Source of the DNA: Sabellastarte sp. h YS-2021
Taxonomy: Eukaryota > Annelida > Polychaeta > Sabellida > Sabellidae
DNA: 64,000 nt
Reading direction: 5' to 3'
Assembly: GCA_964017235.1 (NCBI GenBank)
Contig: OZ024936.1
Coordinates: 47,853,028-47,917,027, forward strand
Both the position numbers and the translations under genes were made by a program. Positions 1-64,000 of this stretch are shown here, one piece after another. How positions within the stretch are numbered: the first letter of the stretch is position 1; every line of letters starts with the position of its first letter. The notes below the pieces were generated by a model, which had not been told where the DNA came from, searched no databases, and saw only the letters and a program-made list of their open reading frames with translations.

Positions 1-800
1 TGGTAATGTTGGGGAGGCAAATTGTCTTTGTGAGAAGAGTTGTGGGGCAGCAGGACAAGTGTTTCAATGTATTTGCTATATGTATAACACATACAGTCAT
101 TTGTTCCTATCCAGTAATAAACAGGTTCATTTCTCTTAGAATGAGAAGCAAGATGGAAGAATGTGTGTATATCTCTATTCGAGGCAGACTCAGTAGCTCA
201 ATGAAACCATTTTAATGTTACATTTTCAAGAGCGAGCTCTATTAAGTCTCGCATTTCTAGAGATCACTTTTTTCATTTTTTTTCTCTCCATTTCATTTCT
301 TTTTTGTCTCGTGTAGTGTTTCATGTATTTTGGCGCAGCATGATGAGTATCTGTTCACTAAAGTTGAGCAGCAATGTCCTGTGTTAGTACTGGGATGCGT
401 GACCACTTTGGTGCACTACTCATGTCTCTGATTGCTTTGCGGCTCATGATAGTAGATCGAAACCCCTTTTGGCCTTTTTTAACAGAGCTAACTTTTCCAA
501 CACCAGTGAACATGTAAGATAAACTGATTAAATGCAATGCTTTAATTAAAGTGGAATCAGCCCACATGCTCCATTAAGTGCACACTTCCTTGATGGCTAT
601 AAAGTGTCAAGCTCAGTGTGGTTCTGTACTTGAGATATTACTTCGCCCTTTTGCATTCTGGCATTCAACAGTCCAAGTAAAGATTGCTAGCTGTGAAAAA
701 TAACTACTTTTTAGCACACTGCTTTAATTTACCTTTTATACAAGTTAGGGGTAAACTTGTTATGCAAAATTAGATGAAATAAACATGCACAAACTCGATA
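1..800. other. No gene recognised
   Basis: AT-rich sequence with short chance open frames only. A 69-codon minus-strand frame (358-567) has no family motif that I recognise. No RNA gene or repeat structure stands out. Confidence 0.5.
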
Positions 801-804
801 AATA

Positions 805-1620
805 GTGCACAGGAGACCATTTTATGCTGTGGCCAGATGCAAGGTGTATCCACCGGAAAATGACAACTTACATGGTTCTGAACACCATTTTTCAAGAGGT
901 GGCCGAAATTGGAAAAATTCTAAATTGTTCACTGGAATTAAAGGAGTATTCCTTATTATCCAGTGGGGCCAATGTTTGCCCAAAATCGCTCTATGTGTTA
1001 CAGATTTTGAGATAAATGACATTTTATTTCTGCAAAATTCAAGATGGCACCGAAATTCTGCAAAGTCTCAATTTTCAGAGGTCCTAGAGCACTAGTCCTT
1101 AGTACCTAGGGTCCAATATTTGCCTAAAATTGCTCTATCTCTTAGGGTTTTCGAGATAAACGACATTTCCGTCAAAATTCAAGATGGCAGCTGAAATTCA
1201 GAAAAGTCTGAAATGTTCAGAGGTCCTAGGAGAGGCCAAAATTTCTGTATCTCTTATGGTTTTCCAGAAAACAACATTTCGATTTCTGCAAAAAAGAATT
1301 CTAGATGGCGGCCAAAATTCGGAAAAGTATAGTTAGGAGGAGCCAAAAGTGAAATCTGGACACATCAGAAGATTCCTAGCCCATGGTTTTTATAGGCTGA
1401 TTTCACATTGCAAAACTCTAGGACCAAGAATAAGTGAGTTATAAGCACTTTTAACTTTGGCTATCCTCGTTTGACCTTGAAGGAGGGGTACAGAAGTTCA
1501 AGTCTGGCCACATGAGAAGATTCCCAGCCCATGGGTTCCTGTAGGTTTGCTTCACATGATAACATTAAAGGAGATATAGGCACTTTTAAAGTCCACAACG
1601 TGGAGTATTGTGGCACTCTG
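805..1620. repeat. Dispersed repeat block (AAGATGGC type and GACCTTGAAGGAGGGG type)
   Basis: The motif 'AAATTCAAGATGGC' recurs at about 1,036, 1,176 and 1,300 in diverged tandem copies. It is followed by units containing 'TTTGACCTTGAAGGAGGGG' and 'CACATSAGAAGATTCCCAGCC'. The same phrases return at 3,930-4,130, 12,290-12,870 and 24,880-25,050. The segment near 823 ('GTGGCCAGATGCAAGGTG') matches 12,222 just outside a DIRS copy. Non-coding interspersed repeat of unknown class. Confidence 0.7.
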
Positions 1621-3900
1621 TGGATGACTTTGAATGAAGAACTTCAAGGTCAAATGTCTGCATGCTTGTAGAGGACATATATATTATACACATCACCTAT
1701 GAAGATATTCAAACTTCTAGTTACAAGAACAAACCAGTAGACAAAGGTAAATGATTTTCAAAGAAATGCCCAGGGCGACCATCTGGGGAAGCTGCCAATG
1801 AAGATATCCTGCAAAGTTGGGGAAAGTAGGTATTTTAGCCAAAGTTCTTGATTTGATTATAATTAGTAATCACTAATTTTCAACCTCTAACTGTCAACAT
1901 GGATCCAAAAGTAATCATTCTACAACTTAACATTCAGTTTAAACTTTATTCATAAAAGAATGCCTCAGGTAAGATAGGTGTAAGGTTAATGTTTTAAATA
2001 ATATACTTCATGATTCCAAATTGGTATTAATGATTAAAAAAGCAAACACTAAGTTCCTATAATTTTGCTTATAGTTGTCTTTGGAAAATTAAGCAAGGCA
2101 TAAAACACAACCACTTATACTAGTGAAAACAAGAAAACAAAGCTTAAGAATTTTGTTAAAATTTCAACCACAAATGTGGTTAAGTCTAACACAGTATATA
2201 TGTTTCTAAATATTAATCTTCTTGGGACTAAAGTCTTGACATTTTATCTCCTGAAATTAAGCTAAAAGGGTTAAAAGTTCTAGCCTAATGTCAGACTTTC
2301 ACATTTTGAACTTATCACATCTTGGAGAATCCCTGAAAGTTCCCACCTGGAAAGATTCCCGATCCTAAAGTTGAAGTAATTCCCACATTAAAAAGGTAAA
2401 CATTTTTTTCATTAATTTGGATATGGTAGACTTTCTTCAAGTCCTTTTGTCTTAGGTATTATATGAGGACTGTATGACTTTTTTACCAGAATGTGGGGCT
2501 GTATTTCAGCATAGAGAAGGATTTTTCCCTCTTCAAGTGGATGCATAATGATTTCATATTTGTCAGATTGGGTGGGATGAGAAATACAAAGACTTGGAGC
2601 AAGTCTATGGCTATGATCTTGTGATGTTAAACTATGATGTATTATGTAAACAACTTTGATGCCTTAGTATTCTTCTTGATTTTAGAGTTAATGTCAGTTC
2701 TTCTTTATGTTAGCCACAGCAGCATTCCAGATAATTATATTCTCTAATGTATTTGTGGACATTTTCATTTGAAGTCAATTACAGAAACCCTTGATATATA
2801 TATCAAACAGTAAATAGCCCTGTATATCAGGACATCTAATTCAAGAGTTACCATGTTGTGTTTGATGTGATTGTGGAAATTTCATGTGAAGTCAATTACA
2901 AAAACCCAGACTCAATATGAAACAACAATCCTCTGGTCAGTTATAGGCTGGTCAGTTCAGTTAGTTCTATAATAGCACTAATTCTTGTTCAGTCTTGAGT
3001 ACTCCTTTATAAGACATCAAGTACAATTCACAGCAGTTCTGTGTAAGGGTGGTAAATAGCAATTGTTCTCATGACCCTGCTACTTCTTTATTTGTAAAAT
3101 GTTAACTTTCAAAAGTACATAAAAATATTTGATTTTGTATATGGCTATCTGGACGCCATACATTTTATTTTAAAAGTTGGAAGGCTTACACAGAAATAAA
3201 AAAAATATTAATGAAAATAAAATGTTCTTTTTTTAAAACAGTTGGGAAATTTTCCATCCCCAAAACTTTGCATATGGGATCCTTTCTGGGTGGGAACGTT
3301 TCTGGGTAGGAACTTTTCCGTACACCCATCTTGGATGACAGCAGTACTGTGCATTTGCAAAAGGAAATTTATGCAAGTTAAATTTTATAGCTGACAAGCT
3401 ACATTAAACACTGATAGGGTAAGGTGGAAAGGGGAGGGCAGACATATTTACCCAAATGTGCAGAAATACCGATATTGTGGCAGAAATTTAACTTTGATTA
3501 CTTACGAAGATGATTGTGAACACAAAATCAGGGGAGTTTTATTGGCTTAGAAATATATTTCAAAAAGACAAAAAGGAACTTGTGAAAGTGTAGTGTTTCT
3601 CCCAGAAAATATTTCCAAAAACGGAGGAAAGATTGAAGAATGTCTTACATAAATACTATGTAAGTAGGCTCTCATTAGTCAACTGTGCAAAATGTATATT
3701 GTACACACACTGCATTAGTCACCCATTAGTCAGTCAATGTTAACAGCTCAAAGCCATAATTTAGGAAGACAAACTTTGTGGTTCTAATTCTAATAGTATT
3801 TTATAGCGCTTAATCGTCATCTAAAGACAGACAATAGGCGCACCAAACAGAAAAAGCAGCCAACTTAATAAGTCAAAATAAAGAATTTCAGTTGTGAGAA
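1621..3900. other. AT-rich region without a recognised gene
   Basis: No convincing open frame. A sentence 'GTGGACATTTTCATTTGAAGTCAATTACAGAAACCC' style segment at about 2,755 is repeated, diverged, at about 2,870, so there is at least one short local duplication. Otherwise I see nothing here. Confidence 0.5.
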
Positions 3901-3919
3901 TTTTGTCAGCAAGTGATAA

Positions 3920-4212
3920 CCTGGACCGATAATAAGGCAGATATAGGCACTCATAAGTTTAGCCACCCCTGTTTGACCTTGAAAAAATGCCCCAAGGTCA
4001 AATCTGAACACATCAAACGATTCCCTCCCCATGATTTCCTACAGGTTGCTTTCACATCCCAAACCTCTAGGACCAATAATGAGTGAGATATGGGCACATT
4101 TAAGTATGACCACAACCATTTGACCTAGAAACGTGAACAGGCTCTGTGTCAGCTGTGTGTTTTGAGTTTTAGAGTAGTCGTGAAAGAAGAAAATGACACA
4201 AAAATTGTGCCC
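3920..4212. repeat. Dispersed repeat, GACCTTGAA family
   Basis: Same family as 1,440-1,620 and 12,290-12,600: 'GGTCAAATCTGAACACATCA' followed by 'CCCATGATTTCCTACAGG' and 'CCTCTAGGACCAATAATRAG'. It abuts the truncated end of DIRS copy A. Confidence 0.7.
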
Positions 4213-4214
4213 TG

Positions 4215-7080
4215 CAATGGCCATCAATGGTTGAAAGACGCCTGTTTAGGTCTTGGTACAGGTACATGAAAAACTGAGACTAGGGCCCACTTTGATTGGT
4301 AGATGGTATTTTTTGATGACCTTTGAGTGGCAGCAATTCTCACTGCACTTCCACAGCAATTCTCACTGCACTTCCACAGAGAAGCCTTGTTCTTGGAGCT
4401 GTGGACTTCTAGACTCAGACGTGGAGGTTCAGATGTTGTGGATTGTTGTGGAACACTTGGTTGTGGAACTTTGAGAAGTGTTGTTGACACTGGTAACCGG
4501 AGTGGGATCTCTGTTGCAAGTTGCACTAGGTCCCAAAACCAGGGCATCCCTGACCAGCCTGGGGCTATTAGAATGATGAGGCAATAGCATTGCCTAATTG
4601 TATGGATCACCCTGTGAAGGAGAGCCGTGGGAGGGTAAGCATACACAGTGAGACCCAACCAATTTATGTTCAGGGCATCTATGTCCCAAGCGTGTTGGTC
4701 TGGAAATATGTACAATGAAACTTTGTGGTTGAGACGAGTGGCAAATAGATTTACATGAGGAGTGAACCACTTTTGACTGATCTGTTTTAAACACCTGTGG
4801 ATGCAGTAACCATTATGTTGATTGGACTTGGTTCGACCTGGACAGTAGGTCAGCCATCACTTTCAGGCAAGCTGAAATGTGCCTGACCCCATAGGGTTAT
4901 CTGGTAATGATGGCACCAGGTTATGATTTTCCACAGGAGAGCACACATCTCCACTGAGTGGGTTCCTCCATGTTTGTTTCTGTAGGCCACTACTGTTGAG
5001 TTGTCTGTAGCAACCAACACTGTTTAATTCAACAGTGGTCGTTTCCAGTGCTAGAGATAATGCCTTTAACTCCAGAGCATTTATGGGTAGCTCTTTTCCC
5101 TGTCTGACCAAAGACCTTTTGTAGAGACCTTCTCTAAGTGAGAGATCCAACCTTTGTTTCAGGTGTCTGTAAAGATTTGGATATTGTGGTCTTTGGGGTG
5201 AAGGTCTGCGCCCTTCATCACATTGACAGGGTTTGCCACCACTCTAGGTGAGGTGAAATGGTCTATGACCAAGGAAGGAGGATGCCCAACAACTGAGGAT
5301 ATCTCCAGTGCTCCTTGAGATGCCACTGAAAAGGTCTCGAGTGAAGGTGTCCCTCCATAACCATCTTCTCTAGTCAGGCGAGCAACCCAATTAGCAGCAC
5401 CAAACATCTTGTAGTCAAAATATGTGTTGACTTTAAGTGAAGAATCAAGTCCTGAATCTTGGTGGTATTCATAGCCCACAAACGAGTGAGTTTGAGCTCA
5501 GACTTCTCTTGACTGATGATCAACCCGAAGGACAGTGTTAGGTCTACCACCATCTGAGTATTCACTTGTACCTCCTCATGAGACGGGGCCCTGATAAGCT
5601 AATTGTCCAGGTATTGGTGAAGTCTGATTCTCGTTGTAAGGGCCATCAGCTACACTTCCTTTGAAATCAATGAAGAGACTTGTGGGTCCGTGGCTAGGCT
5701 GAAAGGGAGGGAGGTAGACTCGAACGCTTGAGAACCATGGATTTCCTTGAGGCTAGGTGGATGGGGATGTGAAGGTAGGCGTCTGACAGGTCTATAGATG
5801 ACATCCAATTCCCCTGAAATTAGAGAGGCCCTTGTGGATTCTGCTTAGGTCTATCACTGGCCTCCAGAGAGCTTACATTTTCCACCCTTTCTTTTACGTT
5901 CTTTTGATGGGTTTGTATCCTGACTGAACCAGGGGAACTCTGGCTTATTTTGATGTTTTTGATGAATGGCAGAATGTAACCACTGGTAATAATGTTTAAC
6001 ATGATGTTTGAGCATTTTTCTGTTTGCCAGACTCTTCTGAAAGAATGTATGTGACCTCCTACTGGTGGAATGATTGAGGCTAATGAGTCATTGGAAAGAA
6101 GGTTTCCATGCTCTCGCACCCTTGGGTGAGGTCGAAAATGACCTTTGGAGCCTCTGTCACTGGATTTCCCCCTTCCTGAGAAAAACGAATGGTTACTGCT
6201 TGGAGTGGATTGACCCCAATAGGGGCATTTCCTGTAGGAGCGTCTTTTGTTATTGTGGGTGGGACCCCGAAAAGGCTGGTTTTGATGGGGCCTAAAAGTG
6301 TTTTAGGGGTGCCTTTTTAAAGAGAAGCTCTTCACCTGCCTTAACCAATTGTGAATGGGACAAACGGAAGGGACACAATGGGGAGCTCCTAAGTTCTTAA
6401 TGTCTGGTATCTCCCAAGTGAGGTTGGAAAGACTAAGGCTCTCTGTTGAATAAAGATCCTCCTATTCAGATATGTAGGTAGTCACATGTCTTTTCATAAC
6501 CGTTTCTGGCTGCTTTTTTTGGATTGGCACCCTCTGAATGTGAGTTAACCTGTTTGGCAGTAGCCTTGATACTGTCTTTACAGTTTACCGTGACCAGGTT
6601 ACATTTAGAAATGACCTGGGTAAAGGCAGCCGAAAGCCTGATGCTCAAACTCTTTGACTACCTGTAGGGGTGGGGCCTTAACCTTGGGAGCTCCAGAGGG
6701 CTCAGATTTTGCAAAATCTGTGTTCAATTCTTGTAATTTGTCTGACCAAATTTATACCACTTGGCAGTGGAAGTGGGGGTGGGGGTGGGGTGGGGGTGGG
6801 TGGGTTATGAATTTACCCTCAGGTAGATTTGCAGCCTGGAAGTCCTGTTCAAACTTCCTTGAGGATAGGGCTAAGTGGGAGCATAGTTGAGGGTCTTTTG
6901 GCCCCAGCTCCTGAGGGCGTTAGACACATCTACTTTCCTGTAGAACCCGGTGTCTGGGTGAAATTTGATTTATTGACTTATATGTCTCAGAAGATTCCCC
7001 CCCCGGGTCAGAGGACTTTTTTGTCCAAGTTTTATCTTGGACCTTGATTTTGAACTGGAAACGTCATCTTGTTTTTCAGA
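4215..7080 (-). pseudogene. DIRS-like retrotransposon, copy A (degenerate gag, RT, RNase H and the first codons of the recombinase)
   Basis: Read on the minus strand, weak gag-like sequence (about 7,050-6,300) is followed by a reverse transcriptase start (5,820-6,119: a VGGHIHSFRRVWQT block then IITSGYILPF), the RT active-site block near 5,600, an RNase H remnant (4,863-5,150, ELKALSLALE) and the DIRS RNase H C-terminal block (4,224-4,715, HAWDIDALNINW, IAPGWSGMPWFWDLV). Many frameshifts and stops break the frames. At the catalytic box the second Asp of YLDD reads Asn and the following Trp codon is TAG (5,599-5,601). The recombinase frame begins near 4,290 but has an internal deletion and ends at the repeat at 4,212. 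A dead copy; family assignment is firm, the gag part is not. Confidence 0.8.
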
Positions 7081-7139
7081 ATGAGGTTAATTTCAGTCCC
7101 AAAGAAGCTTACCTCCCAGTGAAGATATCCTGCAAATAT

Positions 7140-9640
7140 GGTGAACCTAGCTTCCTCTGAGAGTGTTTACACCGAAAATCTCTCTGGAAAATCCCGACTG
7201 GAAGGCCTTGGAAGCAGCAAAGGCCCTGACATCATGGGCTTTAACCTGATGTAAGGTGAGGGCCTCCTGATCAGAGAGCTCATAGCATAGGATCACAGTC
7301 TGTTTGATCCATGAGATGGCAGGTGAGACGTCTTTGTCAAAACCTTCCTCCTTGTTCTGCCTAATGTCTGAGGTCCTGTCCAAATAGTAGCCCAATGCTC
7401 TGACTGGGCATAGGGACCTGTCAGACTTGATGACCTATCCAGAGTTGGGGCCAGGGCTGGTATAACCACTGGGGCCACACTGTCTGGACCCTCTTTGGCA
7501 TGCTGGTTCTTGGAAAGAAAGCTTGATGATGGATAAAGGGACACCTTACACCAGTCTGACTGGTATCTGATGTTTTTGTTTTGCCAAGCATGTATCTCAC
7601 TTCTATGTCTGCCCGACCCTAGGGCCAAGAGGAAAACCGTCTTGAAGGTCAGATGCTTCAAAGAGGCCTCTTTAATTGGTTCAAATGGAGCCTGGTGCAA
7701 CACCGGGAGAGGTTCCAGGAGATCCCCCTCCGTCCTTTGGGTCGGTCTCTGTGGAAACTATCCAGGAGATCTTTGCTGACATCAGAGTTGGGACAAATAC
7801 AGAGAAGAGGTTGCAAATACAAATACATTTATTTTTACAACAGCAAATACAAATACAGCTGTGATTTCAAATTGCAAATACAAATACACACAGGTCAAAT
7901 ACAAATACACTTGTTGAAAAAGAAGTTTAATTGTCCTTGAGTCCTGGATCCCAGGATGATGTCTCTGCAATAAGAAAATGTATGATCAGAAAATGGCAAA
8001 TAATGAAAAGTAACATTTAAAACAGGGTTGCTGTTGAAAGCCAGAGGATCCTAAAAATTCCCTCATAAAAGCACCACTATTTAAAACCCCACCATTTTTG
8101 GCATACCCATTAAAAATGCCATCCTATATATAATCCCTTTTATATACTATATATAATGTTTTTAAGAACTCATTCAGTGTTACTTCATAACTGTCAATAT
8201 TTCAAAATATATTGTGACATTATTTCCATTTTAAGTTTGGGCATTTAGAATTCAATATGACTTTAAGGGACAATTGTAAGCAATAGAGATGCCACTACAA
8301 TCTTACTTAGAATAGAGTAAACAGAGATTGGATTAAGAATGTGTAGTGCCTTAAAGTTGAAAATTCTCTGGCATGACATGTTTTTGGAGTGGTGTCTTTT
8401 CCTTTAGAAAACATTAAACTGTATAATAATGAACCCCAACCCAAACTCAACACTATTGTGTAAATTAATCCCCTAATATGACACCAACAGACAGTGGGGG
8501 CAGGGCATGGTTTATTATTATTCTTGTACCCATTTTCTTGACTTGACTATTGATGTAAACAATCCCTCAACCAGCACTGTCATTGTCTTTAAATACAATA
8601 GGGCATGCCTTTACTAATTAGGCCCAATGGTTGTGTCACTCATTTATTCAAGTGTGTTTTTATCATAAATGTAAGTCTTTAAATAAAAGAAAATCAGGCT
8701 CTAGAATTATTAAAAATGTTCTAAAGTTACTACATTCTCAATATTACCACAATAGAAGTCCCCATTAAATCTGTCCTTATGTATGAAATATCAAATTGTC
8801 CCTTTACATGCAAAGAAAGTAAAATACCATCTATGATATAGTTTATTGAACTGATTAAATTCCCTTCAATTTTAATATATCAGATAAGTATAAATTTACC
8901 TTCATGTGCACCAAAAGGTCTGTGAAACATACAAGGGCTGACAGATTTTTAAAAATATAACCAGAATCACTAAATAAACCCTTTAGAGAAAAATTAATAG
9001 ACAGTTGTAAACCCTTATTTCCTCCAAAAATTAGAAATTGTCCCTAAAGTGCAATAAAAACTCCCAAAATTTATTTATAAATAGAATCCTGTAGCTTCAA
9101 TTCAGTTTTATTGGAATCCAATTCTATTTTATTGAGACAGAATAAGTACCAACTACCTTTGACAAATTTAAGGTATGAAAAAAAGAACATTTTTAGCACT
9201 GACCGGTATTTGATCAAATACAACCAAATACAGTGATCAAATACAAATACAAATATGTATATTTTTAAAACCTCAAATACAAATAAAAATACAGGATTAT
9301 TGGTGTATTTAAATACAAATACAAATACGTATTTGTTCCCAACCCTGGCTGACATTAATGGGCGAGTGTCCTAATTTATCCGCAATTGCTGACCTGTAAC
9401 CATCAATGGTACTGGGCTGTAACTTCCTGTCCTAGAACAGGTACATAAGGAAGTTAGCTACTTTATAGGGGGTGCCCTGAAGTCCACCTGATTAGTGAGG
9501 CACCACTTTGTAAAAAAGGTCCACTTTGCCTCATAGACTGATCTGGTTGATCCGTCTGAGGAGCCTCAATTAATGCTGCCACTGCTTCAGAGAAGCCCTT
9601 TTCCTTGATTGCTGAGGCTCTAAGAGTCACACATGTAGAT
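7140..9640 (-). pseudogene. DIRS-like tyrosine recombinase, copy B, split by a hAT insertion
   Basis: Recombinase of DIRS copy B, in two parts: N-terminal part 9,356-9,640 and catalytic part 7,140-7,774, separated by the hAT element 7,783-9,347. In the catalytic part I see the first catalytic Arg context (GSGRHRSEIHAW, 7,540-7,620) and the HxxR motif (VKAHDVRAFAASKAF, 7,200-7,250), matching the intact copy C at 16,096-17,811. The family integrates by tyrosine-mediated recombination rather than with a DDE integrase, and its elements carry inverted or split repeats instead of LTRs. A frameshift lies between the two catalytic blocks near 7,390, and the last catalytic Tyr region is not recognisable. 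Inactive. Confidence 0.82.
7783..9347. mobile_element. Non-autonomous hAT element (1,565 bp) with 8-bp target duplication
   Basis: The termini are CAGAGTTGGG-ACAAATA on the left and the complement of CAGGGTTGGGAACAAATA on the right. The 8-bp direct repeat GCTGACAT flanks it at 7,775-7,782 and 9,348-9,355. Removing the segment rejoins the DIRS recombinase sequence. Both ends carry runs of AAATAC units (7,796-7,915 and 9,230-9,330), the usual style of hAT subterminal repeats. No transposase frame is present, so it was mobilised in trans. The nesting dates it as younger than DIRS copy B. Confidence 0.92.
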
Positions 9641-11100
9641 TTAGGTTTGATTTTGAGTCTGATTGAATGGCTGTATGAGCAGGCTGGGCAGGCAGGGTAG
9701 ACTCAGTGGAATTTGGCTGGACATGGCCACTAGATCCCAGAACCAGGGCATGTTGGGCCATCCCGGGGCAATGAGAATGATTCTCCTGCATGAACAGTAT
9801 TGTAGTTTCTCCATCACTTTGGCTGCTGGTAGGAATGCATATGGGTCCAGATCCTCCCCGGGCAGGCTGAGTGCATCGACCGCCCAGACTTGGGGGTTCG
9901 GCACTGGTGACACAAACTGGACTAACTTGTTGTTGAACCTTGTTGCAAAAAGGTCTATTTGGGGTCAGTGCCACCTTCTGCATACTGCCTGGAAGACTTC
10001 TGGAAGGAGAGACCACTCTGTTTGAATTGTCTGGCCTAGCCTGGATAGCTTGTCTGCTGCCATGTTCAGCCGACCTGGGATGTGTCGGGCTCTAAGGGTA
10101 ACCCGTTTGCTAGTACACCAGGTTAATACTCTCCACAGAAGGGCACACGGAGGGCCCGATTTCATCCCCCCTTCATTGTTTATGTAAGCAACAACTGTGG
10201 TATTGTCTGTAGCTACCAGGACCATGTTGCTTCGACAGAGGTCTTGGAACTCTTTTAGGGCCAAGAAGACCGCCTTCAGTTCCAGATAGTTTATATGTAT
10301 CTTGCTTTCTGGAAGGGACCAGGTTCCCCTTGCAGTGTGATCATTTAAGTGAGCGCCCCAACTTTCTTTTGATGCGTCTTGCAGAGCACATTTTAGAGGG
10401 TGTAATGGTTGACCTTGGAGCACATTACTTTCCTCCAGCCACCATCTTAAGTGGGGGTGGAGCGACACGACCATTATCACCTTTTCTAGTGATTGTGGGA
10501 CCCCCCAGTTTTGTTTTAGGTGCCATTGTATGGGCCTAATATGGAGTCCGACTAGGTGGACCTGCTTTTCTGTTGCTGTAAATAGTCCTATGAGGGACAT
10601 CAGTTGTCGGACCGGACAGGTCAGTCCAGTTAATTTGATTTTGGTTCTTAGTGTCTGCCACCGGTCTAGGGTGGGCCTGACCTTGCCTTCTATCAGGTCG
10701 AACTGGTAACCTACAAAGTCAAAAATCTGCATGGGTTCTAGTTCTGATTTTTCCATATTTACTAGCCAACCTAGGTCCTGACACAGAGCTACTAGTGTTT
10801 GTGTGTGCTGGAGACAGATTTGGTGGGATCTGGCCCGGACCACTCAGTCGTCTAGGTACTGGTGGATTCTTATACCCTTCTGTATAGCCATTAATTTGAC
10901 CTCTTTGGCCACAACTGTGAACTCCAGTGGAGTTGGGGACAGGCCAAAAGATAGTGCTTTGAATTGATATGTTTTGCCCTGTACATGAAATGTCAGATAT
11001 TTTCTTGATTGGTTTTGTATGGGTATATGTTAGTAGGCATCCTTGAAATCTATGGACGTCAAGTGGCCGTTAAGTGGACGAGATGCTGGTGCTGGAGCGG
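9627..11100 (-). pseudogene. DIRS-like reverse transcriptase / RNase H, copy B
   Basis: The longest open part is 9,965-10,843 (292 codons). It holds the post-palm RT block (VNMEKSELEP, FVGYQFD) and a full RNase H domain: DASKESWGAHL, then HINYLELKAVFLALKEF, ATDNTTVVAYIN and ARHIPGRLNMAADKLSR, followed by the DIRS block TEWSLLPEVF. The C-terminal block (SPVPNPQVWAVDALS, IAPGWPNMPWFWDLV) continues at 9,641-9,913 in another frame. Upstream the RT start (HLTSIDFKDAY) lies near 11,030. The active-site box YLDD is intact at 10,846-10,857, but the next codon, Trp in this family, is TGA (10,843-10,845). In order and strand it sits between gag and recombinase as expected for DIRS. Confidence 0.87.
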
Positions 11101-12175
11101 CCGAACCTGAAGAACATCCAATTCTACTGTAACTAGAATTTAGCTCGACAAACTTGTTTCCCCAGGACACAGTGTCAGCTGTCTTGTATGTGCTTGGGTG
11201 TTGCCTGTACCACATTAACTGTGATTTACTGACTTTTACATACTGGTCCTTTTGTAAACCACCGGCTTCTAAAGCTCTTGACGGGTACCCTTCCACAAGA
11301 GTCACATTAAGTTTACCCATTTTCTGACACAACCATTCGTCACTGGGCTACTTGACACTAATCCTACCCAAAGGCTGCTGCTTAGGTGCCTGAAATGGGT
11401 TATCATCTGCAGAAGATGAGTTTTCCATGTCCAGTATGTGGGTCCACTCCATGAAGGATCTGATGCCACATAGTCTCCCGGTATGTCTGCTCTTCTGAAA
11501 GAGCTTGGTCGGTATCTGCAGTAGTGACGTCTTGCTCCAGATCAGACAGTTCCCCTTCCTCATCAAACACACTGGTGGGTCGGTTGACCAGGTCAATATC
11601 AAAATCTGAGTCCAGATCCATGCCAGTGTAATGGGTAGTTTAGACCTGACAGGTCTGGGAACTGAGATAAGGCAACAGGGGCCGTATTGCTGGCATCTTC
11701 AAAGTTTGAAAAGTCGGGTCTGACTTTTCCATAGACTTGGACAAAAATAACGCTTCCAGACGACTGAAACATTCAGACCATTTCTGATCCATTGCCTCAA
11801 GACTTGCATCAGTTGAAGTGCTATTCTTTACAGGCTGTGGTGATTTCATAGCTTTTGGATCAGCAGACACAACCCCTACCACAGAAACTAAACTGGGATC
11901 ACCCAAAGTTTCTGACACATTCTCCGCACTCATTACCAGCCATAGCAGACTTCTGCTCTCGTCTTTCCTTTTTCTTTTGATAAGATGGGGTTGAAATTTG
12001 CAACTTCTGCTCAGGCGTTAGAATGTCACAAAAAGAGCAGGGTTTCTTGTTCACACACTTGTTCTTTACATCTTGTGCAGTGCGCATGTTTATCAAGCCC
12101 AGCCATGACGTGGCCACAAACGCCTCTTCTCTGTCCAGGTGAAGACATATTAAGCTATGAACTATTAGAAACACT
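11030..12175 (-). pseudogene. DIRS-like gag region, copy B
   Basis: Overlapping broken frames (12,174-11,899, 11,933-11,640, 11,621-11,403, 11,332-11,100) form one degraded gag. The N-terminal part has paired cysteines (KNKCVNKKPCSFC) and a basic stretch. The middle is acidic (FDEEGELSDLEQD). The C-terminal part has the sentence GYPSRALEAGGLQKDQYVK just before the RT start. Gag would package the element RNA. At least three frame changes are needed, so it is non-functional. The assignment rests on position upstream of RT and on general gag character. Confidence 0.65.
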
Positions 12176-12199
12176 TTGTAGTAAAAAAAAGTTGGTTTA

Positions 12200-12880
12200 A
12201 TGAACTAGACCAAGGACGCATCTGTGGCCAGATGCAAGATGTATCCACTGGAAAAGACCAACTAACATGGTTTTGAAGATAAACATTTTTCAACAATAAG
12301 CAAGTTGTAAGCACATTTAAGTTCTCCTTGTTTGACCTTGAAGGAGAGGCCCAAGGTCAAATCTGACCACATCAGAAGATTCGCAGGCCATGATTTCCTA
12401 TAGATTGGTTTCACATTGCAAACCTCTAGGACCAATAATAAGAGAGTTATAAGCACTATAAATTTGGCTAGCCTCGTTTGACCTTGAAGGAGGGGTCAAA
12501 GGTCAAAACTGACCACATCAGAAGACTCGCAGCCCATGATTTCCCATAGGTAGGTTTCACATTGCAATTGTCTAGGACCAATAATAAGGGAGATATAAGC
12601 ACTTTTCATTACTGAAAAGAAATGCCTGTGGCGGCCATCTTGTTTTTCACAATGAGGCCAAAAATATTTTAAGTCAAGATTTTGTATTGATGAACATATC
12701 CTGCGAATTTGAGATCTCCACCTGTAATACCCTTTGGGCCAACAAAACTCCTTACTGAAAGTTGAGAAATGTCTGTGGCGGCCATCTTGTTTTTCAAAAT
12801 GAGGCCAAAAATATTCCCAGTCAAGAATTTATAGTTATGAATATATCCTGAACATTTGTGAAGTCTAACTATAACACCCT
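12200..12880. repeat. Dispersed repeat block (GACCTTGAAGG and ATGGCGGCCATCTTG families)
   Basis: Two diverged GACCTTGAAGGAGGGG units (12,330-12,600) are followed by two units containing 'GGCGGCCATCTTGTTTTTCA' (12,625-12,870). The same order is seen, less complete, at 25,070-25,300 and 17,810-18,460. Non-coding. Confidence 0.75.
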
Positions 12881-13900
12881 GGCCTCTAGAGGCGTAATGA
12901 GAATATCTCTACACACTGAAGCGGCGTACTCATACATAATCCACAGTATCCACCGGATGCTATCCAGTGGATACAAATATTGCTCGAGAATACTTCAAAT
13001 TAAAAACTTTCACAAATTTCCGTCTGCACAGTGCACACGCCAAACGAAAAAGATCTAGTGATGTCACGATGCCTAGACAGGAAGTATGATGTTCCACCTT
13101 GCGAGTGCACAGTGTGACCGGCCAGCTAGTGTTCCATAATGGACACATAGGTGACTTTTTCTGTCGTTTGGTGGGACGGTCTGCACCGACCAGTAAAGCA
13201 ATTGCCCATTGGATATGATGTATTAACGCAATAAAATATTAACTCATTCATTTTAATACACCCCACCCCCCTTATAAACAAATATCAATGTTTTGTATAT
13301 CTGCTTTGGCTTTTTACACAATACCATTATTAAGTTTTATTTCAATTGTTCATTTATTTATTTATTAGGTGGCATACAACGCAAGCATACTGATGTCCAC
13401 GAGGATTTTTTCAAGTCAGACTTTTTAGTATTGCAAGACAGGATTTCCAGTCAGATTTTCATACACTCGGGTGTTCTCTCAGACAACATTTTTGAAAGAC
13501 CTGTGTTTATTAAGTGCAACAAGAAAAATAATGTAGCAGATTTTAGCTCATCAGTGTTCACTGAATTATTGTTTTAAATTGTATGTCTCAATAAATTATT
13601 AATTTTAAATATAGTGATTATCTAGTTATTATAGCTTTTGGGGTTGTATGCTATAAAAGTACTTGTACTTGGAATTTTTCAAAGTACTTGTACTTCCAAC
13701 TAGGCAAAATAATTGTACTTGGCTCCATGTACTTAACCTGAGACCTGTTGTTCACATTGTCAATGAACCTTTAACGTCATTGTTTATGTTTGACGAAAGA
13801 TATTGAGTGAAAAATAATGGCGACCGTAGTTAGGAGTATGGAAAAATGTAACAATAATTGGGTGAATTCTATGTGTAGCCTCTCTGAGGCACAGCTATTT
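12881..13900. other. No gene recognised; short hAT-like terminal sequence near 13,650-13,760
   Basis: The 94-codon frame at 13,293-13,577 has no recognisable domain. 'AAGTACTTGTACTT' repeats at 13,658-13,705 and a final 'CTTAACCTGAGACCTG' resemble a hAT subterminal region, but I cannot place the opposite end. Confidence 0.4.
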
Positions 13901-13904
13901 TTAC

Positions 13905-15140
13905 AAAAATAGCATCAGAGATGCCCGTAACTCACAGCCTGGGGAAATATTTTTGAACACCATGAGATATACAAGTAGTGAAACAGTACACAGGTTGTTT
14001 ACTTTCAGAGCACTGCATGTAAAGATTAAATATTAAAACAAGACCATTCAGTAAACTAACAGTTATGAAGTTGTAAAATTTCTTAACTGGAGATTAGCTG
14101 TCAATGAAAATATCACAATTATGCATGGTCGAATTATGGTTTGAATGTTTTGAATATTACCCATACATACAGATGTGGCAATACATGCTTATATGTGGAG
14201 TTAGGGCAAAACCTGACTCACTTGATGCAATACCATCTGGGAAGTTGCAAAAGTAAAACCCTTAATGAATTCTAATATGACTTTAACAGTGCTTAATCTA
14301 CATCAAAAGACACCGAGAGGTGCAACAACCAAGATTCAAGTAAAAAGATAGAGATATAAGAGAGATAAAATAGTATCACATATCCCTGTAGAGATAAAAT
14401 AGCATCCAGTATGCAAGGTCAAATCCAGGTCACACCATGACGTTGCACACCTATAACCCCTGACTAATGTCCCTACCAAATATTAACTTCCTACACCTTA
14501 CGGTTTCCGAGATATAGCCTTGACAAGATTTTTAGGTCAAGCTCACTACAGCAAGGTCACATCAAAGTCGCGTCAAGACGTTGCACATCTACACCCCCTA
14601 ACCAAAGTCTCTACCAAGTATCAACTTCCTACACCTTACGGTTTCTGAGATATAACCCGGAAAAGATTTTATAGGTCAAGGCATGACATTACACATCTAC
14701 ACCCCCTAACCAATGTCCCTACCAAGTATACTTCCTACACCTTACTGTTTCCAAGATATAACCCGGACAAGATTTTATGGGTCAAGGTCACTGCGGCAAG
14801 GTCAAAGGTCAAATTAAAGTCACACCATGACGTTGCACATCTAACCCCCTAACTAATGTCCCTACCAAGTATCAACTTCCTACACCTTACCGTTTCCGAG
14901 ATATAGCCCGGACAAGATTTTATAGGTCAAGGTCACTACGGCAAGGTCAAATCAAGGTCACACCATGACGTAACTAATATCCCTACCAAGTATCAACTTC
15001 CTACATCTTACAGTTTCTGAGATATGGCCCGCACAAGATTTTCAAACTCAAGGTCACTACGGTAAGGTCAAATCAAGGTCACACCGCCGCCATCCCACCC
15101 AGACACTATGGGTAAAAATACCCCATACAAAATGTGGGGT
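13905..15140. repeat. Composite interspersed repeat with ~145-bp internal tandem array
   Basis: It starts with 'AATAGCATCAGAGATGCCCG', has a unique stretch, then about five ~145-bp units containing 'GGTCAAGGTCACTACGGCAA', 'CACCATGACGTTGCACA' and 'AGTATCAACTTCCTACACC', and ends with 'CACCCAGACACTATGGGTAAA' and a GGGGTAAAAA tail. The same head, array and tail recur at 29,287-30,040; arrays and tails recur at 22,520-22,985 and 63,205-63,820. This architecture (unique ends, central satellite) resembles Helitron-derived non-autonomous elements of bivalves, but that class is an inference. Confidence 0.8.
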
Positions 15141-15389
15141 AAAAAATGAACATTATATATCCGTAATTTTTTATGATAGTTTTAAAGTGTTGCCGATGAC
15201 CTTTAAAACGCCTTGGTTACATGTGTGCGTCTGCAAGCAATTTTTGGCCTCATTTTGAATGACAAAATCCCCACCATAGCCAATTGTTTGATGCTCAAAA
15301 TCTTTTAACATTGCCGCTAGCATAAGATAGCTGTATAGCCTTGTTTTGAAAAAAAATGGTTGCCATTATCACGTTTAACGTCAAATCCT

Positions 15390-15700
15390 ATTAAATTGAA
15401 AATTTTAATTACTTAAATGTAGCTTTTATAAGCTACAAGCTTACCATGTGGGACTTAATGCTGTTCTCGGGTTGCCACACCCGGGGCCAACGTCTTAGAA
15501 AAAAAGATTGTTCTTGTTACTGGTAGTTGTCGTCACGTGATAACTTCTGACCAATCGCCCTACTTTCTCGTTGAAATTTTCTAAAACCTACCCCTCAGCT
15601 GTAAACAGCGGGGAGGCACGGTGGGACTCTCCTAAGTCCCACATGGTAAGCTTGTAGCTTATAAAAGCTACTTTTAAGTAATTAAAATTTTCAATTTTAT
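15390..15700. repeat. Inverted repeat, 68-bp arms, ~175-bp loop
   Basis: The left arm is 15,390-15,457 and the right arm 15,633-15,700; they are reverse complements with about two mismatches and include TAAGTCCCACATGGTAAGC. A third partial copy in direct orientation follows at 15,701-15,742. It lies beyond the 3' side of DIRS copy C, so it may be the inverted terminal / internal complementary region of a DIRS element, or an independent palindromic element. Confidence 0.75.
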
Positions 15701-16095
15701 TACGCTACAATAGCTTACCATGTGGGACTTGATGCTGAATTCAACCGCCCGGTGGCGGGATTACAGCTGAGACTGGAAGATATGTCATTTTTTTCTAAGA
15801 TTTGAATTAATATGTATAGAATAGTGCCAGAAATACCACTCTGAGTCCCATTTACAGTGCCCCGATCCCGAAGACCGGGCCTGTAACGAGCCAAAAACCT
15901 AAGTAAAATGAGAGACAGTGCTAAAACTGTCTAGATGTTTGATTGTAGGACGGAAGTGCAACAGTGCTCACTTCGAGGTCTAAGGGTCCCTGAGGGACCT
16001 TCACGTGTAACTAACCAACCCAGTGGTTGGACATCTCATAAATTTTTTACCCTGAATATGAGATTAATGACAACTAAATAAGTCCTTAATAAAAA

Positions 16096-16198
16096 TTACT
16101 TGATAACCAAAAAATAAAATGACCTTACCCGTAACATCTTGAAGGTAAAGGAATACCTAGATCCTGGGAGAGACTCCTGAAGACTTGGTTGTAGTGGA

Positions 16199-16233
<35 letters not shown>

Positions 16234-17811
16234 TTTTTTTTCTTTTCGAGGACAACTGGTCTGAGGGGAAGGATCTAGGACTTGTTGTGCCGCCACTACG
16301 GGTCCCAGATACATATTGTTGTCCGACCAAGTAAGGTCTTTGAGGTAAAAATTTGTAAATGTGTTGTGAGCTTTCCAGTGACAGGCTTGCATGATTTGGT
16401 CCACCGATACCTCACCGTAAAAGGCCTTAGAGGCCGCGAAAGCCCGGATATCATGCGCTTTAACTTGGACCAAGTCCAAGGCTTGTTGGTCTGCTTGTTT
16501 GTAACAAAATAGGATGGTTCGTTTCAACCAGGAAAAGAGAGTAGCGGGTCTGATGTCTGAGGTATGACCTTTCTTGAAGGTGATAAAAAGGAGGGAACGA
16601 GACCCTCTCAGGTCTTTGGTTCGGTCCAGATAATACCTCAGGGCCCGTACCGGACACAGGGTCCTGTCTTCCTTAAATTGTCTATCTACAATGGTAGTCA
16701 AAGCAGGAATAGTCACCGGAGACACACTTTGAGAACCTTCTCTTGCTAGTTGGTTTTTGGCTATGAAATCAGAAGGGAACAAGGCGACCTTTTCCCATTG
16801 GCCTAGATTAGATACTTTGTTTGCGACCCAGGCATGGATTTCGCTGCGGCGTTTGCCGGAGGCCAAAGCTAGCAAGAAAGCAGTTTTGAGAGTAAGATGT
16901 TTGAGGTCTGTGTCTTTCATGGGCTCAAATGGTGCTTTTGTGAGCTCGTTGAGGACAACAGAAAGGTTCCACTTGGGTAAATTTCTGGAACTTTTGGGAC
17001 GATCCCTGTGAAAACTGGAGAGTAACCTATGAAGGTCTGCATTGTGTGCAATATGTTGGGCCGTTGGGCCCAAAGTGTCAACGATTGCAGTCCTGTAACC
17101 ATCAATGGTCGAGGGGCGCCTGTTTAGGTCTTGGTACAGGTACATGAAAAAATCTGAGATTTGTTTCACAGATGGAGTGGAGAAATCCACCGAATTTTCT
17201 CTGCACCATTTTTCAAATAGGGCCCACTTTGACTTATAGATGGTCCTTGTTGATGACCGCTGAGGGGCAGCAATTCTCTCTGCTACCTCCACAGAGAAGC
17301 CTTGTTCTTGGAGTTGTCCGCTCCTAGACACCAGGCGTGGAGGTTCAGATGCTGGGGGTTGTTGTGGAACACATACTTGTGGGACTGTTTGAATAGGGTC
17401 GTTGACACTGGGAGTTGTAGTGGGATCTCTGTTAAGAGCTGCACTAGGTCCCAAAACCAGGGCATCCCTGGCCAGCCTGGGGCTATTACTATGATCAGGC
17501 AATGACATTGCCTGATCTTTTGGATCACCTTGTAAAGGAGAGCCATAGGAGGGTACGCATAGGCCGTGAGGTTGGTCCAGTTTATGCTTAGAGCATCTAT
17601 GTCCCAGGCCCTTGGGTCTGGGATAGGAGACACGTACTGTGGGAGCTTGTGGTTCAGGTGAGTGGCAAATAAGTCTACATGAGGTGTGAACCACTTCTGG
17701 CAGATCTGTTTGAACACCTGTGGGTGCAGAGACCATTCTGTTGACTGCACTTGACATCAAGCATCTTGCAGTCAAAACACGTTTTGACTTGAGTCGTAGG
17801 ATTAAATCCAT
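16096..17811 (-). CDS. DIRS-like tyrosine recombinase, copy C (open frame), with overlapping RNase H C-terminus
   Basis: An open 571-codon minus-strand frame. Residues from about 180 onward are a clear DIRS/Ngaro-type tyrosine recombinase: a helical N-terminal domain (YKSKWALFEKWCREN, YLYQDLNRRPSTIDGY), catalytic Arg in ASGKRRSEIHAW, the HxxR motif in VKAHDIRAFAASKAFYG, and the final His/Trp-Tyr block ACHWKAHNTFTNFYLKDL. The RNase H C-terminus overlaps in another frame at 17,283-17,750 (VDLFATHLNHKLP, WDIDALSINW, APGWPGMPWFWDLV), which is how DIRS elements pack these genes. The real start is internal; the first ~150 residues read through RNase H sequence out of frame. A run of 31 C (16,203-16,233) gives a poly-Gly tail. 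Upstream gag and RT are absent, so this is a 5'-truncated copy. Confidence 0.88.
16203..16233. repeat. Homopolymer, 31 C
   Basis: Uninterrupted run of 31 cytosines followed by eight thymines, inside the 3' part of the recombinase frame. Length is likely variable and assembly-sensitive. Confidence 0.95.
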
Positions 17812-18465
17812 GCGATATGGCGGCCATTTTGTTTTTTGAACTAGGTCAAATTTATTATCGGGCTAGCTTTTCTAGCCATATAGCTTTTGTGCAAATTTGA
17901 TGAAGCTAGCTGGAATATTTCAAGATTTAGAGCGCCTTTACAATTTTCAAACAATTAGCTATGGCGGCCATTTTGTTTTTCAAAATGAGGCTAAAATTTT
18001 TCAGAGACAGGTTTTCATAGCCATAAACATTCCCTGCAAATCTGGTGAAGATATGCAATATTTGGGGAGATATAAGGCCTTTTTAATAGGATAACCCTGT
18101 TTGACATTAAACATGTGATATGGCGGCCATTTTGTTTTTTGAACTAGGTCAAATTTATTATCAGGCTAGCTTTTCTAGCCATATAGCTTTTGTGCGAATT
18201 TGATGAAGCTAGGTGGAATATTTCAAGATTTAGAGCACCTTTAGGATTTTGAAACAATTAGCTATGGCGGCCATTTTGTTTTTCAAAGTGAGGCTAAAAT
18301 TTTTCAGAGACAGGTTTTTATAGCCATAAACATTCCCTGCAAATTTGGTGAAGATATGTTCATAAATGAATGAGATATTAAGGTTTACGCAAAAACGTGA
18401 CGGACGGACAGACGGACGGAAGGCGTTTTATAATCTCCCGACCACGGCCTTCGGGAGATAACAAG
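17812..18465. repeat. Dispersed repeat, 'ATGGCGGCCATTTTG' units in duplicate, ending in a hairpin
   Basis: Two long direct repeats (about 17,815-18,060 and 18,117-18,360) contain 'TATGGCGGCCATTTTGTTTT' and 'GAAGATATG'. They are followed by a GACGGACGGACAGACGGACG stretch and a hairpin 'CTCCCGACCACGGCCTTCGGGAG' style end at 18,436-18,460. This looks like the 3' end of a mobile element of unknown class. Confidence 0.75.
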
Positions 18466-18576
18466 ATAATTCAATGACAAGATGACAGCATTAATCAGTA
18501 AACTATAATTCAACACTCTTTATATACATCTGCATTTCCGAATTATGGTTTAGATGGTTTGAATATTACCATGCAT

Positions 18577-18996
18577 TAGAGCTGAAACAATTATTCGTAC
18601 TAATCGATTAGTAGGTTATCAAAGCACTAGTCGACGCCAATATTATGAAATCGGTTAATTGTTTTCTTGTGTATATCACCACATAGCGGATGATGCGCGA
18701 TCGTTGGAACTGTGAGTATCTCGAGTTAAGACCTTAAAACGTATCAAATTAAAGTGTTTTATATGCATTTTATTTTTAAAATATCAAAATATTACATTAT
18801 TGGCCAATTTACCGAATAATCTGGTGAATTCTTTGCTTTTCAGCATCTCCCGATCCGCCATTTTGTTTGCTTACATCCCGAACACACACATTTTCGGTAT
18901 TTCTCATACATGCTAAACGTCAGAAACAATCGGTTAGTTGACGGTTAATGCAAGCGACTACCCAGCTACCAAATTTTGCTAATCGTTTCAGCTCTA
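18577..18996. mobile_element. Short non-autonomous hAT element (420 bp) with 8-bp target duplication
   Basis: The termini are TAGAGCTGAAACAATTA and the complement of TAGAGCTGAAACGATTA, a terminal motif common in animal hAT elements, followed by TCGATTAGTA-type subterminal sequence. CCATGCAT is duplicated at 18,569-18,576 and 18,997-19,004. The flanking repeat exists uninterrupted at 14,130-14,330 ('TATTACCCATACATACAG'), giving an empty-site comparison. Confidence 0.93.
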
Positions 18997-19004
18997 CCAT
19001 GCAT

Positions 19005-19490
19005 ACAGAAGTGGTAGTACATTTAATGAATGCTTATGTGTGGTGTTGGAGTAAAATCTGCGGCTCACTTGATGAAATTCTATCTCTTACAATGTTTAGT
19101 TATGAAAGTAAAATTCTTAATAAATTCTAATATGACTTTTGCTTAATCTGCATCAAAAGACAGACACAAAGGTGCAACAAGATTTTAAAGGTCAAGGTCA
19201 CTACGGCAAGGTAAAAGGTCAAATTAAGGTCACACCATGATAATACACACCTATAGCCAATAACCAATGTCCCTACCAAGTATCAACTTCCTACACCTTA
19301 CGGTTTCCGAGATACAGCCCCGACGATTTTATAGGTCAAGGTCACTATGGCAAGGTCAAAGGTCAAACTAGAGATTGCGTCTCGACGCAGTGTATCCCCG
19401 GACGGGACATAGTTAAGGCGTGAATGTGTTCGTCTTGAGCCTGTTTCCTGGAGCACCAGGTCAGGATTCTCCATAGTACCAGATTACTCC
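19005..19490. repeat. Remainder of composite repeat plus a small DIRS RNase H fragment
   Basis: 19,005-19,180 continues the repeat seen at 14,160-14,330; 19,180-19,375 holds about 1.5 units of the ~145-bp array. At 19,390-19,490 the minus strand matches the DIRS RNase H segment at 10,081-10,145 (LLWRVLTWC region), in a diverged form. Confidence 0.6.
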
Positions 19491-19499
19491 CAAAAGCTA

Positions 19500-21785
19500 A
19501 TCACTAGTTCTTTCACTTATATCTGTCTTTAAAAATTACATTTCATGGATCCAGAAGATCCATATAGTGATCCGGATCACTTCCAAAATTCAATCTTTTC
19601 ATCCTTTTACCTTTTCAGACATATTCTAAAAATTTCATCAAAATCCGCCCATAAATTTTTAAGTTATCTTGTATATAAACAGATCTGGCAGCCTGGATCC
19701 ACATGATCCAGACAGTGATCCAGATCACTCCCAAAAACTAATCACTTGTTCTTTGTCCCATTTAAGACATTTCCTGAAAATTTCATCAAAATCCACCCAT
19801 GACTTTTTGAGCTATTTGTCTTTAAAATTATATTTCATGTATCCAGAAGATCCAGATAGTGGTCCAGATCACTTTCAAAATTGAATCATTTCTTCCTTTT
19901 ACCATTTCTTCGTTTTACCATTTGTAACATATCCTAAAACCATGACAAAATTCATCCTAAAATTCTTTTGCAGCCTGGATCCAGATGATCCAGATCACTC
20001 CAAAAATGTAATCACTTGTTCCTTGTACCATTTAGGTCATTTGATGAAAATGTCATCACAATCCATCCATAACTTTTTGAAGTATCTGTCTTTAAAAATT
20101 ACATTTCATGGTTCCAGATCAATATAGTGATCCGGATCACTTCTAAAATTCAATCATTTCATCCTGTTACCTTTTGAGACATATCCCGAAAATTTCATCA
20201 AAATCCGTCCATAAGTTTTTTAGCTACATTGGACACAACCACATCTGGCAGCCTGGATCCAGAGGATCCAGATCACTCCCAAAATCTAATCACTTGTTCC
20301 TTGTCCCTTTTTGGACATTTCCTGAAAATTTCATCAAAATCCACCCATGACTTTTTGAGCTATTTGTCTTTAAAATTATATTTCATGGATCCAGAAGATC
20401 CAGATCACTTGCAAAATTGAACCATTTCTTCCTTTTACCACTTCGTCCTTTTACCATTTGTAACATATCCCAAAAATATCATCAAAATTCATCCTAAAAT
20501 TCTGTTGCAGCCTGGATCCAGATCACTCCAAAAATGTAAACACTTGTTCCTTGTACCATTTAGGTCATTTGATGAAACTGTCATCACAATCCATCCATAA
20601 CTTTTTGAGGTATCTGTCTTAAAAAATTACATTTCATGGTTCCAGAAGATCAATATAGTGATCCGGATCACTTCCAAAATTCAATCATTTCATCCTGTTA
20701 CCTTTTCAGACATATCCCAAAAATTTCATCAAAAACCGTCCATAAGTTTTGCAGCTACATTGTACACAAACACATCTGGCAGCCTGGATCCAGATGATCC
20801 AGATCAATCCCAAAATCTAATCACTTGTTCCTTGCACCATTTAGGTCATTTGCTGAAAATGTCATCACAATCCATCCATAACTTTTTGAGGTATCTGTCT
20901 TTAAAAATTACATTTCATGGATCCAGAAGTTCCATATAGTGATCCGGATCACTTCCAAAATTCAATCATTTCATCCTTTTACCTTTTCAGACATATCCTG
21001 TAAATTTCATCAAAATCCGTCAATAAGTTTTTGATTTATCTTGTACACAAACATCTGGCAGCCCGGATCCAGATGATCCAGATCACTCCCAAAATCTAAT
21101 CACTTGTTCCTTGTCCCATTTAGGACATTTCCTGAAAATTTCATCAAAATCCAACCATGACTTTTTGGGCTATACTGTACACAAACACATCTGGCAGCCT
21201 GGATCCGGATGATCCAGACAGTCATCCAGATAACTCCAAAAATGTAATCACTTGTTCCTTGCACCATTTAGGTCATTTGCTGAAAATGTCATCAAAAACC
21301 ATCCATAACTTTTGAGGTATCTATCTTCAAGAATTACATTTCATGGATCCAGACGATCCATATAGTGATCCGGATCACTTCTAAAATTCAATCATTTCAT
21401 CCTTTTACCTTTTCAGACATATCCTGAAAAATTCATCAAAATCCATCCATAACTTTTTGAGCTATACTGTACACAAACACATCTGGCAGCCTGGATCCGG
21501 ATGATCCAGACAGTGATCCAGATCACTCCCAAAATCTAATCACTTGTTCCTCGTCTCATTAAGGACATTTCCTGAAAAATTCATCAAAATGTACCCACAA
21601 GTTTTTGAGTTATCTGTCTTTAAAAATTAAATTTCATGGATCCAGAAGATCCAGACAGTGATCCGGATAACTCCCAAAATTTAATCATATCTTCCTTTTA
21701 CCATTTTGGACATATCCTGAAAATTTCATCAAAATCCATCTGTCAGTTTTTGAGTTATCTTGTTCACAAACAAACAGAGGACCAA
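19500..21785. repeat. GATCC-rich tandem repeat array
   Basis: About nine diverged copies of a two-part unit (roughly 270 bp per pair). They contain 'CCTGGATCCAGATGATCCAG', 'TAGTGATCCGGATCACTTCC', 'AATCACTTGTTCCTTG' and 'AAATTTCATCAAAATCC'. GATCC/GGATC palindromes occur many times per unit. Short open frames inside are accidental. Confidence 0.88.
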
Positions 21786-22519
21786 AAATGACCCTCGGTC
21801 AGGTAATTTGGCGGTCAGTGGATGACCTTAAATGAAGATCTGTAACCGGTAAGCCTGCATGCGGGTACTCCATCATGTACTCAACCTCCAAAGCCATTTT
21901 CATTAGTTTCCAAGCAATGTAGTCAGCATTAAAGGTGAAAATATCTCCAAATATGCCAAAAATGACCCTCGGTCAGGTACTTTGGCGGTCAGTGGATGAC
22001 CTTAAATGAAGAGCTTCAAGGTCAAATTTGTGCATGCTTACAGAGGACATATATATGTATTATATATACCAGCCATAGGATGATCTGACTTTCTGTATAC
22101 GAGTTAAGTGTGAAAATATCTCCAAAAAGGCGAAAAATGACCCTCGGTCAGATACTTTGGCCGTCAGTGGATGACCTTCAATGAAGAGCTTCAAGGTCAA
22201 ATTTGTGCATGCTTACAGAGGACATATATATGTATTATATATACCAGCCATTGGATGATCCGACTTTCTGTATATGAGAACTGGGCCAAAAAGTGAAAAA
22301 ATGGCCAAAATCTGACCTTTAAGTGGACACCAGTGACCTTGAGATTGAAGGTCAAGGTCACAAAACAATAGCGTTCGTGGCATTGCCCATATCTACCCAC
22401 ATACCAAATTTGAAAGTTCTAACTAAATTATTTTTTAAGTTATCGCGTCCAAAAGGAAATCTCTGCGGCGGCGTGACCGTACTGAATCCTAAGTATCCCC
22501 GACTTTCGTCTGGGGACAC
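21786..22519. repeat. ~180-bp tandem repeat (three copies) plus adjoining single repeat
   Basis: Three copies contain 'AAAATGACCCTCGGTCAG', 'GTCAGTGGATGACCTTAAAT' and 'GAGGACATATATATGTATTA' (21,786, 21,956, 22,130). They are followed by a segment with 'GACCTTGAGATTGAAGGTCA' and 'GCGGCGGCGTGACCGTACTG'. A related GTGGATGACTTTGAATGAAG phrase is at 1,621. Confidence 0.82.
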
Positions 22520-22985
22520 AATCAAGGCCACACCATGATGCTGCACACCCACCCCCTAGCCAATGTCTCTACCAAATATCAACTTCCTACACCTTACAGT
22601 TGCTGAGATATAGCCCGGACCAGGTTTTATAGGTCAAGGTCACTACAGCAAGGTTAAAGGTCAAATCAAGGTCAGACCATGACGTTGCACACCTACACCC
22701 CCTAATCAATATTCCTACCAACTATCAACTTCCTACACCTTATGGTTTCTGAGATATAGCCCAGACAACATTTTATAGGTCAAGGTCACTACGGCAAGGT
22801 CAAATCAAGGTCAGACCATGACATTGCACAGCTACACCCCCTAACCAATGTCCCTACCAAGTATCAACTTCCTACACCTTACGGTTTCTGAGATACAGCC
22901 CGGACAAACTATTTCCCGCCGCCCGCCCACCCGGACACCATGGGTGAAAACAATACCCCAACAGCCATTAAGGTCTGTGGGGTAA
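22520..22985. repeat. Composite repeat, ~145-bp array and tail
   Basis: Three units of the array described at 13,905-15,140, then the tail 'CGCCCACCCGGACACCATGGG' style sequence and a GGGGTAAAAAC end. Confidence 0.82.
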
Positions 22986-23120
22986 AAACTGTAGAAGATA
23001 TAACTTCAATCTCGTGAATTTAAGCAATTCATACAGTCAACTCTATTGAACTCTTTCAACAAACTGAATGGAGAATGCAATAAAAATTGTGTTCAATAGC
23101 AGCCATTTACCTTGGCCTAA

Positions 23121-23657
23121 TGGACCATTCCATGGTGTCCATCAAAATACCGAAAATCTGCAAACATCCTGTTTACGAGTCGTTTACTATAACAACCAGT
23201 CAAATTACAGTAATCTTTAGGTCAAGGACAGGTGCCATTTTGAAATAGAAAATTGTGACAATTTTTGGTTAAATATTTGTAAATATTATTGTACTCATAA
23301 AAACTTTTTTAAAAACTTAATCAATCTTAACTAATTTAAAATATTGGGTATCAATGTAAATCTCTAAAACTGGTCAAGATTTCCCATATTTTCCCAAACC
23401 AGGAAGTAATTCTCAATAAAGAAAATGATTAAAAAAATGTTCTATAATATTTGTCACAGTTATGTATGTACATTTGTATCATAATACATGATTTCTGCAA
23501 CATATCCCACAATTTCTAATAATTATTAACTTTTCATAATGTATTTTTTCTCAAGTTTTACATTTTATTTCCTGCCATTTTTTTCCGTTTGTTTGTCAGA
23601 CGGGGACAACTAAAATACGGTAAACCAGGAAGTGGGCGTGGCCTATGGAACGGTCCA
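23121..23657. mobile_element. Possible MITE with 13-bp terminal inverted repeats
   Basis: Left end TGGACCATTCCAT, right end the complement of TGGACCGTTCCAT (one mismatch), 537 bp apart, AT-rich interior with no coding sequence. A TA dinucleotide next to both ends is compatible with a Tc1/mariner-type target, but the evidence is only the inverted termini. Confidence 0.45.
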
Positions 23658-23907
23658 TAATTTAGTCATAAATTGACAGACTTAGAGCACTTCATGTATT
23701 GAAGACCCACATGCCGAAACTTTTTGTTTCATCCATATCCAGTTCTATAACTGTAGTCGTAGTTTCATCTCACAGACTGCAAAGTTTATCAGGATTTTAG
23801 CGAAGGATGTAATAAAACATCTACTTTTTTTCCATATTTTTTTTATTCCTCCATGTTACAAAGGGATAACAGTTTGAATATGCACAAGTTCTAAACAGCC
23901 CTTGTAT

Positions 23908-26900
23908 TTATTTTCCCTTCTTTGACTTCAGTTTCCTTTGATAGAATTCTAATTCTTTCCCCTCCAGAACATAACCGTCACAGCGACCACACTGTCCGGG
24001 CCGAGAGGAAATGCATGCTGATAAAACAAAAAGAAAACACATCAACACAGGAAAAAAGAACATACTGCAGGATTAAGAGACAAGAAACTCTGCCCCATAG
24101 CAAAGTAATATATGTAAATATTACTTTGTTGCTTCTTCTTTGACATTTTAAAGTTCTACATGACACTTGGTGGATGCCTGTTTCTTGTCCTATATTTCTG
24201 CTTCCCAGTCATATCACATATTTTACTGCCTTTTTACATGTGGGCAATCAGTGTAACTATGACAAAACATTCACAGTACCACACAACATGCCAGCACGGC
24301 AAAGTGGTTCTCCATCCAAGTTTTTCATCATATTACCACACATGAGCATCATAACTTTAAATGTATAACACTGATATTTAAACTTTTAACTTCATAATAA
24401 TTTGACAAAAAAAAAAATTTAAACATTGTGTTAATCTGCACTGAGACAGCATGAAACAAAGTGCCATACTCTATACATCAGGAATGATTTAGTTTGGAAA
24501 AAAAGAACTTAAAGAAAAATTCAACAGCTTTTTAAAATTATTACCCAGAACTTTTCCACTGGTAAACTGGTCCTCCAGCTGTGGATCTACCTTGGCCAGC
24601 TTACGACGTTCATCATATTTCAACTGGGTTTTCTTGGAGCGCTTCTTGTTCAGTACAGCTTCTTCCTGTTCTGTCTAATAGTTACAGATTTTATTATGTG
24701 ATATGTCACCTGCACACATGAATGAAATAAAATAGCCAACCTCGGCGGACAAGAACCCCAGCCTGCAGGTATAACTAAATGGGCAAGAACATTGAGATTT
24801 GGGAAAAATCTTAGGAACAACTTAAGTTGTAAGAAGTATACAGAATCCACGAAATGTTGACAGATGTAAGATTCACAGGCCATGATTTCTTACAAGTCGT
24901 TTTCATATTTTGATGCCCTAGAACCAATTATAAGGGAGATATGAAGCCCCTTTAGCATGATGACACTACATGACCTTGAAGCAGGGATCAAAGGTCAAAT
25001 TTGACACTTGTAAAAGATTTGCAGACCACGATTTCCAAGAACTTGTTTTGTTATTGCAATAAGGGAGATAAGGCAGCCATTTTGTTTTCAAACTAAGGCC
25101 AAAATTACCCTCAGGCAAGTTTTCCTAGCCATTTACATTTTGTGCAGATCTGACACAGCTAGCTGCAATATTTTAAATTTTACAACATATCATTGATTTT
25201 CGAGCAAATCAGCTATGGCAGCCATGTTGTTTTTCATAAATGAGCACGATTTTTACAGACATGTTTTCACAGTCATAAACATGCTCTGCAAATTTGGTGA
25301 AGATATGAAACTGTGGTAACATCAGTTTAACAGCGCCCCTTTCTAAATTAAAAATTGTAAGACCGAAAGTATTTAAAGCATCGCCATGGCAACAGGTATT
25401 GTCTGATACCCTCCCAAACCTACACCGGTTAGCATATCCTGAAAATTTGGCGAAAATCCATGCATTGGTTCAAGCTGTAGAACACCCACAAACGTTAAAA
25501 CCCTAAAATATTCAAAGTGTTGCCCCCCCCCCCCCCCCCCCCCCCCCCACCCCACCCACCCCAAAAAAAAACCAACAAGAGGGCCAGAGATGCCCTTAAA
25601 GGAAAGGAGCCTAGCTGTGATGGTGATCTATCTTCCTGTCAAGTTTGAATTCGATTGGACAAACCGTTTTCGAGTTAGAGTCCGGAACCGGAAATTTGGA
25701 CGGACAGACAAAAACACGGATTTACACCAATTTCCAAAGGAACCTAGCTGTGATGGTGATCTATGTCCCTGTCAAGTTTGAATTCGCTTGGACAAAGCGT
25801 TTTGGAGTTAAGAGTCTGGAAACAAAAATGTGGACGGATAGAAGGACGTCGGACAAATCAATCTAACAGGCGGGTTGGTTACACGTAACCCACCTAAAAC
25901 CTGTTCAGCTCTAGATCCTCTTGGGGTAAACTTATCCTGAATATTTGATCTAAATCCATGCATGGTTTTTCACTGTGGAACACCCATAAAATTTAAGACT
26001 CAAAAATCTTAAAAAGTGTTGCCATGGCAACAGTTGTTACCGGATACCCCTGAAAAACTAATCAACTTTAAATCCTCTTGGGGTTATCATACCCTGAAAA
26101 TTTGGTGATAATCCGTGCATGGGTTTAGGCTGTGGAACAGTAACAAGGTTTGAGAAAAAATCTTTAAAGTGTTGCCAGTTTTAGATCCTCTTGGGGTAAA
26201 CATACTCTGAAAATTTGGTGATAATCCGTGCATGGGTTTAGGCTGTGGAACAGTAACAAGGTTTGAGAAAAAATCTTTAAAGTGTTGCCAGTTTTAGATC
26301 CTCTTGGGGTAAACATACTCTGAAAATTTGGTGAAAATCTGTTTAGGTTTAGGCTGTGGAACACCCACAAGCTTTATAACCCCCACCACCCGGACAGTGC
26401 AGGTGATGACTGTGGTTAAAAAATAGTTTAACCTAGCACTCAATATATACGCCGACTGCATTCTCTATTACAATCGCGAACACGAATATAGCAAGCCATG
26501 CATGAGACATAGTTGACTTCAGACACTAAATCTATCAGCATACAATTTTCAGCCGAAAGATGGTGATTAGATTTGTATCATCATGTGTCAACTTGTCAGG
26601 GGTGGCCCCTGGTGTGGGAGGGGTTTATTTTTTTAACACTTTAGCAAAATGATTTTGGCACTCCGACACATTAATGTAGTGTGAAATTCCTTGGAAAATA
26701 AGGCCCTCAAGGATACTAACTGAAGGATAGAAATTATTACTATTTCTTCTTGCTGATAAATGATATGCAATTTGTGATAACATTGATAATTTACTAAAAT
26801 ATTAAATACAGTGTTCCATGCATGTTTTACACCACCTCCATGAATGTGTGCAAGTGTAGAAAAAGGTTGTAACTGGTGGGTACAGTATGTGAAATTAGCG

Positions 26901-29900
26901 GGACGCAAGATACTTTTGTTGCTCTATATCTAGTATACAGCCTCAGCAATTATCTTGCTGTCTGCTTCTTTGGCATCTGTGTAGTGCAGTTTCTTTAATC
27001 GCCAATGAACCATGTCTTCCAACGAAATCATAAGTGAGCTGTCACTGATCAATTTCTAATTTTAACCTCAAATATCATTTTGTGCAATGTGGATCTATGC
27101 AACTTAAAATTCATGTACTGCAGTTCATTGGTTGTACAGCTTATACTCTTCTTCTAAATCTTTTCATGACGGCAAGTATTTTAAGTTTTTAACCTTTAGG
27201 AGGGGGTGTGTGCTAAACTTTAAAACTGCTTGTGGAAAAAATATTGCTTGTTGAATTTCAAAATTGCTTCTGGGAAAAGTAATTAGAAGCAAAATGTTGC
27301 TCGTGTCCAAAAAAGTTCAGTCCCAGGGGTACATATTTTATCAATATTATTGTTTTGGGACAGGGGTGCCAATATTCATGTGTAAAGGTGTACATCAAGA
27401 TAATACACCAAGAAATGCATGATTGCCAACTAGTTATGGCTATACACTTTACCGGATTGTAGATGATTTTACTGTGCACTTCAAACTGACATCAGGTTGT
27501 TTAACTTTCAGCACTTGTAATCAGCCGAAAGATGGTGATAGCAATATTTTATCATCACAGTCAGTCACACACAAACTACTGAATAATAATCTACCATGGT
27601 AATAATGGTATAAATAATTTAGAGCATGTTGGCTTGGGATAAGACTAGTAGTGGATGGACGATTAAACGTGTGCTTGATTAATCATCGGGTGACGGTGTA
27701 GAATCGCGGACGGTCACTGACATTTTCTAATGATCAATTATTAAGCTTATATCTTACCTTTCCTGATTTACTTCAATATCAACGTATTTTAAAATATTTT
27801 TGGTATTTTTACTTAATAAACTGACAGTTTTGTCTTGAATGTCAAGTTTGTTTATGTCTACTGTCATATTTACAGGAAGTGGATACTTTCAGTAGATTTT
27901 AAACGTCGGAACACCGTTATTCTTACCGGATTGTCCTATACTTTATCCCAGAAAGTGTTTCTTAAATAATGGCCAACAATGGAGTAAAATAATTAATTAT
28001 GGGTCAATCATCGGTCGGAAAAATGGACGAATAATCGACCATGAAAGTTGGAGGAGAGTCCCAACACTAAAGGCAAGTTTATTTTCCTTATCGGTATCCC
28101 TCTTACACAAAAATGTTTTGATTCTGGAATATCAAAAAAAGACGCACAATATTAATTGTTTGGACAGGGTTGCCAATACTGATGCCTAATGACTTGTATC
28201 AATATCGCAATTTTAAATAAACTTTAATTTTAAGTAGACTTACGCTGCAAAAGTTTGAAATAAAGGCCAAATCTGAAGATATTGTAGGGATTCAGTCGCA
28301 CCCACCCCCGCCCCTCCGGATACTGAAATATTTTTACAGTTAATATTGATATCCACACAGCCTTACCCACTACATGACAGTTGAATAATTTTTAGTATTT
28401 CAAAAAAGTTGTGCCAACGCTGGTACCAGCATCATAGTATCTTCTATAATGGTTACTTTCTATATTGCAAGGGATACTCAAACATTATAAAGGTCACTTA
28501 CCAGTTTAGCTCCCTTCTTTCTACCCAGTGGCAGTGCATAATGTGATTCATACCACTGTCTGAAAGGAGTGGCATCTATGCGCACAATGCAGTTTTTCAC
28601 CAGAGTTTGTGTTCTCACAAGTTCATTGCTACTGGCATTGTACTCTACACTAATAATACGTGTTTTTCTGGTCTGGGCTGAAAAATTAAATTTGGAAATC
28701 TTTCATTTTCATGAAAAAATTGGGGATTGGGGACTGTTTGAAAAGTATGGCCGTGGAGCCAGGAAAACACCAAGGTATTGCATAGTTAAATGTCTGTTAG
28801 AAATAAAAGACACTTGTGTATTAAAATATGTTTTATTTGTACTTGTATATAGAAATTAACGAGTATTTGATATAAATATAATAATTCGTCTATGGCTGTT
28901 ACCTGTTGGGTGTGCACTGCTTTGGTTAGAACTTGCATGTTCTCATCACCTTAAATAGTGACAACTACGAAGTCAACATACAACTAAATGTATCCGATTT
29001 CCTGGTAGTCTCCAGAGGTTTACTATGACAAAGTTATTAGCAAAATTGATTACCTTCTGATCCCCAGGAAAAATTGCCATGGTCGAGCCTCAGGGCTCTG
29101 TATTTTTTATTTCCACCACGGGTTCTAACTGTATGAATCCTCTGGGCAGCAAGTTTGGTATTGGCTGCAGGGCGACCTAATTCAAACTTCCTCTTCTTAC
29201 GAATTGGCACCATACGCCCGCCCGTCGCCCGCCTCTTATGCCAACGATCTCTGGATATACCTGCATAAACACGAAACTAGCACAATTAAAAATAGCATCA
29301 GAGATGCCCGTACCCACAGACTGGGGAAACAGTTTTCAACACCTTGAGATATAGAAGTGGTAAAACAGTACAAATATCGGGATACTTTCAGACCAGTTTC
29401 AGTTATATAAAGGTCCAAATATATATAGCCTGGACAAGAAATTATAGGTCAAGGTCACTACATAAGGTCAACATAAGATTACACCACGACGTTGCACACT
29501 TACAACCCATTACCAATGTCCCTAATAAGTACCAACTTCCTACACCTTACAGTTCCTGAGATATAACCAGTACAGAACTTTATAGGTCAAGTTCACTACA
29601 GCAAGGTCAAAGCATGATGTTGCACACCTACAACCCCCAACCAATCTCCCTACCACGTAACAACTTTCTACATCTTACACTTTCCAAGATATAGCCGACA
29701 AAATTTTATAGGTAAAGGTCACTACAGCAAAATCAAAGGTCAAATCAAGGTCACACCATAATGTTGCACACCTACAACCACTTAAACATGTCCCTACCAA
29801 ATATCACCTCACTACACCTTACACTTTCCGAAATATAGCCCGGACAAGATTGTTTAGGTCACAGTCACTACGGCAAGGTCAAAGGTTAAATCAATTTCAC

Positions 29901-31675
29901 ACCATGATGTTGCACACCTACATCCCCCAACCAATGTCCCTACTAAGTATAAACTTAGCACACCTTACGGTTTCTGAGATACAGTACAGACAAACTTTTC
30001 CTGCCACCCACCTGCCTGCCCATCAGGACACTATGATGCAGACTTTAAAAGTGCTTATAACTAGCCTATTCTCGGTCCTAGATGTTTTTAAGATGAAACC
30101 GACAGGAAATCATGGGGCCACAGTGGCAGTGTGGTAACACTATCCTCCCAAGTCTCAGACAAAGAGACACAAAGAATTAAAGTTTGCAAATACTTAAAAT
30201 ATAAAATATTGAAACGGAAACGCCTTATATTAGTAAAATATATAAATATACTCATATACTTAAAGAAAAAATAGAATTTTGTAGTAGATTTTACGTCTAT
30301 GTTTAGTTGTTTTCGAAGACCCGGTTCACTTTTATTGCCTCGAGTATTGAACTGAATCGTTTTGTTTCCGAGTACACAGATACGTCTTTCTTGTAGGTCC
30401 CTTGATACTTTCTTCACTGTTTTCCCTGGTGGTCGTCTTTGGGCTAGATATAACCTTGTCAATTATTTATCACTGCTAACACTGGAACAGTGAAGCCAAA
30501 ACTTAATACGTAATACACCGGTGGACACAAAGATAAACCGGACACGAAGATAAACTGTCTTCAGAGCTTAGCTTATCTTAGTGGTATAATTAAATTGCAC
30601 AAAATAAATATATTGATAAGCTTTGTCTAATGCAGCGTTCTGAACGGCCGTAAACACAACTTCACAGCCTGTAAATTGGTCAAGAATGGTCTCACAGGTG
30701 GTATATACCACTCGTGAGTTGGGTGCCTCCAGAGACTTTCCAAACTTTGACCTTCACCTCTAATGACAACAAAGATGCAGAATACACGTGCTTTCGTTAT
30801 AAAAACATGATAAATGAAGTGTTTTGGAACTCGGGATTTTGAGAAATAACCTCAGAAAATGTATAACAAATGAAATATATAGTGGTGGTGGACCAATTCA
30901 TGCCCGGGTATCAATTCACACCCACCCTCAATTTTCTTGAAGATTTATTATTTTTCGTTGAGAAGATGTTTACCACATCATAGATAATCATCTAATGGAT
31001 CATTTACATTTGTAATTTATTGTTTAACTGTGATTGTTTTAGATAAATTTAGGGGTGGGCGTGAATTGGTACCCGGGCGTGAATTGGTCCACCACCACTA
31101 TGTTTTGCATGGTGGATAGCGAAACATTGTGATTTCTGTTATTTCTTTCTCTTTGTGATTTGTGTTTGTTTTACATCCACACATAAACACACTGGCGGTG
31201 GATTGTTAAGAACGGTCAAAACTTCCACTGGTACTCACAGGTCGTGTGCACGGGCTCACCACCTCTTCTGAACGCAGCATAAGTGTAGTTTGTTCCTTAG
31301 TTTGTACAACTTTGTTTACTCCACCTATATTCGAACTCTCGATGACAGTTCGTGCCCGTGTACTATCCTCTACTCAGGCCAGCGATGACCTCCGGGTTTA
31401 ACTAACGAGTGAAGTGGTATGAACTAAACTAGCCATTTCTTTATCTCAATACACAGCATGGTTTACTAGTACACCAATAAAAATATTCTAAAACATTTAC
31501 TCGTGAGATACCGACTACTCAGAAGTGCTGAAGTTACAACAAAGTGACAGTTTGACAAGTTTATGGTTACATATGGTGTGACGGCATTACAGTAACATAA
31601 TATCACATTGAAAGATAAGGATTAAATATAAAACAAAAAGATATAATTTGATTTTAATCATAATCACATACCCAT
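23908..31675 (-). CDS. RPS8: Ribosomal protein S8 (host gene, five exons)
   Basis: Component of the 40S ribosomal subunit. Exons on the minus strand: exon 1 coding 31,672-31,675 (ATG plus one base), exon 2 29,054-29,260, exon 3 28,502-28,677, exon 4 24,545-24,674, exon 5 23,908-24,017. All introns have GT-AG ends, and the phases join without a break to give 208 residues, the length I remember for vertebrate S8. Signature blocks: [16 protein letters not shown] and [15 protein letters not shown] in exon 2, [20 protein letters not shown] at its end, [19 protein letters not shown] and [17 protein letters not shown] in exon 3, [18 protein letters not shown] in exon 4, [20 protein letters not shown] in exon 5. 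The stop overlaps an AATAAA. Introns carry three box C/D snoRNAs and many repeats. The frame looks fully functional. Confidence 0.97.
24237..24344 (-). ncRNA. SNORD46: Box C/D snoRNA, SNORD46 (U46) homologue, in the last RPS8 intron
   Basis: C box ATGATGA (24,325-24,331) and D box CTGA (24,248-24,251) on the minus strand. Outside them, CATGTG-type sequence (24,336-24,344) pairs with CCCACATG (24,237-24,244) as a terminal stem. The bases next to the D box (24,253-24,263) are complementary to the 28S rRNA sequence GTAACTATGAC. The fifth base upstream of the D box selects the second A of GUAAC, which by my count from the U15 target is human 28S A3739, the known U46 site. Human U46 also lies in an RPS8 intron. 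Host gene, strand and guide therefore agree. Confidence 0.88.
24885..26400. repeat. Dispersed and tandem repeats inside RPS8 intron 3
   Basis: 24,885-25,300: GACCTTGAAG and GGCAGCCATTTTG families. 25,315-25,560 and 25,900-26,380: four or five copies of a ~130-bp unit with 'GTTTTAGATCCTCTTGGGGT' and 'GGCTGTGGAACA'. 25,523-25,548: run of 26 C. 25,590-25,860: two copies of a unit with 'GCTGTGATGGTGATCTATS' and 'GTCAAGTTTGAATTCG'. Non-coding. Confidence 0.8.
26511..26593 (-). ncRNA. Box C/D snoRNA in RPS8 intron 3 (U32/U51-type 28S guide), copy 1
   Basis: C box ATGATGA (26,578-26,584), D box CTGA (26,519-26,522), perfect 7-bp terminal stem AGTTGAC/GTCAACT (26,587-26,593 with 26,511-26,517), total 83 nt. 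An internal D' box CTGA (26,549-26,552) is preceded by a 14-nt guide complementary to 28S rRNA CCGAAAGATGGTGA. The fifth base from D' points to the second A of CCGAA, the site I know as yeast 25S A807 / human A1511 (snR39, U32, U51). The guide next to D has no target that I can name. Confidence 0.87.
26600..28500. other. RPS8 intron 3 remainder, no further gene seen apart from snoRNA copy 2
   Basis: No domain-bearing open frame. 27,640-28,075 has loosely inverted ends ('TAGTGGATGGACGATTA' and a right end 'AGAGTCCCAACACTA'), suggestive of an old hAT element, but the termini do not match well enough to call it. Confidence 0.4.
27485..27565 (-). ncRNA. Box C/D snoRNA in RPS8 intron 3 (U32/U51-type 28S guide), copy 2
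   Basis: C box GTGATGA (27,552-27,558), D box CTGA (27,492-27,495), 6-bp terminal stem ACTGAC/GTCAGT (27,560-27,565 with 27,485-27,490), 81 nt. The D' box (27,521-27,524) has the same upstream guide against 28S CCGAAAGATGGTGA as the copy about 1 kb away. The rest of the two RNAs has diverged, including the D-box guides. They are paralogues in one intron. Confidence 0.86.
29287..30040. repeat. Composite interspersed repeat in RPS8 intron 1
   Basis: Head 'AATAGCATCAGAGATGCCCG', about four ~145-bp units and tail 'CATCAGGACACTATG', as at 13,905-15,140. The units are more diverged from each other than those at 63.4-63.8 kb. Confidence 0.78.
30880..31100. mobile_element. Palindromic MITE (~220 bp), TAGTGGTGGTGGACCAATTC termini
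   Basis: About 40 bp at each end are near-perfect inverted repeats (GTGGTGGTGGACCAATTCA and its complement). A TA lies at each junction. A second, inverted-orientation copy is inside the Polinton at 46,180-46,375. No coding capacity. Confidence 0.85.
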
Positions 31676-31730
31676 ACTGTTGACACCAGGAAAATACACA
31701 GGAAAAAGGAAGTTACCACTTTACAACAAA
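31672..31730 (-). promoter_or_regulatory. RPS8 transcription start region with TOP-like pyrimidine tract
   Basis: On the minus strand 'CTTCCTTTTTCCTGTG' lies about 25-40 nt before the ATG, followed by the ATGG|GTATGTG exon-1 donor. Ribosomal protein mRNAs begin with a C followed by pyrimidines (TOP), so the start is probably near 31,713. No clear TATA box is seen. Confidence 0.6.
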
Positions 31731-32668
31731 GGTAAAATATCTGGATATTCTTCATCTCGAAACATTGATTATAAGAAAGAGAACACCGCAAAGAATTTAT
31801 TACATTTGGATTAAGGAGTCGATGTTGATAGTCCTTGTACTGATGAATGAATCCAATTGAGACTAACCAGATTTATATAGAAATGTAAACAAAATATTAG
31901 AAAAAAAGAAAATTGCCTCAATTTTTTCCATGGAGTTTTGAATCTGATAGTGCATTTCAAATTAACACATTTAGTTTTGTTAAAGGGCCACTAAAACCAA
32001 GTTTTAAAAAGTTATTTTTTCAAATGAAACATGTAAACTGTTAATTATACAATACTACAATAAATAAAAATGCAAAAATACACTCAATAGTTTATTTTAA
32101 TCATTTTTATATAGCAAGATTTGTCTTTCTGGTGCAAAGTGGGAGACATTAAAGTTAAGATAATGTGCTTGAGTGTACTCACCACTGTCAGAACCACGAC
32201 TAGCAAGTCTGTTTATGCATATGGAGAGCAGTTACTGGAGAATGCAAGCCAAATATTGAGACTAAGTTGGAAATGCTTTGGTTTAGAGGCAGGATTTAAG
32301 CTTCGTTTTCAAAGAAGAAATACAATGGGATGCATGAGTCTTATTAGAAAGAATCTTAATGAGAAGTGGGACCATCAAAAGCAAAGCCATAATAAAAGTA
32401 TTTTGCAGACTTTTGAGTTATTGGATTAAAATTTGCTACAGCAAGGAAAGTACAAATGCTTTGAGTCTGGTACTGCAAGAACTACTGAAAGTAGAATGAT
32501 ATGTCAAGAAACTTGTAAACAAGTGCAGCTGTTTTAAACTCTGTTCAACAGGCGGCAATGCAGATTCTTATAAAGAGACAGACAAAGAAATTAATTTGAA
32601 TATATTTGAAAATGTATGGGGAGTTCTGATGAATGTACATGAAGACACAAGTCAGCAGGCTACACAGC
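31731..32668. other. RPS8 upstream flank up to the Polinton; nothing else recognised
   Basis: AT-rich; the 102-codon plus frame at 32,121-32,429 has no recognisable domain. CACAGC at 32,663-32,668 is the left candidate target duplication of the Polinton. Confidence 0.45.
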
Positions 32669-32845
32669 AGTAGTATAGGAGTTAGTATGGTCACACAAAT
32701 AGTCACACAATCTACGTGGTCCCCCCCCCTGGGGGTTGTATAGATTTTTGTGACCAGCAGTCACGGCCCATCTGTGTGAGGAGGGGGATATGGGGGAGTT
32801 GTGGGGGTTTACTTAATGCAGGGTGTGTTAATTGTCTGTGAAAAT
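32669..32845 (+). repeat. Polinton left terminal inverted repeat
   Basis: About 177 bp matching the complement of 53,497-53,670 with only small indels (for example in the C run at 32,721 and a GTGTG/GTG difference at 32,823). Includes GTCACACAAATAGTCACACA and GGCCCATCTGTGTGAGGAGG. It begins with AG as in other Polintons. Confidence 0.96.
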
Positions 32846-32889
32846 ATATATTGGGTAGTAAACCGATTTCGCTTTCATAAACCATCGAG

Positions 32890-33369
32890 ATGTCGAAGGA
32901 GCAAGATCACGCAGTAGACGGTAGAATCGGAGGCTTTTCATTCGGGACCAGTTCTACAAATGGACCGACTATGTCGAAGGAGCATACCGGCAATGCTAGA
33001 ATAGGAGGCTTTGCATTGTCAACGAATCAGGACACTGTTGAGAAAGGTGTATTCGAAGGTTTCTCTGTGATGAAGCATACTAAATATTTGCTTTATTCGT
33101 CTAGAATGGCAACCTTTAATACATGGCCAAAAGCCATGCCTATCACTGCCAAAGAATTAGCGCATGCAGGATTTATTTATACTGGCTACTCCGACAAGGT
33201 ACATTGTCCCTGGTGTAGCATTACTTTGTACTCTTTCGAAACTAGAGACAGCGCTTACGAAGAGCACCTGAAGCACAGTAAAGGATGCCATTACCTTCTG
33301 ATGACAGTTCCCGACAAGTTCACCGACATCAACGGATTATGTCCTACAAAGGGACACGGACTATTTTAA
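32890..33369 (+). CDS. Single-BIR inhibitor-of-apoptosis-like protein
   Basis: 159 residues. Residues 70-140 form one baculoviral IAP repeat: SRMATFNTWP, then LAHAGFIYTGYSDKVHCPWC and EEHLKHSKGCHY. The zinc ligands are Cys106, Cys109, His126 and Cys133. The usual Trp of the 'L-x-x-W' position is Phe (LYSF). There is no RING domain. The N-terminal 45 residues are a tandem duplication (MSKEQ...RIGGFSF / MSKEH...RIGGFAL). BIR proteins bind caspases or IAP-binding motifs, so a role in delaying death of the host cell is plausible but inferred. It is the first gene inside the left terminal repeat, transcribed inward, with a TATATATTGGG about 40 nt before the ATG. It could have been captured from the host, since molluscs have many IAP genes. 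Confidence 0.9.
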   Translation: MSKEQDHAVDGRIGGFSFGTSSTNGPTMSKEHTGNARIGGFALSTNQDTVEKGVFEGFSVMKHTKYLLYSSRMATFNTWPKAMPITAKELAHAGFIYTGYSDKVHCPWCSITLYSFETRDSAYEEHLKHSKGCHYLLMTVPDKFTDINGLCPTKGHGLF

Positions 33370-33410
33370 AAAATTCTAGAATATAGAAACACATACACAC
33401 AATTTTTCTC

Positions 33411-33600
33411 CCAACCAATCAAATTGCAGCAATTATGGTCCCACCAAGCGAAGCACCCTGTCTTATTGTCACGCCAATCAAATTGCAGCAATTATGGTCC
33501 CACCAAGCGAAGCACCCTGTCTTATTGTCACGCCAATCAAATTGCATGAATTATGGTCAAAATGCTGGATTTAGCGTCACACCAATCAGAAGCAGGCATT
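33411..33600 (+). promoter_or_regulatory. 59-bp direct repeats carrying CCAAT boxes, upstream of the zinc-motif gene
   Basis: Two full 59-bp copies and one partial copy (33,415, 33,474, 33,533), each with 'CACGCCAATCAAATTGC', then a fourth CCAAT at 33,581. TATAAAAT (33,606) and CTATAAATATA (33,631) follow, about 30-55 nt before the chosen ATG at 33,663. The same CACGCCAAT sentence recurs at 47.2, 47.4, 52.3 and 53.0 kb of this element. It is most simply an array of activator sites. Confidence 0.55.
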
Positions 33601-33662
33601 CGATTATAAAATTGATGAGCATCTCTATAAATATATCGCAACGTAGCATTCGGGCAGCAAAC

Positions 33663-34442
33663 ATGGAATTGACAGCAGAAAAGAGCAAGTTCAACGAGAC
33701 TACTTTCGTGCGTCTCAGCAAAAACAACCGTTACATTTGCTTTTCCAGTAACGTCTGGAAGAAGCTTTCAAATCAATTCCATAGCATAACCGAGGCTCTG
33801 AAGAATGAACAAAATTTCAAGTTCGAACTTACCAAAGAATCTAACCTGGAGACGCTTCCCTTTTACGGCAAGATGTACGTCTGTTTTAAGAGGAATAATC
33901 TGTACATCAATTTGGACGAAATCCAATGGAAAGAGTTTCAAGAGAAAGCCCTCGAGATTTTCTCACCGGCGGATAAAGAAAACATTCCTCCTGAACCTAC
34001 CTTAACCAAGTACCTTTACAGCGCTGAGCACGGATCTCCTAAATCGTTCTTCTCCAAGACGTCTCTGAAGCAGTACGCCGAACAGGAAGGGTGGCCCTAC
34101 ACTATAACCGAGAAAAAGGCTCCTGCCCCGGACAAACAGAAACTCGTCAGACTCGTTAGAGCCTATATGACCCAAAAGGCAGCGTCGGATCTCGTTAGAG
34201 AGCACTGTTATGGTTGTCAATACGACATGCCGGGACAGAGGGACCATAGCTGTTTAGAAGAAGACGCGGAACAAAATTACTTGCATTTGATCTCTTTAAG
34301 TAACGTGGCAGAAAACGTCGAGAAAGTTTTCAAGATTTTAGGACTACAAGAAGTCGAATATGCGCCATTGGAGGAAACTACCCTACCAGTGTTAGAGACT
34401 ATTCCCGAAGACTACAAACTGCTGTTCCGAGAGACCCTATAA
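33663..34442 (+). CDS. Polinton protein with C-terminal Cys/His zinc motif; N-terminal region possibly PC4-like
   Basis: 259 residues from the ATG at 33,663, chosen because the frame upstream runs through the 59-bp repeats and two TATA sequences. The N-terminal ~105 residues (FVRLSKNNRYICFSSNVW, KMYVCFKRNNLYINLDEIQW) read like alternating strands ending in a helix and faintly resemble the PC4 coactivator fold. The middle is charged. Near the C-terminus is a clear H-x2-C-x2-C...H-x-C cluster (EHCYGCQYDMPGQRDHSC), a probable zinc site. I cannot name the family. An AATAAA follows at 34,478. With the TBP-like gene nearby, a DNA-binding or transcription role is possible but unproven. Confidence 0.75.
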   Translation: MELTAEKSKFNETTFVRLSKNNRYICFSSNVWKKLSNQFHSITEALKNEQNFKFELTKESNLETLPFYGKMYVCFKRNNLYINLDEIQWKEFQEKALEIFSPADKENIPPEPTLTKYLYSAEHGSPKSFFSKTSLKQYAEQEGWPYTITEKKAPAPDKQKLVRLVRAYMTQKAASDLVREHCYGCQYDMPGQRDHSCLEEDAEQNYLHLISLSNVAENVEKVFKILGLQEVEYAPLEETTLPVLETIPEDYKLLFRETL

Positions 34443-34596
34443 ACTTTCAATTTCTCTATGTTTTATGTGAAATGTTCAATAAAATATGTGTACTCTGTAA
34501 ATATTAGTTTTTTTCCAGGGTTTCCTGGTCCCCCCTTCCTCGGAAGGTATTATTTGTTCGCAGACAAGGGTATCGTCTCGGGACCCCAACCGAGAC

Positions 34597-34803
34597 TCAT
34601 TGTTGCCAGGATTCAATCACTTGACCATCTTTTAGCACTCTCACATTTATTAGGTCGTTACCGAATCTGGCTTGACCGTACTGTAATCCAGCCATCGCAC
34701 ACTCTTTGGCATCCGCATATTTCTTCTTGCTGGGTAATTTTTCCAAGTATTCTATCGTATACGTATACTTTGCGATACTAGGGTGATATCTGACATGCTC
34801 CAT
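34597..34803 (-). CDS. Small hypothetical protein, 68 residues
   Basis: Encodes a Lys-rich polypeptide with a predicted strand-helix-strand layout (YTIEYLEKL, KYADAKECAMAGLQYGQARFG, INVRVLKDGQVIESW). No named family recognised. It lies downstream of the TBP-like gene on the same strand. The TATAAAAG that overlaps the TBP stop codon (34,869-34,877) is 65 nt before its ATG, with an A-rich leader between. Its frame is well separated from any other gene, which supports it being real. Confidence 0.55.
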   Translation of the reverse strand: MEHVRYHPSIAKYTYTIEYLEKLPSKKKYADAKECAMAGLQYGQARFGNDLINVRVLKDGQVIESWQQ

Positions 34804-34868
34804 CTTTTTTTTTTGATTTTGTTTTTATTTTTTTTGTTTTTTTTTGTATTTTTTTGTATTTTGTCTGT

Positions 34869-34877
34869 ACTTTTATA
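34869..34877 (-). promoter_or_regulatory. TATAAAAG element overlapping the TBP-like stop codon
   Basis: Minus-strand TATAAAAGT; its TAA (34,873-34,875) is the stop codon of the TBP-like gene. It precedes the 68-residue gene. Confidence 0.5.
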
Positions 34878-35367
34878 ACACTTCTAACTCTAGTAAAACA
34901 GCATTAACTTTGTTATCCAAATCTTTTTCGGATTTTATTCCAGTCACAATCGTTTTACCGCTTTTATAAACGGTATAATGTATCCCCTCTCTTATAAAGC
35001 CCACAGCATGAAAGATTTCCGGTTCATAAGAACCTTGCATCCATTGTACTATTTTGCAATAGTCTACTTTTCCTCGTAAAGTATATACAGCACTCATAGT
35101 AAGCGTTTTGATTTTCTTCATCCTTACCGGATATCCCATTCTTTCCACTAACCTGGCGTATCGTCTCATTTGTTCTTTCCCTCCGTGACAAATAATTTTT
35201 CCGGTAGAATAAATCATGCAAGTGCATCCGATTTTCCTATGTCTCCACAATAATCTTTCAAACGACAAAGAATGGTACTCGATGTCGATCTTCGTTTCTG
35301 CCATATCGCGCAGATTTAATGGACATCCCAAATCGCTGTAAAGCACTCGATGCGTTAACTTGGCCAT
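34873..35367 (-). CDS. TATA-box-binding protein (TBP) homologue encoded by the Polinton
   Basis: 164 residues covering the whole saddle-shaped TBP core as two direct repeats. Repeat 1: SDLGCPLNLRDMA, MIYSTGKIICHGGK, RRYARLVERMGYP. Repeat 2: the very diagnostic SYEPEIFHAVGFI followed by TVYKSGKTIVTGIKSEKDL. Cellular TBP core is about 180 residues, so this is nearly complete with a short spacer loss. The four DNA-intercalating Phe of cellular TBP (57, 74, 148, 165 in Arabidopsis numbering) correspond here to Tyr53, Tyr79, Tyr134 and a Leu near residue 160. It would bind TATA-like promoters and recruit TFIIB/RNA polymerase; changed kink residues suggest altered specificity or bending. It begins 18 nt after the stop of the membrane-protein gene. 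TBP homologues are known in some large DNA viruses; I know of none described as standard in Polintons. Confidence 0.92.
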   Translation of the reverse strand: MAKLTHRVLYSDLGCPLNLRDMAETKIDIEYHSLSFERLLWRHRKIGCTCMIYSTGKIICHGGKEQMRRYARLVERMGYPVRMKKIKTLTMSAVYTLRGKVDYCKIVQWMQGSYEPEIFHAVGFIREGIHYTVYKSGKTIVTGIKSEKDLDNKVNAVLLELEVL

Positions 35368-35385
35368 CTGGACTCGAACTGATCA

Positions 35386-35895
35386 TTAAACCAAACTCTC
35401 TTCCGTATATATCTTCAAATGAGCATTTGGTTCGTTTAAGGGTTTTTTGGTATACTGGTATATTATCCGATAACCTCCTACTAAACCCAGAAGCGAAAAC
35501 GGAATGAATGTTAAAAAGAATGGCCACAAGAAAACTTCGTTACCTTCCGTTATTTCAATCGTAGATAGAGAGTCTCTTGGACAATCGCTATTCACGTAGA
35601 TATGGCTGCTCCATCCCTCCAGCTCTCTACAACTGGAATACCTATTGCCAATCCAATTTAACATAGCAAGATTAGGCCAGTCATCTAAATCCGGTATTTG
35701 GGATAAGCTGCTATTAACAATATCCAGCATATCAATATTCCATATATCCGAACTATTAAATCTCGGAAACTCTTCTATTTCTTTACAGGATATTAAACTC
35801 AGAGACTCGTAGCATCGACACACCGCTGGTTCACCACAAGGTTTGCAATAAAACCCGGGTATCCAAAAGAAAATCAAGAAATACTTCGCATACAT
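35386..35895 (-). CDS. Small type I membrane protein with LRRNT-like cysteine cap (member 1)
   Basis: 169 residues. Signal peptide 1-17 (YFLIFFWIPGFYC), cysteine cap C-x5-C-x-C-x8-C (residues 20-37), a leucine-rich-repeat-like stretch (IPDLDDWPNLAMLNW), further cysteines at 89 and 105, one transmembrane span about 121-146 and a short cytoplasmic tail. NSS sequons at 47-49 and 61-63 suggest glycosylation. The architecture matches two other genes of this element at 48,456-49,396 and 50,064-50,720. TATAAAAGGGG lies 32 nt before the ATG. LRRNT caps occur in Toll-like receptors and adhesion proteins, so surface recognition (virion attachment or interference with host receptors) is a hypothesis only. 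Confidence 0.78.
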   Translation of the reverse strand: MYAKYFLIFFWIPGFYCKPCGEPAVCRCYESLSLISCKEIEEFPRFNSSDIWNIDMLDIVNSSLSQIPDLDDWPNLAMLNWIGNRYSSCRELEGWSSHIYVNSDCPRDSLSTIEITEGNEVFLWPFFLTFIPFSLLGLVGGYRIIYQYTKKPLNEPNAHLKIYTEESLV

Positions 35896-35927
35896 CCTGA
35901 ATGATTCATTTTTAGACCTGTTCCTCC

Positions 35928-35936
35928 CCTTTTATA
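35928..35936 (-). promoter_or_regulatory. TATAAAAGG element before the member-1 membrane gene
   Basis: Minus-strand TATAAAAGG ending 32 nt before the ATG at 35,895. A second TATAAAGAAG at 35,939-35,948 contains the major capsid stop codon. Confidence 0.6.
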
Positions 35937-35943
35937 GACTTCT

Positions 35944-37200
35944 TTATAGGATATTTCTGGCAGCATCCACTCTTATTTCAGCCGGAAAAGATGCGTACAG
36001 CAAGACGGTAGCATTTTCTTCTAAAGCCTTGGCAAATTTTAAATTGATTCTGGTATGCCCGCATTTCTTCTGATTTACCACATCCCCGCCTACTCTTCCC
36101 AAAATTCTAAATATGTATATGCAGTAACCGTTGGGATATTCTTTCATTTCTATACACCGACCGTATCTAGGTTCCTCGCACATCAGGGTCCAGTAAGCTT
36201 CAGAAAAATCTCCATTGGTATAGTTAGGCGTAATAGCTTGAGATGGAACGGACACTCCATCTACCATAACCTCTGCGAAATTTAATTGGTAATTTTTAAA
36301 ATTAAAGGGATTTTCAGAGTAATTACCATTGAATGCGCTTCCGCTGCACAACACTATTTTGATCTCAGAGGGTATGCTCCCGTGATACACGTCATCGGCA
36401 GACCACCCGTAACTTCCCTTTTCTATATTGAAAGCTTTTAAATCGGACTTCCAAAACGGGTACACGGCGCATTGCTTTGGTATTCTTTTTTCATGCACTA
36501 CCACCATACCAGGGCTTAGTTTCACCTGACAGACTCTCAAAGAGGCGTATTGTATTTCAACTTTGTAGTCGTCGGTAGTCTCAGCCATGAGTCGAAAAGG
36601 ATCTTCGTGCTGGTAAAGTTTCATACGAATTCTAATACCATTGATGATAAATTTCTTTTGTTGACAAATATCCATTCTAATAGGGCCTTCTAAAAAGACT
36701 GTATTACCTTTACTCGTCCGTTTGTACCTTCGGTCGAACCCGATATTACTGGTCGAGTCGCTATCCATTGCGTCATAAGAGTCTTTATGGAATAGTTCGT
36801 TATTTAATATTCCCTTGGTATCTCCGATGTTACTGTTTAAAAGGGCATCTAAATACGCTTTGTAAGGATAATAAGAGCCCACGCTTGCGGTAATCAGCCT
36901 CTGGTTTAACTCGATGTCTACTTGTCTGAACAAACTTTGCAATCCAAGGTTTGCTAAACATACTTTGTCCTCTTCGGTCACAGGTTTATCCTCCCCCGTT
37001 ACGATGCGTAGGCCCACTCTCAATCTACTTCTATTTAAATCGATATATGCGGCAGAATTTCCGGGTATATCGAATTCTAAGGGAGCATTTCTTCCTATCA
37101 CGCCCTGAGGGGCATAGGGAATCCATTCCGTTTTTTCAATGAAAGAATCCGTATGGGTCTCTTCGAACAAATGCAAATTAGATTCGTACACCTCCATCAC
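35944..37200 (-). CDS. Major capsid protein, F54H12.2/hexon-like double jelly roll
   Basis: 418 residues, complete. Signature of Polinton/adintovirus capsid proteins: a Trp-containing lead (TEWIPYAPQG), then NAPLEFDIPGNSAAYIDLNRSRL, SLFRQVDIELNQRLI and YYPYKAYLDALLN, then a region with EGPIRMDICQQKKFI and IRIRMKLYQHEDPFRL, and a second beta-rich half ending LLYASFPAEIRVDAARN. The C. elegans protein F54H12.2 named this family; it is predicted to form trimers of double jelly rolls that build an icosahedral shell. The start overlaps the stop of the basic core-like gene (TGATG), so the two may be co-translated or use separate TATAAGAGG-driven transcripts. The start at 37,200 has a second Met right behind it. 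No breaks. Confidence 0.93.
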   Translation of the reverse strand: MMEVYESNLHLFEETHTDSFIEKTEWIPYAPQGVIGRNAPLEFDIPGNSAAYIDLNRSRLRVGLRIVTGEDKPVTEEDKVCLANLGLQSLFRQVDIELNQRLITASVGSYYPYKAYLDALLNSNIGDTKGILNNELFHKDSYDAMDSDSTSNIGFDRRYKRTSKGNTVFLEGPIRMDICQQKKFIINGIRIRMKLYQHEDPFRLMAETTDDYKVEIQYASLRVCQVKLSPGMVVVHEKRIPKQCAVYPFWKSDLKAFNIEKGSYGWSADDVYHGSIPSEIKIVLCSGSAFNGNYSENPFNFKNYQLNFAEVMVDGVSVPSQAITPNYTNGDFSEAYWTLMCEEPRYGRCIEMKEYPNGYCIYIFRILGRVGGDVVNQKKCGHTRINLKFAKALEENATVLLYASFPAEIRVDAARNIL

Positions 37201-37565
37201 GAAAATATATCTTTTCGCACCGTCCTTCGACCTCTTATAGACTTTTTAACCCTCTTGACTGTTGTATTTTTCCTCTTAGGTTTTTTATTTACGCTATTAT
37301 TACCAGTCTTCTTTTTTTTCTGAGTCGGTTTTCCCGTTCCAGCTTTCTTTTTCTGCGCCTGTTTTCTCGTTCCAGCTTTCTTTTTCTGCGCCTGTTTTCT
37401 CGTTCCAGCTTTCTTTTTCTGCGCCCGTTTTCTCATTCCCGTCTTCTTTTTCTGCACCGGTTTTCCCGTTCCTCTCTTCCTTTTGACCAACATTTCAGCC
37501 ATTTCGGTTTGCTGTTGCACCGGGCTGATTAATTTAAACGGATGGTAACCTTTGGGTATCCACAT
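37197..37565 (-). CDS. Very basic repeat protein, probable genome-condensing core protein (adenovirus pX/pVII-like role)
   Basis: 122 residues if started at 37,565, or about 100 from the internal MAEM. About 45 percent Lys+Arg, with four or five tandem 11-residue repeats of the form QKKKAGTRKQA (coded by 33-bp DNA repeats at 37,320-37,460), then a Lys/Arg tail. In adintoviruses and adenoviruses a small basic protein encoded near the capsid genes condenses DNA; position between penton-like and major capsid genes supports that role here. The identity is inferred from composition and place. It overlaps the penton-like gene by 32 nt. Confidence 0.7.
   Translation of the reverse strand: MWIPKGYHPFKLISPVQQQTEMAEMLVKRKRGTGKPVQKKKTGMRKRAQKKKAGTRKQAQKKKAGTRKQAQKKKAGTGKPTQKKKKTGNNSVNKKPKRKNTTVKRVKKSIRGRRTVRKDIFS
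37231..37239 (-). promoter_or_regulatory. TATAAGAGG element before the major capsid gene
   Basis: Minus-strand TATAAGAGG 30 nt before the capsid ATG, inside the 3' coding part of the basic protein gene. Confidence 0.6.
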
Positions 37566-37941
37566 ATTTTTTCCTTAGATACAAGGTACACTCGATATCG
37601 CTCAGTTGGTAAGGTTTTAAGTTTTGATCGAGAATACTCAATCTTATACTCCGCACCTCTGATTTATTCGTTTCTACGAAATATGGTAGCGTATATTGAG
37701 CCTCTTTCCCGTCCACTCTCCGTAACACAGGGTACTGACTTCCCTTTAAAAAACTCTCTTCGCAAAAGTCCGCTAATACGTAAAAAGTAGATTTCTTTGG
37801 GGCCCTTACTTTAATATCCGTCAAGGCTACCTCCCACTTTCCTTGTAAAAGCAAACTTTTTGGCAAATCCACGATAAAATCGTTAGGCCTGTTGAAAGGG
37901 TGAACCTCTAAGGAATCCTGCCAGCCTATGTAGAGAAACAT
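37534..37941 (-). CDS. Penton-like minor capsid protein
   Basis: 135 residues. The N-terminal sentence (FLYIGWQDSLEVHPFNRPND, FIVDLPKSLLLQGKWEVALTDI) is the conserved start of Polinton/adintovirus minor capsid (penton-like single jelly roll) proteins, in which an 'LxGxWEVALxEI' block is typical. The C-terminal sentence (RSIRLSILDQNLKPYQLSDI then CTLYLRKK) matches the family's closing strands. It is short compared with the ~200-plus residues usual for the family, so loops may be lost. It lies immediately after the integrase gene: the integrase stop, a TATAAGAG and this ATG are within 10 nt. Confidence 0.78.
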   Translation of the reverse strand: MFLYIGWQDSLEVHPFNRPNDFIVDLPKSLLLQGKWEVALTDIKVRAPKKSTFYVLADFCEESFLKGSQYPVLRRVDGKEAQYTLPYFVETNKSEVRSIRLSILDQNLKPYQLSDIECTLYLRKKYVDTQRLPSV

Positions 37942-37949
37942 CTCTTATA
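37942..37949 (-). promoter_or_regulatory. TATAAGAG directly before the penton-like ATG, containing the integrase stop
   Basis: Minus-strand TATAAGAG followed directly by ATG. The TAA (37,945-37,947) ends the integrase frame. If used as a TATA box, this ATG would lie upstream of the start site, so the motif may act differently here. Confidence 0.45.
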
Positions 37950-39042
37950 AACTTTTCAAATCTTTATCGGCCACCCAAGAATCAAATTTTTTGGGCCAAT
38001 GCAACCACCTTACCAAATGTTCTTTGCGACCTTTAGTTTTACGCGTTTTTAGCACTTTGCTAATTTTCCACTTTCTATTTTCGTCGCTCTGCTCCACTTT
38101 CTGCAATTCGGCTTCGTAGAAGCTTCCTTTTATATCTTCGTCCAAAAAGTCTTTTAAACGATACACATTGATTCCATCCCTCTTATAACGCGCCCTTATT
38201 TTGAATATCTCACCGGTCCATTTGAAATCGTATTCCCTGTCGAAAAGGGTTTTAGTGTGAGTAACTCTTACGTTATCGCCTACTTTAAACTTATAAGGTT
38301 TCAGCCGGAAATTTTCGTCCTTTTCAGGCCAATAGGAATACCACCAGACCGATCTTTCGTTACTCCGACCCACCCTCGCAGGGGGCATACCTATGGTTCT
38401 ATGATAGCTATAGTTATAAGATCGTACAAGCTCTTCTAAATGGTCTATATATTTCTCCTTGTCATAATGAGTGATGTATCTATAAATCATCTTTTTCAGG
38501 GTTTTAATTACTCTTTCGGCAAAATTCGCTTTGGTCTCGTTTTGACTGGTATAAAATTCTATTTTTTCATCTTTCAAAAGCCCTTGTACTTGCTTATTAG
38601 AAAATTCTTTTCCTTGGTCGAAACGGCACTTTTTAGGTTTGCGCCCCTTTCGAAAAATATCTTCTAAAGCGGCTTTGACCTCTTTACCCGTTTTGTTCTT
38701 TAAAGGTCTGACAAAAAGGTATTTTGAGAAGACGTCGATGGCAACTAACAGGAACTTTATTCCGTCATTCTTTTTTGCCAAAGACCCTACATCCATTAAA
38801 TCTACATCCCATTGACTGTCTATTCCTTCTACCACTACTCTGCTACGTCTTTTTGGTTTACGCGACTGGCGATGTAAACTGTATGAGTCTTTATTTTTTA
38901 GCCAAGTTGCCACCTGGTTCTTCGTCACATCGAAATTACCCTCTTCTTTCAAGTAGCGATATAACTTCTGCGGTCCCGCAAAACTAGCCGGATTCCCCGG
39001 ATCGAAGTAATTCTTCTCCAGAAACTGTTTCCATGGGGTCAT
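37945..39042 (-). CDS. Polinton integrase (retroviral-type DDE) with C-terminal chromodomain
   Basis: 365 residues. After an N-terminal helical domain, the RNase H-fold catalytic core has WDVDLMDVGS (Asp81), a strand block FLLVAIDVFSKYLFVRPL, CRFDQGKEFSNK (Asp142) and ANFAERVIKTLKKM (Glu176); the Asp-Glu spacing is slightly shorter than the classic 35. HRTIGMPPARV follows, as in this family. An SH3-like segment (FKVGDNVRV) and a chromodomain (about 319-365: WKISKVLKTR, HLVRWLHWPKKFDSW) close the protein; chromodomains can steer insertion to marked chromatin. The enzyme inserts the element and makes 6-bp target duplications. All catalytic residues are present. Confidence 0.95.
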   Translation of the reverse strand: MTPWKQFLEKNYFDPGNPASFAGPQKLYRYLKEEGNFDVTKNQVATWLKNKDSYSLHRQSRKPKRRSRVVVEGIDSQWDVDLMDVGSLAKKNDGIKFLLVAIDVFSKYLFVRPLKNKTGKEVKAALEDIFRKGRKPKKCRFDQGKEFSNKQVQGLLKDEKIEFYTSQNETKANFAERVIKTLKKMIYRYITHYDKEKYIDHLEELVRSYNYSYHRTIGMPPARVGRSNERSVWWYSYWPEKDENFRLKPYKFKVGDNVRVTHTKTLFDREYDFKWTGEIFKIRARYKRDGINVYRLKDFLDEDIKGSFYEAELQKVEQSDENRKWKISKVLKTRKTKGRKEHLVRWLHWPKKFDSWVADKDLKSL

Positions 39043-39169
39043 CCCTGTTTAACAGCTGTAAACAATGTCGTAATATACCGAACCAAAATCCCTTTCCAGT
39101 GGGATCGAACAAGGCAGCTATTACCACCACCAAACACACAGCTATTCGACAGATGTAACCGATCTTCAT
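38984..39169 (-). CDS. Small membrane-anchored protein overlapping the integrase start
   Basis: 61 residues with one hydrophobic segment near the N-terminus (YICRIAVCLVVVIAALF, about 5-21) and a charged tail. It overlaps the integrase start by 59 nt in another frame. TATAAGAG ends 28 nt before its ATG, so it is probably the first frame of an mRNA also carrying the integrase. No family recognised. Small hydrophobic proteins are common in virus-like elements, but function here is unknown. Confidence 0.5.
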   Translation of the reverse strand: MKIGYICRIAVCLVVVIAALFDPTGKGFWFGILRHCLQLLNRDDPMETVSGEELLRSGESG

Positions 39170-39197
39170 TTTGGTAAAACTGTTAATCCTTGACCCA

Positions 39198-39205
39198 CTC
39201 TTATA
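39198..39205 (-). promoter_or_regulatory. TATAAGAG containing a stop codon, before the 61-residue gene and integrase
   Basis: Minus-strand TATAAGAGTGGG. Its TAA (39,201-39,203) is the stop of the upstream 129-residue gene. Confidence 0.55.
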
Positions 39206-39590
39206 ACTTTTGCCAAGTACTGCCCGTCTTTTTATCTCGTCTTGGAAATGGGTTTTTTCTACGGGTAACTACGCTTTTAGGAACATTGACCTCGCTTAGT
39301 ATTTCTAGAAAGGTCCCGTAATGGGGAGGGGGAGATTCGCCGTATTCTTGTAGACTATAACGTACTAGGTCTGTAATGTGACTACCCTCCAGGCATTTAT
39401 CGTTGTAAACCACTTCACCGTTATTTTTCCACTCAATACTACCCTGTATGTAACTGAGTAATGAATCCGCTTTACGCTTTAAAGATTTTGGCACAGCCGA
39501 TACGATCAATTCTTTCTCCAAACCTTTATTTTTAGGTTTGTCTAGCCCTTCCTCGTAAGGCACTAACATCATTTTACGTATGCTATTCAT
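39201..39590 (-). CDS. Conserved Polinton/adintovirus virion-cassette protein (129 residues)
   Basis: Begins with a KMMLVPYEEG block, then a Lys-rich linker and the pattern 'LL..I....EW...GEVVY......GSHITDLVRYSL', followed by PPPHYGTFLEIL and NVPKSVV. I recognise this pattern from uncharacterised proteins that sit beside the F54H12.2-type capsid gene in animal Polinton-like elements. Precise role unknown; a minor virion or assembly protein is the usual guess. Its ATG overlaps the stop of the preceding gene (ATGA), so the two are probably co-transcribed. Complete and unbroken. Confidence 0.65.
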   Translation of the reverse strand: MNSIRKMMLVPYEEGLDKPKNKGLEKELIVSAVPKSLKRKADSLLSYIQGSIEWKNNGEVVYNDKCLEGSHITDLVRYSLQEYGESPPPHYGTFLEILSEVNVPKSVVTRRKNPFPRRDKKTGSTWQKL

Positions 39591-39880
39591 AATCTCTTTA
39601 ATACGGGGGCTGCTACACGTAATACAAGTTTAATAACTTTAGCCTTCCTTTTTATGTCACTTTTGCTACCTTTACGGGCAAACTCCCTCAGAAAATTCTT
39701 GTATTTTTTCAAAGCTTTTTTATCTTCTTCCGTAATCGGCAAATTTCCCAATAGTAAGTTAAACACCGTTTCCTTCAGAACTAAAATTTGTCCTTTGTCG
39801 GCTATCTTCAAAAACGACGATAGCTGTTTATCAGTCGCCTCCGATAAATAGAGTAACAGACTCTTGCTCTTCGCATCCAT
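39587..39880 (-). CDS. Conserved small alpha-helical Polinton protein (97 residues)
   Basis: All-helical by pattern: LLLYLSEATDKQLSSFLK, then ETVFNLLLGNLPITEED, then KKYKNFLREFARKGSK and a basic C-terminus. The sentence 'NLLxGNxPxxxxxxxxLKxYKxxLRxLA' is familiar from the small protein upstream of the cassette protein above in Polinton-like elements. Function unknown. TATAAAAGG lies 27 nt before the ATG, within the last codons of the ATPase gene. Confidence 0.65.
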   Translation of the reverse strand: MDAKSKSLLLYLSEATDKQLSSFLKIADKGQILVLKETVFNLLLGNLPITEEDKKALKKYKNFLREFARKGSKSDIKRKAKVIKLVLRVAAPVLKRL

Positions 39881-39901
39881 GATATGACATCGAACTTTTA
39901 C

Positions 39902-40666
39902 TCAGTCCCTTTTATAGTTTATCGGTACGTAGACCAAAGGATCTTCACCCGGAAATATATTGGTTCTCAACCTGTATGCGTCATCGCCATTAGCCGTGGA
40001 ATCGATCACCAAATATCCGTATTTACGAGAAGTAGCGTCCTCGTACGCCTCCACTAATGCTTTATTATTGCCCGGAAACATTTGTTTTCCTAAAGCAGAT
40101 ATCTGTTGCCCATCCCTTATATTTCTAAACAAAACCGTGTAATGAGTGTTTAAGGCTATAGTTCTCGCGCATTTGCCTTGCCTGAAACAATTGTGACTAA
40201 CAAAAAACACGCTAAGATTCGAGTGGTGCGCTCCCTGAACGAACAACCTTTCCATATCGGGGTCCTTAACCACGCCTTCTGAGAGGTTGTCCAAAATCAC
40301 GAGATTATGCATTCCATCCGCAAAATTTTCTATCTCGGCCCGACTCGGTATGCCTTCTAGAAATTCTATACCCTCCACTTCCTTTTTCATGCTGTCGAAA
40401 GTATCTTGGTAGATACCGTAACAATACAATATTTTGTTTACCGGTTCCGAAAACATGACATTCTTGTTCCTAAGTAAGCGAAACAACCATGTAGTTTTTC
40501 CGCTTTTGGTTGCTCCGGATACGCAGGCTGTGGATGCCGCTTCGAAAGGTAAGGGTACAGCTTCCTTTCCAAAATGATTATTGTGAAACCTCTGAATATG
40601 TCTCTTGTAGTTATAGCCTTTAGAAAAGCTTTTATCGCATTCACTACACGTTTTCATGGTGGTCAT
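39902..40666 (-). CDS. FtsK/A32-type genome-packaging ATPase with N-terminal C2H2 zinc finger
   Basis: 254 residues. Residues 7-28 form a C2H2 finger (CSECDKSF...HIQRFH). The ATPase follows: Walker A GATKSGKTT (51-59), Walker B NLVILDN (121-127), and the sensor-like SNLSVFFVSHNCF with RTIALNTHYTVLFRNIRD, typical of Polinton and adintovirus A32-like ATPases. It pumps the genome into preformed capsids. The finger in front may recognise DNA (for example the termini). First gene of the minus-strand block; TATAAAAGG is 22 nt before the ATG and nothing coding lies upstream. Intact. Confidence 0.93.
   Translation of the reverse strand: MTTMKTCSECDKSFSKGYNYKRHIQRFHNNHFGKEAVPLPFEAASTACVSGATKSGKTTWLFRLLRNKNVMFSEPVNKILYCYGIYQDTFDSMKKEVEGIEFLEGIPSRAEIENFADGMHNLVILDNLSEGVVKDPDMERLFVQGAHHSNLSVFFVSHNCFRQGKCARTIALNTHYTVLFRNIRDGQQISALGKQMFPGNNKALVEAYEDATSRKYGYLVIDSTANGDDAYRLRTNIFPGEDPLVYVPINYKRD
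39908..39916 (-). promoter_or_regulatory. TATAAAAGG before the 97-residue gene, inside the ATPase 3' end
   Basis: Encodes the last Tyr-Lys-Arg of the ATPase; the TGA stop follows three bases later. Confidence 0.58.
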
Positions 40667-40688
40667 TTTTAAGAATAAAATGTCTTTT

Positions 40689-40697
40689 CCTTTTATA
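40689..40697 (-). promoter_or_regulatory. TATAAAAGG before the ATPase gene
   Basis: Minus-strand TTTTATAAAAGG ending 22 nt before the ATPase ATG. This copy is in non-coding DNA, so codon use does not explain it. Confidence 0.62.
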
Positions 40698-40699
40698 AA

Positions 40700-40850
40700 A
40701 TCTTAGTTTTTAGGGTAATTAGAATTAGGGTTTAGGGCTTTAGATTTAGGGTTTAAGGGCTTTAGATTTAGGGTTTAAGGGCTTTAGATTTAGGGTTTAA
40801 GGGCTTTAGATTTATGGGTTTAGGGTACTTAGAGCTTAGGGTTTTAGGTT
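40700..40850. repeat. Telomere-like tandem repeat (TTTAGGGTTTAAGGGC units)
   Basis: About four copies of a ~28-bp unit 'TTTAAGGGCTTTAGATTTAGGG', followed by degenerate TTAGGGTTTTAGG sequence. It contains TTAGGG and TTTAGGG but is irregular, so it is a local expansion and not a telomere. Confidence 0.8.
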
Positions 40851-42090
40851 AAGGTGGCTCCTAAATGACTCCGGATAGTTCCTAATTGGCTCCGGATGAG
40901 CTCCGGATAGCTCCTAAATGACTCCGGATAGTTCCTAATTGGCTCCGGATGAGCTCCGGATAGCTCCTAAGTGCTCCGAAGGGGCTCCTAAATGGCTCCT
41001 AAGAGCTCCGGAGGAGCTCCGACATGGCTCCTAAGTGCTCCGGAGGAGCTCCAAATGGCTCCTAAGAGCTCCGGAGGAGCTCCGACATGGCTCCTAAGTG
41101 CTCCGAAGGGGCTCCTAAGTGCTCCGACATGACTCCGGAGGGGCTCCGACATGGCTCCTAATTGGCTCCGGATGAGCTCCGGATAGCTCCTAAGTGCTCC
41201 GAAGGGGCTCCTAAATGGCTCCTAAGAGCTCCGAAGGGGCTCCTAAGTGCTCCGACATGACTCCGGAGGGGCTCCGACATGGCTCCTAAGTGCTCTGGAG
41301 GAGCTCCAAATGGCTCCTAAGAGCTCCGGAGGAGCTCCGACATGGCTCCTAAGTGCTCCGAAGGGGCTCCTAAGTGCTCCGACATGACTCCGGAGGGGCT
41401 CCGACATGGCTCTGGAGGGCTCCGACATGGCTCCGTCGGAGGAGCTCTGGATGGCTCCGGATAGCTCCTAATTGGCTCCGGATAGTTCCTAATTGGCTCC
41501 GATAGCTCCTAATTGGCTCCGGATAGTTCCTAAATGGCTCCGGATAGCTCCTAATTGGCTCCGGATAGTTCCTAAATGGCTCCGGATGGCTCCTAAATGG
41601 CTCCGGATAGTTCCTAAATGGCTCCGGATGGCTCCTAAATGGCTCCGGATAGTTCCTAAATGGCTCCGGATAGCTCTTAAATGGCTCCGGATAGCTCCTA
41701 AATGGCTCCGGAGGGGCTCCGGATAGCTCTTAAAGTGCTCCGACAGGGCTCCGGAGCCCCTCCGGATGGCTCCTAAATGGCTCTGGATAGCTCTTAAGTG
41801 CTCCGGAGGGGCTCCGGATAGCTCTTAAATGGCTCCGGAGGGGCTCCGGATGGCTCCTAAATGGCTCCGGATAGCTCCTAAGTGCTCCGGATAGCTCCTA
41901 ATTGGCTCCTAAATGGCTCCGGATAGCTCCTAAATGGCTCCGGAGGGGCTCTGGATTGCTCTTAAATGGCTCCGGATAGCTCCTAAATGGCTCCGGAGGG
42001 GCTCCGGATAGCTCTTAAAGTGCTCCGACAGGGCTCCGGAGGGGCTCCGGATGGCTCCTAAATGGCTCTGGATAGCTCTTAAGTGCTAAG
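40851..42090. repeat. GGCTCC(T/G) satellite inside the Polinton
   Basis: About 1.24 kb of 16-19-bp units built from 'GGCTCCTAAATG', 'GCTCCGGATAGCTCC' and 'GGAGGAGCTCCGACAT'. GAGCTC and TCCGGA palindromes recur. The reading frames through it are accidental. Confidence 0.93.
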
Positions 42091-42159
42091 CCAATATTGT
42101 AAGAGGTAACAAAATATCATCTCATCAAAAGAGAAAACAGCTATTGGAGAAAAAATGGG

Positions 42160-42340
42160 TGGTAACAAGCATGGATGACCTTATCTTGTGGGGCTACAAC
42201 CAAAAAGATATGACAAACAGCTGAAAACAGTACATAAAATAATTTTAATAGTGGATATTTTTAACTTAAATAAAAAGAAGTGCCAATTTCAGGTGGCAGA
42301 GGTGATGTATTTAGGTGACTTGGTTACCCCTGATATGGTC
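42160..42340 (+). pseudogene. Fragment of a Ty3/gypsy-type reverse transcriptase
   Basis: Short segment with MDDLILWGYNQKDM (an 'xMDD' active-site sentence) and, after a frame change, TVHKIILIVDIFNLNKKKCQFQVAEVMYLGDLVT, the classic 'L..KC.F....V.FLG' block. An isolated relic inserted in the Polinton. Confidence 0.65.
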
Positions 42341-43300
42341 ACCCATGAAATGTGTCAGTAATAAAAACACAATAACCATTGAGTGTAAAAAAGAGTTGCA
42401 AAAGTTTTGTATAAAAGGTCAGTAAATATGTGGCAAAGTGGTGTCAAGCTAAAAAATAAATCCAATGCACAATAAACATAAAGACAATACCAATGCATGA
42501 AAAGTAATAATCAAGATGTTAATTGTTTCAACTGAAGAATGGAGAACCAAATTATTGTAGGCTTTGTAAGAAAAATGCTGAATGACACCTCCTCTTTGAT
42601 GATTGTCCTCTCTTATAAGATTATAAGTTTTGGGTCTTGCACTTTCAGTAGTGTTCTGTAACCAATTATGTGCCTTCCCCATTATTTTAAACTGTTAGAA
42701 ATTATATTTTTAGACTGTCACTGATCTTTTTCACATTTTGATTTCAAAAATTCAGTCTCAAATCTATCTAACATTCGTAAAGCAATATTTCCTACCTTGA
42801 GTCGAACCTAGTGATTGTATCAATTTCAGAAAAAGTCCTTCAACCATATAGGATACAAATGATTAAAATATATTGAAACATTAAAGATTTAGCTCAAATA
42901 TGAAGGTGCTGAGAAAACCTTTCAGATTCAGGGTAATAAGTATCAAATAAAATTAACAGTTAATCTGTAGCTAATTGTAGTTTTGAAGAAGATGAAAATA
43001 CAAAAAACTATACTGCCGCAAAGCATGATAAAATGTCAGGTGACAAAATTTAACCATTGGTGAAGTTAGGGGGTAGAAAGGGCAATATTATTATTTGGTA
43101 AAAAGCACAAATCGCACAGGGGTAAACACATCATACCAGTTTGCTTGTTTAGCTTATCACATAAGTCATCAAATGAGTACATTGACTGAAATCTTGAATG
43201 TAACCTAGATAATGAAGCCAAGTTGAACAGATTTTGTTTGCTAAAAATGTTTTGTGGATAAAATAATATTTGATCAAAAATATTTTAAACCTTAAACCTA
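42341..43300. other. Polinton interior, no gene seen
   Basis: AT-rich sequence without family motifs. Confidence 0.45.
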
Positions 43301-43304
43301 GACA

Positions 43305-43499
43305 GTGTTTGTAACACAGGTAAAAGCCATGCCGACAGTGTTCCACACTTTCCCATGTCAATATAAAGTCTTAAAAGCATCTTATGATGCTCCAAAAATT
43401 TGGAATAATTGGCCTGATGACATAAGTTTAGCCACTTCTCTCCACTCATTCAAAAAGAATCTCAAACCCTATCTTTTTGCGCAAACATATTCACCCTAA
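43305..43499 (+). pseudogene. 3' end of a non-LTR retrotransposon reverse transcriptase ORF
   Basis: The sentence YDAPKIWNNWPDDISLATSLHSFKKNLKPYLF matches the conserved C-terminal tail of many LINE polymerase ORFs ('APxLWNxLPxxIRxxxSLxxFKxxLKTxLF'). Only this tail remains. Confidence 0.7.
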
Positions 43500-44365
43500 T
43501 TTCTGCTTTTTCCGGTTTCTCTATGTGGCACTGACTCTTGCTAGGTCTCAGGTTAATGATTATAGTTTTCTGCTTTTTCTGTTTGGTGTGCCTAGACTCT
43601 GTTTTTTGATGGAGATTAAGAGCTGTAACAATATTATTTTAATTAAAATTTCCCCAACACCTTTTTTTTGCCTGACGGATACCCCAATAGTCTGACATGG
43701 ACAAGCCACTGCTAAAAATTGAGTAACTGACTTACCAAGACCCACCCAAACCTAAACAGTGTTATTTACTTGACTTATATAGAACTGTGAGAGAAATATG
43801 TTTCGCGGTGTGCTACATTCAAATGTACAAATGTCTAATGTTTGCTGAAAGAACTGATCTTTATATTTTACTAATAGATTTATAATGAAACATTTCCGTT
43901 CACATATCACTATGTACTTAAGCAAGAGAAATAGAAATGAATGGGTAAAAGACAGGTATGAATAACAAACTTTTTCAAATTGAATCTCTTCATAACTTCA
44001 CAGATAATGGAGGAAACATTTTATAAAACTTGCTCCTTTGGATTTAATTTTAAGATAAAGGAAAATGTAGAAACAGAGAAACCATGAGTATTATTCATTA
44101 TGTATGTAAGAGTTGTAGGGACACCACTTTCCAATATGTGAGCATTTAGAAAAACCTTTTTTCAGAGTATTTCCTTTGAAAGATTTTTTTTCTATTTTTC
44201 AGCTCGGTATCTCAATATGACTAGATAACTATATCAATTTATTACCCTTACCTATACTTGGATTTTGAAAATGAGGAACTAGAGGCCAACAGGCAAGCCA
44301 AAGAGTATAACTTTGCTGGGCACTTAATCTAGGTCATTTTGGAAGAAATTAGGCTCTATGAATGT
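43500..44365. other. Polinton interior, no gene seen
   Basis: No recognisable open frame or repeat. Confidence 0.4.
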
Positions 44366-44369
44366 AAGA

Positions 44370-45465
44370 TACAATTTTTACGGTTGTTTTTCATTTTAAA
44401 AACAAGTTTTATATACCAGTCCATTGTGCTATAGAAGCAGATAATGGCAGCAAGTTTGTAAACAAAACAACGGTTGTTTTTCATTTTAAAAACAAGTTTT
44501 ATGTACCACTCTACTATTCTGTAGAAGCGACTATTGTAAAGTAATGGCCAGCAAGTTTGTAAACAAAACAATGGTCATTTTTTATTTTAAAAACAAGTTT
44601 AAGTACCAGTCCATCGTGCTGTAGAAGCAGATAATGGCCAGCAAGTTTGTAAACAAAACAATGGAGGTCGTAGCAGTGGGGCGAATCTTCTGCTTCGCTT
44701 TAAAGAAGTTTTAGTACTAACCCCGTAGTTCGGCAGATTCGGTAGAAGACGAGTTCTTTGGAAAGCACGTTTGTAAACAAAGAAATGGAGGTCGTAGTTG
44801 TGGGACGAATCTTCTGCTTCGCTTTAAAAAGAAGTTTTAGTACTAACCCCGTACTTCGGTAGTTTCCGTAGAAGACGAGAAAGCATGTTTGTAAACAAAG
44901 AAATGGAGGTCGTAGCAGTGGGGCGAATCTTCTGCTTCGCTTTAAAAAGAAGTTTTAGTACTAACCCCGTAGTTCGGCAGATTCGGTAGAAGACGAGTTC
45001 ATTGGAAAGCACGTTTGTAAACAAAGAAATGGAGGTCGTAGCAGTGGGGCGAATCTTCTGCTTCGCTTTAAAAAGAAGTTTTAGTACTAACCCCGTAGTT
45101 CGGCAGATTCGGTAGAAGACGAGTTCATTGGAAAGCACGTGTGTAAACAAAGAAATGACCGTTCCTCATTTTATTTTAAAAACAAGTTTAAGTACCAGTC
45201 CATCGTGCTGTAGAAGCAGATAATGGCCAGCAAGTTTGTAAACAAAACAATGGCCGTTCCTCATTTTAAAAACAAGTTTAAGTACCAGTCCAGTGTGCTG
45301 TAGAAGCAAATAATGGCCAGCGAGTTTGTAAACAAAGCTATGGCCGTTTTCATTTTAAAAACGAATTTTAAGTACCAGTCCACGAGTCGGTAGATTCGAT
45401 AGACGTCTTCCGGCAAAAGATAAAACGGCTAACACGTTTCCATCCAAAACAATGGCTGTTCCCCA
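44370..45465. repeat. Tandem repeats of ~95 and ~125 bp inside the Polinton
   Basis: Outer units contain 'ATTTTAAAAACAAGTTTAAGTACCAGTCCA' type phrases and end in 'GTTTGTAAACAAAACAATGG'. The central units (44,666-45,150, four copies) contain 'GTGGGGCGAATCTTCTGC' and 'GTTCGGCAGATTCGGTAGAAG'. All share TTTGTAAACAAA. Long open frames here are repeats of the same accidental frame. Confidence 0.88.
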
Positions 45466-45499
45466 TTTATTTTAAAAAGAAATCTTTTTACTAGTGGTA

Positions 45500-46167
45500 T
45501 TCTACCAGTGAGCGCCCATGTAGTGATTAATATTGTGAATTTAAGTTATGTAGACAGCTTTACATTATATTCATGTATGACCAAACTATCAAATGAAATG
45601 CGTTACAATTACTGCCTCCCGCCGTAACTTGGCACAACTTGGACACAAAAACTGTATTTTTGCTTATTTTAAGTGTAGTTTCGTGGATTTCTTTTTTATT
45701 AAAATATGAATTGAGACAAGCACAAGTTATTAAACTATTTTACTAACATCAGATCAAAACAATAAACCTTTTAGAATCATTTTTAAGGGGGCAATAATAT
45801 AATTTTTACATGAAAACAGTGCCTCAAATTGGCATAATTTATTTGCTTTGCGAGGTCGTATTTTTCAATGTACCTTAATATTTTGAGGTTAATTTTAATT
45901 TTATTAAGTGAGAACAATCACTCTTTGTAAGTCTCCCTTAGGTGATCGACTTTATGATCATCCACTATTGTTATTGGTGTATATTTTGTTATATTTGCTT
46001 CAAGCTTTTTATATTTTAATCAAAAGTTTCTATTATTGTCATTTTACCACAAACCGGAAATACCAGAGAACGCCCATTTTGTAGAGAAATAGAAGTATTT
46101 GTCCTTGACCTCCATCAAATAAATTTAAGGCAGGCGTTCACTGGTAGATGGGCGTTTACTGGTAGAA
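45500..46167. mobile_element. Probable MITE, TTCTACCAGTGAGCGCCCAT termini
   Basis: Left end TTCTACCAGTGAGCGCCCAT, right end the complement of TTCTACCAGTAAACGCCCAT, about 668 bp apart; the right end carries a doubled motif (GCGTTCACTGGTAGATGGGC). No coding sequence. Confidence 0.6.
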
Positions 46168-46179
46168 CTACAAATCATT

Positions 46180-46375
46180 TGTGGTGGTCAGTTCATGCCC
46201 ACCCCTAAATTTATCCAAAACAATCACAGTTACATGATAAACTACCAATGTATATGATCAATTTAATTATAATCTATGATGTGATGAACATCTTTTTATG
46301 AAAATTACAAATCTTTAAAATAATTGAGGGTGGGTGTGGATAGGTATGCTGGTGTGAATTGGTCCACCACCACTA
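46180..46375. mobile_element. MITE copy related to 30,880-31,100
   Basis: Ends GTGGTGGTCAGTTCATGCCC and the complement of TAGTGGTGGTGGACCAATTC; the interior is the inverse orientation of the copy in RPS8 intron 1. Confidence 0.8.
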
Positions 46376-47180
46376 GTATAAGATACTGACCAACACATTT
46401 GTAAACAAAGTTTTAAGTACCAGTCCACCATTATGTAGAAGATAATGACCATCAGGTTTGTATAGAAATCAATGGATGTCCATGTTTTTATTTAAAAAAG
46501 AAATATTTCAGTTATTGTAAACGGTAATGTTTATAAATTATGGTGCATATAATTGTGTATAGTTATGAATTAGCTGATTACATTTATGACTGATACCTAG
46601 TTTTAAAAGTCAATTATGTATGGTAAATTAGATGTAAATTTAAAAGAAATGCCAATGATTATCAATGGAAAGTATGCATAATGCTTTTTTTTCATAATCG
46701 AATTATTAAAAGAGTGCATTGTGGACCAGGAAATTTTTCTTAAGGTATATATATATATATTAGTGCATTACGGATTTTAAGACTGAAGTGTAATCGAAGT
46801 GTACGTTTTGATTTTATTTGACCAAAAATATACAACTACATTATGAATTCATTTGAGTACATGTTTCAGTTATTTTTTCATTATGCGACCATTTATGGCT
46901 TGGGTTACATTGTAAATTTTTTAAATTTTTTTATATATTACTATTAGTAATGCATTAAAGTCTAATTACTTCTTTTCATAAAATTTAATGATAAATACTT
47001 TGAACAATGTAGAAATAGTTATCCAAAAACACTAATTGTATCATATTACAAGGGGGTGGAGAGCTAAAATCTGTGCTGAAAAGGTGACAAGAAAATCCGA
47101 AATAATACTTTTGAATTGCAAATCCTTGCTCTTCATAGGGAAATTTTGGTGGTGGATTAAGGGATGTTAAATGGAAATCC
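46376..47180. other. Polinton interior, no gene seen
   Basis: AT-rich; short TA run at 46,750. No family motif. Confidence 0.4.
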
Positions 47181-47184
47181 CGGA

Positions 47185-47690
47185 ATTATAGGCACACCAA
47201 TCAAAATGCTGGCATTATAGTCACGCCAATGGGATTTCAGGATTTCGACAGTGCAGTTATTTTGAAAATTCCAATATTTTTTGTTTTTGCAGTAATAAAT
47301 ATTACATTGGTTGTATCAGCAATATCAGTTATTGGTTTGTCATTAGATTTCATTATTCATATATCCCTGTTATGCTAACAGTTGGTGGTTTGTTGGAATA
47401 TAGTCACACCAATCGGATTTCAGGATTTCGACAGTGTAGATATTTTGAAAATTCCAATATTTTTTTGTTTTTGCAGTAATAAATATTACATTGGTTGTAT
47501 CAGCAATAGCAGTTATTGGTTTGTCATTAGATTTTATTATTCATATATCCCTGTTATGCTAGCAGTTGGTGGTTTGTTGGAATATAGTCACGCAAATCGG
47601 ATTTCAGGATTTCAACAGTGTAGTTATTTTGAAAATTCCAATTTTTTTTGTTTTTGCAGTAATAAATATTACCTGCATGGCCATATTTGC
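47185..47690. repeat. ~182-bp tandem repeat with CACGCCAATCGGATTT motif
   Basis: Units at about 47,216, 47,398 and 47,582 contain 'TCACRCCAATCGGATTTCAG', 'TTTTGAAAATTCCAATATTT' and 'GTTATTGGTTTGTCATTAGA'. The CCAAT sentence matches those at 33.4-33.6 and 52.3-53.1 kb. Confidence 0.88.
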
Positions 47691-47819
47691 TTGGTTTCAA
47701 AATTGGGGAAAAAGTTTGGATTCTAAATTATGGAAGCCGTAACAGCTAACCTCCTCGTGGTGGCTTCTGGAAATTTCCACTTTGTGGAAAGCTAATAGCT
47801 GTTTTTTCCCTCCACAAAA

Positions 47820-48110
47820 GGGTGACCAAATGAGTCATAAAGCCCAAAGTCAAAACCCCTACGTTGTACCATAATACCTTTTGTGACCGAATGAGTCATA
47901 AAGCCCATAGTCAAAAACCCTACGTTGTACAATAATACCTTTTATGACCGAATGAGTCGTAAACCCACACAGTCAAAACCCCTACATTGTACCATGTTAC
48001 CTTTTGTGACCGAATGAGTCATAATCCCAAAGTCAAAACCCCCTACGTTATACCATGTTGCCTTTTGTGACCGAATGAGTCATAAAGCCCAAAGTCTCAA
48101 AGCCCAGTCA
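47820..48110. repeat. ~60-bp tandem repeat, five copies
   Basis: Units contain 'GTGACCGAATGAGTCATAAA' and 'CCCTACGTTGTACCATAAT'. TGAGTCA (AP-1-like) occurs once per unit, which may be coincidental. Confidence 0.88.
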
Positions 48111-48455
48111 TAGTATCAATGCAGAAGTCTTTCAATTTTTAAGAAATTGTGAGGAAATGAATCCTAACATTAGTGTTGAGATATACTGAATATGTAGCAG
48201 AAGATAGACAGCTATATCATATAAACCTTTATTTCAAATTAATGACATATAAACTTACATGTAAAATACAATTTATAAAATATATATTGGTTAGTGTTAC
48301 ATTGATATCTATATTAAATAAAACTTTGGTGAGATTAGAAGAAGAAATTATGGTTAAAATGTGTTATTGAGTGTCCCTAATATATAATACAGTACATAGA
48401 ACTTGTGTGAGAGTTATGTCATTACACATAGTTGTAAAACGATAAAATAATATCT

Positions 48456-49396
48456 TCAATTTGTATAACGGTAATGGTGCTGTCTCTGAGTTGTCTGTCT
48501 GAGGTTGTAGACTCTTCTTTCTTGTCTAGGCAGTCCTCTGTCCTGTCCGGCTGGTGGCCTATCTCCTCTAGCTACTGGTCCATCTTGTAGTGCTGGTGGT
48601 CTGCCTGGAAGCGGTTGATCCATAAACTGGCGCCGATAGGTCCTTTCCAATGTCCTCACCATCATCCCTGAAGATAAGTATAGAATATGCAATATATCTT
48701 ACAATAATAAGATTTTTAGTGTAAAAATTATACCTCTATAATTCAGTGTTATAATACAGTTGTTTCTACATTGTTCCTGGTGTGATATATTATAAAAATG
48801 GAATGGATTAATGGAAAAAGTATTACATCAGTTGGTAATAATTCAATTAATTGCTACAAATGGGAGGTGAATTAATGGTGTTTCTTACCTATAGCAAGAT
48901 TCAAGATGTTCAGTACTTTGTACATAAAGTGGACAGTCTTTGCAATACCCTCTATGGTCCTTATACACACTTGAATGCACATATGAATGAATTGCATGTG
49001 ATGAATGACATTGCGAATTTCTTGTTGATGGGCCTGTAGAAAGGCTATGAGAAAAATTGGAAGCATACACAAAGTGTAAAATAGGAATGATGTTTCTTTT
49101 TCAATGTCTATTGACTGAGTTTCATCGGTTATTAATTTTGATTTCATCAGTGATATCTCATGTAGATTGGGAAAGACCTTTTGAATTTTGTCCAGTTGAA
49201 ATGCACTGTCCCTTAAGACCAATTTCTGTATCCCTTTACTTTCATCATTGCTTAGTTTTAGCTGATCAGATGTTTCCAATTGTAGACATGATATCTGGTC
49301 TTTTCCACAAACACATTTCTCAGGACACATACAGTATACTGAGATGTAAATACAGAGTGTGATCAAAAATAATTTCCAAAACATAGTGATAGCCAA
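48456..49396 (-). CDS. Type I membrane protein with LRRNT-like cysteine cap (member 2), probably two exons
   Basis: Exon 1 48,889-49,396 encodes a signal peptide (about 1-22), the cap C-x3-C-x-C-x6-C (residues 24-37, exact LRRNT spacing), an LRR-like stretch (VFPNLHEISLMKSKL) and a transmembrane span near 103-120, then a helical segment. A good donor (AG|GTAAGA) follows at 48,888, and an acceptor with pyrimidine tract (ATCTTCAG) lies at 48,668. Exon 2 48,456-48,667 then continues in frame with an Arg/Pro/Gln-rich cytoplasmic tail to a stop. Without splicing the frame ends at 48,872. The intron is an inference from the sites. Same architecture as members 1 and 3. No homologue recognised. Confidence 0.7.
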
Positions 49397-49599
49397 TTTA
49401 AATCAAATGAATAACCTGAGTGAAATTAGATCTCAATATATAGCAGTATGGGTAGAGTGTAAGACAATGCTGATAATCTGGGGAGACAATGGGGCAATGA
49501 GTACAAAAGAATAATGGTAAAGTTAAATATTTGGTGTATAGGTATAGAATAGGTGTTGCAAGGATCAATTAAAAAGACACATCCATTTCCTTTAGAACA

Positions 49600-49815
49600 T
49601 AAGCTTCATTGTTTATTCATCAGGTGTTATGAGGGATGGTTTCTTGACATGAAGGGATTAGGGATATATTGGAATATCATTAAAAATGGGTCTGTTGTGA
49701 AAATGGACATGACTTCTTGACATAGAGGGGGCTTATGGGTTTCATTTAAAATCCTTGACAATGGGGTCTATGTTGAAAAAAATGGACATGGCTTCTTGAC
49801 ATAGAGGGGCTTATG
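49600..49815. repeat. Short duplication
   Basis: 'GACTTCTTGACATAGAGGGG' occurs at about 49,710 and 49,790 with a partial third copy at 49,640, a ~85-bp unit. Confidence 0.7.
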
Positions 49816-50063
49816 TTATTATTTGCTATTTCAATTCTGTTTTCTTTTTTAGGCTTTATTAATACCCCTTTCTTATAACAGAGTGGCTTCTCATTATAGA
49901 TACCTTCTTCTACTTAAAAAATCTATAGCTTCTCATAATACTATTCATGCATTAAGATATGGCTTCCCAAAACAATGGTATGTGTATGTCTTTGTGTCTG
50001 TATGTTTCTGTGGGTATATATGTACAGTGTACTTTAATGAGAGTTCATTAGAAATTTGTCAAA

Positions 50064-50720
50064 ATGTTCATCAAAGTATTATCAGTCTTTTGGGCTTTGG
50101 TCATTACCAGGGGTTTGATGTGGTGCCATGAAAAATGTATTTGTCAAGAACAAAACAGAAAAGTATATTGCACAAATGTCAACAGAAATGATGTTTTCAG
50201 ACAGCCAGAAATTACCAGAGAAATTGTATTAAGTAAGAGTTTTGTTGGAATGGGTTGGTTGACTACAGTTTTCAACAGCTTGGATTCTGTAAGAATTTCT
50301 GATTCTGTGATTTTAGACTGTAATGTTATGTACAAAGTTACTCTGATAGGAGCATGTGAAACAAGTACTGCAAGTATAACCCCTGAAATAAGTTATGTAC
50401 CGCATGGTATTGAGTCAAAAGGGATAACTCCATCGTTGAATAGTGTTCCCAAAAGTACACTTATTGTGACAGTGTGTGGAGTCATTTTCACTTGTACTCT
50501 GATAAGTACAATTACTGTATTTATCATAAAAAGAAAACTTGAAAATAGACTGCTAAGGGTCAGGGAGGAAAGAATGGCTGAAATGGGTAGAACTTTTGGT
50601 TTTGATTTTAATGAAAATGATGAAGAAGAGGCAAACAGGCAAGCCGAAGAGAAGGAAATTAAAAAAGAACATCCCGTAAAAAATGGAATAGAAGCCCTGA
50701 ACAACACAAATATAATTTAA
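50064..50720 (+). CDS. Type I membrane protein with LRRNT-like cysteine cap (member 3)
   Basis: 218 residues: signal peptide 1-20 (VLSVFWALVITRGLMW), cap C-x3-C-x-C-x8-C (residues 21-36), an ectodomain with an LRR-like stretch (VFNSLDSVRISDSVILDC), transmembrane span about 132-155 (LIVTVCGVIFTCTLISTITVF), and a long charged tail rich in Glu/Lys/Arg, probably coiled coil. The start is chosen at the Met that opens the signal peptide; a TATATATGT lies about 45 nt upstream. It is divergently arranged with member 2, with 667 nt between their starts. AATAAA follows at 50,988. No named family beyond the cap. Confidence 0.8.
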   Translation: MFIKVLSVFWALVITRGLMWCHEKCICQEQNRKVYCTNVNRNDVFRQPEITREIVLSKSFVGMGWLTTVFNSLDSVRISDSVILDCNVMYKVTLIGACETSTASITPEISYVPHGIESKGITPSLNSVPKSTLIVTVCGVIFTCTLISTITVFIIKRKLENRLLRVREERMAEMGRTFGFDFNENDEEEANRQAEEKEIKKEHPVKNGIEALNNTNII

Positions 50721-50999
50721 GACTCACTGCCTGGAGGGCTGAAAGAATGAAGCAGCTGAGACTTGAAACGAATGTATAAAATGTTGTTGTGAGAGTAGTT
50801 TGTAGTGACTTTGGTTTCATTGTTTTTCCATGTGTGTATGTGTGTGTGTGCGCGTGTGTGTGTGTCATTGGTGGTGGTACATATTTTTTTGTTTCATAGA
50901 TTTAGTATTTTTTTTTAGAAAATTAGACCCTATCTTCTTTTGTGTGTATTTGTTTGTGTATAGTTGTGTGTATATATAATATTTTGAATAATAAATGAG

Positions 51000-51660
51000 G
51001 TAAATAAAACTAAGCTCGATTTTGTTGGTATTGTAACATAGGTTTGTTTGGTGTCAATATGTTTGTCTGAAATCATAGGATAAGACAGTTTTTGAAATTT
51101 TTTAAATTGGACTATCCCTCAAAAAAGTTATGAGCATTTGAAAATTATACATTATAATTCCTTAACAATTGTTAAGGAGAGATAATAGGCTTTTACAATG
51201 GGACTTTTTTAGTGTGCTGGATTTCGAAATATTGTGCATTTATTATTTAGGGTTATAGTATAAGGTATCAAAATGTTTGTCTGAAATTGTAGATTCAGCT
51301 CCATTTGGAATTTTTAAAATCGGACTATTCCTCAAAAAGTTATGAGCATTTGAAAATTATACATTATAATTCCTTAACAAGACCTTTTTAATGATTTAAT
51401 GACACCAGCTGTGCGAATGCAATTGTCAAGGAGGTGGATAATAGGCTTTTACAATGGGACTTTTTAGTGTGTTGGAATTCGAAATATTATGCATTTATTA
51501 TTCGGGATTATAGTATTAGGTATCAAAATGTTTGTCTGGAGATATGGATCAAGGTCCTTTTTGAATTTTTAAAATCGGACTATTCCTCAAAAAGTTATGA
51601 GCATTTGAAAATTATACATTTATTACCCCACACTTTTTTCCAGATCATTAAACCCATTTT
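51000..51660. repeat. ~200-bp tandem repeat, three copies
   Basis: Units contain 'GGACTATTCCTCAAAAAGTT' and 'ATGAGCATTTGAAAATTATA' (51,108, 51,330, 51,580). Confidence 0.85.
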
Positions 51661-52129
51661 GTATTGTGGAATGACCATCTGTGAGAATAGTCACATGCTT
51701 TTCAAATGATAGGGGATAATAGCCTTTCCATTGGACTCTAGTATATGATATTTAAATTTTTGGGACTTTGGTATATTAGAGGGATTCTTACTTATTCCAG
51801 TACTATTGAATAACAGTCGCCGAGAAAACTTTAAAATAAGGTAATTACTTTAAAATAAAGGTAATAATGTACAGGGGTTGGTTTAAATTAAAGGGATTGG
51901 GTTTGAATTATATATGACGTATAATGAAAGGCTGCTGTGCCAATGTGAAACTGGGTCCCTTTAACTGGCTTTTTAAAGGAAAAAAATTGTGGGAAAAAAG
52001 CTTGACCATTACTTGTGTGTACTTTTTTGGTTAGCTTTAATTTGTAGATGTTTAAATGACCCCTGTTGTTGATTTAAATACAATAATTCAATGTTTCAAT
52101 TTCTTTCATGATCAATTTTTATATAGCTT

Positions 52130-53496
52130 TACATGCCCCTTATTTGTTGGTGATGCTATGAATATTTTATATACTTCGTTCCAATAAATGTATTCCATTT
52201 CAACCTAATTTTCACAGATAATTATCACCCCTGCATCAAGTAAACCCCACCTCCCCCCATATCCCCCCTTGCACAGATGTCCCGTGATTTGAACTCAGTT
52301 GGCTGTTTGGTCACGCCAATCGGATTGCTGGAATTATAGTTGCTGGAATTATAGTCACCCCAATGGAAATCCAGGATTTTTTATGATGCTTTTATTTTGA
52401 AAATATGAAAAGTAGCAAACACTAGAGTCATTCAGCGGTTAATGGACTATATAATCCTTTTACCTTTCATGACTATTTCATTTTTAAATGTCCTTACAAA
52501 TTTTTACGGGTTTAAATGTCTTAACTATTTTGGATGTTTCATATTTATGATAAATTTGTAGTTTTAAATGTCCCTTATTTGTTGCTATGAATGTGTAGAT
52601 GATTAAATAATCCTTGTTGTTTGCATGTTTTGTTACAAATTTGTATGTCCTTTGTGTTTTATTTCTTTAGTGTTATCATAGATCTGTATATAGCTGTAAA
52701 ATGTCCCTTATTTGTTGCTATAAATATGTAGATGCTTAAATATTCCAGTTGTTTACTAGTTTTTTTAAAGGTCCTTGTTTGCTAGTTTTATTTTACCTTT
52801 AGCTGTTTGCATGATTTTATTTAATGTAGCTTTAAATGTTGTTTATTTGTTGGTGATGCTCTGAATATTTTATGTACTTCATTCCAATAAATGTATTCCA
52901 TTTCAACCTCATTTTCACAGATAATTAACACACCCCTGGCATTAAGTAAACCCCCCAAGTCCCCCATATCCCCCCTCCTCACACAGATGGGCCGTGACTG
53001 CTGGTCACAAAAATCTATACAACGCTGATTTATAGTCACGCCAATCGGATTGCTGGAATTATAGTCACCCCAATGGAAATCCAGGAATTTTTATGATGCT
53101 TTTATTTTTGAAAATATGAAAAGTAGCAAACACTATAGTCATTCAGTGGCTAATGGACCATATAATCATTTTACCTTTCATGACTATTTCGTTTTTAAAT
53201 GTCCTTACAAATTTGTATGGGATTAAATGTCTTAACTTTTTTGGATGTTTCATATTTATGATAATTTGTAGTTTTAAATGTCCCTTATTTGTTGCTATAA
53301 ATATGTAGATGCTTAAACATTCCAAAGTTGTTTACTAGTTTTTAAAGGTCCTTGGATGTTTGCTGGTTTTATTTTACTTTAGCTGTTTGGCATGATTTTA
53401 TTTGCCTTCATGTAGCTTTAAATGTTGTTTATTTGTTGGTGATGCTATGAATATTTTATGTACTTCCTTCCAATAAATGTATTCCATTTCAACCTA
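52130..53496. repeat. Partial terminal-repeat copies in tandem next to the right Polinton end
   Basis: Blocks with 'CAATAAATGTATTCCATTTC' and 'TTCACAGATAATTA' followed by inner TIR sequence (CATTAAGTAAACCCC, ATATCCCCCC) occur at 52,180-52,290, 52,885-53,022 and, as the real end, 53,470-53,670. Between them is a repeated block with CACGCCAATCGGATTGCTGG and AAATGTCCCTTATTTGTTGC. The middle copy keeps TIR sequence as far as CTATACAACGC and then breaks off. Confidence 0.88.
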
Positions 53497-53670
53497 ATTT
53501 TCACAGACAATTAACACCCTGCATTAAGTAAACCCCCCAACTCCCCCATATCCCCCTCCTCACACAGATGGGCCGTGACTGCTGGTCACAAAAATCTATA
53601 CAACCCCCCAGGGGGGGGACCACGTAGATTGTGTGACTATTTGTGTGACCATACTAACTCCTATACTACT
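53497..53670 (-). repeat. Polinton right terminal inverted repeat
   Basis: About 174 bp, complement of 32,669-32,845. The outer end is ACTCCTATACTACT. CACAGC follows at 53,673-53,678. Confidence 0.96.
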
Positions 53671-53678
53671 ACCACAGC

Positions 53679-54239
53679 ATTTTATCTCCACTCTGATAAA
53701 CAATTCCTCTCTCCACACACAACTGGCAAGAAGTGGGAAATTACATCATTTTGAAAGTCTCTCACACACTGATACTGAGATTCTAAGGCAATAGTTTCAT
53801 AGTTTTATCTCTTTCACATTAATAAATTACATATCCCATTTGAAAATATGTAATATGTTAAACAGATTTTAAACTATTCTTCACTCTATTTAAAAATTAG
53901 TTTATAAAGCTGTGTTGAAAATAATTTAAACTTCATCAAGAAAGGTGTACTGTTTTGAAAAATAAATTGATAGTGAGTTGTAATATAACAGAAAAAAGGA
54001 CAATGAAAATACACCTGTTCAATACTCTAATATGACTATTTACTCCTGAGGCTCTAAATGAAATTCCAGAACTAGTAAGTTCTGGGTCTTATAAAGGGCT
54101 GTAACCGTTAATTAGCAAATATTAATTTATGAAAGATATGGGCAAATTATTATATTCAGGTTAGACATCTTCAATGTAGACTTCTGATATTTTTTGACAA
54201 AGTTCCCTAAAATTCCCTATTGTTGCTCACCACCATCTT
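53679..54239. other. Right flank of the Polinton, no gene seen
   Basis: AT-rich sequence; no family motif or repeat recognised. Confidence 0.4.
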
Positions 54240-54242
54240 GTA

Positions 54243-54439
54243 TGACATCACGCATGCTGTTACGCGTGACATCATTATGACATCATCATAGTATTGATTT
54301 TTTTATGACATCACGAGTGATGTCACAGGCTAGGAGACTGGAATTTCTTATATAAATAGGTGTGACAGCTCTCAAGTTTATTCAGTGTTTAAACTTTAAA
54401 AGAGGGAAGACCTCCTACTGGACCAGAGATCAGCTAAAG
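54243..54439 (+). promoter_or_regulatory. Strong candidate promoter and non-coding first exon: four CRE-like sites, TATA box, 5' splice site
   Basis: TGACATCA occurs at 54,243, 54,267, 54,278 and 54,306. The last is half of a 20-bp perfect palindrome (54,306-54,325). TATATAAATAGG stands at 54,349-54,360 and a start site would fall near 54,380-54,390. The transcribed stretch ends CAGCTAAAG|GTAAGAT, a near-ideal donor at 54,440. It faces the polymerase B relic downstream, whose first coding exon may be at 55,870. Confidence 0.6.
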
Positions 54440-55369
54440 GTAAGATATTTTAAAATAATTTTTCAAGTTTAAAAATCATTAAAACTGTCATTTTGTAAGA
54501 TTTTTTTTTTTAAAAAGCTTTTTTTCCCTAAAATTTAAATCTGCATATTTTGTAAATTTTATTAATGAGCATTGTGCACATGAATGTAAATAAGATTTAT
54601 GTGGGACTTTTTTGTAAAAATGCATTTTTTAGTGGTTAAACAATGAAAAATGTGAGATCAAAAATTTAAAAAAGGCACCAAAGTGCAAAAATCGATGAAA
54701 TAACTAATATTACAAGCAATTTAGACATGATATACCTACATATGTACATATATTGATTAGATACAAAGTTTGAAAACATATTAATGCTGTTATATTATGC
54801 ATTTTATATGTATGGGGCAGAATGAAGGAAACTAATAAAATAGTTGACTGTACAAAAATAATCCCCCTGTGGGTCCGGGGAAGTAGAATAGGCCCAACGT
54901 GTCCTCCTGCGTGTCTTAAGAGGTGACTAAATGGGGGGAAATGCAACATTAACCTTGACTAGTTTTTTACAGAATTAATTTTTACTTTATTTTTGTTTTG
55001 TTTATTTAATTGTTTTGAGAATTCTAGTCTGTTGATGATTTGTATTTGTTTTTATTTTACTTGTTTTATGTACAGTTTATTGTTTGTTCTAGTCATTTTT
55101 TGGACCTTATTTTGTCAATCTTTTTCATCCATGGATTCTATGTAAAATATTGTTTAATGTATTTTAGTTTTAATTTGTATACCTAGTAATGAGTTTTTTG
55201 TATATTCTTCATTTTAATTATTTGTATATAGTTGTTTGTTTGTAATTATAATTTGATGTATTTATGTTAGTTAATATTTTTGTTTGAAATAGTGCAGTAT
55301 GACACATTAGTGTTCTTGCACTAAAATTGTAATTATCTTATGTACAAAAATAAACCCTACTGATTCAGG

Positions 55370-55735
55370 CATTTGATGTAGTGTAGTGAGTAAAGTGCAG
55401 GACTGCTGATTTGGCGGTTGTGGGTTCAGTACCCACCCAGGGCACAATTTTTTAACCATAGATATATATCTATAAAACAAATAATATGATTTGTGAAAAG
55501 TATTAAAAAAGAAGCAAATATTTTGAAATCCACCCAGTAGTTGACATAACTATAATCTGCAGGTCCCGGGTCGAATCCAACCAGAACTATATATATTTTT
55601 TTACATATATTGATGGGTTCCATATTATCACTTCCGAATTTTAAATAAAAATAGACAAGGGGGAAGTAAAAAAAAAAATTTTTTTTCACAAAGAAGCTAT
55701 CATCTGAAGGTCCCGGGTTCGAAGCCAACCAAAAC
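55370..55735 (+). repeat. tRNA-derived SINE-like fragments
   Basis: 55,380-55,445 ends with a tRNA-like T arm (GTGGG-TTCAGTA-CCCAC). Two more B-box-like sentences are at 55,568 (GGTCGAATCC) and 55,717 (GGTTCGAAGCC), each after AGGTCCCGGG and before CCAACC. Probably three diverged tRNA-like heads. Confidence 0.5.
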
Positions 55736-55869
55736 CATTTTTTTTTTCTTTTTTACATATATTGATGTGTTCAATATTATTACTTCCATTTATACTTCCA
55801 AGTATTTTTCAAATATATTTTGTTATTGGTATGTGTTAATTATTTTAACATATTACTGAAAATTTTAAG

Positions 55870-56086
55870 AATGGACAGCGACAGAGACGAGGAAGTACTT
55901 GAAGTCTTCCAAGATTGGGAGAGGCAAGAGATGGCAAGAAATGAGATACTGCCAACAGATAATTATACTTTGATGGAGACTGGCAGTGACGAGGAAATTC
56001 TTGAAACATATAATGAATGGGAGAGACAACAGAGGGAGAGGGATGAACTCTTGGCAATGGATGTCCACTTCATATGTACATTTTAA
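55870..56086 (+). pseudogene. Possible upstream coding exon with two acidic repeats
   Basis: The frame starting at 55,871 encodes two similar units, EEVLEVFQDWERQEMARNE and EEILETYNEWERQQRERDE, in an acidic peptide, then a stop at 56,084. AG precedes the ATG. Further exon-like pieces with good splice sites follow: acceptor TTTTTTCAG at 56,214, acceptor TTTTTGCAG at 56,573 with donor CCTGG|GTAAAT at 56,760. The last is Ser/Asp-rich and holds one frameshift. These pieces may be the disordered N-terminal part of the polymerase gene below. Exon linkage is an inference. Confidence 0.45.
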
Positions 56087-57798
56087 AATCTTTAGTCCTT
56101 AGATTGGGGTGTTAAATCATCCACCAAACAAACGATTTTTAATTTTCATTTCAATGAATTTATTCTTGTTTATCACCTTGTATTTCTGTATATCTTAGTT
56201 ACTCCTTTTTTCAGATGCCACACACAAACATCAGCAAAGCAGCAGCAGCACCAGTACTCTCCCCTGGTCATGGCGTTCAGTCCATTGAGAATGGAAGAAA
56301 TGCGAGTTTTGATTTATTTTATTTATTTATTTAACCCAAGCCACTATAGACTGGCAGGGGGAAGTCACAGTTGGCACCGCACTGTCCAGGCAGTGGTGGG
56401 GGATAAAGCTTGTGGATAATTTTCACCTAATTTTTGGCATATGGTGTTCATTAAAATTGCAAGTAAATCAGAAAGTATAAAATGTTTTTAAAAAAGTATA
56501 ATTAAGATGTACATATTGCTAAAAATAATTTTGAAATCTAAAATTATTAAATATGCGGTTTTGCTTTTTGCAGTTCATCAGACTCAACATCAATAGAAGT
56601 CTCAGCCACATCTGAAGATTCATCATCGATATCATCATCATCGATATCATGATTCATCAATCTATCCTTGGCCAGCCAACATGCTGCAACTTTCTGACTC
56701 AGCCTATGTCAACAGTAGTGATGCTGACCTGAGTGATCCAACCTATGAATTGCCACCTGGGTAAATTTTTGTTTCTTTTTTTTTTATTTGTTTTTTCTTT
56801 TTTTTTTACTTCGAAATCGAACATTTATTTTGATGTATGTTGGTCAGTCGATTTGTATGTTTGTATGTTTGTTAGCATGTACCAGGCCACAATTTTTTAA
56901 GCTAGGCTTCTCATTTTTTCCCTATAATATTGTCAGATGTCAGAATAGAGAAGGACCAAATTTTGACAATATCGGTAGCATTTTCACATAGCTATAACCA
57001 TTTCAACTACTCTGAGTAAATGACTTATAACTCTGAAACTATTGCATTTAGAGTGTTTCTGTTAAATATGTTGTTCAGGTACTTTACCTATAAGATGGTG
57101 CATAGTTTGGAGTTCTGCTGCATTAGCTAAGCAAGTAATAGCTACTTTTTGATTTGTAGCAAATTTTTGAAATGAGAACATGTAAAATTTCTTTGAAAGT
57201 ATTGCACATAGTGACTTTCTTTGAATACATTATTTACCTATGTTGGGACTAAGTATGACATAATGAAATGGCAGACCTGAGAAATAGCTTTGAGATTATC
57301 ACTGTTGAGTAAATCGCTTGTAACTTTAACACTATTGCATTTAGGGTATTTTGTTGAAATATGTTATTCACTTACTTTTAGATCAGCTGTAACATAGTAA
57401 ACTTCCAGACCTCTAGCTCATTCCATAGTGGAGCATTAGCTACTTTAAGTTAGCCAAATTTGAACCCAATGCAAAATATGTATAGTTGGAATGTTGTATT
57501 GCAGCAAGTTATCAGTAAATTGCAGCCAGATTTCAAAGTTAACACTCAGCCGCAGCTGAATGCTCTTTTTGTTTTTTTTGTTATCGTTGTTGTTTTTTTT
57601 AAAAATAAGTATTAGTGTTATCAGTGTAAATAGTATTTGGATCATGGATTATCAGCATACTAGGTGACAATGTTATCCACAACAAGCTTGATACAGAGGA
57701 GTGATATGTCATTGTTATAATAATTTAAAACTGCTTTTTTTTGAAAAAAATTGTATTTATGGTGAAACTTTGTCTATATATATATTATGTATTTTTCA

Positions 57799-60775
57799 GT
57801 GCCCTAGAGTCAGACAGTGCACTTGCTATGACAGAATCATCATTTTCCCCAAGCTCAGATTTCTCTTTCCAACCAAGATATACTCCCAATCATGATGAAA
57901 CTACTGAAGATTTTACACCATTATCAAACATATCATCAACCAGAGATCATGTGGATCAAGGAGATAGAACAGATTATGATACTTGTAGTAGTAAGACACA
58001 AGATGATATAAATGATGTAAGAGATGCAATACGATCCAGTGAAGATAATGGTACAGATGACACAGATCGTTCCAGTGGTGGAATACACAGTAGAAATGCA
58101 GGGGATAAAGGAAATAATAACCACAGTTTGGACATATCAAGCTTAATAGTTCTGATGTTTACCAGTACACCAAAAAAGGAAAAGACACAGCTTTGCTGCG
58201 GTGGTGCTGGAGATGGTGGAGGAGGAAGCAGTGATGATGATGATGATGAAAACGATGATGACCATTGGAGCCACAAAAGTGTTACTTGTGGTAGTCATAA
58301 TATAGTAAACCACAAAAACAACTCAGAAGATGGGGAATTATTTGAAGATCATGAGACGTTGGATAAGATCATTGGTGAATTAACTTTTATTGGAGAAGAA
58401 GATACAGAGGGCCGAAAACAAGCAGAGTGTGTGTCACAGAAAGATGAAGAAGAAACAGAAAAAGAAGAAGAAAAAATGCAAGAAAGGAATGCAAGTAAAA
58501 GGGCTATGACTGGTGGAGGATTATCAGCCAACTATCAGATCACTAAAATGCAATCCAAAAAAATAAAGAAATACAACACTGAAAGAGAAACGTGGGAGGT
58601 GAGAGTTAAAATGCAGGATGACCAACTTGAGCAGCATGGTTTCCATTGACTCATGGTGCAAATTTTTAATGAACTTATAGTCAGGATTGCCCATGGTCTG
58701 GATGACCATGACAGGATCAGGGTCATTATCAGGCACCCTGGACTCAATAGACCGATCAACCTGCTAATGGAGGGACAAGCTGATCTTGATGCAAAAAGAA
58801 TCATAAGCGAAATTGAAAGGGTGTTACAATGAAATGAAGCTTTTTAAGTGGATGAAAACTTAATCCAGGACATTATTAAGATCAGAATTCCACAGGGTCA
58901 AGGTTATGTGAACAGAAACATTCCCATACAAAGGCTTTTAATAGATAAAAAGTCTGTAGTTGTGATTAAGAACTAGGATAATTTATGCATGGCCCATGCT
59001 CTTATTGTGGCCAGAGCCAAGGCCAATAATGACCAAAACTATAAACAGATATCAGATAGTCGCACAGGAAGAGATATCACTCAAAGGACAATGGCAGAAG
59101 ATCTATGTCGCTTAGCTGGGGTTAACACTGGGAAACCGGCAGGGCTAGAACAAGCACAAAAATTCCAAGATGTGCTGACTGATCATGAAATTATCTTTTC
59201 TAGAGATTTTCTCAATGGTATCATATATGCTGGAGGCCAGAAGGAAGAGGAAAAGAAAAGACTCTACCTATATCACAGCAATGAACATTTTGATGCCATA
59301 ACCAATGTGACTAGTTTTTTAGGTAAGTCTTATTACTGTACTGGTTGCGAAAAGGGATACAGTGTGAAGTGTGAACACATTTGCCAACACAGGTGTCGAG
59401 ATTGCTTTTCCCAAATATGTAAGGCATACAAAAGCACTGTTAACCGTGTCATCTGTAATGACTGTAGAAGGTCTTTTGGCAGTCAGGGGTGCTTTTTGAA
59501 ACTCATCCAGAAGCCTGAACATGGAAGATCAATCTGTGAGAAAATCCAAAGCTACATGTTCTAAATGTGAAAAACAAGTGTTCTTTAGACACAGGCGACC
59601 TGAGAAGCATTACTGTGGACTTAAAAGGTGTACCACATGCAAACAATGGATCAGAATTAATGATATACAGAGCACCTTTGTTTTATTTCCAAAATCAGAG
59701 AGGCTACCAGTGGAGAATGTTCAGATGAGTGTGAAAGCAAAGACAATAAAAGTGAAGAATATGAAGAAGAAAAAAAAGAAGATTGCAGTAAATTCAGAAG
59801 AAGCAGAAAAAGAAGACAAAGAAAGCTATATATTATTTTGACATTGAGACTGAATGTGCCAGTGAACACATATGCAACTGCGTTTGCTTGAAATCCCAGA
59901 ATGGTGATATTGACCAAGTTTTTTATGGAAAGGATGCCCTAAAGGATTTTATTCAATGGTTGTTAGAACAATCCCACTGCACAATGATTGCACACAATTT
60001 TGGAGGATATGATATTTTGTACTTAAGGGGCTAACTGATGAAGGCATTTGCCCTGTGATCATCCCAAGAGGTGGAAGAATATTGTCGCTGTCTCTTCCAG
60101 GAAGGGATATCAAGTTCTTAGACCGCTATCTCTTAGTGCCACTACCATTGCGAAAGCTTTCGGATTGTTTTGGTATTCCTAATCAGAAGAAGGGCCATTT
60201 TCCTCACCTGATGAATCGACCTGAGTATCAGGATTACCATGGAAGCATGCCCCCAATGCACCTTTGGAACCCCAAAGCAAATGTCATTGAAACAAAGAGA
60301 GGAATTTGATGCATGGTACCATGAAAAGATCTGTGAAGACTTTGTTTTTGATTTTAAGGAAGAGCTAATTAGCTATTGTATGAATGATGTAGAGGTGTTG
60401 AGATTGAGCATTAATGCATTTCAGACAGAGTTCCAAATGACAGCAAGGCTATACCCTTTAAGAGTGCCATCACCATTCCTAGTGCCTGTATGCAAATGTT
60501 CAGAAGATATTTTCTAGAGGATCAAACTTTGTCAGTGTTGGATAATCAATCAAGAAAATTGACAGCACATACCAGAAAAGCCATTTATTGGCTTTTTTAC
60601 AGAGAAATGAAGGACGGTATCACCATAAAACATGCAAGAAATGGTGAAGTCAGAGTGGAAAGCTACAGGGTAGATGGTTTTTGCCAAGACACAGGTTGTG
60701 TTTACTCATTTCATGGATGTTTCTGACGTGGATGCATGAAGTGTCAAGAGGATCTGCATCGCTGACGTGAGTAAC
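57799..60775 (+). pseudogene. Polinton-type protein-primed DNA polymerase B, N-terminal and exonuclease part only
   Basis: After an acceptor (TATTTTTCAG, 57,799) comes a long acidic, disordered stretch (57,800-58,640; SSDDDDDENDDDH), then the conserved Polinton PolB N-terminal region in several frames: VIIRHPGLNRPINLLMEG (58,725-58,775), HALIVARAK and FQDVLTDHEIIFSRDF (58,990-59,220), YYCTGCEKGYSVKCEHICQHRC (59,330-59,400) and a second Cys-rich block (59,520-59,640). The 3'-5' exonuclease follows: Exo I FDIETEC (59,842), Exo II HNFGGYDI (59,995), Exo III YCMNDVEVL (60,375). The last recognisable block is VYSFHGCF (60,700). Frameshifts lie near 58,640, 58,830, 59,520, 59,820, 60,030, 60,300 and 60,500, and stops at 58,974 and 60,724. 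The whole polymerase palm is missing, cut where the 73-bp satellite begins. It lies outside the 21-kb element. Confidence 0.88.
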
Positions 60776-60889
60776 AAAAGCAATGTATGTAACCGGGGAC
60801 GTCCCCCACTACGGACAGGGAGAATCAATTATTTGCAAATACATATACATATATAGTGTGTTCACAGTACGAATGGGCTATGATACTAA

Positions 60890-63060
60890 ATCTCGGAAAA
60901 CGTCCCCCACTGGGTACATGGCCGAGATCCTCCTCTCCTCCCCCATCCCCCACTGGGTACATCAGCCACTGAGTGTCCCCCACTGCATACATGGCAGAGA
61001 TCCTCCTCTCCTCCCCATCCCCCACTGGGTACATGTGTCACTGAGCGTCCCCCACTGCGTACATGGCAGAGATCCTCCTCTCCTCTCCCATCCCCCACTG
61101 GGTACATGTGTCACTGAGCATCCCCCACTGCGTACATGGCAGAGATCCTCCTCTCCTCTCCCATCCCCCACTGGGTACATCAGCCACTGAGTGTCCCCCA
61201 CTGCGTACATGGCAGAGATCCTCCTCTCCTCCCCCATCCTCCACTGGGTACATCAGCCACTGAGTGTCCCCCACTGCGTACATGGCAGAGATCCTCCTCT
61301 CCTCCCCATCCCCCACTGGGTACATGTGTCAGTGAGTGTCCCCCACTGCGTACATGACAGAGATCCTCCTCTCCTCCCCCATCCTCCACTGGGTACATCA
61401 GCCACTGAGTGTCCCCCACTGCGTACATGGCAGAGATCCTCCTCTCCTCCCCATCCCCCACTGGGTACATGCGTCAGTGAGTGTCCCCCACTGCGTACAT
61501 GGCAGAGATCCTCCTTTCCTCTCCCATCCCCCACTGGGTACATGTGTCACTGAGCATCCCCCACTGGGTACATGGCAGAGATCCTCCTCTCCTCCCCCAT
61601 CCCCCACTAGGTACATCAGCCACTGAGTGTCCCCCACTGCATACATGGCAGAGATCCTTCTCTCCTCCCCATCCCCCACTGGGTACATCAGCCACTGAGT
61701 GTCCCCCACTGCGTACATGGCAGAGATCCTCCTCTCCTCCCCCATCCCCCACTGGGTACATCAGCCACTGAGTGTCCCCCACTGCGTACATGGCAGAGAT
61801 CCTCCTCTCCTCCCCATCCCCCACTGGGTACATGTGTCAGTGTGTGTCCCCCACTGCATACATGGCAGAGATCCTCCTCTCCTCCCCCATCCCCCACTGG
61901 GTACATCAGCCACTGAGTGTCCCCCACTGCGTACATGGCAGAGATCCTCCTCTCCTCCCCCATCCCGCACTGGGTACATCAGCCACTGAGCGTCCCCCAC
62001 TGTGTATATGGCAGAGATCCTCCTTTCCTCTCCCATCCCCCACTGGGGACATATGTGAGTGAGTGTCCCCCACTGCGTACATGACACAGATCCTCCTCTC
62101 CTCCCCCATCCCCCACTGGGTACATCAGCCACTGAGTGTCCCCCACTGCGTACATGGCAGAGATCCTCCTTTCCTCTCCCATCCCCCACTGGGGACATAT
62201 GTGAGTGAGTGTCCCCCACTGTGTACATGACACAGATCCTCCTCTCCTCCCCCATCCCCCACTGGGTACATCAGCCACTGAGTGTCCCCCACTGCGTACA
62301 TGGCAGAGATCCTCCTTTCCTCTCCTATCCCCCACTGGGTACATGTGTCACTGAGCATCCCCCACTGCGTACATGGCAGAGATCCTCCTTTCCTCTCCCA
62401 TCCCCCACTGGGTACATGTGTCAGTGAGTGTCCCCCACTGCGTACATGGCAGAGATCCTCCTCTCCTCCCCCATCCCTCACTGGGTACATCAGCCACTGA
62501 GTGTTCCCCACTGCGTACATGCCATAGATCCTCCTCTCCTCCCCATCCCCCACTGGGTACATGTGTCAGTGAGCGTCCCCCACTGCGTACATGGCAGAGA
62601 TCCTCCTCTCCTCTCCCATCCCCCACTGGGTACATCAGCCACTGAGTGTCCCCCACTGCGTACATGGCAGAGATCTTCCTTTCCTCTCCCATCCCCCACT
62701 GGGTACATGTGTCACTGAGCATCCCCCACTGCGTACATGGCAGAGATCCTCCTCTCCTCTCCCATCCCCCACTGGGTACATGTGTCACTGAGCATCCCCC
62801 ACTGCGTACATGGCAGAGATCCTCCTCTCCTCTCCCATCCCCCACAGGGTACATCAGCCACTGAGTGTCCCCCACTGCGTACATGGCAGAGATCCTCTTC
62901 TCCTCCCCCATCCCCCACTGGGGACATATGTGAGTGAGCGTCTCCCACTGCATACATGGCAGAGATCCTCCTCTCCTCTCCCATCTCCCACTGGGGACAT
63001 GTGTTACTAAGCGTCCCCCACTGTGTATATGGCAGAGATCCTCACCTCCCCTAGTTCCTG
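60890..63060. repeat. 73-bp satellite array, about 30 copies
   Basis: The unit is 'CCCCCACTGSGTACATGGCAGAGATCCTCCTCTCCTCYCCCATCCCCCACTGGGTACAT...' style, with two CCCCACTG-G-TACAT half-units per period and a variable part (GTGTCACTGAGCAT, CAGCCACTGAGTGT or ATGTGAGTGAGTGT). 73 is not a multiple of three, and nearly all frames are open for hundreds of bases on both strands; these frames are artefacts of the repeat. Divergence increases at the right edge (63,000-63,190). Confidence 0.95.
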
Positions 63061-63204
63061 TTTGGGATATTTATCAGAGAGTGTCCCCCAATGAATACAG
63101 GGCACAGATCCTCCTCTTCTCTCCCATCACCCACTAAGGATATGTAATATTAAGCATCCAGCACTGCATACATTACTGGAATCCTCCTCCTCCCAAGGTT
63201 TTTC

Positions 63205-63825
63205 ATTTCTGCACAGTATCCTCAAAATAGCCTTAGAGATACCCATAAGGACAAAGTCCCTATGAGAAGGTCAAAGGTCAATCAAGGTTGCACACCTACA
63301 CCTTCTAACCAAATTCCTACAAGTTGTGGTTCCTGAGACGTAGCCGAGACAAGATGTTATAGGTCGAGGTTACTACAGAAAGGTCCAAGGTCAAATCTAG
63401 GTCATACCATGACATTGCACAACTACACCCCCTAACCAATGTCCCTACCAAGTATCAACTTCCTACACCATACAGTTTCTGAGATATAGCCCAGACAAGA
63501 TTTTATAGGTCAAGGTTACTATGGCAAGGTCAAAGGTCAAATCAAGGTCAGACCATGACGTTGCCCACCTACACCCCCTAACCAATATCTGTACGAAGTA
63601 TCAACTTCCTACACCTTACGGTTTCTGAGATATAGCCTGGACAAGATTTTATAGGTCAAGGTCACTACGCAAGGTCAAAGGTCAAATCAAGGTCAGACCA
63701 TGATGTTGCACAACTACACCCCTAAGCAATGTCCCTACCAAGTATCAACTTACTACCCCTTACGGTTTCTGAGATACAGCCCGGACAAACTTTTTCCCGC
63801 CACCCGTCCGCCCGCCCGCCCGTAC
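63205..63825. repeat. Composite repeat, ~145-bp array and tail
   Basis: About four units (GGTCAAGGTYACTAYGGCAA, CACCATGACGTTGC, AGTATCAACTTCCTACACC) ending in 'CCCGCCACCCGTCCGCCCGC', as at 13,905-15,140. Confidence 0.85.
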
Positions 63826-63834
63826 TTTCTGCAG

Positions 63835-64000
63835 AACTGAAGATCAAGCCCTCTGATATCAGAAGATGGTTCGAATCACAGAGAACGTGTTATGGCAAAC
63901 TCTCCAAGCTACAATCTTGCGAAGCACCAAGGGAGATGATCAAGAGACAGTCCTGGGTCTACCAGCAGATGGGTTTCCTTAAAACCCACATCAGACACAA
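63835..64000 (+). CDS. Possible partial exon, unidentified, running off the window
   Basis: A pyrimidine-rich tract and TTTCTGCAG give an acceptor at 63,834. The frame that follows stays open to the window end and reads like folded protein: LKIKPSDIRRWFESQRTCYG, then REMIKRQSWVYQQMGFLKTH. A basic, Trp-containing helical domain of MADF/Myb-SANT-like style is possible. It could be host or transposon. The rest lies beyond 64,000. Confidence 0.45.

Follow-up and report, generated by a model that had tools for sequence, protein, structure and literature searches.

Giant viruses and mirusviruses, whose genomes carry many transcription genes, were the previously known viral sources of TATA-binding proteins (TBPs). 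TBP is present in 59% of mirusvirus genomes (PMC10132985), is found now and then in Cymbomonas mirus-like elements (PMC10675990) and is recorded in giant viruses (PMC11464507, PMC12085832), and CpV-BQ1 encodes both TBP and TFIIB, by which host Pol II is believed to be directed (PMC12085832). For Polintons, adintoviruses, Mavericks and virophages, a literature search of partial coverage found no description of a TBP, in keeping with the first-pass annotation of this locus, which knew of none for Polintons; neither TATA nor TBP nor TFIID occurs as a word in PMC11071296, PMC11071308, PMC10120064, PMC12721341 or PMC11244446, and in PMC12220804 and PMC7786948 the matches stand in the reference lists alone. 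We report here a TBP homologue in an element of about 21 kb, bounded by terminal inverted repeats, in the genome of the annelid Sabellastarte sp. (Table 1). The window referred to throughout is the whole stretch of 64,000 nucleotides that was analysed.

The TBP gene and the element that carries it

The TBP frame runs from ATG to stop and spans both TBP repeats, including the motif SYEPEIF...SGK...TG, as the first-pass annotation had read it. Comparison with Pfam and with TBP structures bore this reading out: the protein matches PF00352 in two stretches with 69.3 bits (cut-off 22.9; E 2.6e-19), its best PDB chain is human TBP (E 5.8e-16), and it has the saddle fold of the TBP family. The frame begins 18 nt downstream of a short LRR/membrane-like ORF (LRRNT in Table 1) and lies inside the terminal inverted repeats, where it had been placed. 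Taken together, the sequence data support a genuine TBP that belongs to the element.

Table 1. Coordinates of the element, its genes and its TATAARAG boxes in the window
Feature	Position	Strand	Remark
CACAGC, likely target-site duplication, left copy	32663..32668
Left terminal inverted repeat	32669..32845		177 nt, 97.2% vs 53497-53670
Single-BIR (IAP-like) protein, 159 aa	32890..33369	+	PF00653 E 2.8e-20
p335, 335 aa	33435..34442	+	No Pfam match above cut-off; relatives in other copies
TBP homologue, both repeats, 164 aa	34873..35367	-	PF00352
LRRNT, LRR-like short membrane protein (by eye), 169 aa	35386..35895	-	No Pfam match; relatives in other copies
TATAAAAG box	35929..35936	-	41 nt from LRRNT start; TBP is the next gene
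Major capsid candidate, 418 aa	35944..37200	-	Presumed from size and position; relatives at 20/20 places
Basic repeat protein, 122 aa	37197..37565	-
TATAAGAG box	37232..37239	-	39 nt from capsid-candidate start
Penton candidate, 135 aa	37534..37941	-	Presumed from position; relatives at 20/20 places
TATAAGAG box	37942..37949	-	8 nt from penton-candidate start
Integrase, rve core and chromodomain-like end, 365 aa	37945..39042	-	PF00665 E 4.9e-13
p61, 61 aa	38984..39169	-	Overlaps integrase start by 59 nt
TATAAGAG box	39198..39205	-	36 nt from p61 start
p129	39201..39590	-	Relatives at 18/20 places
p97	39587..39880	-	Relatives at 18/20 places
A32-like packaging ATPase, N-terminal C2H2 finger, 254 aa	39902..40666	-	PF04665 E 6.7e-4
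TATAAAAG box	39909..39916	-	36 nt from p97 start
TATAAAAG box	40690..40697	-	31 nt from ATPase start
Right terminal inverted repeat	53497..53670		97.2% vs left repeat
CACAGC, right copy	53673..53678		Two bases (AC) past the repeat

TBP is the last gene of a compact minus-strand block that reads ATPase, p97, p129, p61, integrase, penton candidate, basic protein, capsid candidate, LRR-like protein, TBP. The gaps between the genes of this block range from -59 to 48 nt, and 97.9% of positions 34873-40666 are coding; the BIR protein and p335 are oriented toward it. For the integrase, the Tudor-knot match lies above the Pfam cut-off and Chromo just below, and the ATPase match to PF04665 (poxvirus A32 family) reaches 19.6 bits, below the curated cut-off of 22.8. 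The capsid and penton names are our presumptions, made from position and, for the capsid, size: neither candidate has a Pfam or PDB match, and the structure model of the capsid candidate was unusable (pLDDT 32). No DNA polymerase was matched, and no adenovirus-type protease at E 0.01, in 43 of the 65 ORFs of at least 70 aa between the repeats (the other 22 are mostly short antisense frames of the left block), nor was an element polymerase, TFIIB or other general factor found among the ORFs scanned. The first-pass annotation had spoken of a Polinton/Maverick, which the integrase, the terminal repeats and the gene block favour; because neither polymerase nor protease was found in the ORFs scanned between the repeats and the capsid names are unsupported by the tools, and with the ATPase below its cut-off, we call the element Polinton-type rather than a complete Polinton.

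Several further features of the window deserve mention. A decayed family B DNA polymerase with broken frames lies at 57729-60800 (plus strand), about 4 kb past the right repeat (PF03175, E 6.7e-6, 25.7 bits for a cut-off of 25.8), and is possibly the remains of another element. The BIR gene, just inside the left repeat, adds to TBP another regulator of host type; copies of the more diverged lineages gave no BIR homologue above cut-off. p335 had looked PC4-like by eye, which found no support in Pfam or PDB. The AT-rich right half of the element holds two short signal-peptide/LRR-like membrane ORFs (48872-49396, minus strand; 50064-50720, plus strand), one with a TTG start, which by eye resemble LRRNT. 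Minisatellite arrays of TCCGGAGC-like units, GC-rich (54%), adjoin the ATPase gene at 40719-42087, and subterminal duplications of about 0.6-0.7 kb occupy 51200-53670, where parts of the terminal repeat recur at 52208-52287 and 52911-53023. Outside the element, a reverse transcriptase/RNase H fragment (9968-10843, minus strand) and a frame of 588 aa that looks by eye like a tyrosine recombinase (16099-17862, minus strand) perhaps form a DIRS-like element.

Other copies, selection and descent

A search of the 1.79-Gb host assembly gave at least 149 TBP-domain matches at E <=0.001 (150 of 288 candidates were scored), which is not a copy number, since repeats and exons were counted apart. At least 42 of them, the window's included, share a score of exactly 41.8 bits, and at least 21 score 40.4 bits. 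Twenty further places, chosen from the 149 for diversity and not at random, were read in stretches of up to 9.9 kb. At all 20, TBP adjoins homologues of the capsid candidate, the penton candidate and the integrase; homologues of p129, p97 and the ATPase on the same strand are also present at 18 (the exceptions being L149 and L150). A TBP confined to this one copy would have spoken against a feature of the element, as the first-pass annotation had pointed out; the linked gene is spread instead over at least four lineages, with 46-100% identity to the window's protein. Altogether, 26 TBP frames were read at 22 places, 23 of them of exactly 164 aa (16 distinct) and three broken or shortened; frames of 164 aa occur at 19 of the 22 places. 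Two element copies (L129 and L130; G000:C7, 34.62-34.64 Mb) encode the same TBP protein and lie about 11 kb from each other, oppositely oriented, an arrangement like that of a palindromic pair or of a single element that has a TBP block at either end.

Silent divergence was unsaturated in 9 of the 21 pairs formed by seven representatives. In these, dN/dS was 0.08-0.16 for seven pairs, 0.21 for one and 0.51 for one, the last within the young A group (dS 0.04), as would be expected for drift after insertion. The ratios indicate that the element TBP is under purifying selection between lineages.

In a phylogenetic tree of seven element TBPs with cellular TBPs (yeast, human, the host's ordinary TBP and every sixth X-free archaeal TBP), the element sequences group together (100/100) and fall, with yeast, human and the host, into a eukaryotic clade (97/93); the tool warned of long branches. 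Host and archaeal sequences, two of the three groups that the first-pass annotation had proposed for comparison, are thus represented, and the element clade stands apart from the host TBP. An archaeal origin is rejected on the trees. Two earlier trees used every third X-free archaeal TBP. In one, the window's TBP joined TBPL1, a long-branch meeting flagged by the tool, and we did not retain membership in TRF2; in the tree without TBPL1 the window's TBP groups with yeast and human (94/92). With the long-branch warning in mind, and for a tree of element and cellular TBPs, a single old capture would be the simplest reading. The host itself has ordinary TBP exons and an exon with the motif YEPELHP (L132, G000:C3:23638205), probably TRF2 to judge by that motif; in addition to the element TBPs it therefore appears to possess a TBP and a TRF2 of its own. 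Beyond the host, pattern scans of IMG/VR gave no relative (5 + 3 loci read, without TBP), an absence that weighs little because the search patterns were narrow; tblastn of phage records found no match for TBP or the capsid candidate, and Rfam gave no match.

The DNA face of the protein and the boxes of the element

The element TBP is 22-28% identical to cellular eukaryotic TBPs (PF00352; PDB 7egb, 1cdw, 1ytb), from which it differs by a six-residue gap at yeast 130-135, by the change of two wedge Phe to Tyr and by the loss of both central Asn. The wedges of yeast TBP are Phe99, Phe116, Phe190 and Phe207. These four align with Phe36, Tyr53, Phe119 and Tyr134 of the window's protein, so that it lacks the complete set of four wedge Phe of a canonical TATA-binding TBP, unlike the host TBP (exons L127 and L128), which retains all four. 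The first-pass annotation had listed Tyr53, Tyr79, Tyr134 and a Leu near 160, and this list was mistaken: two wedge positions remain Phe, Tyr79 pairs with yeast F148, outside the four wedges, and no Leu near 160 is a wedge. Over the 16 distinct copies (all residue counts leave out L140, L148 and L150, whose frames deviate from 164 aa), position 36 is always Phe, positions 53 and 134 always Tyr, and position 119 is Phe in eight, Tyr in seven and Cys in one, and thus a set with three Tyr does exist in seven of the proteins of the family.

The changes extend to the base contacts. For comparison we used archaeal TBPs retrieved with the pattern YEPEQFPG (112 frames from 110 of 118 loci, of which the 104 of at least 165 aa entered the residue table), whose constancy at yeast 185-192 holds by construction. 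The central pair, Asn69 (Asn in 100 of the 104) and Asn159 (103), is replaced by His6 and Thr90 in 16/16 distinct copies; Val161 (103) has become Ser, Thr124 (100) His, Leu114 (102) Met, Leu205 (all 104) Thr, and Arg196 (Arg in 90, Lys in the other 14) Ile. His6, Thr90 and Ser92 are constant in the 16 copies and His61 in 15, and the positions matching Leu114, Leu205 and Arg196 vary; Lys120, Lys211 and Thr215 of the DNA face are retained. Invariant sites are concentrated on the DNA face (10 of 17, namely H6, F36, Y53, K57, I59, T90, S92, Y134, K138 and T142, vs 44 of 164 overall; P 0.003, a rough value because the sequences are related), sites 119, 125 and 132 of the face differing between copies. 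The TFIIB stirrup, yeast E186 and E188, is kept as Glu115 in 16/16 and Glu117 in 15/16. The combination of fixed changes on the DNA face with a retained stirrup supports a DNA side that would have been re-tuned and then held, rather than decayed.

The word TATAARAG was found in the 50 nt upstream of 6 of the 10 minus-strand genes, for 0.06 expected, in a search of 8-letter words with one purine position, and it was still the best word when all two-fold positions were allowed. Six upstream matches were reached in none of 1000 shuffled, 1000 random window and 1000 random block sets (maxima 4, 5 and 5). The window has 19 sites for 7.2 expected, and the block 11 on the gene strand and none on the opposite one, although five of the 11 fall within a gene or on the stop of TBP rather than ahead of a start. 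The genes of p129, the integrase and the basic protein lack a box and each overlaps the preceding ORF; as this holds for every box-less gene other than TBP, all the predicted units (ATPase; p97-p129; p61-integrase; penton-basic; capsid; LRR-TBP) begin with a box. In five of these six units the box stands 31-41 nt before the ATG, which would put the start of transcription near the ATG; the penton box, at 8 nt, is too close for an ordinary TATA box. An upstream interval of 20-40 nt was set after the upstream regions had been seen; the word search, the shuffles and the tally given below are independent of it.

Over 21 places, counting genes with a placeable start and leaving out five three-kb loci, the box precedes the ATPase in 12/12, p97 in 17/19, p61 in 12/13, LRRNT in 19/20, the penton candidate in 15/20 and the capsid candidate in 13/21, and it precedes p129 in 0/19, the integrase in 0/17, the basic protein in 0/13 and TBP in 0/21, counts that are not independent, because many places are near-identical copies. 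The sites tallied comprise 58 of TATAAAAG and 30 of TATAAGAG. What carries weight is recurrence between lineages: the boxes before p97 (36-43 nt) and LRRNT (40-45 nt) recur in lineages A, B, C and D, the capsid-candidate box is absent in C and D, and the penton-candidate box is absent in C and in L139. Lineages A and B have an ATPase frame that reads through the p97 box, and in C and D this frame stops within it, which argues that the box is kept as DNA and not as protein code. Upstream of TBP itself the window has only TATATA at -44, and TBP may follow LRRNT in a shared unit or be under another promoter. By their sequence the boxes are canonical or near-canonical TATA boxes, and a radically different specificity is thus not what the promoters suggest. 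Of the changed specificity proposed in the first-pass annotation, the altered and family-fixed DNA contacts stand, through other residues than those it named.

A proposed role for the TBP of the Polinton-type element

The reading that we favour, with moderate confidence, is that of a retained and re-tuned TBP which would bring host TFIIB and Pol II to the element's own boxes. An ancestor of the element family would have taken up a eukaryotic TBP gene in a single event, and the family would have maintained the diverged protein as a general transcription factor, with its saddle, its SYEPEIF stirrup and a re-tuned DNA face. The protein would probably sit on the TATAARAG boxes before the packaging, integration and capsid-candidate units and there recruit host TFIIB and RNA polymerase II, which would render the element genes independent of host TFIID. 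We infer DNA binding, TFIIB binding and the reading of the boxes by the element TBP rather than by that of the host, as we would any early or late timing of the element genes; the element may in this way take over promoter recognition, as had been proposed. That the whole family shares a self-contained core-promoter system, in which one ancient TBP with a re-tuned, conserved DNA face would read the TATAARAG boxes that open the transcription units and deliver host TFIIB and Pol II to these units apart from host TFIID, we advance more tentatively, as possible but somewhat doubtful.

Against this main explanation stands the ordinary character of the boxes: a canonical TBP is present in the host and could read them. 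The box sites that precede no start, the capsid and penton boxes missing in some lineages, the short distance of the penton box and the variable DNA-face sites 119, 125 and 132 also count against it. One might then suppose that host TBP serves the boxes and that the element's own protein acts like TRF2 or as a decoy, binding TFIIB (perhaps also TFIIA, NC2 or Mot1) and not TATA DNA, and either dampening host transcription or redirecting it to TATA-less promoters. We consider this unlikely, though it is the strongest of the alternatives. The loss of both central Asn and of several hydrophobic base contacts could mean a loss of TATA binding: the near-universal Asn69, Asn159, Thr124, Val161 and Leu205 are gone, the YEPE stirrup is retained in 15/16 distinct copies, and TATAARAG never precedes the TBP gene itself (0/21). 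However, all four wedge positions are aromatic in 15/16 distinct copies, Lys120, Lys211 and Thr215 have stayed, and the altered DNA face is conserved, whereas a surface free of DNA should drift. The presumed host TRF2 (L132) is moreover altered at other residues. TRF2 has lost three wedge Phe and kept both Asn. The element protein resembles TRF2 (human TBPL1 and the host exon L132) as a diverged TBP with a YEPE stirrup and an altered DNA face, and differs from TRF2 in retaining the wedge aromatics and losing both Asn.

A role in RNA polymerase III-type transcription or linked to replication, with Brf-like partners or at the terminal repeats instead of at Pol II promoters, seems improbable: TBP does also partner Brf1/Brf2 (PDB titles), and no element polymerase or TFIIB that would point to one partner was found among the ORFs scanned, but protein genes are preceded by a TATA box of Pol II type, and no other upstream motif was found to recur. 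That the gene is a functionless passenger, picked up from the host as a TBP gene or pseudogene, as the one young A-group pair at dN/dS 0.51 (dS 0.04) and the 3/26 broken or shortened frames might suggest, is extremely improbable, being contradicted by linkage at 20/20 places in at least four lineages, the constant length of 164 aa, dN/dS of 0.08-0.16 between lineages and a clade apart from host TBP.

If the retained, re-tuned TBP is confirmed, a small integrating element in which no RNA polymerase was found would keep a single general transcription factor under selection, and TBP alone could suffice to steer host Pol II. The diverged copies would form a natural series in which the wedges, the base-contacting residues and the TFIIB-binding surface evolved separately, and the putative target boxes beside the TBP gene would make the pairing of factor and promoter directly testable.

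Giant viruses and mirusviruses resemble the element in encoding a TBP, and structural matches were found in BFVD, where the viral TBPs are 7-20% identical to that of the element (38 matches, E <=0.001). Their TBPs sit in large genomes with many transcription genes, whereas the element measures about 21 kb and has an integrase, no other general factor having been found in it. With Polintons/Mavericks and adintoviruses the element shares the chromodomain integrase, terminal inverted repeats and a compact gene block, and probably also an A32-like ATPase (below cut-off) and a 6-bp duplication (with two extra bases on the right); it differs from them in that the copy in the window is one in which neither polymerase nor protease was found, and in that it carries a TBP and a BIR protein.
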